Below are positions 1-64,000 of a DNA stretch of 64,000 bases, piece after piece; positions within the stretch are counted from its first letter, which is position 1; each line of letters begins with the position of its first letter. The stretch lies in assembly GCA_000442125.1 (NCBI GenBank), contig KE546967.1:1798001-1862000 (forward strand), read 5' to 3'. Source of the DNA: Opeltia flavorubescens (taxonomy: Eukaryota > Ascomycota > Lecanoromycetes > Teloschistales > Teloschistaceae). Below the pieces are notes generated by a model, which saw only the letters and a list, made by a program, of their open reading frames with translations, made no database searches and was not told the origin of the DNA. The translations under genes were made by a program, and so were the position numbers.

Positions 1-1450
1 GTATAGGAGAATGTTGAGCTTTCGTGACTAACTCCACCATTCCAGCCGCAACAATTTTTCTATATTGCCCTCAAGGAATTTGCATTTAGCATACAAGCTA
101 CGAGTACATTATTTCCGCCTCACAAAGAACAAGAGGCTTGTGACCAGGATATCTGTGGAGAGTTGATTTAGACTCTAGAGCAATCACCGTGATCAGGTAT
201 CCTCAGAGGATGACCATCTCACTACCAGATATCCAAAGACACCCTGGCCGTACAACAAGTTCGCCATATAAGACTGAGAGATACTCATGGCCAATGCACT
301 GATCCTCGCCGAGAACGAAGAGATGGTCTATGGTAAGGAGAACATAGGATTTCGCAGCTGACTGTACCAGCATTTCATAGACGAGATGATGCTATCATTA
401 TATGCCTGGGCTCCGCAATGCTCGATCATACACCTAGTAGAAGTGCAAGTTTCGAAAATGAGCATTTCCTGGATCGATGACCGAGACATTGCAACCACTT
501 CGCCAGGATAAATGGAGATGTATGGAAACAATACGAAGACCATCGTCAATTCGTGGTATCAGACTATCAACATCATTAGATAATACATTATATCTGGTGA
601 AATCGCTTTGATTGTCAAGGCAGTAGAGTCGAGGTAGTTCTTCTTACAGATGAGCAACTTTTGGCAATCCGTGGAAAAGACTGCTCTGGCAAGAAAGCGC
701 CCCTTTCGTTTGCGCAATTCTGGTGAAACCAGCGACACAAGCTGTAGTGCTTCGCCCATTTTACAAGAAGACTCATATATTCACATATATACTGATATCT
801 GACACCGATATATCATCTTATCCAGTATATGTCACGTTTCTATGTTCCGTGGACCATAGCGTTGCCCTCCCGTGCAAAAGAAGCCCATCTTGGTGGTGAA
901 ATCTGTAATTACTATACAAAAAAATCAGATCTATGAGGGACGAACATTTGAAGATCAAGTGCGACGCTCTGCTGGTATATTTGTATGGTTTGCATGCTCA
1001 ATCACTACTTCGATATACAGTGTCACGACTACCCGACCATGCCCACAACCGAAATACTAAGTATATCTGGGGCCTAGTCCGAGCAATGTTACGTCAATCC
1101 ACAAACATGGCGACTGGATTCGGCTTTCCGAGCCCTCGGCAGTGGGAATCGTTTGACTTACTCCTTAAAGAACTTTTGTCCCGGGTAGTGATCGCTTGGT
1201 GAGATCTACTTGAGCATGATAACTCGTATCCATACGACTAAGCCAGTACGCCAGTTGATTCTTCGCTCGAAGACGAGTACGCTAGTTTGGGGGGAGATCG
1301 TCGTGAGCCTTCTCTGCTCATCGTATATAGGCCCGGGCTGGGCGATGATTGATATTGAGCAATATTAACAGAAGCAATGGAAATCAAGGCAATGGGCGTG
1401 AAATCATGCAATATTTACTTCATCGACGTTATTCCAAAATAACGAAAATT
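1..1450. other. No supported gene; decayed non-coding stretch
   Basis: I see only short open frames (under 90 codons) on both strands with no recognisable domain, no start/intron pattern and no repeat structure. A minus-strand frame at 559-759 is rich in basic residues but matches nothing I know. The following segment carries a helicase relic, so this may be the eroded upstream part of the same dead gene. Confidence 0.5.
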
Positions 1451-1921
1451 ACTCAAGCCTCAGCGAAATAAAGAACCCTGGCGGTCGATTCTTTCATGAG
1501 ACATACGGACGACAATGGACGTCCAAAGTCTAATGAAGGATTTGACGGCCTGGTCGGCACGGCGAGTACCATGGGCACAGGCCTGAATCTCACCAGGGCG
1601 ACAGTGGTGATACTTATGGAGCCTGTTTACGAAGCCTTCCTAAATAAGCAGATTCCGAAACGAGCCCATCGCCACATGAAATTGATGTGCCACAAAACCA
1701 AGGAGCTTATCGAGCGACGAAAATATCCAAATCCATGCCTGAGTACAACCTATGTTCACGCGGCCTTGCAAGCTGTCTTCAAGCGTTTTCCTGATGTGGT
1801 TCCCTCTGACAATACCTGGGGTTTGAATTACACTTTCCGTTTAACGAGAAGTTACTGTAAGCTGCGCAACTTTAACGAGCAAGATATTCGATCCTTGATA
1901 CAGACATATCGATCATCATGA
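1451..1921 (+). pseudogene. SNF2-family helicase relic (helicase C-terminal motifs V-VI)
   Basis: The plus-strand frame 1496-1921 reads about 141 residues. Near its start it has GLVGTASTMGTGLNLTRAT followed by VVILMEP and a few residues later QIPKRAHR. This is the layout of motifs V and VI in the C-terminal RecA lobe of SNF2-type ATPases, which move along DNA and remodel chromatin. An SNF2 protein is normally 800 or more residues; the N-terminal lobe with Walker A and DEAH boxes is absent upstream, and the frame ends soon after motif VI. The usual final HRxGQ is replaced by RAHRHMK. I read this as a truncated dead copy. A second helicase fragment lies at 3505-4000 on the same strand. Confidence 0.55.
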
Positions 1922-3504
1922 GCATAGTGTACCTTTTTTGGAGAGATCAAATGATCTTGGTGATATACCTTTCGCTGGAGCGAACTCCTTTAAAGGGAAA
2001 CCGTGGATATTTTACGTCAGATCAGGAATGATGGTTGGAAGAAAGAATTTCCCGCTCCAACGTCGGATCGATAGTTCCCATATGGGATTACTACGGTTGC
2101 TGATCAATGCAACATCGATGAGGATATCATAGAAGAAACGCGTATAATGAAGATGGTGAATGTCGATCTCTAAATCTCCACACTGTGTGCATATTCTGTT
2201 TAATGCCAAAGGTTTCAAAAAATTTCCACAATCCTGTCGGGGCTTTTGCCGACGATGAAGTCCGTTTCGAAGGGCCAATACAAGCAGTAGCAATGAAGCT
2301 ATTTCGTCCGCATTCAACAAGTCTAGGTATATGATCTCATTATACGTAGCAGCCTCAAGCACAGCACTCAATCTAGATTCAAATTGCTCCTCGCAAAGTG
2401 TGAGAAAATTTAGCGATTGCTAGTGATCTGATACTCATCAGCGCAGCAGTAGCAACAACAACATCCACCACGATGAGGAGATGGATGATTACGAGGATCC
2501 CTCCCATTACAATGCCCACCGCGTCCATGATTTCCGCAGCTGAATATATATCCTCATCTACTGTTATGAATCTTGGCTGGCGTACGCATCCGGATGACAG
2601 TGCTCTCCTCCAGGTCTTGCGAAACACTCTCACTAAAGTCGACCAAAACGAATTAAACGTCATTTTCAGCCCAAAAAATAGTTAAAGGCGTTATCAATCT
2701 AGAGGTACTAGATGGTGTTCCCGTGATCGCTCGCAATGTATGGGACATCACGAGAATGTAAGGAATGGAAAATTCGGACTTCCAATAAAATGCTCCTACA
2801 TTCCGCTCCCGGAAGTCCTCGGATTTCGAACTTGAAGCAGCTGTATTGGAACAACTTCCGCTGCAAGTTGACTTGGATTAGATTCGTCTCTACCAATCTC
2901 TAGAGCCATTCAAGGGAAAAGATCTCCTTCCTGACTCCCATGGCCATTCGGTAATCCTGGTTACCTCACAGTGTGGTGCTTTTTTTCAAATTCCTTTCGC
3001 AGTGGATCATGAACGCTATTCGTGATTTCCACTTGCATTCTGAATACATCAATAACATCCTCAGAAGGGGTACATGCGAAGCTACTTGTGAGAATTCAGT
3101 TCCAGCTCATCAAGTACAAGAAAAAGAAGCTCAAATTCAAGTGTTTGCCCAATACACTAGTCATACTCCACATAAACGCAGATGTCTGACGAAACATCGA
3201 ATTCTTAACACACCTTGCCAAGAACACAGGTATCGAGCTGTCCCTAGCGTTAGACAGAATCCAGATGGCCACAGAAAGATTGTGACACACACATGTGAGA
3301 TACCAAAGCGGAGATTTATTCGAATTTTTAGTCATTGAGACCGACCAGACCACCTCAATCTTACGTCGTCTTAGAGGACATATACGCAGTACCTTATCCA
3401 ATCTGCCTATCACGTTTCAGACGAAACGCTGGAGCATAGCCTTTATCGCACAGGCTGTGAGGACATCTATTAAAGCACAGGGTAGAAGTTATGAAATGTA
3501 CTAA
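1922..3504. other. Gene-relic spacer between two helicase fragments
   Basis: Only short frames in conflicting phases occur here. The longest, on the minus strand at 2012-2371 and the plus strand at 2973-3338, show no domain I recognise. The flanking fragments are both SNF2-like and both on the plus strand, so parts may be eroded helicase coding sequence, but I could not show it. Confidence 0.4.
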
Positions 3505-4000
3505 TCCCATTTGGACGCAGTCCTTCTTTTCCTCCAAACAAGCCTTCTTTATCCATGCTCCAATGGATCCCAGTCGTCATGAAGCCCAGGCCCTTCACGC
3601 AGATTTAGAATACGACAAAAAAAGAGAACTTGTGAATGCATTGGCGAATAATCCAACCAAGGTGCCCATTTTGGTACCAACGTTCTCCTCTAGATCCTCC
3701 TATTTAAACCTACAAATATGTCATAATGTACATAGCCTGGGTAGTGCTGGGTCCGAGCCAATCGAGAACAAAGCTGACCGTTAGTGACTTTGACCGTTTA
3801 ATTCGTCGGATGATTATGCATCATTGGGATCCTCTGACATCACAAGATGAATCACCAGGACGAATATTATTCACACACCGTCGTCAACCGAGTGAAGCCA
3901 CTTGTCACAGAGAGAAGGATGAAGAGTATCTTGGGCAGAACGTGTATGTGATGTCCTCCGGAAATCTCGCCTCCCAACAAGTAGATATAATCCAGGGCGT
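3505..4000 (+). pseudogene. Second SNF2-family helicase relic (C-terminal lobe)
   Basis: In one plus-strand frame (3491-3784) the residues HADLEYDKKRELVNALANN, then ILVPTFSSRSSYLNLQ and CHNVHSLGSAGSEPIEN resemble the C-terminal helicase lobe of large fungal SNF2-like proteins. There the pattern is a 'xxGLSxDER' helix, a strand ending in T/S, a 'GxNLQ' motif V and 'CHNVHLF'. The expected motif VI (GRxxRxGQ) is lost: the frame breaks just before it, and the downstream part continues in another frame (3726-4004). Broken frames and missing motifs make this non-functional. Similarity to the 1451-1921 fragment is at family level only, so they may be two different dead genes or pieces of one rearranged gene. 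Confidence 0.5.
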
Positions 4001-4301
4001 ATGATATACGATACTGCAAAGGAGATCACCAAGCATGAGCAACATTTTCCTTTTCTATCACTATCTAGACGCTCAAAGTACGAGTCCATAGGAAGAAGAC
4101 AGCATTCCCCTCGAGCTTGGCGATTGAAGATTCTCCACTCAGGCATGATCAAAGACGTGCAAAACAGATCAGCGGTTCTCGATTCGGATGGGCTACCAAA
4201 TCTGCCTGTCGTAACTTTCCAATCTCGTAGCCCTTCGATCCAAATCCATCAATCCATTGCGACCCTTCCACCTGATCAGGCACTTGCCTCGATACAATCG
4301 C

Positions 4302-4751
4302 CTACAGCCCTCTCTGTGCATCCTGAATCGTGATAATCAACCCCGAGTTCTGTCCCGTGGTGATCTGTCCCCCTGTTTGGCCCGTCGTCCTATTCTCACA
4401 GGCATCCATCAAATAGGAAGCCATCGTCCACACGTATTGCCAAGAAGTCTCCACTGGTGTCTCAACGTTCAAATCGACGGTGACGCGACATTGTGAGTTG
4501 ACGTTAGTGCCTCCGATGGCTGTTCTTGGGAGTTGATAGAAGTCTGTGGGGTCGTTGCGATGGAATTGGTCGACGCTGATGTTGTTTGGAAAGCCGCTGA
4601 TGATGGCTGATATGCATGTGGAACGGTCTGCCGTGAATCCACGTACACATTGGAACGAGGCGATGGAGGATAGATCGCTTGGTGATTGCGCAGAGCTGAG
4701 GTCGTAAAGTACGGTGAGAGATGTCAAGAGGAAAGGTAAGTGAAATCTCAT
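4302..4751 (-). CDS. Small secreted four-cysteine protein (effector-like)
   Basis: This single-exon frame encodes 149 residues, starting at the ATG complementary to 4749-4751. Residues 1-21 form a signal peptide: Arg at position 2, a Leu/Val-rich core, and a cleavage-like SSAQ-S at 19-23. The mature part has four cysteines (C35, C46, C88, C118), enough for two disulfides, with a Leu-Pro pair before the third and an aromatic WQYVW segment before the last. That spacing resembles a common family of short secreted fungal proteins of unknown role. The tail is Gly/Thr/Gln-rich. It sits alone in a gene-poor, relic-rich segment, a setting where effectors are often found. No introns are evident. Function is unknown; 'effector' is inference from size, secretion and location. 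Confidence 0.6.
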   Translation of the reverse strand: MRFHLPFLLTSLTVLYDLSSAQSPSDLSSIASFQCVRGFTADRSTCISAIISGFPNNISVDQFHRNDPTDFYQLPRTAIGGTNVNSQCRVTVDLNVETPVETSWQYVWTMASYLMDACENRTTGQTGGQITTGQNSGLIITIQDAQRGL

Positions 4752-4759
4752 CTTGACTT

Positions 4760-7700
4760 GTGATAATGTATTTCTCCTAAATAGATGTCTCGTCTGATTA
4801 TCTCGACTTCTGATGATCTGATGTAGACATCGCAGACGTATTTAACTGAAGTTGAAAAGGAGAGACAGGCATCTCTGATTGACTTTTCCCAGCGGCACTT
4901 GCGATATGCAGAAGAATCTATGCGCAGTCGTCTCGAAGGCCGCGTACAGAGGATATGCAATATCAAAGAGCCGCAAAAAGGCGGCTATATCATTTTTCTG
5001 AGACTATAAGAGCGCTCGAAGAACCATCAAGAAGGTGGATATGAAAACAAGAAATAAGAGATTTCCAAGAGAATATTGAAACTGGTAATTCTGGGCGCCG
5101 AGGATGGGCTTTCTCAATAATGAAAAGGCGCAAAGTTTGTGCAACCCATCTCTCATTGCCGACAGCTGCTTTCAGATTGCGGAACTGCACAGAGAAACCT
5201 AATGATGCAAGAATTGACACATCCTCCCGTCAATAGATCATATATTGACGAAGCGAAAGCTGATGTGACCTGGGGTTACAAAATGCCAATGGAGTGGCAG
5301 CATGCGACTAGGATCGTTGAGCAGCTCAAACACCTCACGCCCTAGGTGTGATGTCAATTACAACGCTGACTGAATACCATCGACGCTCAAGAAGAAAATT
5401 CACTGGGGATTATACGAGTATATCCAACTCAAGATACTGTAATCTCTATGAGTGTTTTGTGAATTGCCCTTGTCAGCTCAAGAGCAATTAGGACGAAGTC
5501 CTAAGCATTATCGGCACTTTGTGACTTTCTCTTTGACTTTGTCTGAAGGAATAGGGGCATCTGACGTCATACTAATTTTCTCGTGTTTGCAAGGACATTT
5601 TTAGCGCTAATTCCTTCTCTCTAAAACCTGTGCACATCAATCTGAAGGATGATAGGTATATTCCAGGGAAAACTTCACGGTTTACAACAACTCACTTATC
5701 ATACTCATCGGAAATGGCAGGAGGAAATGGTCGTATCAGATCACCAAGGCGACACACAGCTGACTCAAACAAAGCCATACATAAGACTAAAATAACTTCT
5801 TAACAAGATTGCCTCAAATTTCCTCCATTACACTAATTACCAAGGTAACTTTCAATCTTCACTATATCGATAGCGAATATCTTCACCTCTAACGCAACAT
5901 CCGGCGGCTCTCCATTAACAAAATATGCGATTTCATGGGACACAAGAAGATCCTCGCTGATTTGGCATTGACAGTATCTGCAACTCTTTGGTTCAACTGA
6001 AATGGGATCTTTCCCCACTCCGTGAAACAGAGTTAGCATCCTATTGTGTCCATCATGACATGGCTAGGCATGAATGCGTCCCGCCAAATTCTGAAGCGAT
6101 ATATGCACGGCACTTCCCAGTCATACATCTCCTCAGGCAAGTATACGTGTAATCTCGTAGACTGCTGATTTGGTACAACATGTGTGTGATTATGAGTTGA
6201 AATTCACGGTGAAGGCTAAGAAACGTTACTGAAAGACACATCGTAATGAACGACCTGAAAAGAACCGGTAGGCCAGACAATGCTTCAAGTGTGAGTTACA
6301 ACCGTCACCCTACCACGAAAAGACTCTCATCACGGCGAAAGCTGAAGTAATATACGGAATCCCATGCCTTTATACCCTCTCTACAGCATGGAAGACATAG
6401 ATATTTGCGAGTGTGTCCTACATTCACAAAGCCCAGCCGTATCGCGTCAGACAAGGACATCATGAAAGGATCAAATACTTCGAAGCGAGATTTTCCATAT
6501 AAAATTCTTACCAACCGTGGGAGATCGAGGAATCAGATGAGCGGTTTATAAAGGCTTATAATCCTTCCAAGCCAAGTCGAAGAGCTTCGACTTGGCTCAT
6601 TATCATAGTACAAAATCTTGGGTAGGATTTCTCACCAAAGAACAAATACACCACATCCCTTCTTACGTGCAGTCTTTTTACAATTTTTTTTTTGCTTCAA
6701 TTCAAGGCGACGAACGTATTCTAAGAGCGGATCAGACTCGATCGCTAATATTTCAATTACGTCTTGCCTTGTCGAGCTCGGCTTTGCAATGATTCTGGAG
6801 AAAGTCTCACAATGGCAATGCAAGCCCCTGTGCCAACGAATACCAAACCGTACAGAGTTGTGACTGTTCTTTTTATCAGCTGGACAAACGATGACATGGG
6901 AGTCAAAGAGCCTGGAAAACGTCGATTAGAGTGGTCCGAAAAGCAATACAACTAATCCAGCGAAAGTTACCAGCTGATAGGCTAAATTTGCTCTGATCAA
7001 GACTTCAATAACCTCATCATCTCATGGTACTGATAGAATGTTAGTACAACCTCTCTACATATTCATCATCTAACTTTACAACGGCCATTCTGATAAGAAT
7101 CAGAATCAAGAATAACCCGCGGAAGAGCATTAAAGGTAGTGAATACCGTACCATGGATCCCAGCTGGCTTTTCCATAATTCTCCCTTGCTATATCCATGG
7201 ATCCTGAAAGGAGACGCAGATATCAGAAAAGTGTCAGGCATCGCCGAAATTCCTGATACATTTATCTGTTTTGACGTATCAATGGAAAGGAAAATATAAC
7301 ACCATTTGGAAGTGTATGGTTCTGGAGTGGAATTAGAATTGTAAGTATTGCCTCATCTGGTGTTTCGACCGTGTTACTATGAATAAAGTAAGCATTTGTC
7401 GAAATCATGAAAATGTGACCAGTGCCGCCTTATATCTGGTGAACTCTTTCNCCCTGCCTATAACAGCCACTCCATTTTTGAATCGATGGAAGGATTTCCT
7501 CACCTTTAGTCACAGTGGAGCCTACAAACGCTACGGATGCAGGCCAAGCGCAAAAAGGTTGGGGAGAAGGCAAAATATGAGGATGAGGAAGTAAGAGCGG
7601 CAACGCCAGACCACGGTGGATTTCCGGAAAAGGGTGATGCAAGTGAGTGGTGCACCTAACCATCTGTCAAATTCCAACGTTCAGCAATACTAACAACAGT

Positions 7701-10700
7701 GTCGTCAACTTAAGAGAGCTTCGATGGCTTACACCTTCTTTAGCCCATTCATTGACACCGGCGATGTACGGAGCAGCGCCTATATTAAAGGAAAGAAGCG
7801 ATGTCACAGTGGTGCTTCGCACTTTGGAGTCTTTCAATAACCCCAGCCGTTTTTTTTAGTCTTTCGACATAAGCGTGCAGAAGTCTGAAAAGCCTTGCCT
7901 ACCGTATCATGACGCGGTCAATGTGGTGATCACAATGAAGAACATCAACGGCGTCCAGAACATGAAAACTTGGCATGTAGTACCATGGGGAGTAATCCCA
8001 GCCGTACAATGAGGACTAGTGTCAGCAACCTACCTACTCGGTGTCACTTTGAGGATTATGGCCGCTATGGACATATCATCGAACGAGAGTGGTGAAACTC
8101 TATGAAGAGAGAATGAAGCTCTATTTCTCTAGATACGAACACTCTACAGTCTTCAAAATTGAGATTGGGTTGAGGACGTCCAATCTGCTGACGATACCTC
8201 TCATAGCCGTATCGTATCGCTTTTAATCTGACACGTTGTAACGACCCCAAACGGAATTGTCTTCGACCAATGGCAAGAAGAACATGTAGTGCTTATTTTG
8301 ATATCAATTTGACTTTGGGGATGATGACCGACAATGTTATTCGAGATGACGCTGCTTATGCGAAATGCAATGGATAATGCTCAGCAAATCAGAGTTAGAT
8401 CCTTCATGGGTTGCACTATCTTTATTGAGATTTTCACAAACAAGAGCTGGAGTGAGATCATTCTGCACGCAGTTTTGGAGATTGCTTTCTGCCACTGGTG
8501 CACGATCGAACTTCATTATCAGATAAAGAAAGCTATGAAAGCTAGATCAGGACGTTTTCGGGGAGATTTAATCAAGGTGGAATGCCGTGACCTAGAGTCT
8601 CATCGTTACTTGCACTTGATTACTGTCCATCCCCCAAGCCATCGGGTCTTGGGCCAGTGGGATCACGAAACTTTTTCGATGCGCGGCCTTTTGACCAAAC
8701 ATCATTAGACATAAATTACTGTCAAGATCGTGTGCAGCCGATACCGCGGGTGGCTCATTTTCATGAATGCAATGTATTACGGAACCTCAATACACAAATT
8801 GAGACGAGACGCCAAGAAGACTTATTGAAAGCGAGTATACAACCACACTATATCAAGAGGCACTTTCGATAGCCAACATGAGAGACTTCTAGTACCCAAC
8901 CCTGACATCATTAGAACAAATCCAAGGCGCACAGGATTCGAAACGATTATAATCACTGGGCAACAGAGACGAATGCAACGATCCGATCGCTTCAGGCACT
9001 GGCCGCGGGCCTAGAGATATATCACTGACCGATCCTACAACGTGACTCCTTTTTTTAGGTTTCAATTTAGCTAAGGCAAAGAAATCACAATCTATCAAAG
9101 CCACAAGACTGGATATCATCAAGCAAAAGCGGAATAGTAAACCGACATCACCGTGTGTTTTCAACCACAACCTTCTCCGTTACTGAGTGTCGCATATTTG
9201 ATAGAACAGCCCGAACAAAGGCCGTATTCGAGCCGGGCCCATTTCTAATTTCCCTAACGAGCCGCATCCTGATAATAGGAGATTGTTGTACTAGGTCGAA
9301 TCTCATAGGGCGCTGCCGAAAGCGAGTTGTTTGAACTGAGACGAGAAGCTTGATGTGCCCGTTCACATTGATAATATCGACGTCTTATCTCGGCAATGTA
9401 TATACCACCTCCACACAAAGGGGTCTTGCTGGTACCTTCCGGACTGCCAATATGCCACTTTTCAACTCGTCCAAATTGCGTGTTTCTTTGTCAGATAAAT
9501 CTGGCTCTCGAAAGCATTCGCAGCGAGTACTAGATCGTATCACAGCATAATACACCTCCAGAATGATGGAATTAGGATATCGATGTGGGAGAACAGTACT
9601 GTAATGATTTTTATTGACGGAATCACTTAAATTGTCTATTCCTTTTGGAGATTCCTTCCGTCTCTTGCGATTTTGTTTCACAAGCATTGAGTCATTCAAG
9701 CTCCCATACATCTTTTTAAATTCGCTGCAGACCAAGCTGCAAAGACTTAACGTAAAGCCAACGATTGCGAGTTGAGACGATTGACGTTGAATAGCACTGC
9801 ATACAGCGTCAATCGAGTGAGCAAGCTTAGACACTCACATCTACAATCAGAGTGTTCAGCGAGAAAGTTTAGAACACGGTAATGAGATACAAAGAAAAGC
9901 CAGGAAGTTTATAGGAAATGGAGTTGATCCTCCTTCAAAGAGAAGCAAAACAAGTATCTGGACACACGAAGTCATAAAGAATCCGCTATTCGATTCTCCG
10001 GATCTCAAGGCAGCTCCCATCGTACCATACTCTTTCCAGACCAGAGAACTTGACTATCTGGCCAAGATGTAAATCTCGTTTCTTATAATGAAAATATGAG
10101 GACTATGCTCAAACCGCACTGTCGGAGAGAAACTCGATATCTACCCACTGGAGTGAAAAGTCATCGCGTCAAATAACAGGATGATTGGAACTTCGTAGGT
10201 ATCGTGCCAAGGAGTCACGTCAAGCTAGAGAATTGAGTTACACACAATATGTTTCGGGCCTGTATGGGGTTCCGTACATTATTAGTCATGTCAAACACCA
10301 GAGTTAAGCTTAAACGCTGATTAGACATTTTCACAACAGGGTACACAACACTACAGCCAGGGGGCCTTCCCTGGCTGTAAGAATCTGAAAAGCATTTGCA
10401 CCCTTGCGTAGTGGCATTGGTAGTCTAGATGACTTAAGTGGACAGGTTAATACTAAGTACAGCAGAGTCGTCAGCTATGTTCAGTCCCTCCTCAAAAACC
10501 ATGTTTTACCCCTTCGATTGAGTCCTATTCCGAGTCGGCCATAAATCAAAAGTTCAAGAAGCTCGTACAATCTGTCGATGACTGAGATCACGAGAGAATG
10601 AAATATTACAGAAGCCACTATCTGGAATGCTGAAGATGAAGCGTGTCTTGTGGATAAGTCAAAATAAAAGCTCCAAGCACTCTTTGGTGTCGGTGCAATA

Positions 10701-11470
10701 TATGAAAGAAATGGGAAGAAAAATCAGTGTCTCGAATGTATATTTTACTCCGAACATGTACCTCCCCTTCAATGCCGGAAGTCATCTAATCAGCTTACCC
10801 AAAAGTCCTTTTTTTTTTTTTTTACAAATGCAAAACATCTGTTCTCCTTCATTGAATTGATTGAATCCACCACTTCTGTTGCGACGTCCGGGATGAGAAG
10901 GTCCAGAGGGGAACGCGCCATCTAGTCACTTTCAACACTGACTTCCTTGACGGCATGGATCGACAACCGATCAAACGTGTATAGAGAATCGGGCAAGAGA
11001 TTCTGGGGGCTCGGATGCGGGAATTCGTCGCCAAAGTTGATACGGAAGAAATGGTAGTAAGACGACAGCAAAATTTAGAAACGCAAATGTGCGGGGCTCT
11101 ACAATCGCCTTCTGGCGAATTGATGAACTCATAACGTCGGAGGAAGGACGTCTGAATATAGCAGGAGATGTCTGCTATATAAAGATTATTAAATGAAGAT
11201 ACCAATGAATGACTTGAGAGTTTTGTACACACAAATATCGAGCCTGTCAGGTTACAAAGAACAATGCCAGAATGCCAGTACCACCATCAAGCCCGTCAGG
11301 TCTCGAAGGGCCACCAACTTGATGAACTTATGACATTCTGGTCGAAATAATGGTGTCGATGAAGGGAGTGGTATGTGGCGAAGGGGTTATCTCTGATCTC
11401 GTAGCGATGTTTTGATGTGAAATTTGTCAGATTTCTTGGAATATTTCAAATGTAAATACTTTGAGTAGGT
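4760..11470. other. Long gene-poor stretch with only short fragments
   Basis: No intact gene can be supported over about 6.7 kb. Fragments worth noting are a minus-strand frame at 9385-9834 (149 codons with a possible membrane-like segment near residues 22-38) and plus-strand sequence near 10965-11060. The latter reads KRV-stop-RIGQE in frame, faintly like the end of an SNF2 helicase motif VI. A single N interrupts position 7451. Base composition is moderate and CpA/TpG are present, so this is not RIP-type sequence like the block at 17.5-38.7 kb. It looks like old eroded coding or intergenic DNA. Confidence 0.5.
10352..10379. repeat. Short perfect inverted repeat
   Basis: Eleven-base arms (TACAGCCAGGG at 10352-10362 and its complement at 10369-10379) flank a 6-base GGCCTT loop. 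It stands in non-coding DNA with no gene on either side, so no role can be assigned. Confidence 0.5.
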
Positions 11471-11474
11471 GGCT

Positions 11475-13474
11475 TCATTCAAACAATCTCGGTTCAGTAC
11501 AAACGACTGTTGGCTTTTTCGAACTCTCAAGGTAGTTCTGGATGGCATCGATCAAATAGAGATTTGCGCCCGGAAGACCGACAATCTCAACGGAGACCGG
11601 TAGAAACCCCCTCTGCCCATTGATCTTCGGGACGTGTTCATACTCTCCTATGGGAACAACGATGTCTGGGGCCCCTGAGATCGGTGATAAAACCAATGGG
11701 TCGAAATCTGTCGGTCCTGTTACAGGAGCCGGGTCCAATCCCGATAAATGATGACGAAATTGGAGATTGGCATGAAAAAGAACTCCTCCATTTCATCCTG
11801 CTCCGTGGCGAAGTGTAAAAACCATTGCTTGTAAAGATGTGGGCGATGCATGCCTTTATCACGCTGAGCCTGGATTACGGATTTGCCCAAATCCCATTTC
11901 CACTTGATGAAAAGGATGACGTAAGGCTTTTTTCGATATCGCTTTTCATTCGTAGTCCGAAATTCAGAGGTGCTGTTGTAGTAACAATAATGGAAATTCG
12001 TGTTGATATAATTGTCGTTGAGATTATTCTGGAGGCTCCGTCCGCCGGCCACATCAGGCCGGGTTTCTTCCCATAGAGATGCTGTAGAGAATCTGTGGTT
12101 ACGTGCGCTAAGAGCGTCACCAAGATCGGCCAGAAAGTCAACGATCAACTGCATCTGATGTGCATTCTCGAATAGGAAATAGTCGAGGGATAAACTGTAA
12201 GAGGAGACTTTTGAGACCCATTACGAGCAAGACAGGCTTTCTGATTGGGCCAACTAGATATGACACGCTTAAGGGTTTTCATATTACTTGTGTACAATTT
12301 TGGCGCATCCCAAGGTTTTAATACAGACACAACACCAGCAAAAGATGCTGCGTCGTAGCTAGGCCGAATATGAAAGACGCCGTTCACAAGGGCCGGTCTT
12401 CAAGCATTGCCAGTCGTATCTGTTCCTATCGCGAAGTCAAGCCAGTCGTAAGCACCCTGCAAGCCGGAGATCGGTAGCCGTCGCCACTAGGGTTGAAGGG
12501 AACATGATAGTCAACAGCCTTTCTTAATTCTTCTTTTCCAATCATTGAACTAAGCTTAGTCATGCCGACAACACGAGCCCCTGCATCCAAAGTGTTTTGT
12601 ACAATTGTGGCAGTCTCTTCTGCTGGTGAGCTCACGTCGAGATAGGCAGCATTGCAGAGTGATGTCTTTAATCCTCGAAGGCGGTACACGTCCTTGACTG
12701 CAAATCTAAGACCCTGTAGTGGCTGACCGTCCATTGACGGTGTTCGTGGTGGAACAGCAATGCCCAGAGTCTGGTAACGGCTCCCGAGCAAGTTCAAAGT
12801 TTGAAAGGTACTACGAAAGTCATTACAGATGACCTTTGTTCAATACAATAATGGGCGATATGCGACTTACCCTGGTTTTGTCAGGCCATGAGGCGCAAGA
12901 GCAGCCATAAAGCTTCCAGTGTTATCATCATATATGCGCAGAACCTGCCATATTGCACCGTTATATTTCATGTGGAGCCCCTGCGCAATATTGTGATCGA
13001 ATGTTCGCTGTCGAAAAAACATCGACCATCTACTTCTTCCTTGTAGAGCATCCCAAGCTTCCTTTTGGAATTGTACCTCAGAGGCGGGTACCCCGTTGAA
13101 GAGGAGGCCGTCTGTAAAGGGCGAGTCGAGCGGGGAGTCAGTTTCAAGCATGAGTCCCAAAGCCTCATTTAGCCATGACTTGCTGATATATTTGCCGGGC
13201 TGTAGCGTCAAAACGGTGAAGAAAGTTGCTGTTGGATGAATGTTGGAATCGGTCAACTGGCAAATAATTAGCTTTAGCCTTGATACACTTGGTCAATATG
13301 AACCTCCTGTGAGCGCAACGCAAGGTATCGGTGATCATTGAGCTCGAAGTGTAGATGCTGTCCACTAGGGCTGAACTGCGGTTCTGGTGCGAGACCTAAT
13401 TGGGGATCTTGTGTGGAACTAAAGGGAAGAGTTAGGTATTGCAAAGCCTGCCGAATGACGCTCATTGGCCTCAT
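11475..13474 (-). pseudogene. Arp1-type amidase pseudogene (amidase signature family)
   Basis: Reading leftward from the ATG at 13474, an N-terminal domain like that of scytalone dehydratase-like protein Arp1 (FTVLTL near 13220) leads into an amidase core with GLRFAVKDVYRLRG (catalytic Lys present), TKLSSMI and VDYHVPFNPSGDGY. It continues with GAYDWLDFAIGTDTTG, VNGVFHIRPSYDAASFAGV, a WKWDLGKSV segment and a C-terminus with LSPISGAPDIVVPIG. Introns near 12799-12865 (GTAAGT donor) and probably 13261-13310 splice in frame. The copy is dead: about ten residues between 'GDGYRSP' and 'GAYDW' (near 12446-12456) are missing, removing the Gly/Ser-rich loop that holds both catalytic serines. A TGA at 12400-12402 sits where the family has Arg, and frames shift near 12184 and near 11745. 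Such enzymes hydrolyse amides; the family's substrates are mostly unknown. Confidence 0.8.
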
Positions 13475-14162
13475 CTTGGAGATGAGGCTAAAACAAGAAA
13501 GCTATCGTAGCGGTTTAGCCCTGGCAAAAGCAGTATATGTATGTAGGTTCAGTGCTTTTCGGTAATTTATCCGTTTGCACAGGTCTCTGACGTGTGGCAT
13601 TCGCATATATCAAGTCTGTCGTTTGCTTTTTCATTTTAGTACGCACCTTCAACAAATGGTCAGCAAATTCTCCATTGAAAAGTGAGCTCGTCTATGATGA
13701 TGATTATCATCGCTACAATTGACTGTTTGCTGTTGCACCCGTGACCGTATAAGCAGGGGACATAATTTAAGGTCAATTTTATTATTCTTGGTATGATACA
13801 GTCAAAGGGAGCCTCCATGCCGAGCCCGCAGCCCGATGACAGGTGGGGTTGAGCCTGACGTGCCTAGTCACAGCAGTACTCATCCACTGACTTTTCTTGG
13901 AATGTGAACTATTAAGTAAAGGGCTCATCTATTCACCCCATGAATGAACTAGTTTCAATGAATCAAATGGATTCCCTGAACGGAGATCAAATTCATTTCT
14001 CCTGTATATAATCACATGTTTTACAAGTCGAGACGTCCGAGTGTTGTTTAGAGGGTACCCGAACCCTGCACTAAGCCGCCCCCAGCCCGCGCTTGCCGCC
14101 CACTTGTGTGTTTACTACCTTACACGCTCAGCCCTACATGCAGAAGTAAACCACTCCCGTCA
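13475..14162. other. Intergenic, no gene seen
   Basis: Upstream side of the dead amidase. A short perfect palindrome (GCCTCATCTTGGAGATGAGGC) overlaps the amidase start at about 13467-13487. Near 14072-14084 a segment TAAGCCGCCCCCA is complementary to TGGGGGCGGCTTA near 14687-14699, so the foldback repeat described next may extend this far left. Confidence 0.4.
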
Positions 14163-14626
14163 TTTTAAAAGGGAACTAATCCTCTCACCCCCAAGAATAA
14201 CTAAAACACACTCACAGTATCACTAAAACACACCCAAGTAGATCTTTACAGAGGCCCCTACGGCGAAATAATACTCGTAATAAAATTTTGAAGAGTACAT
14301 TTTAAAGAGCTCAGCAGGCTGGATAAATGCATCTACTTTTTATTTAAAGCCGACGTTTTTTGCGCGTGTTATAGGCTGAAAACCATTCTGCGTGCCTTAT
14401 ACTAAGACTATATCCACTTAGTAAACCTTTAACCTGAAATATCTCCACAGAAAAAGCTCGGATTATTGAAATAACTGAATGTATAGACTAGGCTTACTGA
14501 GCTCTTCAAAACGTACTCTTTGGAATTTTCTCATCGGCCTTGTTGCGCTGTGTGGAGCCTTGTAAACACCTGGCTGGGTGTGTTTTAGTTATTCTTGGGG
14601 GTGAGAGGATTAGTTCCCTTTTAAAA
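14163..14626. mobile_element. Foldback / MITE-like element with long inverted arms
   Basis: The 49 bases at 14163-14211 are perfectly complementary to 14578-14626. Inside them a second pair of arms, 14282-14316 and 14495-14529, is complementary with a few mismatches. The left arm carries an extra copy of the ACTAAAACACAC motif, so the two sides differ in length between the matched blocks. No coding frame lies inside. Long imperfect inverted arms over about 460 bp without coding capacity fit a non-autonomous foldback or MITE-type transposon. I could not find a clean target-site duplication, so exact ends are uncertain. Confidence 0.7.
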
Positions 14627-14759
14627 ATGGTTCGCAATGTGAGGGCCTACGGCAGCCGCTAAACCGCCCGCCTAGACTGCCTCTTTGGGGGCGGCTTAAC
14701 CCTACTCGGGGCTAGGTTTAGCGGCTGCCGTAGGCCCTCACATTGCAAACCATTTTTAA
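14621..14759. repeat. Second hairpin, 44-bp arms, GC-rich loop
   Basis: Arms 14621-14664 and 14716-14759 pair with a single mismatch; the loop of about 50 bases is GC-rich. It shares the TTAAAA boundary with the foldback element on its left, so the two form one composite structure of about 600 bp. The right arm ends 45 bp before the start codon of the DUF4267 gene. Confidence 0.75.
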
Positions 14760-14804
14760 CATGACGGGCCACTCATCACATTCCCACTAAAACCCCAAAA
14801 AGGA

Positions 14805-15191
14805 ATGTCCGTCCCCACACCTCCCCTCCAACCAATCCTAGCAACCCTCTCCTCCCTAATCGCCCTCCTCGCCATCGGCGGCGGCATCACATCCCTAACT
14901 TCCCCCTCCACCTTCGCCGAAAATAACGGTCTCCCCGCTCCACCCCCCTCCGCTGCACCATTCGTCCGCTTAGCCGGAGCGAGAAATCTGAGTTCCGGGA
15001 TCACGATCCTTACTTTGTTGTATACCGGGCAGCGGAAAGCGGTGGGGATGTTGCTGATGTGTGGGACTGTTGCGGGGGTGGTGGATGCGTGGGTTGTGGG
15101 GGGGTTTGATAGGGGGAAGGGGTGGGGCCATGCGGTTATGGCGGGGGTTTTGGGGGGGTTGGGGGCGGTGATGGTTGGGAGTCAGGGGTAG
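14805..15191 (+). CDS. DUF4267-family small membrane protein
   Basis: One exon of 128 residues. Hydrophobic segments lie at about residues 9-30, 62-76, 81-101 and 106-125, giving a four-helix membrane protein. The signature RLAGARNLSSGITIL around residues 54-68, followed by a second helix pair containing GMLLMCG and VVDAWVV, is typical of the fungal and bacterial DUF4267 family, whose function is unknown. Length matches the family (about 120-140). The second half is G-rich at the third base, unlike its neighbours. The start codon lies only 45 bp after a hairpin repeat, so its native promoter has probably been displaced. The frame itself is intact. Family assignment is from recalled motif layout, not a search. 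Confidence 0.7.
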   Translation: MSVPTPPLQPILATLSSLIALLAIGGGITSLTSPSTFAENNGLPAPPPSAAPFVRLAGARNLSSGITILTLLYTGQRKAVGMLLMCGTVAGVVDAWVVGGFDRGKGWGHAVMAGVLGGLGAVMVGSQG

Positions 15192-15735
15192 GGGTGAGTG
15201 GGATGTGAATTTGTTCTGTTTCCTGGTGGTCTTCGTGATTTGAGTTACTGGAGGAGGGGTGGAGTCTGATATGGGATGGTTGATGGCCGCGTTTTGATAT
15301 TCATATATTTCTATATATTCACTCTTCGTATATTATAGGAGACTTTTGGAATCCTATCTTTCGTATATTCTACTCAGCCTCATGTCGGTGAGTCTATTTG
15401 GATTGAATGAAACAGACTCTGGCCTGATGGGCTATGCCTTCTGAAAGTCACGATGATATTCGTTTCTAATGATATGAGGCCTGAGATGGAGATGATCGGG
15501 TTAGACTTAGCTNTATCTACCGTCATTATAAAGTCCATTTAAGATATAATTCTAAAACGCGTAGCTGACAGAATGCTTAACTTTGAGCTGTGAATCTTTT
15601 TCTGCCAATCAAATCAATAACAATGAAAAGAATTGTACCACACTTTATCTGAACCACTACAAGTGTATACCTTTCGCTTGCGTTGAGGTCCTCCTAATGA
15701 GTTCATCTCTCCCGAAAAGCTATGGCTTCTATTCC
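15192..15735. other. Intergenic between two convergent genes
   Basis: It holds the 3' sides of the DUF4267 gene (plus) and the multi-membrane gene (minus). One N at 15513. No other gene, hairpin or repeat was recognised. Confidence 0.5.
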
Positions 15736-16974
15736 TTACCCAGGGTCTTCCCTCTCTTGCACGCCTTCACTATAATGTTTTACATAGTAAGCTCTCCCAG
15801 CATCGTAAGTACTAAAGGTAAAGACCATCATTCCGGCCACCATTGTAACAGCTTGGTCCAGATCCATAAAGGAGCATGCAGTCTTAGCGAAGTAGTTCCA
15901 AGCAAATTTGCTAGCAAGTGAAGTAAACATCCGCCAGTGAGACGGATGATGGTCTTTCTCGTGATGAACTCGAGTACGCGTGGACCATAGGAGAGGGCCG
16001 ATGGCCGTCATAGCACTTAGTAGACTGATCGCTATACTCAAAGACCACGCCAACGCAACATAATGTCTGAGGTGCATCTTAGAAATCTTGCCTCGAGTTG
16101 ATAATCCAAATTGGCGGACCTTTGCCCAATGTGTCGTGCTCGAGGAGTTCTGAGGAGGCCTTGTGATGTGTATTGTCTCCATTGGAGCTTCGATAGCTTG
16201 TAACCTCGGCCCAGCTTGTGATACCTCAACGTCGTTCTGAATCAGCATGACCGTCCGAGGCGCTAATAGCCCAAAGTACAAAGCTCCAGCACATACAGCC
16301 GCTATGGTGCAAGCTCCAGTCACACGATACGCATCATTCCACGTCTCCCATGTTTCATCCACGACCCATCTTCCAGGTGAAACAAGATCGCGTGTCGATG
16401 CAGCAGTCACGTACAAAAACCGCAACCGCCACAGCGCCTGCAGGAATTGAATACCCATACTAACCCCGTTCGGGCACCATATCTCTTACCTAAAAGAGGT
16501 TAGCAAGGGTATTCAATTCCTGCACCCGCTGTGCCGCTTCGAACCCGATAGATACATATAGCTCTCAACAGCCAGGCAGAAGGCTCCAACAAGACCGGTA
16601 ATTGTTGCCCTTCGCAGGCATCCTCTTGAAGCCCCGACAATAATCAGCGCGGTGTAAATGGCGCAAGACGTCTGTAAACCTACGAAAGGTGCCTCAATAA
16701 CTGCCGCAGATCGACGGAAGTCACAGGTCGGGTAGGTAGCTCCCTGTGAATCGAGACAATGCTTCAGCACGACGGAGGTCTGCCATACCAGATGGCCTGC
16801 CGCAATACAGGGGAGCGTCAACGTCGCGAGTAGATTAACGTCGATGGAATCCTTTTCCCGCTTATGTGGGTGTATCGTCCACGATATTAACACGGAGCAT
16901 GCGGTCAAACACCAGCCAGCAATCGATCCAGGTCCATAGAGCGAAGATACAGCATTGAGCGGATTCTCAGTCAT
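15736..16974 (-). CDS. Multi-pass membrane protein of unknown function, two exons
   Basis: I model exon 1 as 16974-16526 and exon 2 as 16459-15736 (minus strand), joined in phase across a 66-nt intron to give 390 residues. The start is the ATG at 16974, giving MTENPLNAVSSLYGPGSIAGW. An N-terminal LYGPGSxxGW followed by SVLISWTIHP and a charged loop is a pattern I recall from fungal membrane proteins of unknown role. Both exons are rich in hydrophobic helices, about seven in total. The donor (GTGCAG) is weak. The exon junction lies inside a striking inverted repeat (16435-16532), so an alternative is that the gene is split or disrupted there. Downstream coding is open to the stop at 15736. Confidence 0.5.
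16435..16532. repeat. Inverted repeat spanning an exon-intron junction
   Basis: GCAGGAATTGAATACCC on the minus strand near 16523-16507 is repeated as its complement at about 16458-16442. The match extends outward through CAGCG on both sides with two mismatches and inward through GCTAACC/GGTTAG. The arms are about 28 bp and the loop about 45 bp. The transcript could form a strong hairpin exactly over the proposed intron of the membrane-protein gene. Confidence 0.7.
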
Positions 16975-17460
16975 TCCGTCAATAACGTACAAAGATTTTC
17001 TTTTCCACAAGCCAGTATTTCTGTTTGATCACGTCGGTATTTCGGGGGGAGAGGGTTGACATCTTTCGCATGCAATTGGTGTTGCTCTTGTGTATGAAAT
17101 AACATGAAAAAAGGAGATATTGCTAAGATAGAATCCTAGATCGTATAAAGAGAGATGCAGCTCAGCTGCGGCACGAAGTTCTTGAGCTTCTAATATACCT
17201 ACCTGTCAGCTGCATTAGCCTCTACCGAGGGGAGAACTCATATAGGTTGATCTCAAGCCATGCATTGCTGGTGGCGCACCTCCATATTGCAACTGCTGTA
17301 TTCAAAAACTTATTAGGCGCCGAGGAATCCACCAAGATCTGGTAAAGAGCCAATCATTTTGGTATTCCCATATCGTCACATCAAGTTATAATTAGTAATA
17401 TTCCCGGACAGCTTGACCTGAAATAGCGCGGCAAATCCCAAATTGATCCGAATAAGCGGT
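16975..17460. other. Intergenic up to the AT-rich block
   Basis: Upstream region of the membrane-protein gene, of normal base composition. No gene or repeat seen. It ends exactly at the left inverted terminus of the nested transposon block. Confidence 0.5.
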
Positions 17461-17496
17461 GTATCCCTTCGTGCCCCGAGAAAGCGGGATTGCGCT
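17461..17496 (+). repeat. Left terminal inverted repeat of the outer DNA transposon
   Basis: The 36 bases starting GTATCCCTTCGTGCCCCGAG are perfectly complementary to 38746-38781. TA at 17462-17463 and TA at 38779-38780 fit the TA target duplication of Tc1/mariner-pogo elements, which would leave 33-bp repeats. Unlike the interior, this sequence is GC-rich and unmutated. Confidence 0.9.
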
Positions 17497-18696
17497 AAAT
17501 ATAGATTATTTCTTAGCGATATTAGTATTTTATTTATATACCCCTAAGTATTATAAATAAACTATCTTTTATTATTTATACTATTATAATAGTTATTATT
17601 AAATAGAAAATCTTTTAAGATAATACGGGTTAATAAATAAAAAATTTCTAGTATTTTAAATAAATTACCTAAATAAATAACCGAATTTAAATACTATAAA
17701 AATAAACTTATTAAAAAGTAAATTATTAAAAAACTACTACTATTTTTAAATATATATAAACCTCTTATTATTTTTTATAAAGAGCTATAGCTATTTATAG
17801 CTATATTAGTTTTTATATAAATATAAATTATTAATTTATTAAAGCTATTTAAATTTTTTTAATTTAATAATTTTATAATATATTTAATTATATATACTAA
17901 TAAATTTATAATATATAAATTAAAAAAACTGTATAAAAAATAGTTAAAATTTTATTTCTAGTAATTAATATAGTTTATAGAAATAAGCGTTTTTTTAAAG
18001 GTTATTCTATTTAGATAAAAAACTATCTCTAGAATCTTCTATTAAATAACTAGCTAATTAGTTAAATAAAGGTATTATAGATTTTTACTAGTAAAAACGT
18101 TATTAATATATATTTATTCCTTTATATATTTAATAAACTATTTTCTATAATTATTTTAAAAAGTTTAAATGGTTTTTTAAAACTTTTAATATAAAAAATA
18201 AATTAAAAGATTTAGAATATAATAAAAGCTTCTAGAAAAAATTAAAAATTTCTATTTAATAATTTTATANCGTATTAAAATACTATATTATACTAATATT
18301 TAATATAGTTATTAATAAATAATTAATAAAATTTAAAGGTTATTTTAAATATATTATAATAATTAGCGCTAAAAAAGTAGAAAAAAGATTTAAAATCTAT
18401 TACCTATATTTTAGCGTATATTTATAAAATTTCTTTTTTATTTTTAAAGTATCTCGAGTAATTTTTATATAAATTATTAATAAATTAACCGAGATTTATT
18501 AAATAATATAAATTTTAGAGCTAAAATTTTAATCGAAGTTTAATTTTTTAGTATAAAATTAGAAGATTTCGTTTATATACTATATAGTAATTTAATTAGT
18601 AGAAACGCTATTTATTAATAATATATATATAATTTATATAAATAATTTCTTTATATATATAAAGCTCGCTAATATATTCCGCTAGCTTAATATTAA

Positions 18697-18815
18697 TATA
18701 TATAATATCTATAAAACGGGATTTGAATTTTTACCTAGACTTTTTAAACTCTATAATACTATATTTAAATAAAAAAACTAGGAATTTAAAGCTCTTACTA
18801 CTATTAACGACCAGG
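18697..18815 (+). pseudogene. Possible DDE transposase trace of the outer element
   Basis: One plus frame reads IYNIYKTGF and, about thirty codons later, EFKALTTIN. Pogo/Fot1 transposases have an Asp-Glu-Thr-Gly-Phe motif after 'YN' and a nearby strand with Glu and Ile-Asn, so the spacing is suggestive, but stops interrupt it and the composition is RIP-altered. Weak evidence. Confidence 0.25.
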
Positions 18816-19185
18816 TATTTATCTATATATAGATAGCGTCGATAAAACGGAAAACTGGCTTTTTAGTCCCGAGCGAATAACTAATGGATTTTTTAGCCCC
18901 GGTGACCCCGGGCAAGATTTTAGCGCTAAAATATATAATAGATTAGCCCGGGGCTAGCTCTAATCTAATCTATTATTAGAAAAAAAATAATAATAAAAAA
19001 AAACTAATAAAATTAATAAAAAATCGTTTTTAATTTTTTAAAAATTTTAGCGCTATAAACTAGCGCTAAATCCGTTATATCCGAATTTTTAAAAGTTCTT
19101 TTACCCCGTTATTATCTCGCTAAAGCTCTAGCGCTATAAATATCCACGCTAAATAAATATAAATATTTTTTTCGAGCGATTTAAC

Positions 19186-19480
19186 TATAATATACTAGAT
19201 ATAATTAAACCAATTCAGAAATGTAAACTATTATAGAAGAACTGCCTATAACGTATATATTTAGATATATTAAAAAACTAATTCTTGCTTTCTAGTAGAA
19301 AGTAAGGGGGATCGCTATATACCTGAAAATATATTTACTTTATACTAGATAGTAATTATTTAAATAACCCCGCTTAGACCTTTTAAAAGGCCCGCTATAT
19401 ATAATTTAATATATTATCTCTATTATATAATTTCTATCTAAAGTTTAAATATTAACTACTTTTATAGTTTAATAATAATA
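19186..19480 (-). repeat. 3' LTR of copy A
   Basis: 295 bp; aligns end to end with 37307-37601 and, as complement, with 21778-22072 and 30689-30983. Element-sense ends read TATTA...TATA where intact LTRs would have TG...CA, as RIP would produce. The best-preserved internal part contains AACCCCGCTTAG. Confidence 0.88.
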
Positions 19481-21777
19481 ATTACCTCCCTTTTTAAAAT
19501 ATTAATTTTAATATCGAGGTTTAGAAGTAATTTAAGCTATTTAGAATATTTAAATAAATATTTATTAAAAACCGTTTAAAATTTAATAGGAAAAAAAAGA
19601 AAAAAAATTATTTATAATAATACTATTAACTATAGAAATAATTATTAATTTCTATTATTTTTCTATTATTAAAATTTTATTAAGGATTTATTAAGGGCTT
19701 ACGGCGTTATATATATCTTTATAAGTAGGAAAAAAGTAAAAAAAGAATTATATTATTATTATAGTTAAAGGGGTTAAAAACTCTTTTTTATTTAATATAT
19801 AAACTTTATTTTAATATAATATAGAAAAAACTAGTTATTATACTAATAAATAAATATAAGTTTTTATAGAAATCTTCCCTTTTTTTTTTTTTACTAATTA
19901 TTATAGGTATTATAATATTTAATAGTTTATTTAATAGTAGTAAATCTATTAATAATAAAGTCTTTAGAAATATTAATAGTAAATTTTTTCTATTTTTATA
20001 TTTATTTTTTAATAAATAAAACTTTTATATAATAATTTAAAGCTTAAATAATTATTTAAATTATAAATTTAATTTAATATAAAGTTTTTACTATATAATT
20101 ATTACTTCCGCGCGTTATTAAAGGCTGCGTTTTTTAATAATAAGGTTTTATATATATTATATTAGAAAAAATATACGAGGCCTTTATATTATATATACCG
20201 CTAGAATTATAAAAATACTCGAGGTTATTTAGTAGTAAATTTACTAATATATTAATTATTCTATATTAATATTATCTAAATTCTTTATTTTATATAGCTA
20301 ATAGTATAGAAATATTTTAAATATATTTAAAAATATCTAGATACTATTTAAAAATAAAACCCTATATTTTCTATAAGTAAAAAGCTAGTAAAAATAGTTT
20401 AGAATTTTTAGACTTATAATTAAAGCGTGAACTTAATTAATAATTAAACCGATTTACTATTAATTTATAATAATAAACTTTTATATAAAACTCGCTAAAA
20501 TTTTATCGAATAGAAAAACTCTCGCTAGAAAATCTATAATTTTAAATAATAAATATATAAATTAAAATAAAAGAATAGTATATTATATATAGATCGTTAA
20601 TTATTTATATTTATAAAAGTTTATTATTTTTTTTATTTAAATTTAGATTTATTTTTTTATAGTCGAGGTTTATTTATAAATTAAAATAAAGATTTTTTTT
20701 TAAATTTTTTAGCGGGAGAGACTTTATCCTAAAATTTTAAATAATTTAATAATAGACTTTAGAAATTTTTATAAAATTAGGAATTTTATAAATAAATTTA
20801 TATATTTAGTCCCGCTCGCTTTAATAATTTTTATATAATAAGTATTCCTTTAAAAAAAAAGGAGGTCTATTTAAACGACATGGATAAAAGAAATAAAAAA
20901 AAAAAAAAAAGTCCGAATTTATAATATTTAGTAGTAATAAGGACGAATTTTTACTATATTATAATAAATTATTATTAAATTTTTTACTTTTAACTCGTTT
21001 ATTATTAATTTATAACTAGTATAATAAAATTTTATTACTAGATTTTAGTTAATTATTTTTAGATAAAATACCTTTTATAGTAGAAATAGTATTTAATAAC
21101 TAGGAATTTAGCTAATAAAATTTAATATAGCTTTTATTACTTTTTATACAACCTTTAATAATAGCCTATCTAGATCTAGTATTAGTTAATTTTTTTACTA
21201 GATCTATTATTAAACTTATATTAAAGCTTTTAATATTACTTTATATATTTTTAAAGGCCGACTTTTTTAATAACTTTATTTTAAACTAGTCGGTAGTTAA
21301 ATAGTATAAAACGGTAGCCCGTTATACTATTTAATTTTAGCGAGAACCTTATTTAGATTTAGGATAATAATCGATTTCTAGTAATAATTTAAAGAGGGTT
21401 TTAAGTAGTAGTTAAACTAATTAGAAATAGTTTATTTTTATAAAAGAGCCGGCTAGCTTATTAAATCTAATATATTTATATTTATTATACTAAATTTTAT
21501 TATTTTTTACTAATTTTTTTTAATAATTATAAAACCCGGCTTTATTAAAGCCCTTAAAATTAAATATTAAGGCGTTAATTATTATAAACTATCTTTTATT
21601 ATTTATCCAGCTAAATAACTCGTTAAAATTAAGAGTAACTCTAGATTAGATAAAAAAGTAGAAGTAATAACTATACTAGTAAACGGAGAGAATATAGCGG
21701 AAAACGGCTAATCTAGAAATATAATTTAATAAAAGATAGATATAGACCTATAATTTACTTCGGTATTATAAGCTATA

Positions 21778-22072
21778 TATTACTATTAAGTTATAGAAGC
21801 AGTTAGTATTTAGACCCCAGGTGGAAATTATATAATAGAAATAATATATTAAATTATATATAATAGGCTCTTTAAAAGACCTAAATAAGATTATTTAAAT
21901 AATTACTATTTAGTATAAAATAAATATATTTTTAAATATATAATAATCCCTTTTATTTTTTATTAGAAAATAAAAATTAATTCTTTAATATATTTAAATA
22001 TATATATTATAAATAGTTTTTTTATAATAGTTTACGCTTTTAAATTAGTTTAATTATATTTAATATATTATA
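21778..22072 (+). repeat. 5' LTR of copy B
   Basis: 295 bp, starting TATTACTATTAAG and ending AATATATTATA, immediately preceded by target CTATA. It pairs with 30689-30983. Confidence 0.9.
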
Positions 22073-25000
22073 GTTCTAATTCTTCTTTTTTATATTTAAA
22101 GGCTCGGATTATTATTAAAAATATTTATTAAAAAAGCTCGCGGTTATAATAAAAATAGAAATAATAATAATAATATAATTACTAATTTCTAGAATCTAAA
22201 TATATAATTAGAAACTATATATATAAACCTAGTAGGCGGATCTTCTAATATAGTTAGTCTAATAATTTTTTAAAACAAGCGTATTATAGAGCTATTTAAT
22301 AATATTATAAAATTATAATAAAATAGTAGTATTCTTTTAACGGAATCGATATTAGATTCTAATACTCGTTATTATAAAGGTAAAAAGTTAATGCGTAATA
22401 TAATTCTATCCCTTTTATTATTTAGTTCTAATAATAGTTATAATAATAACGATTTTTTAAATACCTTTTTAAATATATAAATAAAATAAAAAATAAAAAA
22501 TCTAAAGTATAAAATAAAAAGGGTTATTAAATATATTTATCGTTTTAAAAAAGCTAGAATAGTTTATTAATAAATTTAAACGATATTTTAAGAATTTTAT
22601 ATATTTATTAATATATTTATATTTATTATTCTATTTATTAATATTAAACCTTTTATTATTATAAAATTAAAAAATATTAAGCTAGCTCTTTTATTAAATT
22701 ATTTATTAAAAGATAACTTTACTAGCTATTAAATATAAATATTATAAACGAATATAATATTTAAATTATTATAAAATTCGTTTTTAATAAATAAAATAAA
22801 AATCTAGTTTATTATACTATTATTAAAGGGTAACCCTTTAATATAATAAACTTAATATATAAAAATAAATAGAATTAATATAGACTAGCCTAATTTTTAT
22901 AAATAATTACTTAATTTTTTATTAAATAAAAAAAGCTAATCTTTAAACTCCTTATCGAAGTATTATATATTAAAATAGAGTATAATAATATTATAGAAGC
23001 TTTATAATTAAATAAAAGCGTTTAAAAATTAGTTATTAGAATTATTAAAAAAATAATATATAATAAATTTTATTATAAAACTTAAACGTGATATTTAAAC
23101 GCTAATATATTAATTTAAATATATACCTAAAAATAAAATAAAAAATAAATAAATAGCTTTAATAACTTATATAAAAAGTATTATAAAAGGTATTAATATA
23201 AATACCTTCTATAAAAAGCTTTTTACTTTAAATTAAAGTAGTTAAAATAGTTAAATTTTAAAAAAACTTTATAATAGTTGTACGGGGGATAAATAAAAAT
23301 ATAATAATTATAAACTTTATAATAGGCGTTTTATAGAATTAAAAAGTAATAAAAATATTAATTTAAAAAATTTAAATTAAATAGAATATTATAATTATTA
23401 TAAAAAGAGTTATTATTTTATTAATTATTTTTATATAAAAAAATTAATAAAGAAAGTATCTATTAAAAATACTAAATCTAGCGCTAATAAAGATTTTAAT
23501 ATAGCTTTAAAAAATAATTAAATTTAAATAAAGTTTTAATATTTAAACGTTATTTAATTAAAGTAATAAAAAAAATTAAAATAGTATTTTAATTTTATAT
23601 AAATAATTAAATTAGGAAAGCTTTTATACTATTAAATATAGGGTTAAATATTAATTATATCTCGTAAATTAAAATAGTAGAATAAAATTTTATTTTAATA
23701 AATACTAGTTATTTTATATTAAACTAGCTTTAAAATTAGTAGTATTATTATTATAAAACTTATAATTTTAAATAGACCTATATTAATAGCTAGAATATAG
23801 AATAAATAATTTCTATTATTTTTTTCTATATTATTAATTTAAATAAATATAATATAATTTTAAATATTTTAAAAATTTATAAAGCTAGCCTATTTATTAA
23901 TATATAGGTTATAAAATAGCGTTTTTTTATTAAAGTTAATCGAATATAAATAAACTATTTATAAATTTTTAGATAATTCTTTAAAGTATACTTTATTATA
24001 TATATTTTAATAATATTAATAGTAAAAAATCTAATCGATATTAATAATATAAAAATTCTATATTAAATTAAGAGCTTTAAATTTATATTTTCCGTAGTAA
24101 AATTAAATAAATTACTTTAGTTAAAATCTAGTAATTATATTATTAATCTAATAAAAGGTAAAAAATCGTTATATAAATTAATATATAATCTATTAAATAA
24201 CGAGTTAAAGAAATTACATCGATATTTTAAAAAAACTTTTAAAAAAGGCTGGATTTAATATTTAGTCTTGTCTATAAAAGCTTTTATTCTATTTATATTA
24301 AAGAAGAATAATAAATTATATTTATATATAAATTACTATAGTTTAAATATAATAATAATTAAGAATCGATATCCGCTTTTATTAATTATTAAAACCTTAA
24401 ACCGTTTATATAATATAAAAAGATTTATAAAAATAGATATATATAATATTTATTACTAAATTAGAATTAAGTAAAAAGATAAATAGAAGATAGTATTTTA
24501 TATTAGATATAAGTATTTTAAATATTTTATTATATTTTTTAATTTAATAAATATTTTTATAACCTTTTAAATATATATTAATAAAACGTTAATAGGAATA
24601 ATTAATATTTTTTATATAGTATATTTAAATAATATTTTAGTATATTTAAATTTTAAAAAAGAATATTAAAAGTATATTTATATAATTCTACGCCGATTCC
24701 GTAAATATTAGTTATTTTTAAATTTAAAAAAATATATATTTAATATAGAATAGCTAGAGTTTCTAGAATATATTATATTATTTAAAAAAGTAGAAATAGA
24801 TTTTAAAAGGATAAATATAGTTTAGAATTAACCTATTTTAAAATTATATAGAAATATTTAGGTATTTTTAGGCCTAATAAATTTCTATTAGCGATTTATT
24901 AAATATTATTCGAAAATTATAACGCCTATAATTAATTTATTAATTAGTATAAAAAATAGTAAAAAACTAGAGCTATTAAAATAGAATAATACTATTTAAA

Positions 25001-27400
25001 AAGCTTTTAAAAAGTTAAAAAAAGCTTTTATTATAGTACTATTACTAAAATATTTCGATTTAATATATAAAATTTAAATTAAAATAGATATTTTAAATTT
25101 TAATATTTTTAATATTATAATTTAACTAAATAATAATAGTATTTATTATTTAATAGCTTTCTAGTTAAAAAAAATAATAATAACTAAATAAAGTTATAAA
25201 ATTTATAATTAAAAGTTATTTATTATTATTAAAATCTTTAAATAATAGCAGTACTATTTTAAAAAAGCTTAATATACTATTAAAATATAATTATATTATA
25301 ATAATTTAAAGGGATTTATATATATTAAATAATTTAATAGTAAATAATAATGTTAAATTATAAAATTAATAACTATAAATTTTAAAATTTTCTATTAAAT
25401 TAGGAAATTAAATTTAGTAGATTCTTTATTAAAAAAATTAAATTATTAAAAAGTTAATCTTAAAATTTTAATAATAATACTTATATTATAATAAAAACTA
25501 TTTTTTATTAATAATATATTATTTATATTAATAGTAGTAAAAAAAATAAAAATAATATATTTACGTAAAAAATATAAAAAAAAATTTAAAAAATTTTTAT
25601 TAAAGGCTAACGCCTTTAAAAAATTTAATAGTAATCTACTAGTTTAAAAGTCTTATAGTATATTAGCGTTAATAATATTTTATAAAAGCCCTATTAAAAG
25701 CCTTTTAAAAGAAGATTTACCTTTTAATAGAAAAAATATAATAAATTTTACTATTAGAATAGTTAATTATAAATAGCACGTTTTATACTAGATAATAAAG
25801 GATACTATTTCTAATAAAATAACTTATAATAGTAGTTTAATAAATATAAAAAAAATAATTTTATAGTTTTAATAAAATAATAATCTTATTATTACTAGAA
25901 AATATAATATTAAAAACGTTTATAAAAAGAATTTTAAATATATAAAAGCTAAATTATAAAATTTAAAAATAGAAGGTAAATTACTATTCTATAGGTTTTT
26001 ATATATTCTAAAAAATTTTATTATTTATATAAAGTTTATAATAAAACGTTATAATAACCTTTTAACTAAATATTTTAAAGTAAAGCGGATAATAAAGCTA
26101 TTTTACTATTAATATTAATAATTTAACTTAAATAAAAAGATTAAAAAATATATATAGATATATAATATTTATTAATATATAAAAGTATACCGGTATAAAC
26201 CGTATAATAAACTATAGTTCCTTTTTATTTTTAATAATCTATACTAAAAAATTATTTTAGATTTTATAACGGGATTACTATTATCGAAATACCGTATAGA
26301 TATAGTTAATACTGTATTAGTAATAGTAGATTAGTATTTAAAAATAGCTATATATATTTTATATATAAAAATAATTAATATAGTAGAATTTATAAACTTA
26401 TTCTTTAAAATAGTAATTTATAAAAAAATTATATTAAAAAGTATTATTAGTAATAAAGGCTTATTATTTATAAATAAATTCTAGTCTAAAATCTACTACT
26501 ATTTAAAAATAAAAAGGAAGTTAAATATTACTTTTTATTTATAAATAAATAAATAAATAAAACGCTAAAACTAGTTATTAAAATACTATTTTTAGATCTA
26601 TTTAAATAAAAAGTAGTTAAATTAAACGAAGATTTTTCCTATTATAGAATTTATATATAATAATAGTATTTATTCTACTATAAATAAAATATTATTTTTT
26701 TTAATAACCGGGGTATATCCGGATTTAAAATTTAATATTATAGATAACGTTTTTAAAAAAAAGGCCTATAAAGCTAGTATACTAGCGGTAAAAAAATATA
26801 TAAAGAAATTAATAGAATTATATAAAAAGCTAAACTAAAAATAGTAAAAAATATAAAAAAAACAGGCGAAATACTATAATTATTTCTATATAGATATAAA
26901 ATTTAATTTAAATAATATAATATTCCTATTATTAAAGAATTTAAAGCTAAAGAAATTATTTAAAAAATTTATTTATTATTATATTAAATTATATTATATT
27001 AAAAAATATATTAATTTCTAAATATATAAACTATTATTACCGCTTAATTTATATATTTATAATATTTTTTATATTTTTTTACTAAAAAAGTATTAATAGA
27101 GGAAAAAATAAAAGGTTTTTTAATATTTACTTTTAGAGCTTATAGATAATAAACTAGAATAGAAAATAAAAATAATTTTAAATAAATATATTAAAAGATT
27201 TAAAGGTAAAATAGAATAATATTTAATTAGTTAAATAGGTTAATTAACGAAATATAATTTATAATAGCCGAAATTAGATTTAATAAATATTAAAAATTTA
27301 ATAAAAAAGTTTAATTAAAGCTATAAAGAACTATTAAAAAAATATAAAAGAAAAAACTAAATATTTTAATTATACTAACCGCTATTTTTTTTAAAACCTT
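22073..27400 (+). pseudogene. gag-pol relic of copy B, RIP-inactivated
   Basis: A gag zinc knuckle with spacing C-x2-C-x4-H-x4-C survives at 23387-23428, but all four ligand codons read Tyr, exactly what TGT-to-TAT and CAT-to-TAT give. Reverse transcriptase is visible at 24268-24459 (KKNNKLYLYINYYSLN, then IKNRYPLLLI). Its catalytic box at 24622-24633 reads Y-L-N-N where active enzymes have two aspartates. The integrase core near 26255-26360 reads ILDFITGLLLSKYR and later VLVIVD followed by a stop. A chromodomain remnant lies at about 27180-27305 (FKGKIE...YLIS...LTKYNL). In-frame TAA/TAG are frequent throughout. A retrovirus-like aspartic protease may lie near 23620-23665 (ILLNIG). Gag borders are not resolved. 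Confidence 0.82.
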
Positions 27401-30400
27401 TAATAGGCCTTTTATAAATCTAGATAATATTATATTTAAATAAAAAATAAATATAGAAAAAAATAATATAAATAATAAAATTTATATTAAATTTCTAAAA
27501 GTTAATTAATTTATTTAAAAAAAATTTATTAAATATAAATTAAAAATAAATTTAAAATAATAAATAAAATTTATTAAATTAAAATTTAAATTTATTTAAT
27601 AAAATAAATATTTATTAATAATTATATTTTATTTAATTTTTTTATATTATATTTTTATATATTATTTTATAATTTACTATATTCTTTTATTTTATAATTT
27701 ATTATACTTCTTTATTTTATAATCTACCGCGTTTTTTTATATTAATAAACTTTTAGTTTATTTTTTTATATTAGCCTTATTAATTAATAAAATTTTATTA
27801 ATAACTTTATTAGTAGTTATACAGCGATAAAAAATAGTATTTTTTTTAAAAATTTTTAATATTTTAGAAGTTTTAAATATTTTTAGAGTTTTTAAAAATT
27901 TTAAAGCTTTTTTTATAATATTAAATAGACTTATTTTATTAATAAAATAGATAATTTAAAGGATAAAAATTTTATATTAAAAGTTTTTTTTTTTTTATTA
28001 TATATATCTTTTTTTATATTTCTTTTATTAATATTTTTATTAATAATTTATTTTTTTTATTAGTATTTTTATTAATAGTTTATTTCTTTTATTAATATTT
28101 TTATTAATAGTTTACTACTAATTTAATATAAAGAAAAATTAGTAATTATAAAAATATTATTAATATTAAAAATTTAAAAAAACTAATAATTAAAATAGTA
28201 TTATTTAATTAAAAAAGTAGTATTTAATTTATTTCTTTTTCTTTAAAAATATTATTTAATTTATTTCTCTTTTTTTTAAAATACTATAGCCGAAGTTTTT
28301 AAAATATTATAGCCGAAGCCGTTTTTTATTACTATACTAATTTTTATATATTCTGGACTAATTTAAAGGCGATAAAGCGGAATATAGATCTATAGCTTAT
28401 AATATTAAAGTAAATTATAGATTTATATCCACCTTTTATTAAATCGTATCCCTAAATTAGCCGCTTTCTACTATACTCTCTCTACTCGTTAATATAACTA
28501 TTACTCCTACTCTTTTATTTAATCCGAAATCGCTTTTAGTTCTAATAGATTATTTAGCTAGGTAAATAGGAAAAAACAGCCTATAATAATTAACGCTTTA
28601 ATATTTAATTCTAGGGGTTTTAATAAAACCAGGTCTTATAATTATTAAAAAAAGTTAATAAAAAATAATAGAATTTAGTATAATAAATATAAATATATTA
28701 GATTTAACGGGCTAGCCGGCTCTTTTATAAAAATAAACTATTTCTAATTAATCTAGCTACTACTTAAAACCCTTTTTAAATTATTATTAAAAACTAATTA
28801 TTATTTTAAATTTAGATAAGGTTTTTATTAGAGCTAAATAATATAATAGGCTACCGTTTTATACTATTTAGCTAATAATTAATTTAAAACGAAATTATTA
28901 AAGAAGTCGGCCTTTAAAAATATATAGGATAATATTAAAAGCTCTAGTATAAATTTAATAATAGATTTAATAAAAAAATTAACTAATATTAAATCTAAAT
29001 AAGCTACTATTAAAAATTATATAGAAAGTAATAAAAGCCGTATTAAATTTTATTAATTAAATTTTTAATTATTAAATACCGCTTTTATTATAAAAAATAC
29101 TTTATTTAAAGGTAATTAATTAAAATTTAATAGTAAAATCTTATTATACTAGCTATAAATTAATAATAAATAAGTTAAAAGTAATAAATTTAATAATAAT
29201 TTATTATAATATAATAAAGGTTTATTCTCATCGCTATTAAATATTATAAATTTAGACCCTTTTTTTTTTTTTTTATTTTTTTTATCCACGCCGTTTAAAC
29301 GGATCTTCTTTTTTTTTAAAAAAATATTTATTATATAAAAGCTATTAAAGTAAGCGGGATTAAATATATAGATTTATTTATAAAATTCCTAATTTTATAA
29401 AAGCTTCTAAAATTTATTATTAAATTATTTAAGACTTTAAAATAAAGCTTCTCTTATTAAAGAATTTAAAAAAAAATTTTTACTTTAATCTATAAATAGA
29501 TTTCGGCCGCGAAAGAATAAACCTAAATTTAAGTAAAAAAAATAATAAACTTCTATAGATATAAATAATTAATAATTTATATATAATATATTATTTTTCT
29601 ACTTTAACTCGCGTATTTATTGTTTAAAATTATAGATTTTCTAGTAAAAGTCTTTTTATTTAATAAAATTCTAGTAGATTTCGCGTAAAAGTTTATTATT
29701 ATAAATTAGTAATAAATTAGTTTAGTTATTAATTAAATTTACGTTTTAGCTATAAATTTAAAAATTTCGAGCTATTTTTACTAGCTTTTTATTTATAGAA
29801 AGTATAAGGTTCTATCTTTAAATAATATCTAAATATTTTTAAATATATTTAAAATATTTTTATATTATTAGCTATATAAAGTAAAAAATTTAGATAATAT
29901 TAATATAAAATAATTAATATATTAATAAACTTACTATTAAATAATTTTAAGTATTTTTATAATTCTAGTAATATATATAATATAAAAGCTCTATATACTC
30001 CTTTTAATATAATATATATAAAATTTTATTATTAAAAAATATAGTTTCTAATAATATACGGAAATAATAGTTATATAGTAAAAGTTTTATATTAAATTAA
30101 ATTTATAATTTAAATAATTATTTAAGCTTTAAATTATTATATAAAGGTTTTATCTATTAAAAAATAAATATAAAAGTAGAAGAAACTTATTATTAATATT
30201 TTTAAAAATTTTACTATTAATAGATTTACTATTACTAGATAAACTATTAAATATTATAATACTTATAATAACTAGTAAAAAAGAAAAAAAAAAAGATTTC
30301 TATAAAAGCCTATATTTATCTATTAGTATAATTACTAGCCCCTTTTATATTATATTAAAATAAAGTTTATATATTAAATAAAAAAAAGTTTTTAACCCTT

Positions 30401-30688
30401 TTAATTATAATAATAATATAACGTTTTTTTTATTTTTTTTTTATTTATAAAAATATATATAATATTATAAACCTTTAATAGGCCTTTAATAAAATTTTAG
30501 TAGTAGAAAAATAATAAAAACTAATAACTATTTTTATAATTAATAGTATTACTATAAATAACTTTTTTTTTTTTTTTTTTTATTAGGTTTTAGACGGTTT
30601 TTAATAAATATTTATTTAAATATTTCGAATAATTTAAATTACTTTTAAACCTTAATACTAAGGTTAATATTTTAAAAAAAAAGGTAAT
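27401..30688. other. Long tail between pol and 3' LTR of copy B
   Basis: About 3.3 kb separate the chromodomain from the 3' LTR. Its counterpart in copy A is at about 30989-31990 and 19481-21772, in mirror orientation, so the tail belonged to the parent element. It is AT-rich, CpA/TpG-poor and has no open frame. A stretch on the minus strand near 28480-30600 contains scattered GC-rich codon-like islands, so an extra antisense or third reading frame is possible but unproven. Confidence 0.6.
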
Positions 30689-30983
30689 TATTACTATTAA
30701 ATTATAGGAATAGTTAGTATTTAGACTCTAGGTAGAAATTATATAATAGAGATAATATATTAAATTATATATAGCGGGCTTTTTAAAGGGTTTAAATAGG
30801 GTTATTTAAATAATTACTATTTAATATAGGGTAAATATATTTTTAAATATATAACAATCCTTTTTATTTTCTACTAGAAAGTAAAAGTTAATTCTTTAAT
30901 ATATCTAAATATATACGCTATAGGCAGTTTTTTTATAGTAATTCACGCTTTTAAATTGGTTTGATTATATTTAATATATTATA
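30689..30983 (+). repeat. 3' LTR of copy B
   Basis: 295 bp, ends AATATATTATA followed by CTATA. It pairs with 21778-22072. It retains slightly more G/C than the other LTRs. Confidence 0.9.
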
Positions 30984-31989
30984 CTATAGATCTATATTTC
31001 GCCTTATCGCCTTTAAATTGGTCCAGGATACGTAAAGATTAGTATAGTAATAAAAAACAGCTTCGGTTATAATATTTTAAAGACTTTAGTTATAGCGTTT
31101 TAAAAAAAAGAAAAATAAATTAAATAATATTTTTAAAAAGGAAAAAATAAATTAAACGCTGTTTTTTTAATTAAATAATATTATTTTAATTACTAATTTT
31201 CTTAAATTTTTAATACTAATAATATTTTTATAATTATTAATTTTTTTTTATACTAAATTAGTAGTAAACTATTAATAGAAATATTAATAAAGGAAATAAA
31301 CTATTAATAGAAATATTAATAAAGAAAATAAACTATTAATAAAAATATTAATAAAAGAAATATAAAAAAGAATATATATAATAAAAAAAAAGGAACTTTT
31401 AATATAAAATTTTTATTTTTTAAATTATCTATTTTATTAATAAAATAAGTTTATTTAATATTATAAAAAAGGTTTTAAAATTTTTAAAAACTTTAAAAAT
31501 ATTTAAAACTTTTAAAATATTAAAAACTTTTAAAAAAAATACTATTTTTTATCGCTATATAGCTATTAATAAAGTCGCTAATAAAGTTTTATTAATTAAT
31601 AAGATTAATATAAAAAGGTAAATTAAGAGTTTATTAATATAAAAAAACGCGGTAGATTATAGAATAAAAAAATATAATAAATTATAAAATAAAAAAGTAT
31701 AATAAATTATAGAATAATATATAAAAATATAATATAAAAAAATTAAATAAAATATAACTATTAATAAATATTTATTTTATTAAATAAATTTAAATTTTAA
31801 TTTAATAAACTTTATTTATTATTTTAAATTCGCTTTTAATTTATATTTAATAAATTTTTTTTAAATAAGCTAATTAATTTTTAAAAATTTAATATAAATT
31901 TTATTATTTATATTATTTTTTTTTATATTTATTTTTTATTTAAATATAATATTATTTAAATTTATAAAAGGCCTATTAAAAGCTTTAAA

Positions 31990-34900
31990 AAAAATAGCGG
32001 CTAATATAATTAAAATATTCAACTTTTCCTTTTATATTTCTTTAGCGGTTTTTTATAATTTTAATTAAATTTTTTTATTAGGTTCCCGGTATTTATTAGA
32101 TTTAATTTTAATTATTATAAATTATATTCCTTTAATTAATTTACCTAGTTAATTAAATATTATTTTATTTTACCTTTAAATCCTTTAATATATTTATCTA
32201 AAATTATTTCTATTTTCTATTTTAGTTTATTATTTATAAGCTCCGGAAGTAAATATTAAAAAATTTTTTATTTTTTCCTTTATTAATATTTTTTTAGTAA
32301 AAAAATATAAAAGATATTATAAATATATAAACTAGATAGTAATAGTAGCCTATATATTTAAAAACTAATATATTTTTTAATATAATATAATCCGGTATAA
32401 TAATAAATAAGTTTTTTAAATAATTTTTTTAGTTTTAAATTTTTTAATAATAGAAATACTATATTATTTAGACTAAATTTTATATCTATATAAGAATAAT
32501 TATAATATTTTATCTACTTTTTTTATATCTTTTATTATTTTTAGTTTAACTTTTTATATAATTCTATTAATTCCTTTATATATTTTTTTACTACTAATAT
32601 ACTAGTTTTATAAGCTTTCTTTTTAAAAATATTATTTATAATATTAAATTTTAGGTCCGAATATATTTTAATTATTAAAAAGAATAATATTTTATTTATA
32701 ATAAAATAAATATTATTATTATATATAAATTCTATAATAAAAAGAATTTTTATTTAATTTAATTATTTTTTATTTAAATAGATTTAAAGATAGTATTTTA
32801 ACGATTAGTTCTAATATTTTATTTATTTATTTATTTATAAATAAAAAATAGTATTTAATTTTTTTTTTATCTTTAAATAGTAGTAGATTTTAAATTAGAA
32901 TTTATTTATAAATAACGAGCCTCTATTATTAATAATACTTTTTAATATAATTCCTTTATAAATTACTATTTTAAAAAATAGATTTATAAATTTTACTATA
33001 TTAATTATTTTTATATATAAAATATATATAACTATTTTTAAATACTAGTTTATTATTATTAATATAGTATTAATTATACCTTTATAGTATTTTAATAATA
33101 ATAATCCCGTTATAAAATCTAAAGTAATTTTTTAATATAAACTATTAGAAATAGAAAAAAACTATAGTTTATTATACGGCTTATATTAGTATATTTTTAT
33201 ATATTAGTAAATATTATATATCTATATATATTTTTTAATCTTTTTATTTAGGTTAAGCTATTAATATTAGCGGTAAAGTAGCTCTATTATTTATTCTATT
33301 TTAAAATATTTAGTTAAAAGGTTATTATAATATTTTATTATAAACTTTATATAAATAACGGAATCCTTTAGAATATATAGAAATTTATAAAATAATAATT
33401 TACTTTTTACTCCTAAACTTTATAATCCGGCTTTTATATATTTAGAATTTTTTTTATAAACATTTTTAATATTATATTTTCTAATAATAATAAAATTATT
33501 ATCCTATTAAAATTATAAAATTATTTTTTTTATATTTATCGAGCTACTATTATAAACTATTTTACTAAAAATAGTATCTTTTATTATTTAATATAAAATA
33601 TATTATTTATAACTAGCTATTCTAATAATAGAATTTATTATATTTTTTTTATTAAAAAGTAAGTCTCCCTTTAAAGGGCCTTTAATAGAGTTTTTATAGA
33701 ATATTATTAACGCTAATATACTACGAGACTTTTAAACCAGTAGGCTACTATTAAATTTTCTAGAAGCGTTAATCTCTAATAAAAGTTTTCTAAACTTTTT
33801 TTTATATTTTTTATATAAATATATTATCTTTATTCTTTTTATTACCGCCGGTATAAATAATATATTATTAATAAAAAATAGCTTCTATTATAATATAAAT
33901 ATTATTATTAAAGTTTTAAAATTAATTTTTTAATAATCTAATTTTTTTAATAAGAAATCTACTAAATTCGATTTTTTAATTTAATAAAAGATCTCGAAAT
34001 TTATAATTATTAATTTTATAATCTAGCGCTATTACTTATTATTAAATTATTTAATATATATAAATCCTTTTAAATTATTATAATCTAATTATACTTTAAT
34101 AGTATATTAGGCTTTTTTAAAATAATACCGCTATTATTTAAAAATTTTAATAATAGCGAGTAGCTTTTAATTATAAATTTTATAGCTCTATTTAGCCGTT
34201 ATTATTTTCTTTAACTAGAAAGCTATTAGATAGTAAATATTATTATTATTTAATTAAATTATAATACTAAAAATACTAAAATTTAAAGTATTTATTTTAA
34301 TCCAAATTTTATATATTAAATTAAAATATTTTAGTAATAGTACTATAGTAAAAGCTTTTTTTAACTTTTTAAAAATTTTTTAAATAGTATTATTCTATTT
34401 TAATAGCTCTAGTTTTTTATTATTTTTTATACCGACTAATAAATTAGTTATAAGCGCTATAATTTTTAAATAATATTTAATAAATCGCTAATAGAAATTT
34501 ATTAGGCCTAGAAATATTTAAATATCCCTATATAATTTTAGAATAGATTAATTTTAAACTATATTTATTTTTTTAAAGTCTATTTTTATTCTTTTAAATA
34601 ATATAATATATTCTAGGAATTTTAGCTATTTTATATTAAATATATATTTCTTTAAATTTAAAAATAATTAATATTCGCGGAGTCGGTATAAAATTATATA
34701 AATATATTTCTAGTATTTTTTTTTAGAATTTAAATATATTAAAATATTATTTAAATATATTATATTAAAAATATTAACTATTTCTATTAACGCCTTATTA
34801 ATATATATTTAAAAGGTTATAGAGGTATTTATTAAGCTAAAAAATATAATAAAATATTTAAAATACTTATATCTAATATAAAATATTATTTTTTATATAT

Positions 34901-37306
34901 CTTTTTATTTAATTCTAATTTAATAATAGATATTATATATATCTATTTTTATAAATCTTTTTACGCTATATAAATAATTTAAGGTTTTAGTAATTAATAG
35001 GAGCAGATATTAATTTTTAATTATTATTATATTTAAACTAGAGTAATCTATATATAAGCGTAATTTATTATTTTTTTTTAGTATAAATAGAATAAGAGCT
35101 TTTATAAACGAGATTAAATATTAGATCTAGCTTTTTTTAAAAGTTTTTTTAAAATATTAATATAATTCCTTTAATTCGTTATTTAATAGATTATATATTA
35201 ATTTATATAATAACTTTTTATTTTTTATTAAATTAATAGTATAATTATTAAATTTTAATTAAAGTAATTTACTTAATTCTACTATAAAAAATATAGGCTC
35301 GAAGCTTTTAATCTAGTATAGAATTTTTATACTATTAATATTAACTAGATCTTTTACTATTAATACTATTAAAGTATATATAATAAAATATATTTTAAAG
35401 GATTATCTAAAAATTTATAAACGGTTTATTTATATTTAATTAATTTTAATAGGAAAACGCTATTTTATAATCTATATATTAATAAATAGGCCAGTTTTAT
35501 AAATTTTTAAAATATCTAAAATTATATTATATTTATTTAAATTAATAGTATAAAAAGAAGTAATAGAAATTATTTATTTTATACTCTAGCTATTAATATA
35601 AGTCTATTTAAAATTATAAATTTTATAATAGTAATACTACTAATTTTAAAGCTAGTTTAATATAGAATAACTAATATTTATTAAAGTAAAACTTTATTCT
35701 ACTATTTTAATTTATAAAATATAATTAATATTTAATTTTATATTTAATAATATAGAAATCCTTTTAATTTAATTATTTATATAGAATTAAAATATTATTT
35801 TAATTCTTTTTATTATTTTAATTAGATAATATTTAAATATTAAAGTTTTATTTAAACTTAATTATTTTTTAAAGCTATATTAGAATTTTTATTAGTATTA
35901 AATTTAGTATTTTTAATAAATACTTTTTTTATTAATTTTTTTATATAGAGGTAATTAATAAAATAATAATTTTTTTTATAGTAATTATAATACTCTATTT
36001 AATTTAAATTCTTTAAATTAATATTTTTACTACTCTTTAATTCTATAAAAGGCCTATTATAGAGTTTATAATTATTATATTTTTATTTATTTTCTATACA
36101 ACTATTATAAGGCTTTTTTAAAACTTAACTACTTTAATTATTTTAGTTTAAAGTAAAAGGCTTTTTATAGAGGGTATTTATATTAGTACCTTTTATAATA
36201 TTTTTTATATAAGTTATTAAAGTTATTTATTTATTTTTTATTTTATTTTAAAATATATATTTAAATTAATATATTAATATTTAAATATTATATTTAAATT
36301 TTATAATAAAATTTATTATATATTATTTTTTTAATAATTTTAGTAACTAATTTTTAAACGTTTTTATCTAGTTATAAAACTTTTATAATATTATTATATT
36401 TTATTTTAATATATAATACTTTAATAAAGAGTTTAAAGATCGGCTTTTTTTATTTAATAAAAAATTAAGTAGTTATTTATAAAAATTAGGCTAGTTTATA
36501 TTAATTTTATTTATTTTTATATACTAAATCTATTATATTAAGGGGTTACTTTTTAATAATAGTATAATAAACCGGATTTTTATTTTATTTATTAAAAATA
36601 AATTTTATAATAATTTAAATATTATATTTATTTATAATATTTATATTTAATAGCTAGTAAAGCTATTTTTTAGTAAATAATTTAATAAAAAGGCTAGCTT
36701 AATATTTTTTAGTTTTATAATAATAGAAGGTTTAATATTAATAAATAAAATAATAGATATAAATATATTAATAAATATATAAAGCTTTTAAAGCGTCGTT
36801 TAAACTTATTAATAAACTATTTTAATTTTTTTAAAATAATAAATACGTTTAATAGCCCTTTTTATTTTATATTTTAAATTTTTAATTTTTTATTCTATTT
36901 ATACGTTTAAAGAGGTATTTAAAAAATTACTATTATTATAGTTATTATTAGAATTAAATAATAAAGAAAATAAAATCGTATTATATATTAACTTCTTATT
37001 TTTATAATAATAAATATTAAAACCCGGTATTAGCTTTATTAAAAAAATACTACTATTTTATTATAATCCCGCAACGTTATTAAATAATTTTATAATACGT
37101 TTATCCTAAAAAATTATTAAATTAATTATATTAAAAAATCCGTCTACTAGATTTATATATATAATTTCTAATTACGTATTTAAATTCTAGAAATTAGTAA
37201 TTATACTATTATTATTATTTTTATTTTTATTATAACCGCGAGCTTTTTTAATAAATATTTTTAATAATAATTCAGGCTTCTGAATATAAAAAAAAAAAAT
37301 TAAAAT
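31990..37306 (-). pseudogene. gag-pol relic of copy A, RIP-inactivated, mirror of copy B
   Basis: Positions mirror copy B about a sum of roughly 59,379. The reverse-transcriptase segment falls at about 34920-35111 and the chromodomain at about 32075-32200. Minus-strand translation shows the same motif order but stops are everywhere. No frame above about 60 codons survives. Confidence 0.75.
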
Positions 37307-37601
37307 TATAATATATTAAATATAATTAAATTAATTTAAAAGCGTAAACTATTATAGAAAAACTATTTATAATATATATATTTAAATATATTAAAGAATT
37401 AATTTTTATTTTTTAATAAAAAATAAAAGAAATTATTATATATCTAAAAATATATTTATTTTATACTAGATAATAATTATTTAAATAACCCCGCTTAGGT
37501 TTTTTAAAGGGCCCGCTGTATATAATTCAATATATTATCTCTATTATATAATTTCTACCTGGGGTTCAAATACTAACTGCTTTTATAGTTTAATGGTAAT
37601 A
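37307..37601 (-). repeat. 5' LTR of copy A
   Basis: 295 bp, followed at 37602-37606 by the TTAGC half of the target duplication. Near 37541-37601 it keeps CCTGGGGTTCAAATACTAAC, the least mutated version of that stretch among the four LTRs. Confidence 0.88.
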
Positions 37602-37724
37602 TTAGCGAAATTATATACGCGTATTAATTCGGCCGATTATTATAAACGTTAATAGATATAATATATTATTATTATTATTATCTATTATTAAAACTTTTAT
37701 TAAAGTATTTTTTTTATACTAATA

Positions 37725-37911
37725 AGCGCTAGCCGCCGTATAGAACGCCCGGGGCGCCTATAACGTTCTTAAGTTGGCCCCGGCGGCTCCGGGCAGGCCC
37801 CGGGCGGCAGCGCGTTGGCCCCGGGTATTATAGGGCCTGGTTTGTGGACTCCTGGCCCCTAGGATTTTAGCTGGCCCGGGGCGCCCAGAAATCGTTTCCT
37901 ATTTTGCCGAC
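37725..37911. other. GC-rich island inside the AT block
   Basis: About 185 bp dominated by GGCCCCGG-type runs, with several surviving CpA and TpG, sits between AT-rich arms of the outer transposon. A weaker GC-rich patch with CCCCGGTGACCCCGGGC lies at 18820-18965, on the other side of the retroelement stack. No coding frame is apparent. Confidence 0.7.
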
Positions 37912-38745
37912 GAGATAATAACGTAATATAATTTATAACTATTATTTACTTTTTTAAATAATTTAACGAATAGTATACTAAAAGTACTATAAAGCGCCGG
38001 AATCTTCCCTAATAAATACTATATATAGGCTACTTATAAATCCTAAGACTAATCTATATATATAATATATATATAAATAGTATTAATTCTAATATATAAC
38101 TATAAGCTAGTTATATATATAAATAGATAGTTTATTATTACTAGATCCCCCTATTAATTTAATTATTAAAAGTTTTACTAATTAATATTTATATCTTTTA
38201 TAAACTTTTAAATAATAGTATTAGTAAATCTATAAATTATTTTAAATTCTATTATTAAATTATTATAAAATTATTTAAAAATTTAAATAATAGATTAAAA
38301 AAATATATTATTAATTTATTTACCGCTTTAAAACTTCGTTTTAATAAAATTACTATATAATTTTAATATATTCTAATCTATCTAGAAAATAAAAAATTAT
38401 ATATATTATATAAATATAATAAATAGTAGCGAATAAAAGTATTTAAATATTTAAAATAATATATACTAGCTTTTATTAATTTAAATAAACTAGTTAAAAA
38501 AATAAAAATTTATTATATTACGTTAAAAGTTATATATATATATAGTAAAATGCTATATAAGCGATATAAATAATTAGATATATATATTAACTATAAAAAT
38601 TAGAAGAATATACAGCAAAAATTATAGTAATTACTATATAAAATTTCTAGTATTTTTATCCCTATTCTTTATCCAACGAATTTACAGCTAAATAAAGCCT
38701 TCTAATTGGCTAAAAAGTGCCAAGCTTTAGTAGCCGCACCCTGCT

Positions 38746-38781
38746 AGCGCAATCCCGCTTTCTCGGGGCACGAAGGGATAC
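38746..38781 (-). repeat. Right terminal inverted repeat of the outer DNA transposon
   Basis: Perfect complement of 17461-17496, with TA at 38779-38780. From about 38640 rightward CpA and TpG reappear, so RIP fades just inside this end. Confidence 0.9.
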
Positions 38782-39152
38782 CTCACATAGAAGACGTCTA
38801 GCATGTGTTTCTAAATGAGCTGCTTTTTGGACAGGTCCAACCAGTATGAATCGTGCTAACCAGCTGCAAGATTCGGGTGCCCTCAGAGCAAGTCGTTATA
38901 TTCGCATTTCTGTGGGGAGATGAAGAAACTCTGGTCGTGAAGACCAGAGCACAATAAGGAAGTTCTAGGCTACAAGTACGCAGTAGAAAAGTGTGGGGAA
39001 GAGAGGAACAAAAGTCCCATTACGTCATCGTATATGTAAATATGGATTTCAATTCCGTGCCTCAAATTACTGCGTTGAATTCTGCGAGAGATTTCATTGA
39101 TAGTATCGTTTTAGTACTTGTCATCAAATCTCTCCAAACATCAAGCCAAACC
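38782..39152. other. Intergenic, upstream of the thioredoxin-like gene
   Basis: Composition returns to normal immediately after the inverted terminus. No gene is seen; it should contain the promoter of the gene starting at 39153, which is thus only about 370 bp from the transposon. Confidence 0.5.
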
Positions 39153-40034
39153 ATGGCTCTCGCCCCCCGTTTCGCTGGCCAAGCCTTCTCCGCTCACGTC
39201 TCTCCCAAAGCAATTCACACCATTGAACTCTGTCCGCAACGCCGACCCCCCAATTGACCTCGTCTAGCTGACAACTTCCCAGTCCTCGACTATGTCTGCC
39301 CTGTACGCCTTTTCCCGCCCTCCCATTTATCATCGGCTTCTCCGCCCCCTCCTCCCCCAAAACCGCTAATGGGGCCTCCCGTGCAACCCGCAGTTCTCCG
39401 CCAAAATGTTCCTCACACTTTCCAATGAAATACTCCCCACTCTCGATGAAACCTTCCCGCAAAAGGTCCAATTCATATTCCGGCAGCAGATCCAGCCATG
39501 GCACCCCTCCAGTACCCTCTGCCACGAAGCAGCCGCTGCCGTCCTGCGCCTAGCGCCCGAGAAGTTCTGGAAGTACTCGAAGATACTGTTTGAGCATCAG
39601 AAGGAGTATTTTGATGTCAATGTTGTGAAGGAGGTGAGGAACGAGACGTATAAGCGTTTGGGAAAATTGGCGGCAGAGGTTGGTGTGGATGAGGGTCAGG
39701 TGTATGGATTGTTGGAGATTTCCGACAAGCCAGGGGAGGATGGGGCGTTGAATATTGGGAATGGGGTGACGGATGATGTGAAGGTTATGGTAAAGGTGCG
39801 TGCCGACTAGCAAGATGGAAAGGTGTTGTGCACGCGGCTGACGTTCGTAAAGGTGAATCGGCTGATGGGAGTCCATGTGACGCCTACGGTTTTGTTCAAC
39901 GTGAATTCTCCTAAAAATACTTAGACTCTCTTCGTATCAGCTGACGAAAAATCCAGGGCGTCGTGGAGAACAGTATCTCGAGTTCCTTCACTGGTCAACA
40001 ATGGCAAGAGTGGTTAGAGAAGAACGTTAAATAG
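39153..40034 (+). CDS. DsbA/thioredoxin-fold protein, five exons
   Basis: Exons 39153-39231, 39283-39302, 39394-39795, 39853-39900 and 39957-40034 join in phase to 208 residues. The second exon is only 20 nt but is needed to give LDYVCPFSAKMF, the start of a DsbA-like thioredoxin fold. The site is Cys-Pro-Phe-Ser, so only one cysteine of the usual pair is present, and a disulfide-exchange role is doubtful. Later come FIFRQQIQPWHPSS, a helical insert ending KPGEDGAL, and GVHVTPTVLFN with the cis-Pro loop typical of thioredoxin folds, then a short C-terminal helix. I recognise this as a widespread fungal thioredoxin-like family without established function. Translation of the unspliced DNA looks broken, but splicing restores the full frame. 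It converges on Cks1. Confidence 0.85.
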
Positions 40035-40382
40035 AGCTTGATTCTTGCCTGGAGATGTGGAAGATTCATTCGAGCAAAAGCCACGTTTGATTCATATCAT
40101 AAGGATGCTGGGACACATATGTTGCCGCTAAATACAGAGTAGAGATGCTCCTGGGAATATTTGTTGATCTGCCACTGTGATTAAACTCGTGATTCCTCCT
40201 CAGTCCTAATTACACCTCTTTATCATCAGTCGTTACTGATTCTGTCATTGCGTCCTCTGTCGCGCCAGGGGGGAAATTTTCCTCATGCCAAATATCGATC
40301 ATGATCTTCAAACTATCAGGGGAGCCGAGAAACTAATGGGCCATGATAGGTGGCTGATAGTTGATGGGTCGCCTTGAACGTG

Positions 40383-40858
40383 TCAGTAAATCAAGGTTAT
40401 GTCGGAGCGCCTTGAACCGTACTTGAAAAGTAGAATGTGGGGTTCTGGTTCATGTACTTCGTAATGTTCCCAACCAAGGCTCTGTGGAAGAAGTGTTAGA
40501 TAGTAACTACCGTTACTTGAGAGGCTGGCCGTGCCTACCTGAGTGATGCCTAATCCTCTCCATTCTTCTTCCCATAGCAGCTTCAACGTGCCTTTCGAGG
40601 GATCGAAATAATCTTTGGGTATTCGCTTGATCATCTCCTTCGGTAGCTGCACATGGCGGTATTCATATTCGTTGTCTGAGTATCTGATAAAATCAGGTAA
40701 GCACGAGCAGGCATAGATCATATTTTGAGGAGACACTTGATTAGCCCCTACCTTGAAGAGTAGTGAATCAGATCAATATACTCCTCTAGACGTTCCTTCT
40801 CAGAATCTGACAACATCCTTGGGTGCCTGTTGCGTCTGTCCGGGTCTATACCTGCCAT
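40383..40858 (-). CDS. CKS1: Cyclin-dependent kinase regulatory subunit (Cks1/suc1)
   Basis: Exons 40858-40752, 40683-40539 and 40481-40383 splice in phase to 116 residues. The family core is complete: [20 protein letters not shown], then [20 protein letters not shown] and [11 protein letters not shown]. Cks proteins bind Cdc28/Cdk1 and, through an anion pocket, phosphorylated targets, helping multisite phosphorylation and Cdk-dependent degradation at cell-cycle transitions. Conserved anion-site residues (Arg of RYSD, Arg of EYRH, Trp of GWEH) and the HxPEPH hinge are visible. Introns fall after 'HYSS' and after 'GITQ', with good GTAGG donors and CAG acceptors. There is no long Gln tail as in budding yeast. 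It shares an 844-bp upstream region with the Rsc4-like gene. Confidence 0.95.
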
Positions 40859-41702
40859 GGTGCGGACCCTTCCCCAAGCAGCCTGAAAAGATGAGGAACG
40901 CTTGAGGCGACCAAGCCTCAGCTTATGCCCACCGAAGTCGTCGACAGAGCTTTTATGAAAACTTGAATGATCCTTCGAGAGTGACGCTTCTGGTATCTAT
41001 TTCGGCGGGAGCCGAGGACCAGATTTGGTCGTTTGCTTGGTCTCACCGCCTTGATCCTAGAGCCGCAACGGTAAAGGGGAAGTAGGGAAACGCTGTGGAA
41101 CAGTCACGAGTCCGGAATGACAAGTTCAAACAGTGTTCACCACAAAGGTGATAGAATATCAAAGCGGTAAGCAAAGTAGGTAGGCAGTGGAAAGCTCTCG
41201 TGAACAGGTAAACAAAAGCTCAAATGTTTTGCGACTGACCCATGGTTTACCCCACCAAGGCTTGGCAGGCACGGAAATTGCCGAAGTCCCGCGAATTCAC
41301 ACTACACCCAAAATGACTAGCTTTAGAGAACACAGAACGAGGAGCCCGACAATGGAGAAGAACGCGATCAGATTTCCAGTTGAATAGCTCTAGCTGTGGA
41401 TGTATGTCGCATCTTTGATTGAGAAGCAATCCATTGAGTGCAGTTCGTACCCATAAGCTCTTGTTGCGACCTTGTTCAACCATCGTCCGCCCCAATCCAT
41501 TGTATTGCACCCACCCTCGATACCACCCTCGATCCTTGACCGGCGATTGCCAATGATTCTGCACGTTGCGGTTCATTCGTCGAGCTCGTGTTTGGAAAGT
41601 TTGCCTTGACAGAGTTCGACTTGCGCTGTTGCGGAGAAGAGAAAGCAGCTGGCTCGGGAGGCGTCTGACTGGTCTTTTGCGCGACCGCGTGGGTAGCGGA
41701 GG
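40859..41702. promoter_or_regulatory. Shared upstream region of Cks1 and the Rsc4-like gene
   Basis: The two genes are divergent and nothing else coding is supported here. A minus-strand open frame crossing 41247-41939 overlaps the first Rsc4 exon and has no recognisable domain, so I treat it as chance. Individual promoter elements could not be identified with confidence. Confidence 0.4.
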
Positions 41703-44363
41703 ATGAGTTCGAAAAGAAAGGCAGCCCAAGCTGCAGCTGCAGCCGTCGCAAATGAACCTAGCAATCAGCCAGCAAAGCGCAGAAAAGTCTCGGTACGTAG
41801 CTAATCCTTTCTGCTCTTTGATCTTCTCATAGAGGTTTGTGCTGCAAGGCAGGTTGTGCGTGATGTCGAGGGGTTCGGCGGTTGCTTTGAACGAAGAAGT
41901 CAACTTCATGAAAGAGGGTTGGCATTCGCTAGGTTGCAACGGCCCATGTGCCTAAGCATTCGACATCGCACCCTGCAGCCTTTACCACATCACTGCCCTC
42001 CTACACAATCCGGACAACCACTTCTTCATTTCAACCACCTGCTTGTGTCTGCAATGACTGACTTGTCTCCTACAAAAGGCGCCTCTAAAAGAGGCCGTAG
42101 AAACAGAGACACCTACAGAGACCGGACTAAGATGTCTCGAACGCATCAAAAGCGCTCGCGACAAAAAGTAAGCAGCAGCTGAATGCAGCCATCTATTATT
42201 TTCTTTGGCTAATTCAAACGCAACAGGGATTGGCCTATAGCTACCCATTTCATGACATTACCTGACAAGGTATGAGTTCCCAAAGCTCATCTTGTAGCAG
42301 TCACTAACACTCATCTCTTGCATAGTCAACTAACAAGAGATACTATCGAGAAATTGGCCTCCCCATGGCCTTGGATATCATCGAGGTAGGTCGTTCATTC
42401 CCATCGTTCCGTGTCTGACATGCGTACGCAAATCGTCTTTATTCTATTTGTGTTTATTTGCTTACTATCTATCCAATGATATCAGACAAAGCTCAAAAAC
42501 CATGAGTATCCAACCGTGAGTGCTGTCGAAAGTGACCTCAGGCGTATGATCCTCAATGCCAAGTCATTCAACGAAAAATCATCGCAGTTATTCTCCGATG
42601 CTGAAAAGATTCGCAAAGCGGTCTCCAACTTTATGGTGGAGAACAACCCAGACTACCAGACCGATGATTATAAACCATTTCCGACACCCGTTCCAGAGAA
42701 CTGGCAACCCAGTGATGACGACGATGCAAAACCCGAAATCGAAACCAAGGACGAAATTGCCAATTCTACTAGAGGTATCAGCAACCGGAGAGCGAGTTCT
42801 GCGGCTACGGGCCCATCCAATGTTCGAACAAGCGCAACGCCTGGAGCTCATGACCCTGAAGGACTTGGTGAAAGCTTTGAAGGCGATACATTCCAGAAAG
42901 CTCAGGAAAAAATCGTCGCAGAAATGATAGAGCTGAAGAATGACGAGTATGTTTGTGTGGAAGACCTTCGATGTTCCTGCTAATCTCTTCTTGTAGTGAT
43001 GAGCTAATCACGGGTCCGTTCATCACCCTGCCATCTCGCGAATTACGGGACTATTACCGAATCATCAAACATCCCGTGTCCCTGAGAAGTATTCAAAAGG
43101 CCGTTCAAGGAGTCAGAGGACGAGACAAGCCTACAGGTATCTCAAATTTCAAAAGTTGGGCAACCTTCGAAGAGGAAACCAGCGCTATATGGAAGAATGC
43201 ATATCACTACAACGAGGATGGCAGTGATATCTCTGAAGCAGCAACGCTGCTGGAGGTAAGACCTGATCCAGTCCTATTTTGCTGCATCTAGTAATTGTTT
43301 AGGAATACTTCTACCGACGCCTCGACGAAGCGAAGAAGGTCGTAACTGAACCTCCTCAACCAAAGGTCAAGCTCAGGATGCCTGCCAAATCGCCAGATCC
43401 TCCTAAAATTACCCTAAAGTTCGGTAGCTCAAAGCCAAGTACTACTGCTGGTGTTTCAGTCGACAACGAAGCTCTAAAGCGCCAACAAGATCTTGTCAAT
43501 GCCGGTATGAACGGACAGGCATCGATTCGCGCGAGTCCTAAAAACCTACCTGGAGGACCTCAGAATGTGCCAGTAGTAAATGGAATTTCATCTCTGTCGA
43601 GGACATCACAGGAAAGAAGAAGTGGATCTGGTGACAAACCTACGATCAACGGCGTGAAGACCGAGACCTCGATTGGACAATCTCCAGCACTAGGTTCAGC
43701 TTCATTGAACGCAGATCGGATCAATTCCCTCGATGCACGACAGAGCCCCAACCCGGCTATGATGCCTCCGCCGCCAGCAATGCTGGCCCCACGTTTCCCC
43801 AGCGGCAGTCCGCATCCACAGTCCTACTCCGCAAATCATTACCCCTCGACTGGATACTCTTCCACCTCACAATTTGACTCTAGTCGAAGACGGTCGGGAA
43901 AAGGTGCGAGCATCCGCAGTCAATCATGACATTTCTAAACTGACTGTAATTAGAAGCTCTGATCACCAACTTAAGTATATCCACTCACCAAGGGCTCAAG
44001 ATCGATAAGCATTTCCATCTTGATGTCCCACCGTCACCCACTACCACCCAGCAATCTATCACGATTACTCTACCGTCGACCTACTATTATCTACAACTCA
44101 TACCAACAGTAGCTGCTAGCGTCCTGCACAGGCCCTACAAGACCTTTGTCACCGTCAACGGTAATCGAATCATGCCAAATCCACAAATGCCCGAACAATC
44201 TGATGCCCGAAAGTCTTTGTACGAACACCGCGTTGTGCCAGGGATGAATCGGATCGAAGTCGAGATAGTGGCTGGTACGCCCCGGGGAGCGCCGAAGATT
44301 GGGACGGGGCCTGAGTTGGAGGTGGAAAAGATTACCATTTTTGCTCACTTGATGAGACCTTGA
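41703..44363 (+). CDS. RSC4: Rsc4-like double-bromodomain chromatin remodelling subunit
   Basis: Exons 41703-41792, 42079-42167, 42227-42269, 42326-42385, 42486-42946, 42997-43255, 43303-43903 and 43954-44363 join in phase to 670 residues. The N-terminus is MSSKRKAAQ with a basic KRRK patch. Bromodomain 1 spans about residues 45-155, including HFMTLPDKSTNKRYYREIGL and LRRMILNAKSFNEKSSQLF; bromodomain 2 spans about 245-355, including GPFITLPSRELRDYY and NAYHYNEDGSDISE. A low-complexity Ser/Pro region (to about 540) precedes a conserved C-terminal domain ending in FAHLMRP. Rsc4 is part of the RSC complex and reads acetylated histone H3. The first intron (286 nt) is long for this window, so an exon could be missing there. 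Confidence 0.88.
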
Positions 44364-44815
44364 GCTTCTGGCGGCAGCGTTCAGGGTCTTTATGTGTTTG
44401 ATGTTTCTTATCTTCCGAAGCATGTATGGCGTCTACATGTTCTGGTGTGGTACAAGCATCCCATTGCGTTGGCTTGGCTTATTCGGAACAGCATCTATAC
44501 AGTTGCTGTTGTATCGTCGTGGTTTCATCATCCTAATACTTAAACAGGAAGGATGACAATATAATATCGTGTGACATACTGCTAGCTTCTGGTGCTTCGA
44601 TCTCAGGCCCCATATGCACAACGACGTCACAGCCCGCTGTCACTTTTTCCCCCGCATGACATTCGTTCGCGTGGGGTGCGTGACCATTTTAACTTTACAG
44701 ACGACACAAAAACACTTCTCAAATCGATACATCGATTGCGATAGTTCTTAAACCTCCACTCTCACGACTGATTGACTGGACACAATCAACCTATATCCAA
44801 ACCCAACCAAGCATA
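44364..44815. other. Intergenic between two plus-strand genes
   Basis: 3' side of the Rsc4-like gene and promoter of the next. No gene or repeat recognised. Confidence 0.5.
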
Positions 44816-45504
44816 ATGGCAGAAGAAGCAAAAGAATCCCTCCACCCCACCACCGCCGCCGATACCGAGGCTGCAGAGGAAGGCGGCGCTCAGGAACAAA
44901 GTCAACCCCAAGAGCAAGAAAGTGGAAAATCGAGGGCGGAACCAGGTACATTTCATCGTTCCATCAAGATCTCTTCCTGTCCTCAAGCGTTTTTTCACTG
45001 CTTTAACTTATTGTATCGCATCTACGATTTTCTATTTGGATCGCGTCTTGGGATGGTATTGTAGCTAATATGATGGATGTAACAGGTTCCGCGTTCCTGG
45101 GTTCTTACGGGAACTCGGCTGGGGATAAAGGTACCTTCTCCTCCTCCCTTCCCCTTCCTCTCTCCCTTCTCCCATTCCCTCCCCCCATTCTACTCTCCCG
45201 CCCTCCATCCCCATCCAACCGTCACCACAGCTAATCTTCCTCCCACACCACAGTACAATCAACCCTCTCCCCCGTCGGCAAACCCCTCGGAAAGGGCCTC
45301 GGTATGGTCGGTTCCCCCATCGGCGGTCTTGTCGAACCTTTAGTCGGCGGGGTCATGAAGAGTGGGAAGGGCTTTGGGGATACAGTAGGCGTGGGGGCGG
45401 GGAACCAGGATAAGAAGAAGCTGGAAGAGATGCAGAAAGACAGGGCGGATGTGGGGGGGAAGGAACAGACGGGGGATAACCCTTTGGGGTTGGGGGAGCC
45501 GTAG
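44816..45504 (+). CDS. Small Gly-rich hypothetical protein, three exons
   Basis: Exons 44816-44945, 45086-45130 and 45254-45504 give 141 residues in phase. The first 43 residues are acidic, Glu/Gln/Ala-rich and likely disordered. The middle has SAFLGSYGNSAGDKVQSTLS and PVGKPLGKGLGMVG, and a run SPIGGLVEPLVGGVMKSGKG that could form an amphipathic glycine-rich hairpin-like membrane association. The tail is charged (DKKKLEEMQKDR) and ends LGLGEP. I have seen this architecture in conserved fungal hypothetical proteins but know no function. Introns have GTACAT and GTACCT donors and CAG acceptors. It converges on the mitochondrial recycling-factor gene. Confidence 0.65.
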
Positions 45505-45717
45505 GGGGGATGACCTGGGGAAGAGGGGGAGAGGGATGGGGTTGGGGCAGAGGAGAGGAGGGTGTGTGATGAGCTCAGTGTGTAACGTCTTTTTTCAACG
45601 CCTGCTATCCATTTCGGAAAATATATATAACTGAATTGAAAAAAAATCTTCCGCTGTACAGCTTATCCCCATCCCCTCTCCACCCCAACAATCCCACCCC
45701 TATCAACCACCTCCTCC

Positions 45718-46693
45718 TCACGCCCCACCATCACCCAGCCCCCTCCTCCTCCCATCCACAACCTTCTTCACCTCCCCCATCCCCCTCTCATTAACCCTCT
45801 CCAAAATCGTTTCTCCCCTTTTGAACATATCCGGCCCCATTCTCTTCGACAGCTTCAACGCATTCAGTCTCTTCTTCTCCACCCCCCTAGCTTCCCTGAG
45901 CGCGAAAAGCGCTTTCTCGCCCTTTGCCGAAACCTGCGCGAGGGCGTTGATTCGAGACTCGGTTGTGGTGGGGGGGATGGGGATGTGGAGTTCGAAGGGG
46001 GTGTCTGGGGATGGGGGGAGGGGGTTTATAGGAAGGGAGGAAGAGGAGAGGGCTGTGAGGAGGGGTTTGGTATGCTAGATATCCATCTCCGTCAGTATCA
46101 TATCTCAAAAAGTTTACAAAGATGAATGACAGGAATCGAAAAAGAAGGAATTGGCATACATCCCTCTCCCCCACAAGCACAACCATCACCCTCCCCCTCG
46201 GAACCACCTGCGCCATCTCCCCCACCTTCACCACCACCTTCGTCTTCTCCTTCTCATTCCCCCTCTCAATGGGCTTCTCAGGGACCTTCTTCAGTATCAC
46301 CTTCACGTTCTCTATATCCTCCACACTTAACCCTCCAGGCCTGACCCTCCGAACTTCATCCCTCAATCCCTCGATTATTTTTTCGATCTCCCCCTCGAAG
46401 GCGGAAAAATCCATTGGATCTGCATTTTCGTTGAATGTTGCTTCGGCGTTGGCGTTGATGGCACGTTTGGAGGCTTGTTTGCCGCCGGATTTTTTAAGGT
46501 GAGGGTGGGAAGTGGTGAAGGTGCGGTATGGGGGTGGTCGTTGGTGGTCTTGGGGCGCGGGCTGGTGGGGACGAGAGATTGAGGAGGATGGGAGGTTGTG
46601 GAGAGAGGTTGTGGAGCTGTGAGGAGAGGAGAAAAGGGCTGAGGTGCGAGGACGGAGGGGAAGAAATGCGGAGAGAAGTGAGGGTTTGGACAT
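45718..46693 (-). CDS. RRF1: Mitochondrial ribosome recycling factor
   Basis: Exons 46693-46160 and 46074-45718 (85-nt intron, GTATGC donor, CTAG acceptor) give 296 residues. Residues 1-75 are Ser/Arg/Pro-rich with almost no acidic residues, a mitochondrial presequence ending about FTTSHPHLKK. The RRF fold follows: helix MDFSAFEGEIEKIIEGLRDEV, then GGLSVEDIENVKV, a beta region with KVGEMAQVVPRGRVMVVLVGER, and after the intron HTKPLLTALSSSSLPINPL, the PPTTTESR helix start and a long Arg/Lys-rich C-terminal helix. RRF splits post-termination ribosomes together with mitochondrial EF-G2. An extra Lys-rich loop (KKVPEKPIERGNEKEK) interrupts the beta domain. The family's conserved N-terminal helix is present, so the protein is complete. 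Confidence 0.88.
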
Positions 46694-47100
46694 TAAGATG
46701 GACGGTTGAAAACAGCGGAAAGATTCAAGAGCTGATGGTCGTATTCGTATCTGGTTTCCAATTTCAACCAGCGAAATTCATGGCAGCGTTTACGACCGAT
46801 AATGTGTTCAAGGTCAATGAAGACGAAGAATTCAAGTCTCGAAAATATAACAATTGATCTCGTTGTATCGACATCATCTCTATCTGGAGCCACTATCAGT
46901 TGGCATCGCAATACAAGTAGTGGTATTCTTTTTTCGGCGACATGCATACTAGGATATCGCTACAGTAAAACTGACATGTCGAGGAAACATGTTTCCTCTG
47001 CTGGCACAAGACCTTCTGCAGCTGCCGCAGAACATCGCTCGAGTAGATTCACTTTTAGTCCGTCTAACATGGCCAATGACATATATAGTCCACACAACCT
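46694..47100. other. Intergenic: 3' side of Hsp70 gene, promoter of RRF1
   Basis: Both neighbours are on the minus strand. No gene recognised; short frames here overlap neither domain nor splice pattern. Confidence 0.5.
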
Positions 47101-49229
47101 TTACCGCGTTGCCATGGCACGTGTCACCAATCTCTTCAACGCAAGTTCCTTCTTCTTGAGCTCTTCTGACGGCGAATCTTCGATCTCGAGCTGAGCCATG
47201 GCGTCGCTGAGTGCAGACTCGATCTTCTCTTTAGTACCACGCTTCATCTTCAACGACATGGTAGGGTCTGAAGTGATTTCTTCGACGCGGGAAATGTATG
47301 ATTCTAGCTGTTGTCTAGCTTCGAATCGTTTGCTGAAGGCATCGTCGCTATTCTTGAATTTCTGCGCATCTGTATCACAACGTCAGCATATGCTCAAATC
47401 ATAAAAGCTGCCATTTTAGACACACCGTTGATCATATTCTCAATCTCCGTTGATGATAGTTTGCCAACAGAATTCGAGATAGTAATGTTTGCACTTCGTC
47501 CAGAAGTCTTTTCAGTAGCTGTGACTTTGAGAATACCATTGACATCCACTTCAAACACAACCTCAAGGACTGCATCGCCAGCTTTCATTGGTGGAATAGG
47601 TGCCAGAGTGAACTCCCCAAGGGAAGTATTATCTTCGCAATTGACACGTTCACCTTGGAACACTGGGAATTGCACAGTTTGCTGATTGTCGGCAACGGTG
47701 GTGAAAGTTCGCTTTTTAAGGGTAGGCACAGTGTTACCGCGAGGGACGACAGGGGCAAAGATGTTACCCTCCATAGCGACTCCGAGGGACAAAGGTACAA
47801 CATCAAGAAGGAGAAGATCTGCCGTCTCTGCAGAGGTAGCCTTGCCCGATAGAATACCAGCTTGTACTGCGGCACCATAGGCGACAGCTTCGTCAGGATT
47901 GATGCTCTTTTCGAGCTTCTTCCCATCGAAGAAATCGCTAAGAAGTTTTTGAATCCGTGGAATACGAGTTGAGCCTCCAACGAGCACGATATCGTCAATC
48001 TTGCTCTTGTCCAGTGCTGCGTCTTCCAAGACCTTTTGTACGGGAAGCATAGTACCGGAGAAAGCTTTCTGGTTCAAATCTTCAAAACGAGCACGGGTAA
48101 TGTTTGAAGTGAAATCTTCGCCATCAAAGAGAGAATCAATCTCGACGGTAGCCTGGGTTCCACCAGAAAGAGTACGCTTAGCTCGCTCACAGGCCGTTCG
48201 TAGACGACGCAGCGCGCGAGGGTCACCGCTTAGGTCCTTCTTAGTCTTCCTCTGGAATTCCTTTTTGAAGTGATCAAGCAAATTCGTATCAAAGTCCTGC
48301 CCACCGAGATGTGTGTCGCCGTTCGTCGACTTGACGGTGAAAACTCCGCCTTGAATGTTAAGAACCGAGACATCGAATGTTCCTCCTCCGAGATCGTAGA
48401 TCAGGACATTCTTCTCCTTATCGGACTTGCCAGACCCCAAGCCGTACGCGATGGCAGCGGCCGTAGGTTCGTTGATAATCCGAAGAACTTGGAGATCAGC
48501 AATGGCACCGGCATCTTTAGTTGCTTGACGTTGGTTGTCGTTAAAGTAAGCGGGTACCGTGACGACGGCTTTCTTGACTTTCTTTCCCAGCTTCGTCTCG
48601 GCGACTTCTTTCATCTGCAGACGAGCTCATTAGCGTAGGTCCACGAGCTCAACGGAGTGGCGCCCATACTTTCATGAGCACCATTGCAGAGATCTCTTGC
48701 GGTGAGAAAGTCTTGGTCTCCTTCAAATAATCTACCTGTACGAAGGGGCTGCCATCTCTGTCGACTACTTTGAAAGGCCATGACTCGATATCTTTCTTGA
48801 CAGTGGGATCGTCGAATCTTCGTCCAATGAGACGTCTAATTGGTTGTCAATCATTGCACGTGTAGCTCCATTGCGCTTGGTAGATGGTCCCTACTTGACA
48901 TCAAACACTGTGTTCGCCGGGTTCATAGCAGCCTGATTCTTGGCTGATTCACCGATTAATCGTTCATCGTCGGTAAACGAAACGAAGGATGGCGTTGTAA
49001 GGCTTCCTTGTTCGTTGGCGACTGTAGAACTCGTTAGCTTCAACTTCACACCCTTGAATACAGAGGAATGAAAAGAGACGTACTGATTTCAACTCCGGAA
49101 CCTTCATAATTGGCGACACATGAGTACGTCGTACCTAATTACATCAGTTTCCATTGAGGACCTTCGATGGTTGTTGGAGGACAAACCCAAGTCAATGCCA
49201 ATCGCGCCGTCATAAACCTCGTCCGCCAT
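47101..49229 (-). CDS. SSB1: Ribosome-associated Hsp70 chaperone, Ssb type
   Basis: Six exons (49229-49187, 49134-49084, 49021-48895, 48835-48670, 48614-47426, 47369-47101) splice in phase to 614 residues, matching the 613 of yeast Ssb. The ATPase domain shows [68 protein letters not shown] and [13 protein letters not shown]. The substrate domain follows from about residue 395. The C-terminus ([16 protein letters not shown]) lacks the EEVD of cytosolic Ssa and resembles Ssb, which binds nascent chains at the ribosome with the RAC complex. Three early introns lie within the first 120 codons. The long exon could be mistaken for a truncated 406-residue protein starting at MKEVAETK; the real N-terminus lies upstream. 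Confidence 0.93.
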
Positions 49230-49491
49230 GTTGCGCTAAACTGAAATTCGAGATGGGAACAGGTGAACGCAGATAAGCGGATTGACTTGAAGGTCGAAAT
49301 TCGAGACGGTGAGATGCAAAAATATTTCTTTAGCGAGAGAAATTTCCTAAGAAGCACGGACCAATGGTGTCAGCCGGTTGCGCTAAACTTGTTCTTCAAC
49401 CATAGGGACCCTGAAGAAAACCATCAATATAAAGAATCAAAATATACTGTGTATAAATCGTGGAAGCCATTACTCCAATTAAATGTCTATA

Positions 49492-51352
49492 TCATAATTG
49501 AACATTGCCCTGCTCTTGGCCATCCCTTCTCTGCTCGACACCGTTTTCAACTGTCACAGACCTCGGCCCTATTCCACCGCCCTCGTCCCCCTTTTCTCTT
49601 CCTGTCGTATCCTTCTGCTTCCTCCTCTCCTCCTTTCCTTCATCCCCGCTGCCATCATCCCCTCCCTTCTCTAGTCTCAAGGCTTTCTTAATCTTCTGCA
49701 TATTCTCTTTCCCTCGAGAATAGCCTTCAAGACCCATCAGGACAGCATAACTCTTGGGTACGCACTCCATGGACATATCGACACCACGTGTTTGGAGCGA
49801 GTGTACGAACGCGCGGAAACTACTTGCTGGGGGCTTGTAATGTCCGCTCCGTGGCTGCATGTCTAGAGGGGATATAAGCACGAACCGCCTGTGCTGTGAG
49901 AAAGCATAGGATAAGAGCGTATTGTCATACATTGTAATTTGCCATCCTTCACTTTAATTACCCCTGCGGCCGACACACGTGCACCATGAAGGAAAGACGA
50001 GTGTTGAAAAGCGCCAGACTGCTTGATGCCGATGTATAGGTTGTATGACGTATCGGCAACCTGGTCCACGTCAGGAGATGGGCAAAAAGGTGTAGGGGTC
50101 GAAAAGTGTAAGCATACATATATCCACAGACTCTTCTTTTTCTTCTTCTTCTTTTTCACCGGCTCCTTAGGTGGATGCTTGAATGGCCGGTGCTCGAGCG
50201 CTCTCGCTTTCGCATCATGCATGAAGTCCTTGAAAGTATGTTGAGCCGCGACTGCAACATCCGGTTTTGGCTTCTTCTCCTTTCCCGGGCTTCCTGAATC
50301 GCTATGATCACTGCCTGACAGACTGCTTGATTCTGAACTCGATACGTAGAAGCCTAGGCCTGGACTGGGACTCGGCGCTTCATCCTCCACTCTCACGATC
50401 CCTTTGATGGAATCCCTCCATTCTTCGTTTGTATTGACCCTGACTCCGTTCCGTTTCCAGCACAGCTTTCCCTGCTCGTCCACCTCGACCGCATAATTGA
50501 CCCTTTCTTCTCGTCCGAGATATCTGACTTTCATGCTGTCCAACTTCTCTCTGGAGCAATTCTCGAGACTGACTTGCTTTCCTTCCCCGTAGTCGAGCCA
50601 GTAGAAGAAATTCTCATTCGTAGGTCTCTTCTTCCATTCCGCGTGATATTTGCGCAGGTGGGAACCATAGCGGTGGTCTGGATGAACTCGGCGTCAGCTC
50701 CACAAATATCTCTGAGATTTCATGGTCCGAGAGTCGTCACATCGACAACACGGGTTCCTGCATCCATCGAAGAGAGCTTGACTTACGCAAATCCACCATT
50801 TCAAGAAAATAGGCCAGATCCATTGTCCTCGATGACTTCATCCTTTCCTCCTTGGATGCCTGCCGCCTTCGCCGTCGTTCATCCTGTTCCGAAGGCGAAA
50901 GCACATTGTTATCGTCGGATGAGTATTCGTCACCACCAGCACGACGAGCGATCTTCCCGACCCGACGCCATTGCTCCTGAGCGTCGGTTGAAGTTCGAGA
51001 AGGGTGTTCCCGATCCAACGGCTCCGAGGTTTGCCGTCTACTAGCTGGGCGAGGGGTGGTCAAGTCGCGGTATTTGGCTTCTTTGATTGCCTGCAGTGAT
51101 GATTGTATAATTAGCCACGCTGTTCTGGATCGATGAGAATATGGAAATAATCCATACTTCTGACCATCGCGCTGATGGGCTTAAGCTGAGGCCTTTCAAT
51201 TCGCGCCGAGCTCGGTGGCCGCGGTATGTTCTCTGCAGAGTGCGCGCAGCATCCGACCGTTCCTGTTTTGTAGCTTCACTGTGGTGCTTCTTGTTGAAGT
51301 TCTGTTCGATCTCCTGTTCTTTTACCTCCTGAACTTCGGTGATTGAGGTCAT
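49492..51352 (-). CDS. IQ-motif (calmodulin-binding) fungal protein, five exons
   Basis: Exons 51352-51158, 51090-50787, 50677-50118, 50060-49931 and 49862-49492 join in phase to 519 residues, from MTSITEVQEV. An IQ motif, AARTLQRTYRGHRARRELKG, lies at about residues 32-51, a likely calmodulin or light-chain binding helix. A charged linker with RRRRRQASKEERMK follows, then the conserved block DLHHRYGSHLRKYHAEWKK with FFYWLDYGEG, an acidic/Ser spacer, a run of eight lysines, and a second conserved block IYVADTSYNLYIGIKQSGAF with HSSFLHGARVSAAG. The tail is low-complexity Glu/Lys/Gly. I recognise the two conserved blocks from fungal IQ-domain proteins; the molecular role is not established. The acceptor of the last intron (CTCTAG at 49863-49868) was chosen because nearer AG dinucleotides break the frame. 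Confidence 0.75.
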
Positions 51353-52548
51353 ATTTCCAAGGCGCCGTTGCCGGCCTGACAACGATGGCCGCGGGGTAGG
51401 TCATAGTGGGGTCGGCACTCGAGGGGAGATCGATATGCACGTCAAGTGACCACATCTCTTTGAAAGGACATGCAGGTAAATCAATAGGAGGCAAGATCAT
51501 CGAATGTTCACGCTTTCACACTACATTGTACAGATTGCTCGTTTTGATCAAGTAACGCGGCTCACAACGCTTTGATATGTGCCAAGCAATACACCAATCT
51601 AAATAGTGAAAATCATTAACGGCGCGACATGAGTAGACCACCTCTTCCAACAAGAATTCTGGCAATTTCTAATTCGACAAACATCGAGAAATATGCTGCC
51701 GAGGCTGCGTCAAACGTCAATAAAACTTGGCACTCGCGCCACGTTCATCCATCCACAGAGCACCTTTAGGAGAAATAAACCCCGGTCACAGCGTCCTTCC
51801 TAGGAGATCTCCCGTTGGACGAACGCACAGATCGGCAGTGATCAGCTGTGTCTGGAAGCTGTTTGGAAAAATGGACTGTGGCTGCGGACATGTCTCCGTA
51901 TTTCCATTCGGTAACGAAATGTAACCTGGGTTTTCATCCGATTTCACTACGGTACGTACTACTGTGTCCTCAAATTACATCCAACGTCACTACTACTTGT
52001 ACCTAGAGGTACATAGATATGGCCTTCTCAGTCTGGGATGGAATAATTTGGAAATACGCTGGACCCTGACAGTCCAATTTCGAAGACCAATATTGACATG
52101 ATCTGAGACGAAAAGCGGCGAGGGCACCTCGTACACTCTGAGAAGAGCTAATGCAGGCCTGCATGTTACCAACCGGGGTCAAGACAGAAATCGTCGATGC
52201 TTGGTCCAAGCCAGCGTCAGTCAAGCCAACTTTTGTCCCGTTTCATTGGCTGTCTCTCATTTCATTTGCGCAGGATCTGTGACGTATCCATTGCCCAATG
52301 TACAGCGCGAGAGACATCCCAGGCTCCAGCCCCCTTTCCACCCGCCCATTTCCCAGCTTCGAAGCCACAGTTGCAACCGACCCCAAGACCCTGTCTTTCA
52401 CGCGTTCCAAGCTGCAGCTCTTCGGTGACGTAGAGGAGGTTCCCTCGACGACCAAGTTAATATCCCCAGCCTCCTCTTGTCCCCTTACAGACCAAATTAA
52501 ATTTTCTCCCCTAACCATACCCAACCGCTTGTCACCCCATCTCTGTAT
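51353..52548. other. Divergent intergenic region, 1.2 kb
   Basis: Upstream of the IQ protein (minus) and of the LEA-like repeat protein (plus). The last 300 bp before 52549 are pyrimidine-rich (CT/CCCC runs), common in strongly expressed fungal promoters. No further gene is supported. Confidence 0.45.
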
Positions 52549-55500
52549 ATGACAAGCGAGCCACGATCCTCTGCTTCATACGCATACTATTCCTTTCCTC
52601 CAACCCCGAATAGAGCATCCCCCTCTTCCAGTTCTAAGACCACCTCTCCTCAAACTCCGACCCCGAGTGCGAGGAAACCCAATCCAAAAGAACCTAGCCC
52701 GTCTCCCCAAACAGGGCGCACGTCGAAAAGTATGGCACCATCACCAGCAGCAGGTAAGGGCGCCAGCAACCCACCAAAGACGCCAACCAAACTGGGAAAA
52801 AATCCTGCATCAAGTGCTACTCCAAAGTTGGGCCAATCATCAAAGGCAGCCGACACCCCTAAAAATACTGCAAAATCGGCTACTGAAACCCCTAAATCTG
52901 GTGCCAAAGGTGCCGTAGGCAAAGCGCAGAGCGCAGCGCCTTCAAAACCTACCGGCTCACCTAAGCTACCGCCAAGACCCCAGGGTGGTGCACAAAAAGC
53001 AATGGGCGCCGCGGGAAAAGCACCTGAAGCTGCGGAGAAAGCAAAAGGCAAAGCCGAGGATACCGCCGAAGATACCAAATCAAAAGCAGAAGAAAAGAAA
53101 GGCGGCATTGATCTTCAAGACAATGATCCTGCCAACGAAGCCGATAACGAAGGCGAAACTCCAGGCGGCAAAGTCAGCCAGACCGGCAACGAGACACAAG
53201 AAGAAAGTTCCGCCGTCTCCACATCGAACGAAGATGATGGCGATGGTCTTTCCGAAGCAGTTCCAAATCCTGTTGACGATGATGATGATGACAACGACAC
53301 CGTCGAAGGCGCTAAAGACACATCGCAAGATGACACTGACGCTACTGAGGAGGTCGGTGGTGCTGCAAACGGTGCCACTGGTGCCCTGGGTGGTGTGGCC
53401 GACAAAGCCAAGGACACGACAGGCAAAGTCCAAGATACCGCTGAGGACGCGGCTGAAGGGGACGTAGAAGGGGCTGCTGAAGGTGCAAAAGACACGGCAG
53501 AAGACACCGCTGAAGGTGCCAAGGATACCGCTGATGGCGCCGCGGATGATGCTAAAGATGCGGTACCTGATGAAGCCAATGGTGTTGCCGATCAAGCCAA
53601 AGACACCGCCGATGGCGCCGTTGACGAAGCAAAAGACACCGCCGAAGATGCTGCAGACGGTGTTGAAGACACAGCTGAGGGCGCTGCGGATGGTGTTGAA
53701 GACGCAGTACCTGATGAAGTTGATGGCGCCGTTGACGAAGCCAAAGATACTGCTGAAGGCGCCGCCGAAGACTTACCAGTAGATCTATCTGTCCTCAAGG
53801 GACTTGAAGTCGGCGAAGACGGAAAGGTTCTCAATGCAGATGGTGAACAAATAGGCCAACTCGACGAAGGTGACGCAGAAGACCTTGCCGGCAAGACTAT
53901 TGGTGATGACGGAGAAATCCTCGACGAAGACGGAGACGTCATTGGCCGTTGTAGTGTTCTTCCAGATAAAGCTCAAGAGCTCGCAGACCAAACCAAAGGT
54001 GGCCTTCCCGAAATAGGCGCTCTGGAGGGCTTGGAGGTTGGTGATGGTGGAAACATCATGGGCCCCGACGGCACTGCAATCGGTAAACTCGTCGAAGGAA
54101 ATCCCGGTGATCTAATTGGCAAGACCTTGAATGAGAAAGGAGAAATCATTGATGAGGACGGCGACGTCGTCGGTCGAGCAATGGTTGTTCCTGGTATCGA
54201 TATTCTTGACGGCCATGAAATCGGAGAAGATGGAAAGATCTTCAACCAGGAAGGCGAAGTCATCGGACAACTTACCGAGGGCGACGCAGAACAGCTGGCC
54301 GGTCAGAAAATAAATGATGCAGGTGAAATCCTTGACGAAGATGGCGACGTCATCGGTAGAGCAGAGGTCATTCCACCAGGAGTCGAAGACATGCTTGACG
54401 GAGTCAAGGAAGATGTAGAAGACGCGGCCGAGGATGCTGTACCCAGCATTACACCTGATTTGTCTATCCTTGAGGGCAAGAAAGTAAACAAAAAGGGCAA
54501 GATTCTCGATGAAGAGGGCGAACCAATTGGCCAGCTTACCGAAGACTCTGACATGAAAGCATGCGCCGGGAAAACACCCAATGAGAACGGTGAAATCCTC
54601 GACAAGGACGGCAACGTTATTGGTAAAGTCGAAGTTGTTCCTGGAGAAGCTGCCGATGAAGCGATGAAAGCATTGCATCCAGAGCTGCTCGAACAAGTTG
54701 AGGATGAAGCCCCAGAAGTCCCTGAAATCACCCCAGACTTCTCTATTTTGGAAGGCCTCAAAGTGAACAAGAAGGGACAAGTTCTTAATGAGGAAGGTGA
54801 ACCTATCGGCCAACTCGTGGAAGGTGAGGCCTCCGAATGCGCTGGAAAGAAAATCAACGAAAATGGCGAGATTCTTGACAAGGACGGCAATGTCATTGGC
54901 AAGGTCGAAGTCATTCAGGGCGAAGCTGCCGATGAAGCCATGAAAGAGCTTCATCCGGAGCTTTTGGAGAAAATCGAAGAGGCTGCCCAAGATGCCGTCA
55001 CACCAGATCTATCCATCCTTGAAGGTCTCAAGGTCAACAAGAAAGGTGAAGTCATCAACGAGGATGGAGATGTCGTTGCGAAACTTGCTGAAGGTGAGCT
55101 CGACGCTGTCAAAGGCAAGAAGATCAACGATAAAGGCGAGATTCTTGACGCTGAAGGCAATGTCATTGGAAAAGTTGAACTCGTCCCACAAGAAGGCGAG
55201 GAGGAAGCTACTCCCGAAGTCAATCCTCTATCCATCTTAGAAGGTCTCAAAGTCAACAAGAAAGGAGAAGTAGTCAACGCAGACGGAGATGCTATCGCCA
55301 GGGTCGTGGAGGGTGAGCTTGATGATGTGAAAGGCAAGAAGGTCAACGGCCAGGGCGAGATCCTCGATGACGAAGGAAATGTCATCGGAAAGGTCGAGCT
55401 CATTCCTGAAGAAGGCGAAGAGGAGGATACCGGTCCTGAACTTCCTCCGCTGTCGATCTTAGAAGGTCTCAAGTGCAACAAATATGGTTCCATCGTAGAC

Positions 55501-57627
55501 GAAAAGGGCAACCCTGTCGGAAAACTCGTCGAAGGTGATGCTAAGAAACTATCGAAGAGCGGCGCCCAGTGTGACGCTGAAGGCCAATTCTGGGACGGAA
55601 AAGGACATGTCATTGGTCGCGCCGAAACAATTCCTCAAGAAGATGATGAGGAGGAAGCACCATTCGCCGGTCTTGAAGGCCTCATCGTGGTCAAGGATGG
55701 TTGGGTCCAGGACGAGAACGAGAACGTTGTTGGTGTCCTCACTGAAGGCGATCCCAAGAAGCTTGTCGGACGAGCCGTTGATGAAGACGGTGATGTCATC
55801 GACAAGCGTGGAAATGTCGTGGGTCATGCTGAACGGTATGAGGAGCCAGAAGAACCAGTGGAAGAGAAGCCCGATTTGTCCATACTGAAGGGACTTCCCG
55901 TCAACAAGCAAGGCAACGTCATTGGCCCCGAAGGAGTTCCGATAGCCCGTCTGGTCGAAGGCAATGCGAAGGAGCTGGCAGGCAAGAAGTGCGATGAAGA
56001 AGGACAACTCTGGAACGACAGCGGTAAAGTCATTGGCCGCTGTGAGCTTATCCCTGAGAACGAACGAGAGGCCAAACCCGAAGGACCCTTCGCTGGTTTG
56101 GAAGGTTGCGTCGTAGTCAAGGATGGTATGGTGGAAGATGAAGAAGGTAACACTGTTGGTGTTGTCGTTGAAGGCGATCCTAAAAGGCTCATCGGCCGTG
56201 CCGTGGATGAGGACGGTGATATTGTTGATAAATATGGCAACGTCAAGGGCCACGCAGAGCCGTACGAGGAGCCTCCAGAAGAAGAAGTTGATCTGTCTAT
56301 TTTGGCCGGCAAAGTCGTGAACAAGCAGGGAAATGTTGTTGACGAGCATGGAACTATCTTTGGCCGTATCGCCGAGGGAGATCCCAAGGCCTTGGCTGGC
56401 AGGAAAGTCGATGGCGAGGGCCAAATCTGGAGTGATGACGGAAAGGTCATCGGTAAAGCAGAGCTGATCCCTGGCGGTGAACAATTGAAACCCGAAGGCC
56501 CCTTCTCAGGTTTCGACGAAAAGAGAGTAGGTAAAGAGGGAATGGTGATCGACGGGAACGGCAACATAATCGGGCGTCTTACGGAGGGCCAAGACGAGAA
56601 GGCACTCGAAGGCCGCGAAGTCGACGATGACGGCGATATCCTGGACAAGTCCGGCAACGTCATTGGCAAAGCCGAGCGATGGGAGCCCGAGAAGAAGGAG
56701 CGCCAGATTAATCCCATGTCGGGACACAAAGTCAACAAAGACGGCGAGGTTCGTGACGAGAACGGGGAGCTTCTTGGACGTGTCACTGAAGGCAACCTAC
56801 CGACCCTGATCGGCAAGGAGGTTGACGACAATGGCTACGTCATCGACAACGACGGAAACCGTGTCGGAGAGTGTACATTGATCGAAAACATTGTCGAGGA
56901 GGAGCCAGAGCCAGAAATGACCGAAGAGGAGCTGGAAGCTCTCAGGAAGAAGGAACAGGATGCCGAAGTTGCAAATAAGATGAACTACATCCTTACCCAA
57001 ACACTAGAAAGAATCGATCCGGTATTGAAGAACATCACAGAGGTATGTATCATCCGCAGATCCCCATCCCTTGCAAAGCTAACGTGAATCCAGCGCCTCG
57101 ACAAAGCAGATCGCACACCCAAAGAAGAGCTCGACGAGGAAGAGCTAGTCAAAGATGTCAAGCCAATGCTGGAAGAAGGTGGCCGCATCCTGCAAGAGTG
57201 TAATGGTGCCATTCGCGGTCTCGATCCAGATGGATCCATTGCTGCGAATGCCAAAGCTCGCGCTGCCAGCGGTGAAGCAACACCAGAAGAGCATCGACTT
57301 GCAGAGAACCTCAAAGAGCTGACTACCAACGTTGTCAAGACGATCGATAACGCCAAGAAGAGGGTCGCTGATATGCCCCATGCGAAGAAGGAACTCAGCC
57401 CTCTATGGGGCCTCCTCACAGAACCACTTTTCCAGATCATCGCCGCCGTCGGCTTACTGCTAAGTGGTGTACTAGGCTTGGTCGGCAAGCTTCTGAATGG
57501 TTTGGGTCTGGGAGGCTTGGTCAACGGTATACTAGGCGGCTTGGGCATCGATAAGTTGCTAGGAAGTATGGGACTCGGGAGTATAGGTGAAGCCCTCGGC
57601 TTTGGCGGTGGGAAGAAGAAGAAGTGA
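52549..57627 (+). CDS. Giant LEA-like protein with 14 DUF3659 repeats
   Basis: Exons 52549-57042 and 57094-57627 (51-nt intron) give 1675 residues. Residues 1-135 are Pro/Ser/Thr-rich and disordered. About 135-250 is Ala/Lys then acidic. About 250-410 carries LEA-like 11-mers (AKDTAEDAADGVEDTAEGA) that form amphipathic helices. About 410-1455 contains fourteen tandem units, each built around 'ILEGLKVNKKGEVxxxDG' and 'GEILDxxGNVIGKVE'; the Gly-Asp turns suggest a beta-hairpin repeat, the fungal DUF3659 family. The last 190 residues form a conserved coiled region plus a hydrophobic Gly/Leu tail from about residue 1610, like DUF6987, ending GGGKKKK. LEA proteins protect membranes and proteins in desiccation, but the role of this family is not known. 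Unit 8 onward is more diverged. The long minus-strand frames opposite it are codon-bias artefacts. Confidence 0.85.
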
Positions 57628-58070
57628 GCTCGGATTGATCTGGTTCTCCATTCTTCATTGGCTAAGATTGGTTCTTTTCATCGTGTTGTAATATTTTTGG
57701 GTAAAAAAGCGTTCCGTTTCAATGAGCATATATATCCGTCCATAGTTTCTTGTTGTACAACATCCTAATATCTATGAGCTTTGTCAAAATCGTTACTCCA
57801 ATCACCATTGATACCCGATCTGGTCATGGCTGTTCACGAACACCTTCGTTTTGCGACCTTGTGTCACACTGAAAGCTCTTCTCTTAGGAAGGGCGCAAAC
57901 CAGATATTTGGATNGCAAGCGATACAGAGAATCATTACATCTATTTAGAGTACCAATGCTCTAGCTGCTACGTAAAAATACAGTCTCCACACTCGCGAAA
58001 AGTATCCCCATTCTAACATGTTTCATGGCCGTTGAGGGCCGAGCCCACGAAAATCCCTCCCTTTGATCGC
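57628..58070. other. Convergent intergenic region
   Basis: 3' ends of the LEA-like gene (plus) and the phosphotransferase (minus). One N at 57914. Nothing else recognised. Confidence 0.5.
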
Positions 58071-59605
58071 TTATTCTCCTTTAGGCAAGCCTCCCTTTGC
58101 AGCCTGCTGCGTCCCTAATGGCGCTCCATTCTGATATGTGCCCCGCGACGCAGCTTGGTTTGGAGCAGGCTTAGGGGTGATCGTCAAGCAGTTGATGCCC
58201 AGATACGCACATATGCTATTGATAACAAGTAACGCCCAACGAAAGTAGACCACCAGAGCAAAAACGAAGTATGCTCGTAGATACCAAAGCTCGACCGTCG
58301 CAGTAACAGCAGGCAAGCCTATACGTGGCAAGTTGCCGAGCAATGCTCCTCCAATTAGGGGGACAAGCATCACCGTCCACAGCGGAAATGGTTGACGAGT
58401 GAGATGAGCCAGGATAATCTTGGTTGTCATCCGTCCAAAGACGAAGGACATCGTAAGACAGAAAAGGACGAGCCGGTTCTCTCGCATCAAAGTCGAATAG
58501 GGTGAGTATAACCAAGCTGCACAGGAGCCGGTGAAGACGGTGATAGGCAGCCACTCAATGAACAAAGGTGCAATTGGAAGGCTCTTTTCTCGGCGAGCAT
58601 GAACGACGTTCAGTAAACAGGCCGGAAGATGTATGAATAGGAAAGTCCCAAAGATGACGGGAATCCAAATGTCGACGACTGATGCAGACCCAAAGACTGA
58701 AGGCCACGCAACGAGATCGGTGATTGGCTGAGTCCAGATCTGGGGTCCATAGTATCCTGATAACAACATCATTGAACAAGCAATAATTAGGCCCTCTAGC
58801 AGAATGCTTAGCTTGATATTCCGTCTCGAATAAAATGTCTCACCTGTTGGGCCATTGAAGTATCCGAGGTAGAGAGTATGGGTATGGTAAGTCTCCCAAG
58901 TAGAGAAGAACATTGGCAGGCAGGGTATCAGAGCAGTGAATACTCCCTTTGGTGAGGGGCCTAAGCCCATGGCAGCTGTCTCGCAAAGGCTTGCCAGCGT
59001 GCAGTTTAAGGAATCGATCCCATGACCAGAAGACTGTTAGCCAATTAAGGTAATATCTGAGCAAAGTTTTACCTACTCAAAAAGCTCACCGAGCCCACTT
59101 GATTGACCAGTTCTTCGTGCTTGCTTGCCGTCCACGTTGTCCATGGTTGAGTACCTAAATGCAAGCGAGCGATCAGGAATAAAGTTCTACATTCCAACCC
59201 AGGTCTTCCGGTCAATGACTTACATCCATAAGCCAAGGGCAAAGCTGTAGTAAAGCCATGATGGAGCCTGCAGACCACCTTAGCTACTTGCACCTAATGG
59301 TATTTGTTGCCGCCGGGATCCAATAAGCATTCTATACCGGCCCAATCAAGTCTGGTACGAAGATCTCCAGAAGTATGACATTTGCCAGGATGCAACCAAA
59401 ACCCAGTAAAGTGACCATATTCGGTGCGAGCCATAGCGGGAGAAGTTCCACGAAGCCATTCCACTGTATATTTCTTTAGTGTCTTGGGGAAAGGGATGGT
59501 GCCGCATTTGGAGCATACGTAATGCTTTAAGATGTATTTTGATATCAAGGATTTATCCACGCTCGAATATTTGTAGGATTTGAGATGGACCAAAGCATCC
59601 TCTGA
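58071..59605 (-). CDS. Choline/ethanolamine phosphotransferase (CDP-alcohol phosphatidyltransferase)
   Basis: Exons, read leftward, are about 59605-59519 (5' part unresolved), 59463-59338, 59267-59224, 59154-59077, 59025-58844 and 58795-58071. They give [55 protein letters not shown] and the family motif D-G-x2-A-R-x8-G-x3-D-x3-D around [19 protein letters not shown], continuing [13 protein letters not shown]. Then follow [18 protein letters not shown] and several C-terminal membrane helices. The enzyme transfers phosphocholine or phosphoethanolamine from CDP-alcohol to diacylglycerol in ER/Golgi membranes (Kennedy pathway). Odd: the intron 59026-59076 splits the third catalytic Asp codon and must end in GG instead of AG to stay in phase. 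A 48-nt intron (58796-58843) has no stop and could be retained silently. The start codon was not resolved; a short upstream exon is likely. Confidence 0.8.
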
Positions 59606-60045
59606 AACACACTCATGGGCAGCGAGACCTGTCTTAGATAAGTCAAGGTACGCGAAATGGCAATTTCAGCATACTGTTACTTTTCATCGTAAAAGAGTTG
59701 TCGAGAGACGGCCGTTCGTGGACCTAGGACAGATTGAAAGAAGGTTCAATGCAATGCTCCAATCCATAAGGCTTTTCTGCCAGGTAAGTAACTGATGCTT
59801 ATGTCTAGTCTAGAATGCAAAGTTCGCAAAAAAGCATACAATTAATTCGATTGGTGGTACCGTGTTTCCAAGCGCTGGTCTCCGATATTCGGCTACTCTT
59901 ATTTGACATGCAAGCTCCTCGTGGACCCCTTTTTTCACGTGATAGGTGGAATAAAACGTGGGAAACTACCGCATTTTCATGCACGTTCGTAAAATATGGA
60001 TTACTTGATCGAATTCACATTCAGCAGCACATTTAAATTTTGTAT
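59606..60045. other. Intergenic between two minus-strand genes
   Basis: It should hold the missing first exon and promoter of the phosphotransferase and the 3' end of Usb1. A candidate upstream ATG lies near 59687, but no splice solution keeps the phase. Confidence 0.4.
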
Positions 60046-61121
60046 CTATAAGCCGATAATACCGTTCGACTCGGTTAATTCGGACGCAAGCGCTATAACG
60101 GCAAGACCGTTCCCAACTTTGACCTTAATTGCTCGGATATTGATACCTAGTCCTTGTTTAATGACCTCTTCAATAGGTGAGGCCTCGCAAGGCTTCTCCA
60201 AAGTCCATCCGATACTGACATGGAAATGGGCTGAAGCGTCCTCATACAAACGTGGACGTTGGAAGGAGTCGCTCGGTCCACTGTGTGCAAAGCTCTTCCT
60301 TCTCTTACTGCTTGATCCCCTTGCCCGATGTGCGCTGTGCCTCGGCGACGAAGCTACTGTGACCTCTTGTGAAACGTACAGACAAGGCTGCTCATGTTTT
60401 CCTGCGACTTCATTTGAAGCTTCAAGTAATTTGTTCAATCCGTCGCCTGGAGGTTTTTGAACCTGTGCGACTAGAAACCATCGGTTCTTCTCATGATTTG
60501 ATACCCAATTTAAGCAGCTAAAATCCACAGTGAACCTAGCGTTACTTGATCAGCTAGACATCATGGCTATATCTATGAACAACTGACGGGCCAATGCCGC
60601 TTGCTTTGATAGCTGCCTGGAGATCATTGATGAAGGGTTGGCGCTCTTCCGTAAGTAGCATCAATGTCCTGGAAAGACTGATATGGAGTGGTTGGTCGGC
60701 CCCCAATTCACTCTTTAGAAGGCTGTGTAGACCAGTGTCTGATGGGAGTCTTCTCTCAATGTTGCTCAGTATTTCATTCAGAGTCTTAATCTCATTTCTG
60801 GAAGGATGCCCTCAAACGGATTAGCCAGATAGGTCTATGCCACAACGGCATCAAGACGGACGTACACTCAATGTAGACATGAGTGGGCCACTGCCCCTCC
60901 ATATGGGGTATCTGTCTCTGCCGACCTGCATGCAGGCTCGGATCATCAGTTTTACTCATCCTCGTGGTTGATGCATAAAGATCATGAAATCCATCTGGCA
61001 AAGGAGGGAGGTCAGGTTGTCTTTCGTTTTCTGAATCTCGTTTTCTCTTCATTGTAGATTTGGGACTTGCGGTTTCATCTCTCTCCGACTCATCAGAGTC
61101 CGAATAGGCAACTAAAGCCAT
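60046..61121 (-). CDS. USB1: U6 snRNA phosphodiesterase Usb1
   Basis: Exon 1 is 61121-60866, exon 2 60811-60588, exon 3 60535-60046. The protein starts [13 protein letters not shown], has a basic KRKR patch, [14 protein letters not shown], then [11 protein letters not shown]. Both catalytic HxS motifs of the 2H phosphodiesterase family are present: LHISLSRT in exon 2 and FHVSIGWT in exon 3, with NRWFLVAQV between them. Usb1 trims the 3' end of U6 snRNA. Exon 1 ends with a strong GTACGT donor that gives [12 protein letters not shown], the expected sequence, but the exon then has one base too many (an extra A near 60780). Deleting it restores 322 residues. Using a weaker donor at 60857 (GTCTTG) instead gives an open 325-residue frame with an unfamiliar [10 protein letters not shown] segment. 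Length is normal for fungi. Confidence 0.78.
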
Positions 61122-61420
61122 TGCCAATCGTGCTTGTAAATCTGAATGAGGGACGAGGAATTGTGCAGATAGACTCCGAGTATGCCAAGAAAATGACGTA
61201 GCAACTATGAGCAACGGGCCGTGGGAGAAATTAGTCTCTGGAACACACGGGACGCAGCCGAGAGGTCTGTCAGCTACAAGGACCCACCTGGTTCCTGCGT
61301 CGTCAGCTTTCATCATTTCTAATTTTGCTCATCCTCTACTCAAAGGTACTATCTCAATACCTGGATAATTTATTAAGGCAATTTACGCAATTTGAAAACT
61401 TCGCTCTCGGTGCCGCGGCT
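61122..61420. promoter_or_regulatory. Short bidirectional promoter region, USB1/PAL1
   Basis: 299 bp between divergent start codons. No distinct elements could be assigned. Confidence 0.4.
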
Positions 61421-62698
61421 ATGGAGAGCTCCCAAGACAAACAATGGGTATGCATTCTTCATCTCCTATTAGGCAAAGTACACAGCTTGCCACGTGCTTC
61501 GACAGAACGATAGTCACCACCTGTGACCGTTGCTGATCAATATTTACAGGCCACCAGATACCTATTGGACCCTCTCAATGCACCAGAGCCAAATGAAGAG
61601 ACTGGCCCAGGAACCCATTACAATTCTACCTTCAGCTCCAACCCCAATCGCCAATCAAGTAGCTCCTCTCAGAAGAAAACGCCCTCCGTCAGTACTCGTG
61701 AGACAACCGCGGATGGCCCCCGGGATGGCCTCCCCTTCACCTCTTCATCCACCAGCCCTCGCACAGAACGTTTTCCGAAACACCCGGCTTCGGAGGTATC
61801 CTCGCATAACCGCCGGAGTTCCGATCAGGCTTCCACCCAGATACCTACCTCAACTGGCGGCACAACTTCTTCCGGTGCACCGGTGAATCGAGTCCGCCGA
61901 ACGAGCTCCCTATCCGCCCGCTACCAAGGCGATCGCACCCATCGCCCCCTTGAAATGATCGCTCGAGACCAAAAACTCGCTCACCGCTCCCCTCATCTAC
62001 GCAAGAAACAGCACATCGGCTCCGACAGTATCGACAAGCTCGACATAGTCGGAGGAGGCTACCACCACGGAGGTCCTTTTGACGCCGCCTCCCTGGCACG
62101 AAACCAAGAATACAAGAACAGCCCCATCGAAGCGGTCGCGGGCACAAATCAAGAGGCCCTGAAAGCAACGCCGGAAGAGAAAATCGCCGATAGCATCCGA
62201 AAGCACAGACCACTGGATGGTGTCGCGGTCGTCCCGCCCGGGCACCCAGACAGAGAGGGAAGAGTATACAACTACGAAGAAGGCACAGATCTAATGATCG
62301 AAGACGGGGGCAACTACAAACGATGGCCTGGCGTCGTAAGTGATTTCTCTCCCTTTTCCCTATACCCAATCACAAAAATCTAACCCCAGTCCCAGCAATA
62401 CCTCCCCTCCGACCTCAAAGGCAAAGGCGAACCCTCCTACTCCATCGAAAAAGCCCTCAAGGAATCTAAACACCGCAACAATGGCGCCCACGAACACCGT
62501 CGCATCATGTCTGAAGGCCAGCCCGCATACGAAATGGTCCCAACATCACCTACTTCTCGACCAGGCATGCAAGCGCGCTCCTCGAGCTATGGGAATCATC
62601 AAGATGAGCAGCGGTATGCGGACTGGGAGCGGGAGAGACCTAGGAGTCCTCCGAAGGGGTTGAGGAAGAGGATTGGGAGTTTGAGGAGGAAGGATTGA
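61421..62698 (+). CDS. PAL1: Pal1 family cell-morphology protein
   Basis: Exons 61421-61447, 61550-62335 and 62396-62698 give 371 residues; the first exon codes only nine residues (MESSQDKQW). Residues about 15-150 are Ser/Thr/Pro-rich and disordered. The conserved Pal1 block runs from about DKLDIVGGGYHHGGPFDAAS through ARNQEYKNSPIEAVAGTNQE, RKHRPLDGVAVVPPG, YNYEEGTDLMIEDGGNYKRW and YLPSDLKGKGEPSYSIEKAL. The tail is basic and ends GSLRRKD. Pal1 is a cortical, endocytosis-associated protein needed for cylindrical cell shape in fission yeast. The third exon has two in-frame acceptors six bases apart (ending at 62389 and 62395); the downstream one gives the family-like GVQYLP. It converges on Ero1. 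Confidence 0.88.
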
Positions 62699-63108
62699 TG
62701 GGGGGTTTAGTGATAGATTTTTACTCTACTATGACGGCGATGGTGATAGAGGACGTGCTACTTCTTGTTAGGGGAAAATCGCGAAAAGGATTGGGAACGC
62801 TTGAGTCAATGCATTATGGCAGAGACCAAAATAAAAAGCTGGATGAAGAAAGCGGCAATCATAAGATCATGGCCATGGAATGAATAGCGCTGGATAGAAC
62901 AACGAATAGAGACAATGCAATAAACTGTATATTCATCTCCTCTCTCCGGAGTATAATCTATATTTCCGATTCCATGTACACATACAGATGTACCCATATC
63001 CTCAAAAACGCCCAACAATGCCGCTCCTGCCAAAAATACCTCCCACGCTAAATGCATCCCAAAAACCTACCCATGCACCCCTCCCCCCTAAACACCACAT
63101 CTACTTTA
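62699..63108. other. Convergent intergenic region, PAL1/ERO1
   Basis: 3' untranslated regions of both genes; no further gene recognised. Confidence 0.5.
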
Positions 63109-64000
63109 TCACAACTCCCCCTTCTCCCCCCTCACCGGCGCCCCCTCCCCAAATCCCCACTCCCACTGATACTCCCTCGGCTGCACCGGTAAACCGAGCC
63201 AAAAGCTCCACGCCCTCGACGCTTCCAGCACGAGGACCTGGAGGAGCTTGGAGGGAATATCGATCCAAGATCTAAGGACGTAGAGGAGGGTGCGAAAAAC
63301 GAGGTTCCATTCTTCGAGGAAAGCGGCGAGGATGGAGGGTTCGGGGGCCGTATCGGGGTCCTCGAAATCTTCTTCGTCGTCGAAATCGTCGAGGGGACTT
63401 GTACCGGCGGAGGCAGAGGAGGTAGAAGGAGAGTGAGAACGAGACCTAGAATGTTCCGTCGGTGAAGATTCCGATGGGACAGTTTCCCTCAATGCGGATG
63501 ACGATGCCTTATGAACCATTTCCCTCATCTCCCTGAGACCAGTCAAGCTCCTCGCAACCCGATCCAATGTATTCACCAACGCCACCAACTCCGTCCTCCG
63601 GAGCGGTGGGTTCTCCCCATTCTTAGTCTCGTCGTATTCGAAAAGTACTTTCAGCGCGGTCCCATACCCCACCGTCTGTAGTTTTCCCCAAAGCCTACAC
63701 TTATCGCACCCGACGCAATCCATCAAGCGACTCACGTTACGGAAGCGATTACGGAAATCTTCCTTCAAGTCAATGTCCTGTGGGTCTTGAAACATAATAC
63801 TTTCGTCGAAGATGCGGGGGTACTGTGCTGCACTGTCTGCTAGACGGAGGACCTTCTGTTTCGTGGCGGCGTCCTGAACTGTGTCGCCGGAGCAGAAGGT
63901 GTAGTTCTTGAGGTAGGTGCGGAGTTTCGTGACAGCGCGAAGGAGAAGAGCGTAATTGAAATAGAGATTCGAGACTCGTTCAGGCTGGGTGGCGAGTCGA
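63109..64000 (-). CDS. ERO1: Endoplasmic reticulum oxidoreductin Ero1 (C-terminal part, cut by window edge)
   Basis: The frame is open from the right edge to the stop at 63109-63111, 297 codons. It shows RVSNLYFNYALLLRAVTKL, then FRNRFRNVSRLMDCVGCDKC followed by RLWGKLQTVGYGTALKVLFE, which is the FAD-binding and active-site region of Ero1. The CxxCxxC (C-V-G-C-D-K-C) passes electrons to FAD while Ero1 oxidises protein disulfide isomerase in the ER lumen. After about residue 150 comes a Ser/Arg/Asp-rich linker and a hydrophobic/amphipathic C-terminal helix region (VLRSWIDIPSKLLQVLVLEA) that probably anchors it to the ER membrane, as in yeast. The tail ends REYQWEWGFGEG and a short basic/acidic end. 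The shuttle-cysteine N-terminal half lies outside the window. Confidence 0.92.
   Translation of the reverse strand, partial: RLATQPERVSNLYFNYALLLRAVTKLRTYLKNYTFCSGDTVQDAATKQKVLRLADSAAQYPRIFDESIMFQDPQDIDLKEDFRNRFRNVSRLMDCVGCDKCRLWGKLQTVGYGTALKVLFEYDETKNGENPPLRRTELVALVNTLDRVARSLTGLREMREMVHKASSSALRETVPSESSPTEHSRSRSHSPSTSSASAGTSPLDDFDDEEDFEDPDTAPEPSILAAFLEEWNLVFRTLLYVLRSWIDIPSKLLQVLVLEASRAWSFWLGLPVQPREYQWEWGFGEGAPVRGEKGEL

Follow-up and report, generated by a model that had tools for sequence, protein, structure and literature searches.

What insertion history lies behind the AT-rich interval of some 21 kb that separates two gene regions in this window (the 64,000-nucleotide stretch analyzed as a whole), and how many elements took part in it? 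The original prediction saw a three-layer nest, in which a transposon with inverted ends and TA target duplications brackets two chromovirus copies, one inside the other, and it took the whole interval to be a single insertion site that grew by reinsertion. We conclude, with a probability of about 94%, that the structure consists of four transposable-element layers nested at one intergenic site: a transposon of PiggyBac type (a label taken from its sister copies elsewhere in the genome), which received a 655-bp element, which received LTR retrotransposon A, which received LTR retrotransposon B. As to the host, the best named relative of a window protein comes from Gyalolechia ehrenbergii (87%), with Caloplaca, Xanthoria, and others next (among the 120 of 1464 relatives listed). 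Gyalolechia belongs to Teloschistaceae, a family of lichen fungi, and we place the ascomycete that carries the nest near this family. The layers and their junctions are as follows.

17462..18836, + strand: layer 1, left part of the outer PiggyBac-type transposon (1375 bp, ending with the AG of the layer-2 target; 82% to the C9 copy)
17462..17497, + strand: left 36-bp terminal inverted repeat, beginning TATCCC, perfectly matched by the right end
18835..18836: AG, left copy of the 2-bp target duplication of layer 2
18837..19185, + strand: layer 2, left half of the 655-bp inverted-repeat element, with the CGTCGA... end (89% to the 646-bp element within the C21 transposon)
19181..19185: TTAAC, left target duplication of A (4 of 4 printed sister elements carry the unoccupied site TTTAGCTAAA)
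19186..37601, - strand: layer 3, LTR retrotransposon A with B inside it (18,416 bp; 9205 bp without B and one CTATA)
19186..19480, - strand: left LTR of A (295 bp)
21773..21777: CTATA, left target duplication of B (B itself shows the site unoccupied, as AAGCTATAGATC)
21778..30983, + strand: layer 4, LTR retrotransposon B (9206 bp)
21778..22072, + strand: left LTR of B (295 bp)
30689..30983, + strand: right LTR of B (295 bp)
30984..30988: CTATA, right target duplication of B
37307..37601, - strand: right LTR of A (295 bp)
37602..37606: TTAGC, right target duplication of A
37607..37912, + strand: layer 2, right half of the 655-bp element, with the ...GCCGACG end (85% to the 646-bp element within the C21 transposon)
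37913..37914: AG, right copy of the 2-bp target duplication of layer 2
37913..38780, + strand: layer 1, right part of the outer transposon (868 bp, starting with the second AG; 77% to the C9 copy, 86% to the C21 copy)
38745..38780, - strand: right 36-bp terminal inverted repeat, a perfect match to the left end

Comparison of the window with itself recovers a perfect 37-bp inverted repeat (17461–17497 and 38745–38781). Its outermost G/C pair is not common to the other copies and lies outside the element ends, which leaves the predicted perfect ends of 36 bp (TATCCC...GCGCTA), a form common to five other copies. The coordinates of A and B and their 5-bp duplications (TTAAC/TTAGC and CTATA/CTATA) hold to the base. 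The LTRs are of equal length (all four 295 bp), can be aligned without gaps in six of six pairings, and stand in pairs between matching target duplications, as is typical of LTR retrotransposons, so the prediction survived this comparison. Recomputing the lengths gave exactly the values claimed earlier, that is, 9206 bp for B, which lies on the strand opposite to A, and 9205 bp for A once B and one CTATA are removed. With all layers counted, 2241 + 2 + 655 + 5 + 9205 + 5 + 9206 bp gives 21,319 bp, the exact end-to-end length of the nest.

What the original prediction overlooked is the fourth layer, between the outer transposon and A. If there were only three layers, the arms at 18.8–19.2 and 37.6–37.9 kb would be part of the outer transposon, inside whose inverted ends they do lie, and the coordinates given at first reading are right. 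However, the sister copies at C9, C10, and C23 are 2248–2249 bp long and align with each other end to end, and the uninterrupted C9 copy (C9:478996–481244, 2249 bp) is continuous across the site, with no counterpart of 18837–19185 and 37607–37912. The arms instead belong together as the two halves of one 655-bp element, which has inverted ends of CGTCGG type and whose family has 24 matches genome-wide (including the two window halves), one of them a 646-bp copy elsewhere in the C21 sister transposon (C21:578309–581197), at a position different from that of the window element. Judged by these sequence comparisons, the continuous copies rule out a nest of only three layers, and we give that reading essentially no chance. 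It is also very improbable that the nest is an assembly artefact made of collapsed or chimeric repeats. AT-rich repeats are easily misjoined, and there is an N at position 18270, but exact target duplications at three nested junctions, together with an exact length sum, are unlike what misjoins produce.

The order of the insertions can be read from sites that are still unoccupied elsewhere in the same genome. For layer 2, the unoccupied site is in the C9 copy of the outer transposon; aligned with the window sequence reduced to one AG, it is ungapped over 38 bases with five differences, all of them transitions (C9 has AA). The unoccupied target of A (GATTTAGCTAAA) is found in the C21 copy and in three further sister elements (4 of 4 printed), and the unoccupied target of B is carried by copy B. 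Because all three inner insertions thus have their unoccupied sites, the order is fixed as outer transposon, 655-bp element, A, and B, and the predicted sequence of TIR transposon, A, and B was right. Growth of a single site by reinsertion likewise stands for the three inner steps. A search for a further empty site of the outer family, made with the joined flanks of the C21 copy, returned only the flanks of that copy.

The history that we propose would therefore have four steps. A PiggyBac-type DNA transposon of 2241 bp would have inserted between genes, and a 655-bp inverted-repeat element would then have entered it, duplicating 2 bp. Next, an LTR retrotransposon of chromovirus type (A) would have entered the 655-bp element with a 5-bp duplication, and B, from the same retrotransposon family, would have entered A on the opposite strand. 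Transposase and integrase presumably acted at these steps, and A and B may have been nearly identical at the time of insertion.

The 655-bp element is too small to encode a transposase, which would thus have come from elsewhere. An end-motif scan of the 24 family loci paired both ends in 11. In seven of these, the ends are of CGTCG type or slightly altered, and identical pairs of bases stand on either side (TA in five, one of which is the C21 copy, TT in one, and CT in one); in the remaining four, a shorter TCGG/TCGA end adjoins TATA. The window element is flanked by AG on both sides.

Copies A and B are likely of chromovirus type, by homology to a related element at C10. Profiles for reverse transcriptase (RT), chromodomain, and integrase zinc finger scored no match in A or B themselves. 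In the element at C10, a match to RT (73.6 bits) is followed by one to the integrase zinc finger (30.6 bits) and, ∼2.9 kb past the start of RT, by one to the chromodomain (31 bits); the pieces with RT and chromodomain match A and B in collinear order at 76%–80%. The chromodomain piece matches B 27100–27346 and A 32033–32279 (76.5%), although neither copy has a chromodomain or integrase match of its own. Pieces that contain RT, taken from two copies of the family, match B 24237–24847 and A 34532–35142 at 84%–87%, and RVT_1 is assigned to A and B by homology only. It is the collinear homology to the C10 element, for both RT and chromodomain, that supports the class predicted earlier, while the domains themselves went undetected in A and B. 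The order of domains over ∼2.9 kb, the 5-bp duplications, and the LTR pairs resemble those of fungal chromovirus-type Ty3/gypsy elements; A and B are set apart from these by their length (9.2 kb), their 295-bp LTRs, and the ∼3.6 kb (LTR included) downstream of the chromodomain position in B. The family has at least 40 near-full-length LTR matches, including both LTRs of B (40 of 107 candidates scored). Stops occur in 38 of the 40 RVT_1 matches among those listed, and a 2202-codon open frame without stops has RT and integrase zinc-finger matches (C12:982041–982499 and C12:983598–983753).

Without its inserts, the outer transposon is 2241 bp long, and the C21 sister has the same length once its 646-bp insert and 2 bp are subtracted. 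The suggested search for other copies of the terminus (35-base end pattern, up to three mismatches) returned seven matches in 34.4 Mb, of which the window accounts for two, and none with a reversed control, so the pattern is beyond chance. We considered six copies as two-ended, namely those in the window and at C21, C9, C10, and C23, and a 354-bp derivative at C16, and excluded a C19 copy (one end) and C3:960925 (damaged). The C16 derivative (C16:934079–934432) has both ends and no space for a transposase, and is thus a short non-autonomous form. A further six copies are 69%–73% like the body of the outer transposon, with matches ending before its ends and a shared extra 213–222 bp at the same place. 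They are located as follows.

C10, 8.6–10.8 kb: body-like copy
C16, 0.4–2.7 kb: body-like copy
C21, 27.7–30.1 kb: body-like copy
C6, 1884–1886 kb: body-like copy
C15, 1465–1468 kb: body-like copy
C11, 1677–1679 kb: body-like copy

At least four of these six begin within 30 kb of a contig end, suggesting subtelomeric duplication.

The PiggyBac label comes from the sister copies; the PF13843 profile scored no match in the window copy. In two sister copies, PF13843 matches with 131.1 and 98.6 bits, across seven and six internal stops. A read-through of the C10 copy matches it with 134.8 bits over profile positions 1–349. When the pieces of the C23 copy were searched separately, two scored above the cut-off of Pfam; one more, correctly placed in the order, fell short of it (E 0.045). 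The C10 read-through has four database relatives at 22%–34% identity (7995 candidates scored), with which the aspartates of its DE, DNFF, and GGVD motifs align; these are three conserved Asp, which we take to be the catalytic DDD triad. One of the relatives, P0121 (34% identical to the C10 transposase), matches piggyBac (PDB 6x67) at 2e-14 and piggyBat (9c0f) at 3.5e-12, and these two and the C10 transposase have three conserved Asp in the same order. A PDB search with a 110-aa piece gave no match. The one Tc1/mariner profile tested genome-wide, DDE_1 (PF03184), was rejected as the outer transposase, since its sole match (C3:1544227) is in no copy. PiggyBac elements are already recorded for the lichen fungus Umbilicaria (PMC8773270).

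How the outer element chooses its target is a separate question. The PiggyBac superfamily is known for TTAA. All six two-ended copies have TA outside TCCC...GGGA at both ends, and neither TTAA nor a longer repeat flanks any of them, so that the TTAA target duplication characteristic of PiggyBac is absent from these six. This sets them apart from piggyBac itself, which is described as using TTAA (PMC7351741). The closest counterpart in the descriptions consulted is Ti-tr1 of Tuber indicum, a 2,351-bp insertion with a PF13843 transposase, 52-bp inverted ends, and TA at both ends (PMC3864998). Compared by description, with the sequences unaligned, Ti-tr1 is like the outer transposon in its PF13843-type transposase, its long inverted ends, and its TA rather than TTAA at both ends. 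It differs from the outer transposon in the length of the ends (36 bp here) and of the element (2241–2249 bp here); several copies of the outer family bear damage of the type left by repeat-induced point mutation (RIP), and the reading frame at the one genic copy, C23 (below), favors a TATA that was split with no net duplication.

The original prediction called the TAs target duplications. They are indeed present at both ends, but their origin by duplication is unproven, and it disagrees with the reading frame at the genic copy at C23 (C23:94205–96453). This copy, whose CpA is near expectation (0.93), interrupts a DUF676/esterase-like host gene that is open on both sides (DUF676 Pfam match E 0.0022, below the cut-off); among the named relatives of the gene, Caloplaca and allied fungi lead. 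We tested original sites of zero to four bases. With TATA restored, the gene aligns without gaps over 227 residues to its best relative, P0001, with a score of 926; with one unknown base the score is 908, and with TA, none, or three bases it is 150–152 (TA 152). The frame is thus kept by one base or by any four, TATA being suggested by the two TAs, and TA as the original site breaks it, so a TA duplication there would need an extra frameshift. This is a test at one site, with a poorly conserved stretch adjoining. The C10 copy is flanked by open frames of 121 and 107 codons that would require a multiple of three bases between the flanks, at odds with both TATA and TA; as these frames have no Pfam match and are unsupported as coding, we set them aside.

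Two readings of these ends are possible, and we hold each to be somewhat doubtful. The outer element may act like Tc1/mariner, duplicating TA whatever its transposase; the TA that borders each of the six two-ended copies on either side, the lack of a longer repeat outside them, and the TA duplications described for the truffle PiggyBac-like element (PMC3864998) are in favor of this. Against it are the transposase profile, which is PF13843 rather than DDE_1, and the C23 gene, which at this one site loses its frame with one TA and keeps it with TATA. Tentatively, the element could instead belong to an ascomycete PiggyBac lineage that no longer uses TTAA and opens TATA mid-site, leaving TA on each side without net duplication. 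Such a split of TATA at C23 is a lead drawn from the frame comparison. If true, it would mean a changed cleavage geometry in a superfamily noted for 4-base duplication, and the genic C23 copy is a place for testing the target rule. The outer transposon is, besides truffle Ti-tr1, a further ascomycete case in which a PiggyBac-type transposase goes with TA ends.

Base composition in the nest is strongly altered. GC is 12%–18% in the outer transposon, A, and B (15% in the left outer part) versus 47%–48% in the 2-kb flanks; observed/expected CpA is 0.05–0.07 in A and B versus 1.05–1.11 in the flanks, and TpA/ApT is 1.23–1.34 versus 0.63–0.70. CpA loss occurs in all four layers. It is weakest in the 655-bp element, whose halves have 0.14 and 0.29 of the expected CpA and 30% and 46% GC, so the notion that this element had escaped RIP was dropped. 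Because the 655-bp parts and the right outer arm (CpA 0.19) are less depleted, and the 655-bp parts GC-richer, RIP was not uniform. An alignment of 8615 bases between the interiors of A and B shows 1115 transitions and 14 transversions, and the four LTRs differ by transitions only. The C10 and C9 copies of the outer transposon, one with 45% GC and the other with 23%, differ by 501 transitions and one transversion in 2245 bases. C-to-T differences between A and B affect 61% of CpA, 60% of CpG, 48% of CpT, and 42% of CpC; as they are spread over the four contexts, the CpA preference is more visible in the depletion than in the differences that remain.

The signs by which RIP is recognized in repeats (C-to-T transitions, CpA depletion, and TpA gain) are thus all found here, and we infer that RIP, a fungal defence that mutates repeats, was the agent of the mutations in the nest. 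RIP acts in the CpA context (PMC12543289), and a moderate level (5%–9%) is given for Gyalolechia flavorubescens in PMC7882544. It would have put C-to-T changes across the layers, which would explain why the LTR pairs differ by 14%–17% without transversions and why no open frame of 75 codons or more overlaps 17400–38800. The A pair is 83.1% identical (50 transitions, no transversions, no gaps) and the B pair 86.4% (40 transitions, no transversions, no gaps). The larger divergence of A agrees with the order of insertion, although RIP makes this weak support, and divergence without a single transversion is a warning against LTR dating under RIP.

Nested transposons marked by RIP are a common kind of structure, and the outer element is mildly unusual. 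AT-rich nested blocks of RIP-competent ascomycetes have nesting, low GC, and CpA depletion in common with this nest, and nothing essential differs; here the order of insertion is traceable step by step. With unoccupied sister sites in the same genome for three of the four insertions, the nest is a clean worked example.

Elsewhere in the window, 14163–14214 and 14575–14626 form a 52-bp inverted pair (one mismatch) adjoining a foldback of ∼140 bp (14621–14759), and 14163–14759 probably represents two more small inverted-repeat elements. Most other repeat families from the self-comparison were discarded as AT-rich chance matches by appearance (judged by eye). A 1512-codon frame at 52549–57087 carries DUF3659 units, at least four of them, in the first part of its length, and contains a tandem repeat with a 219-bp period (55008–55481).
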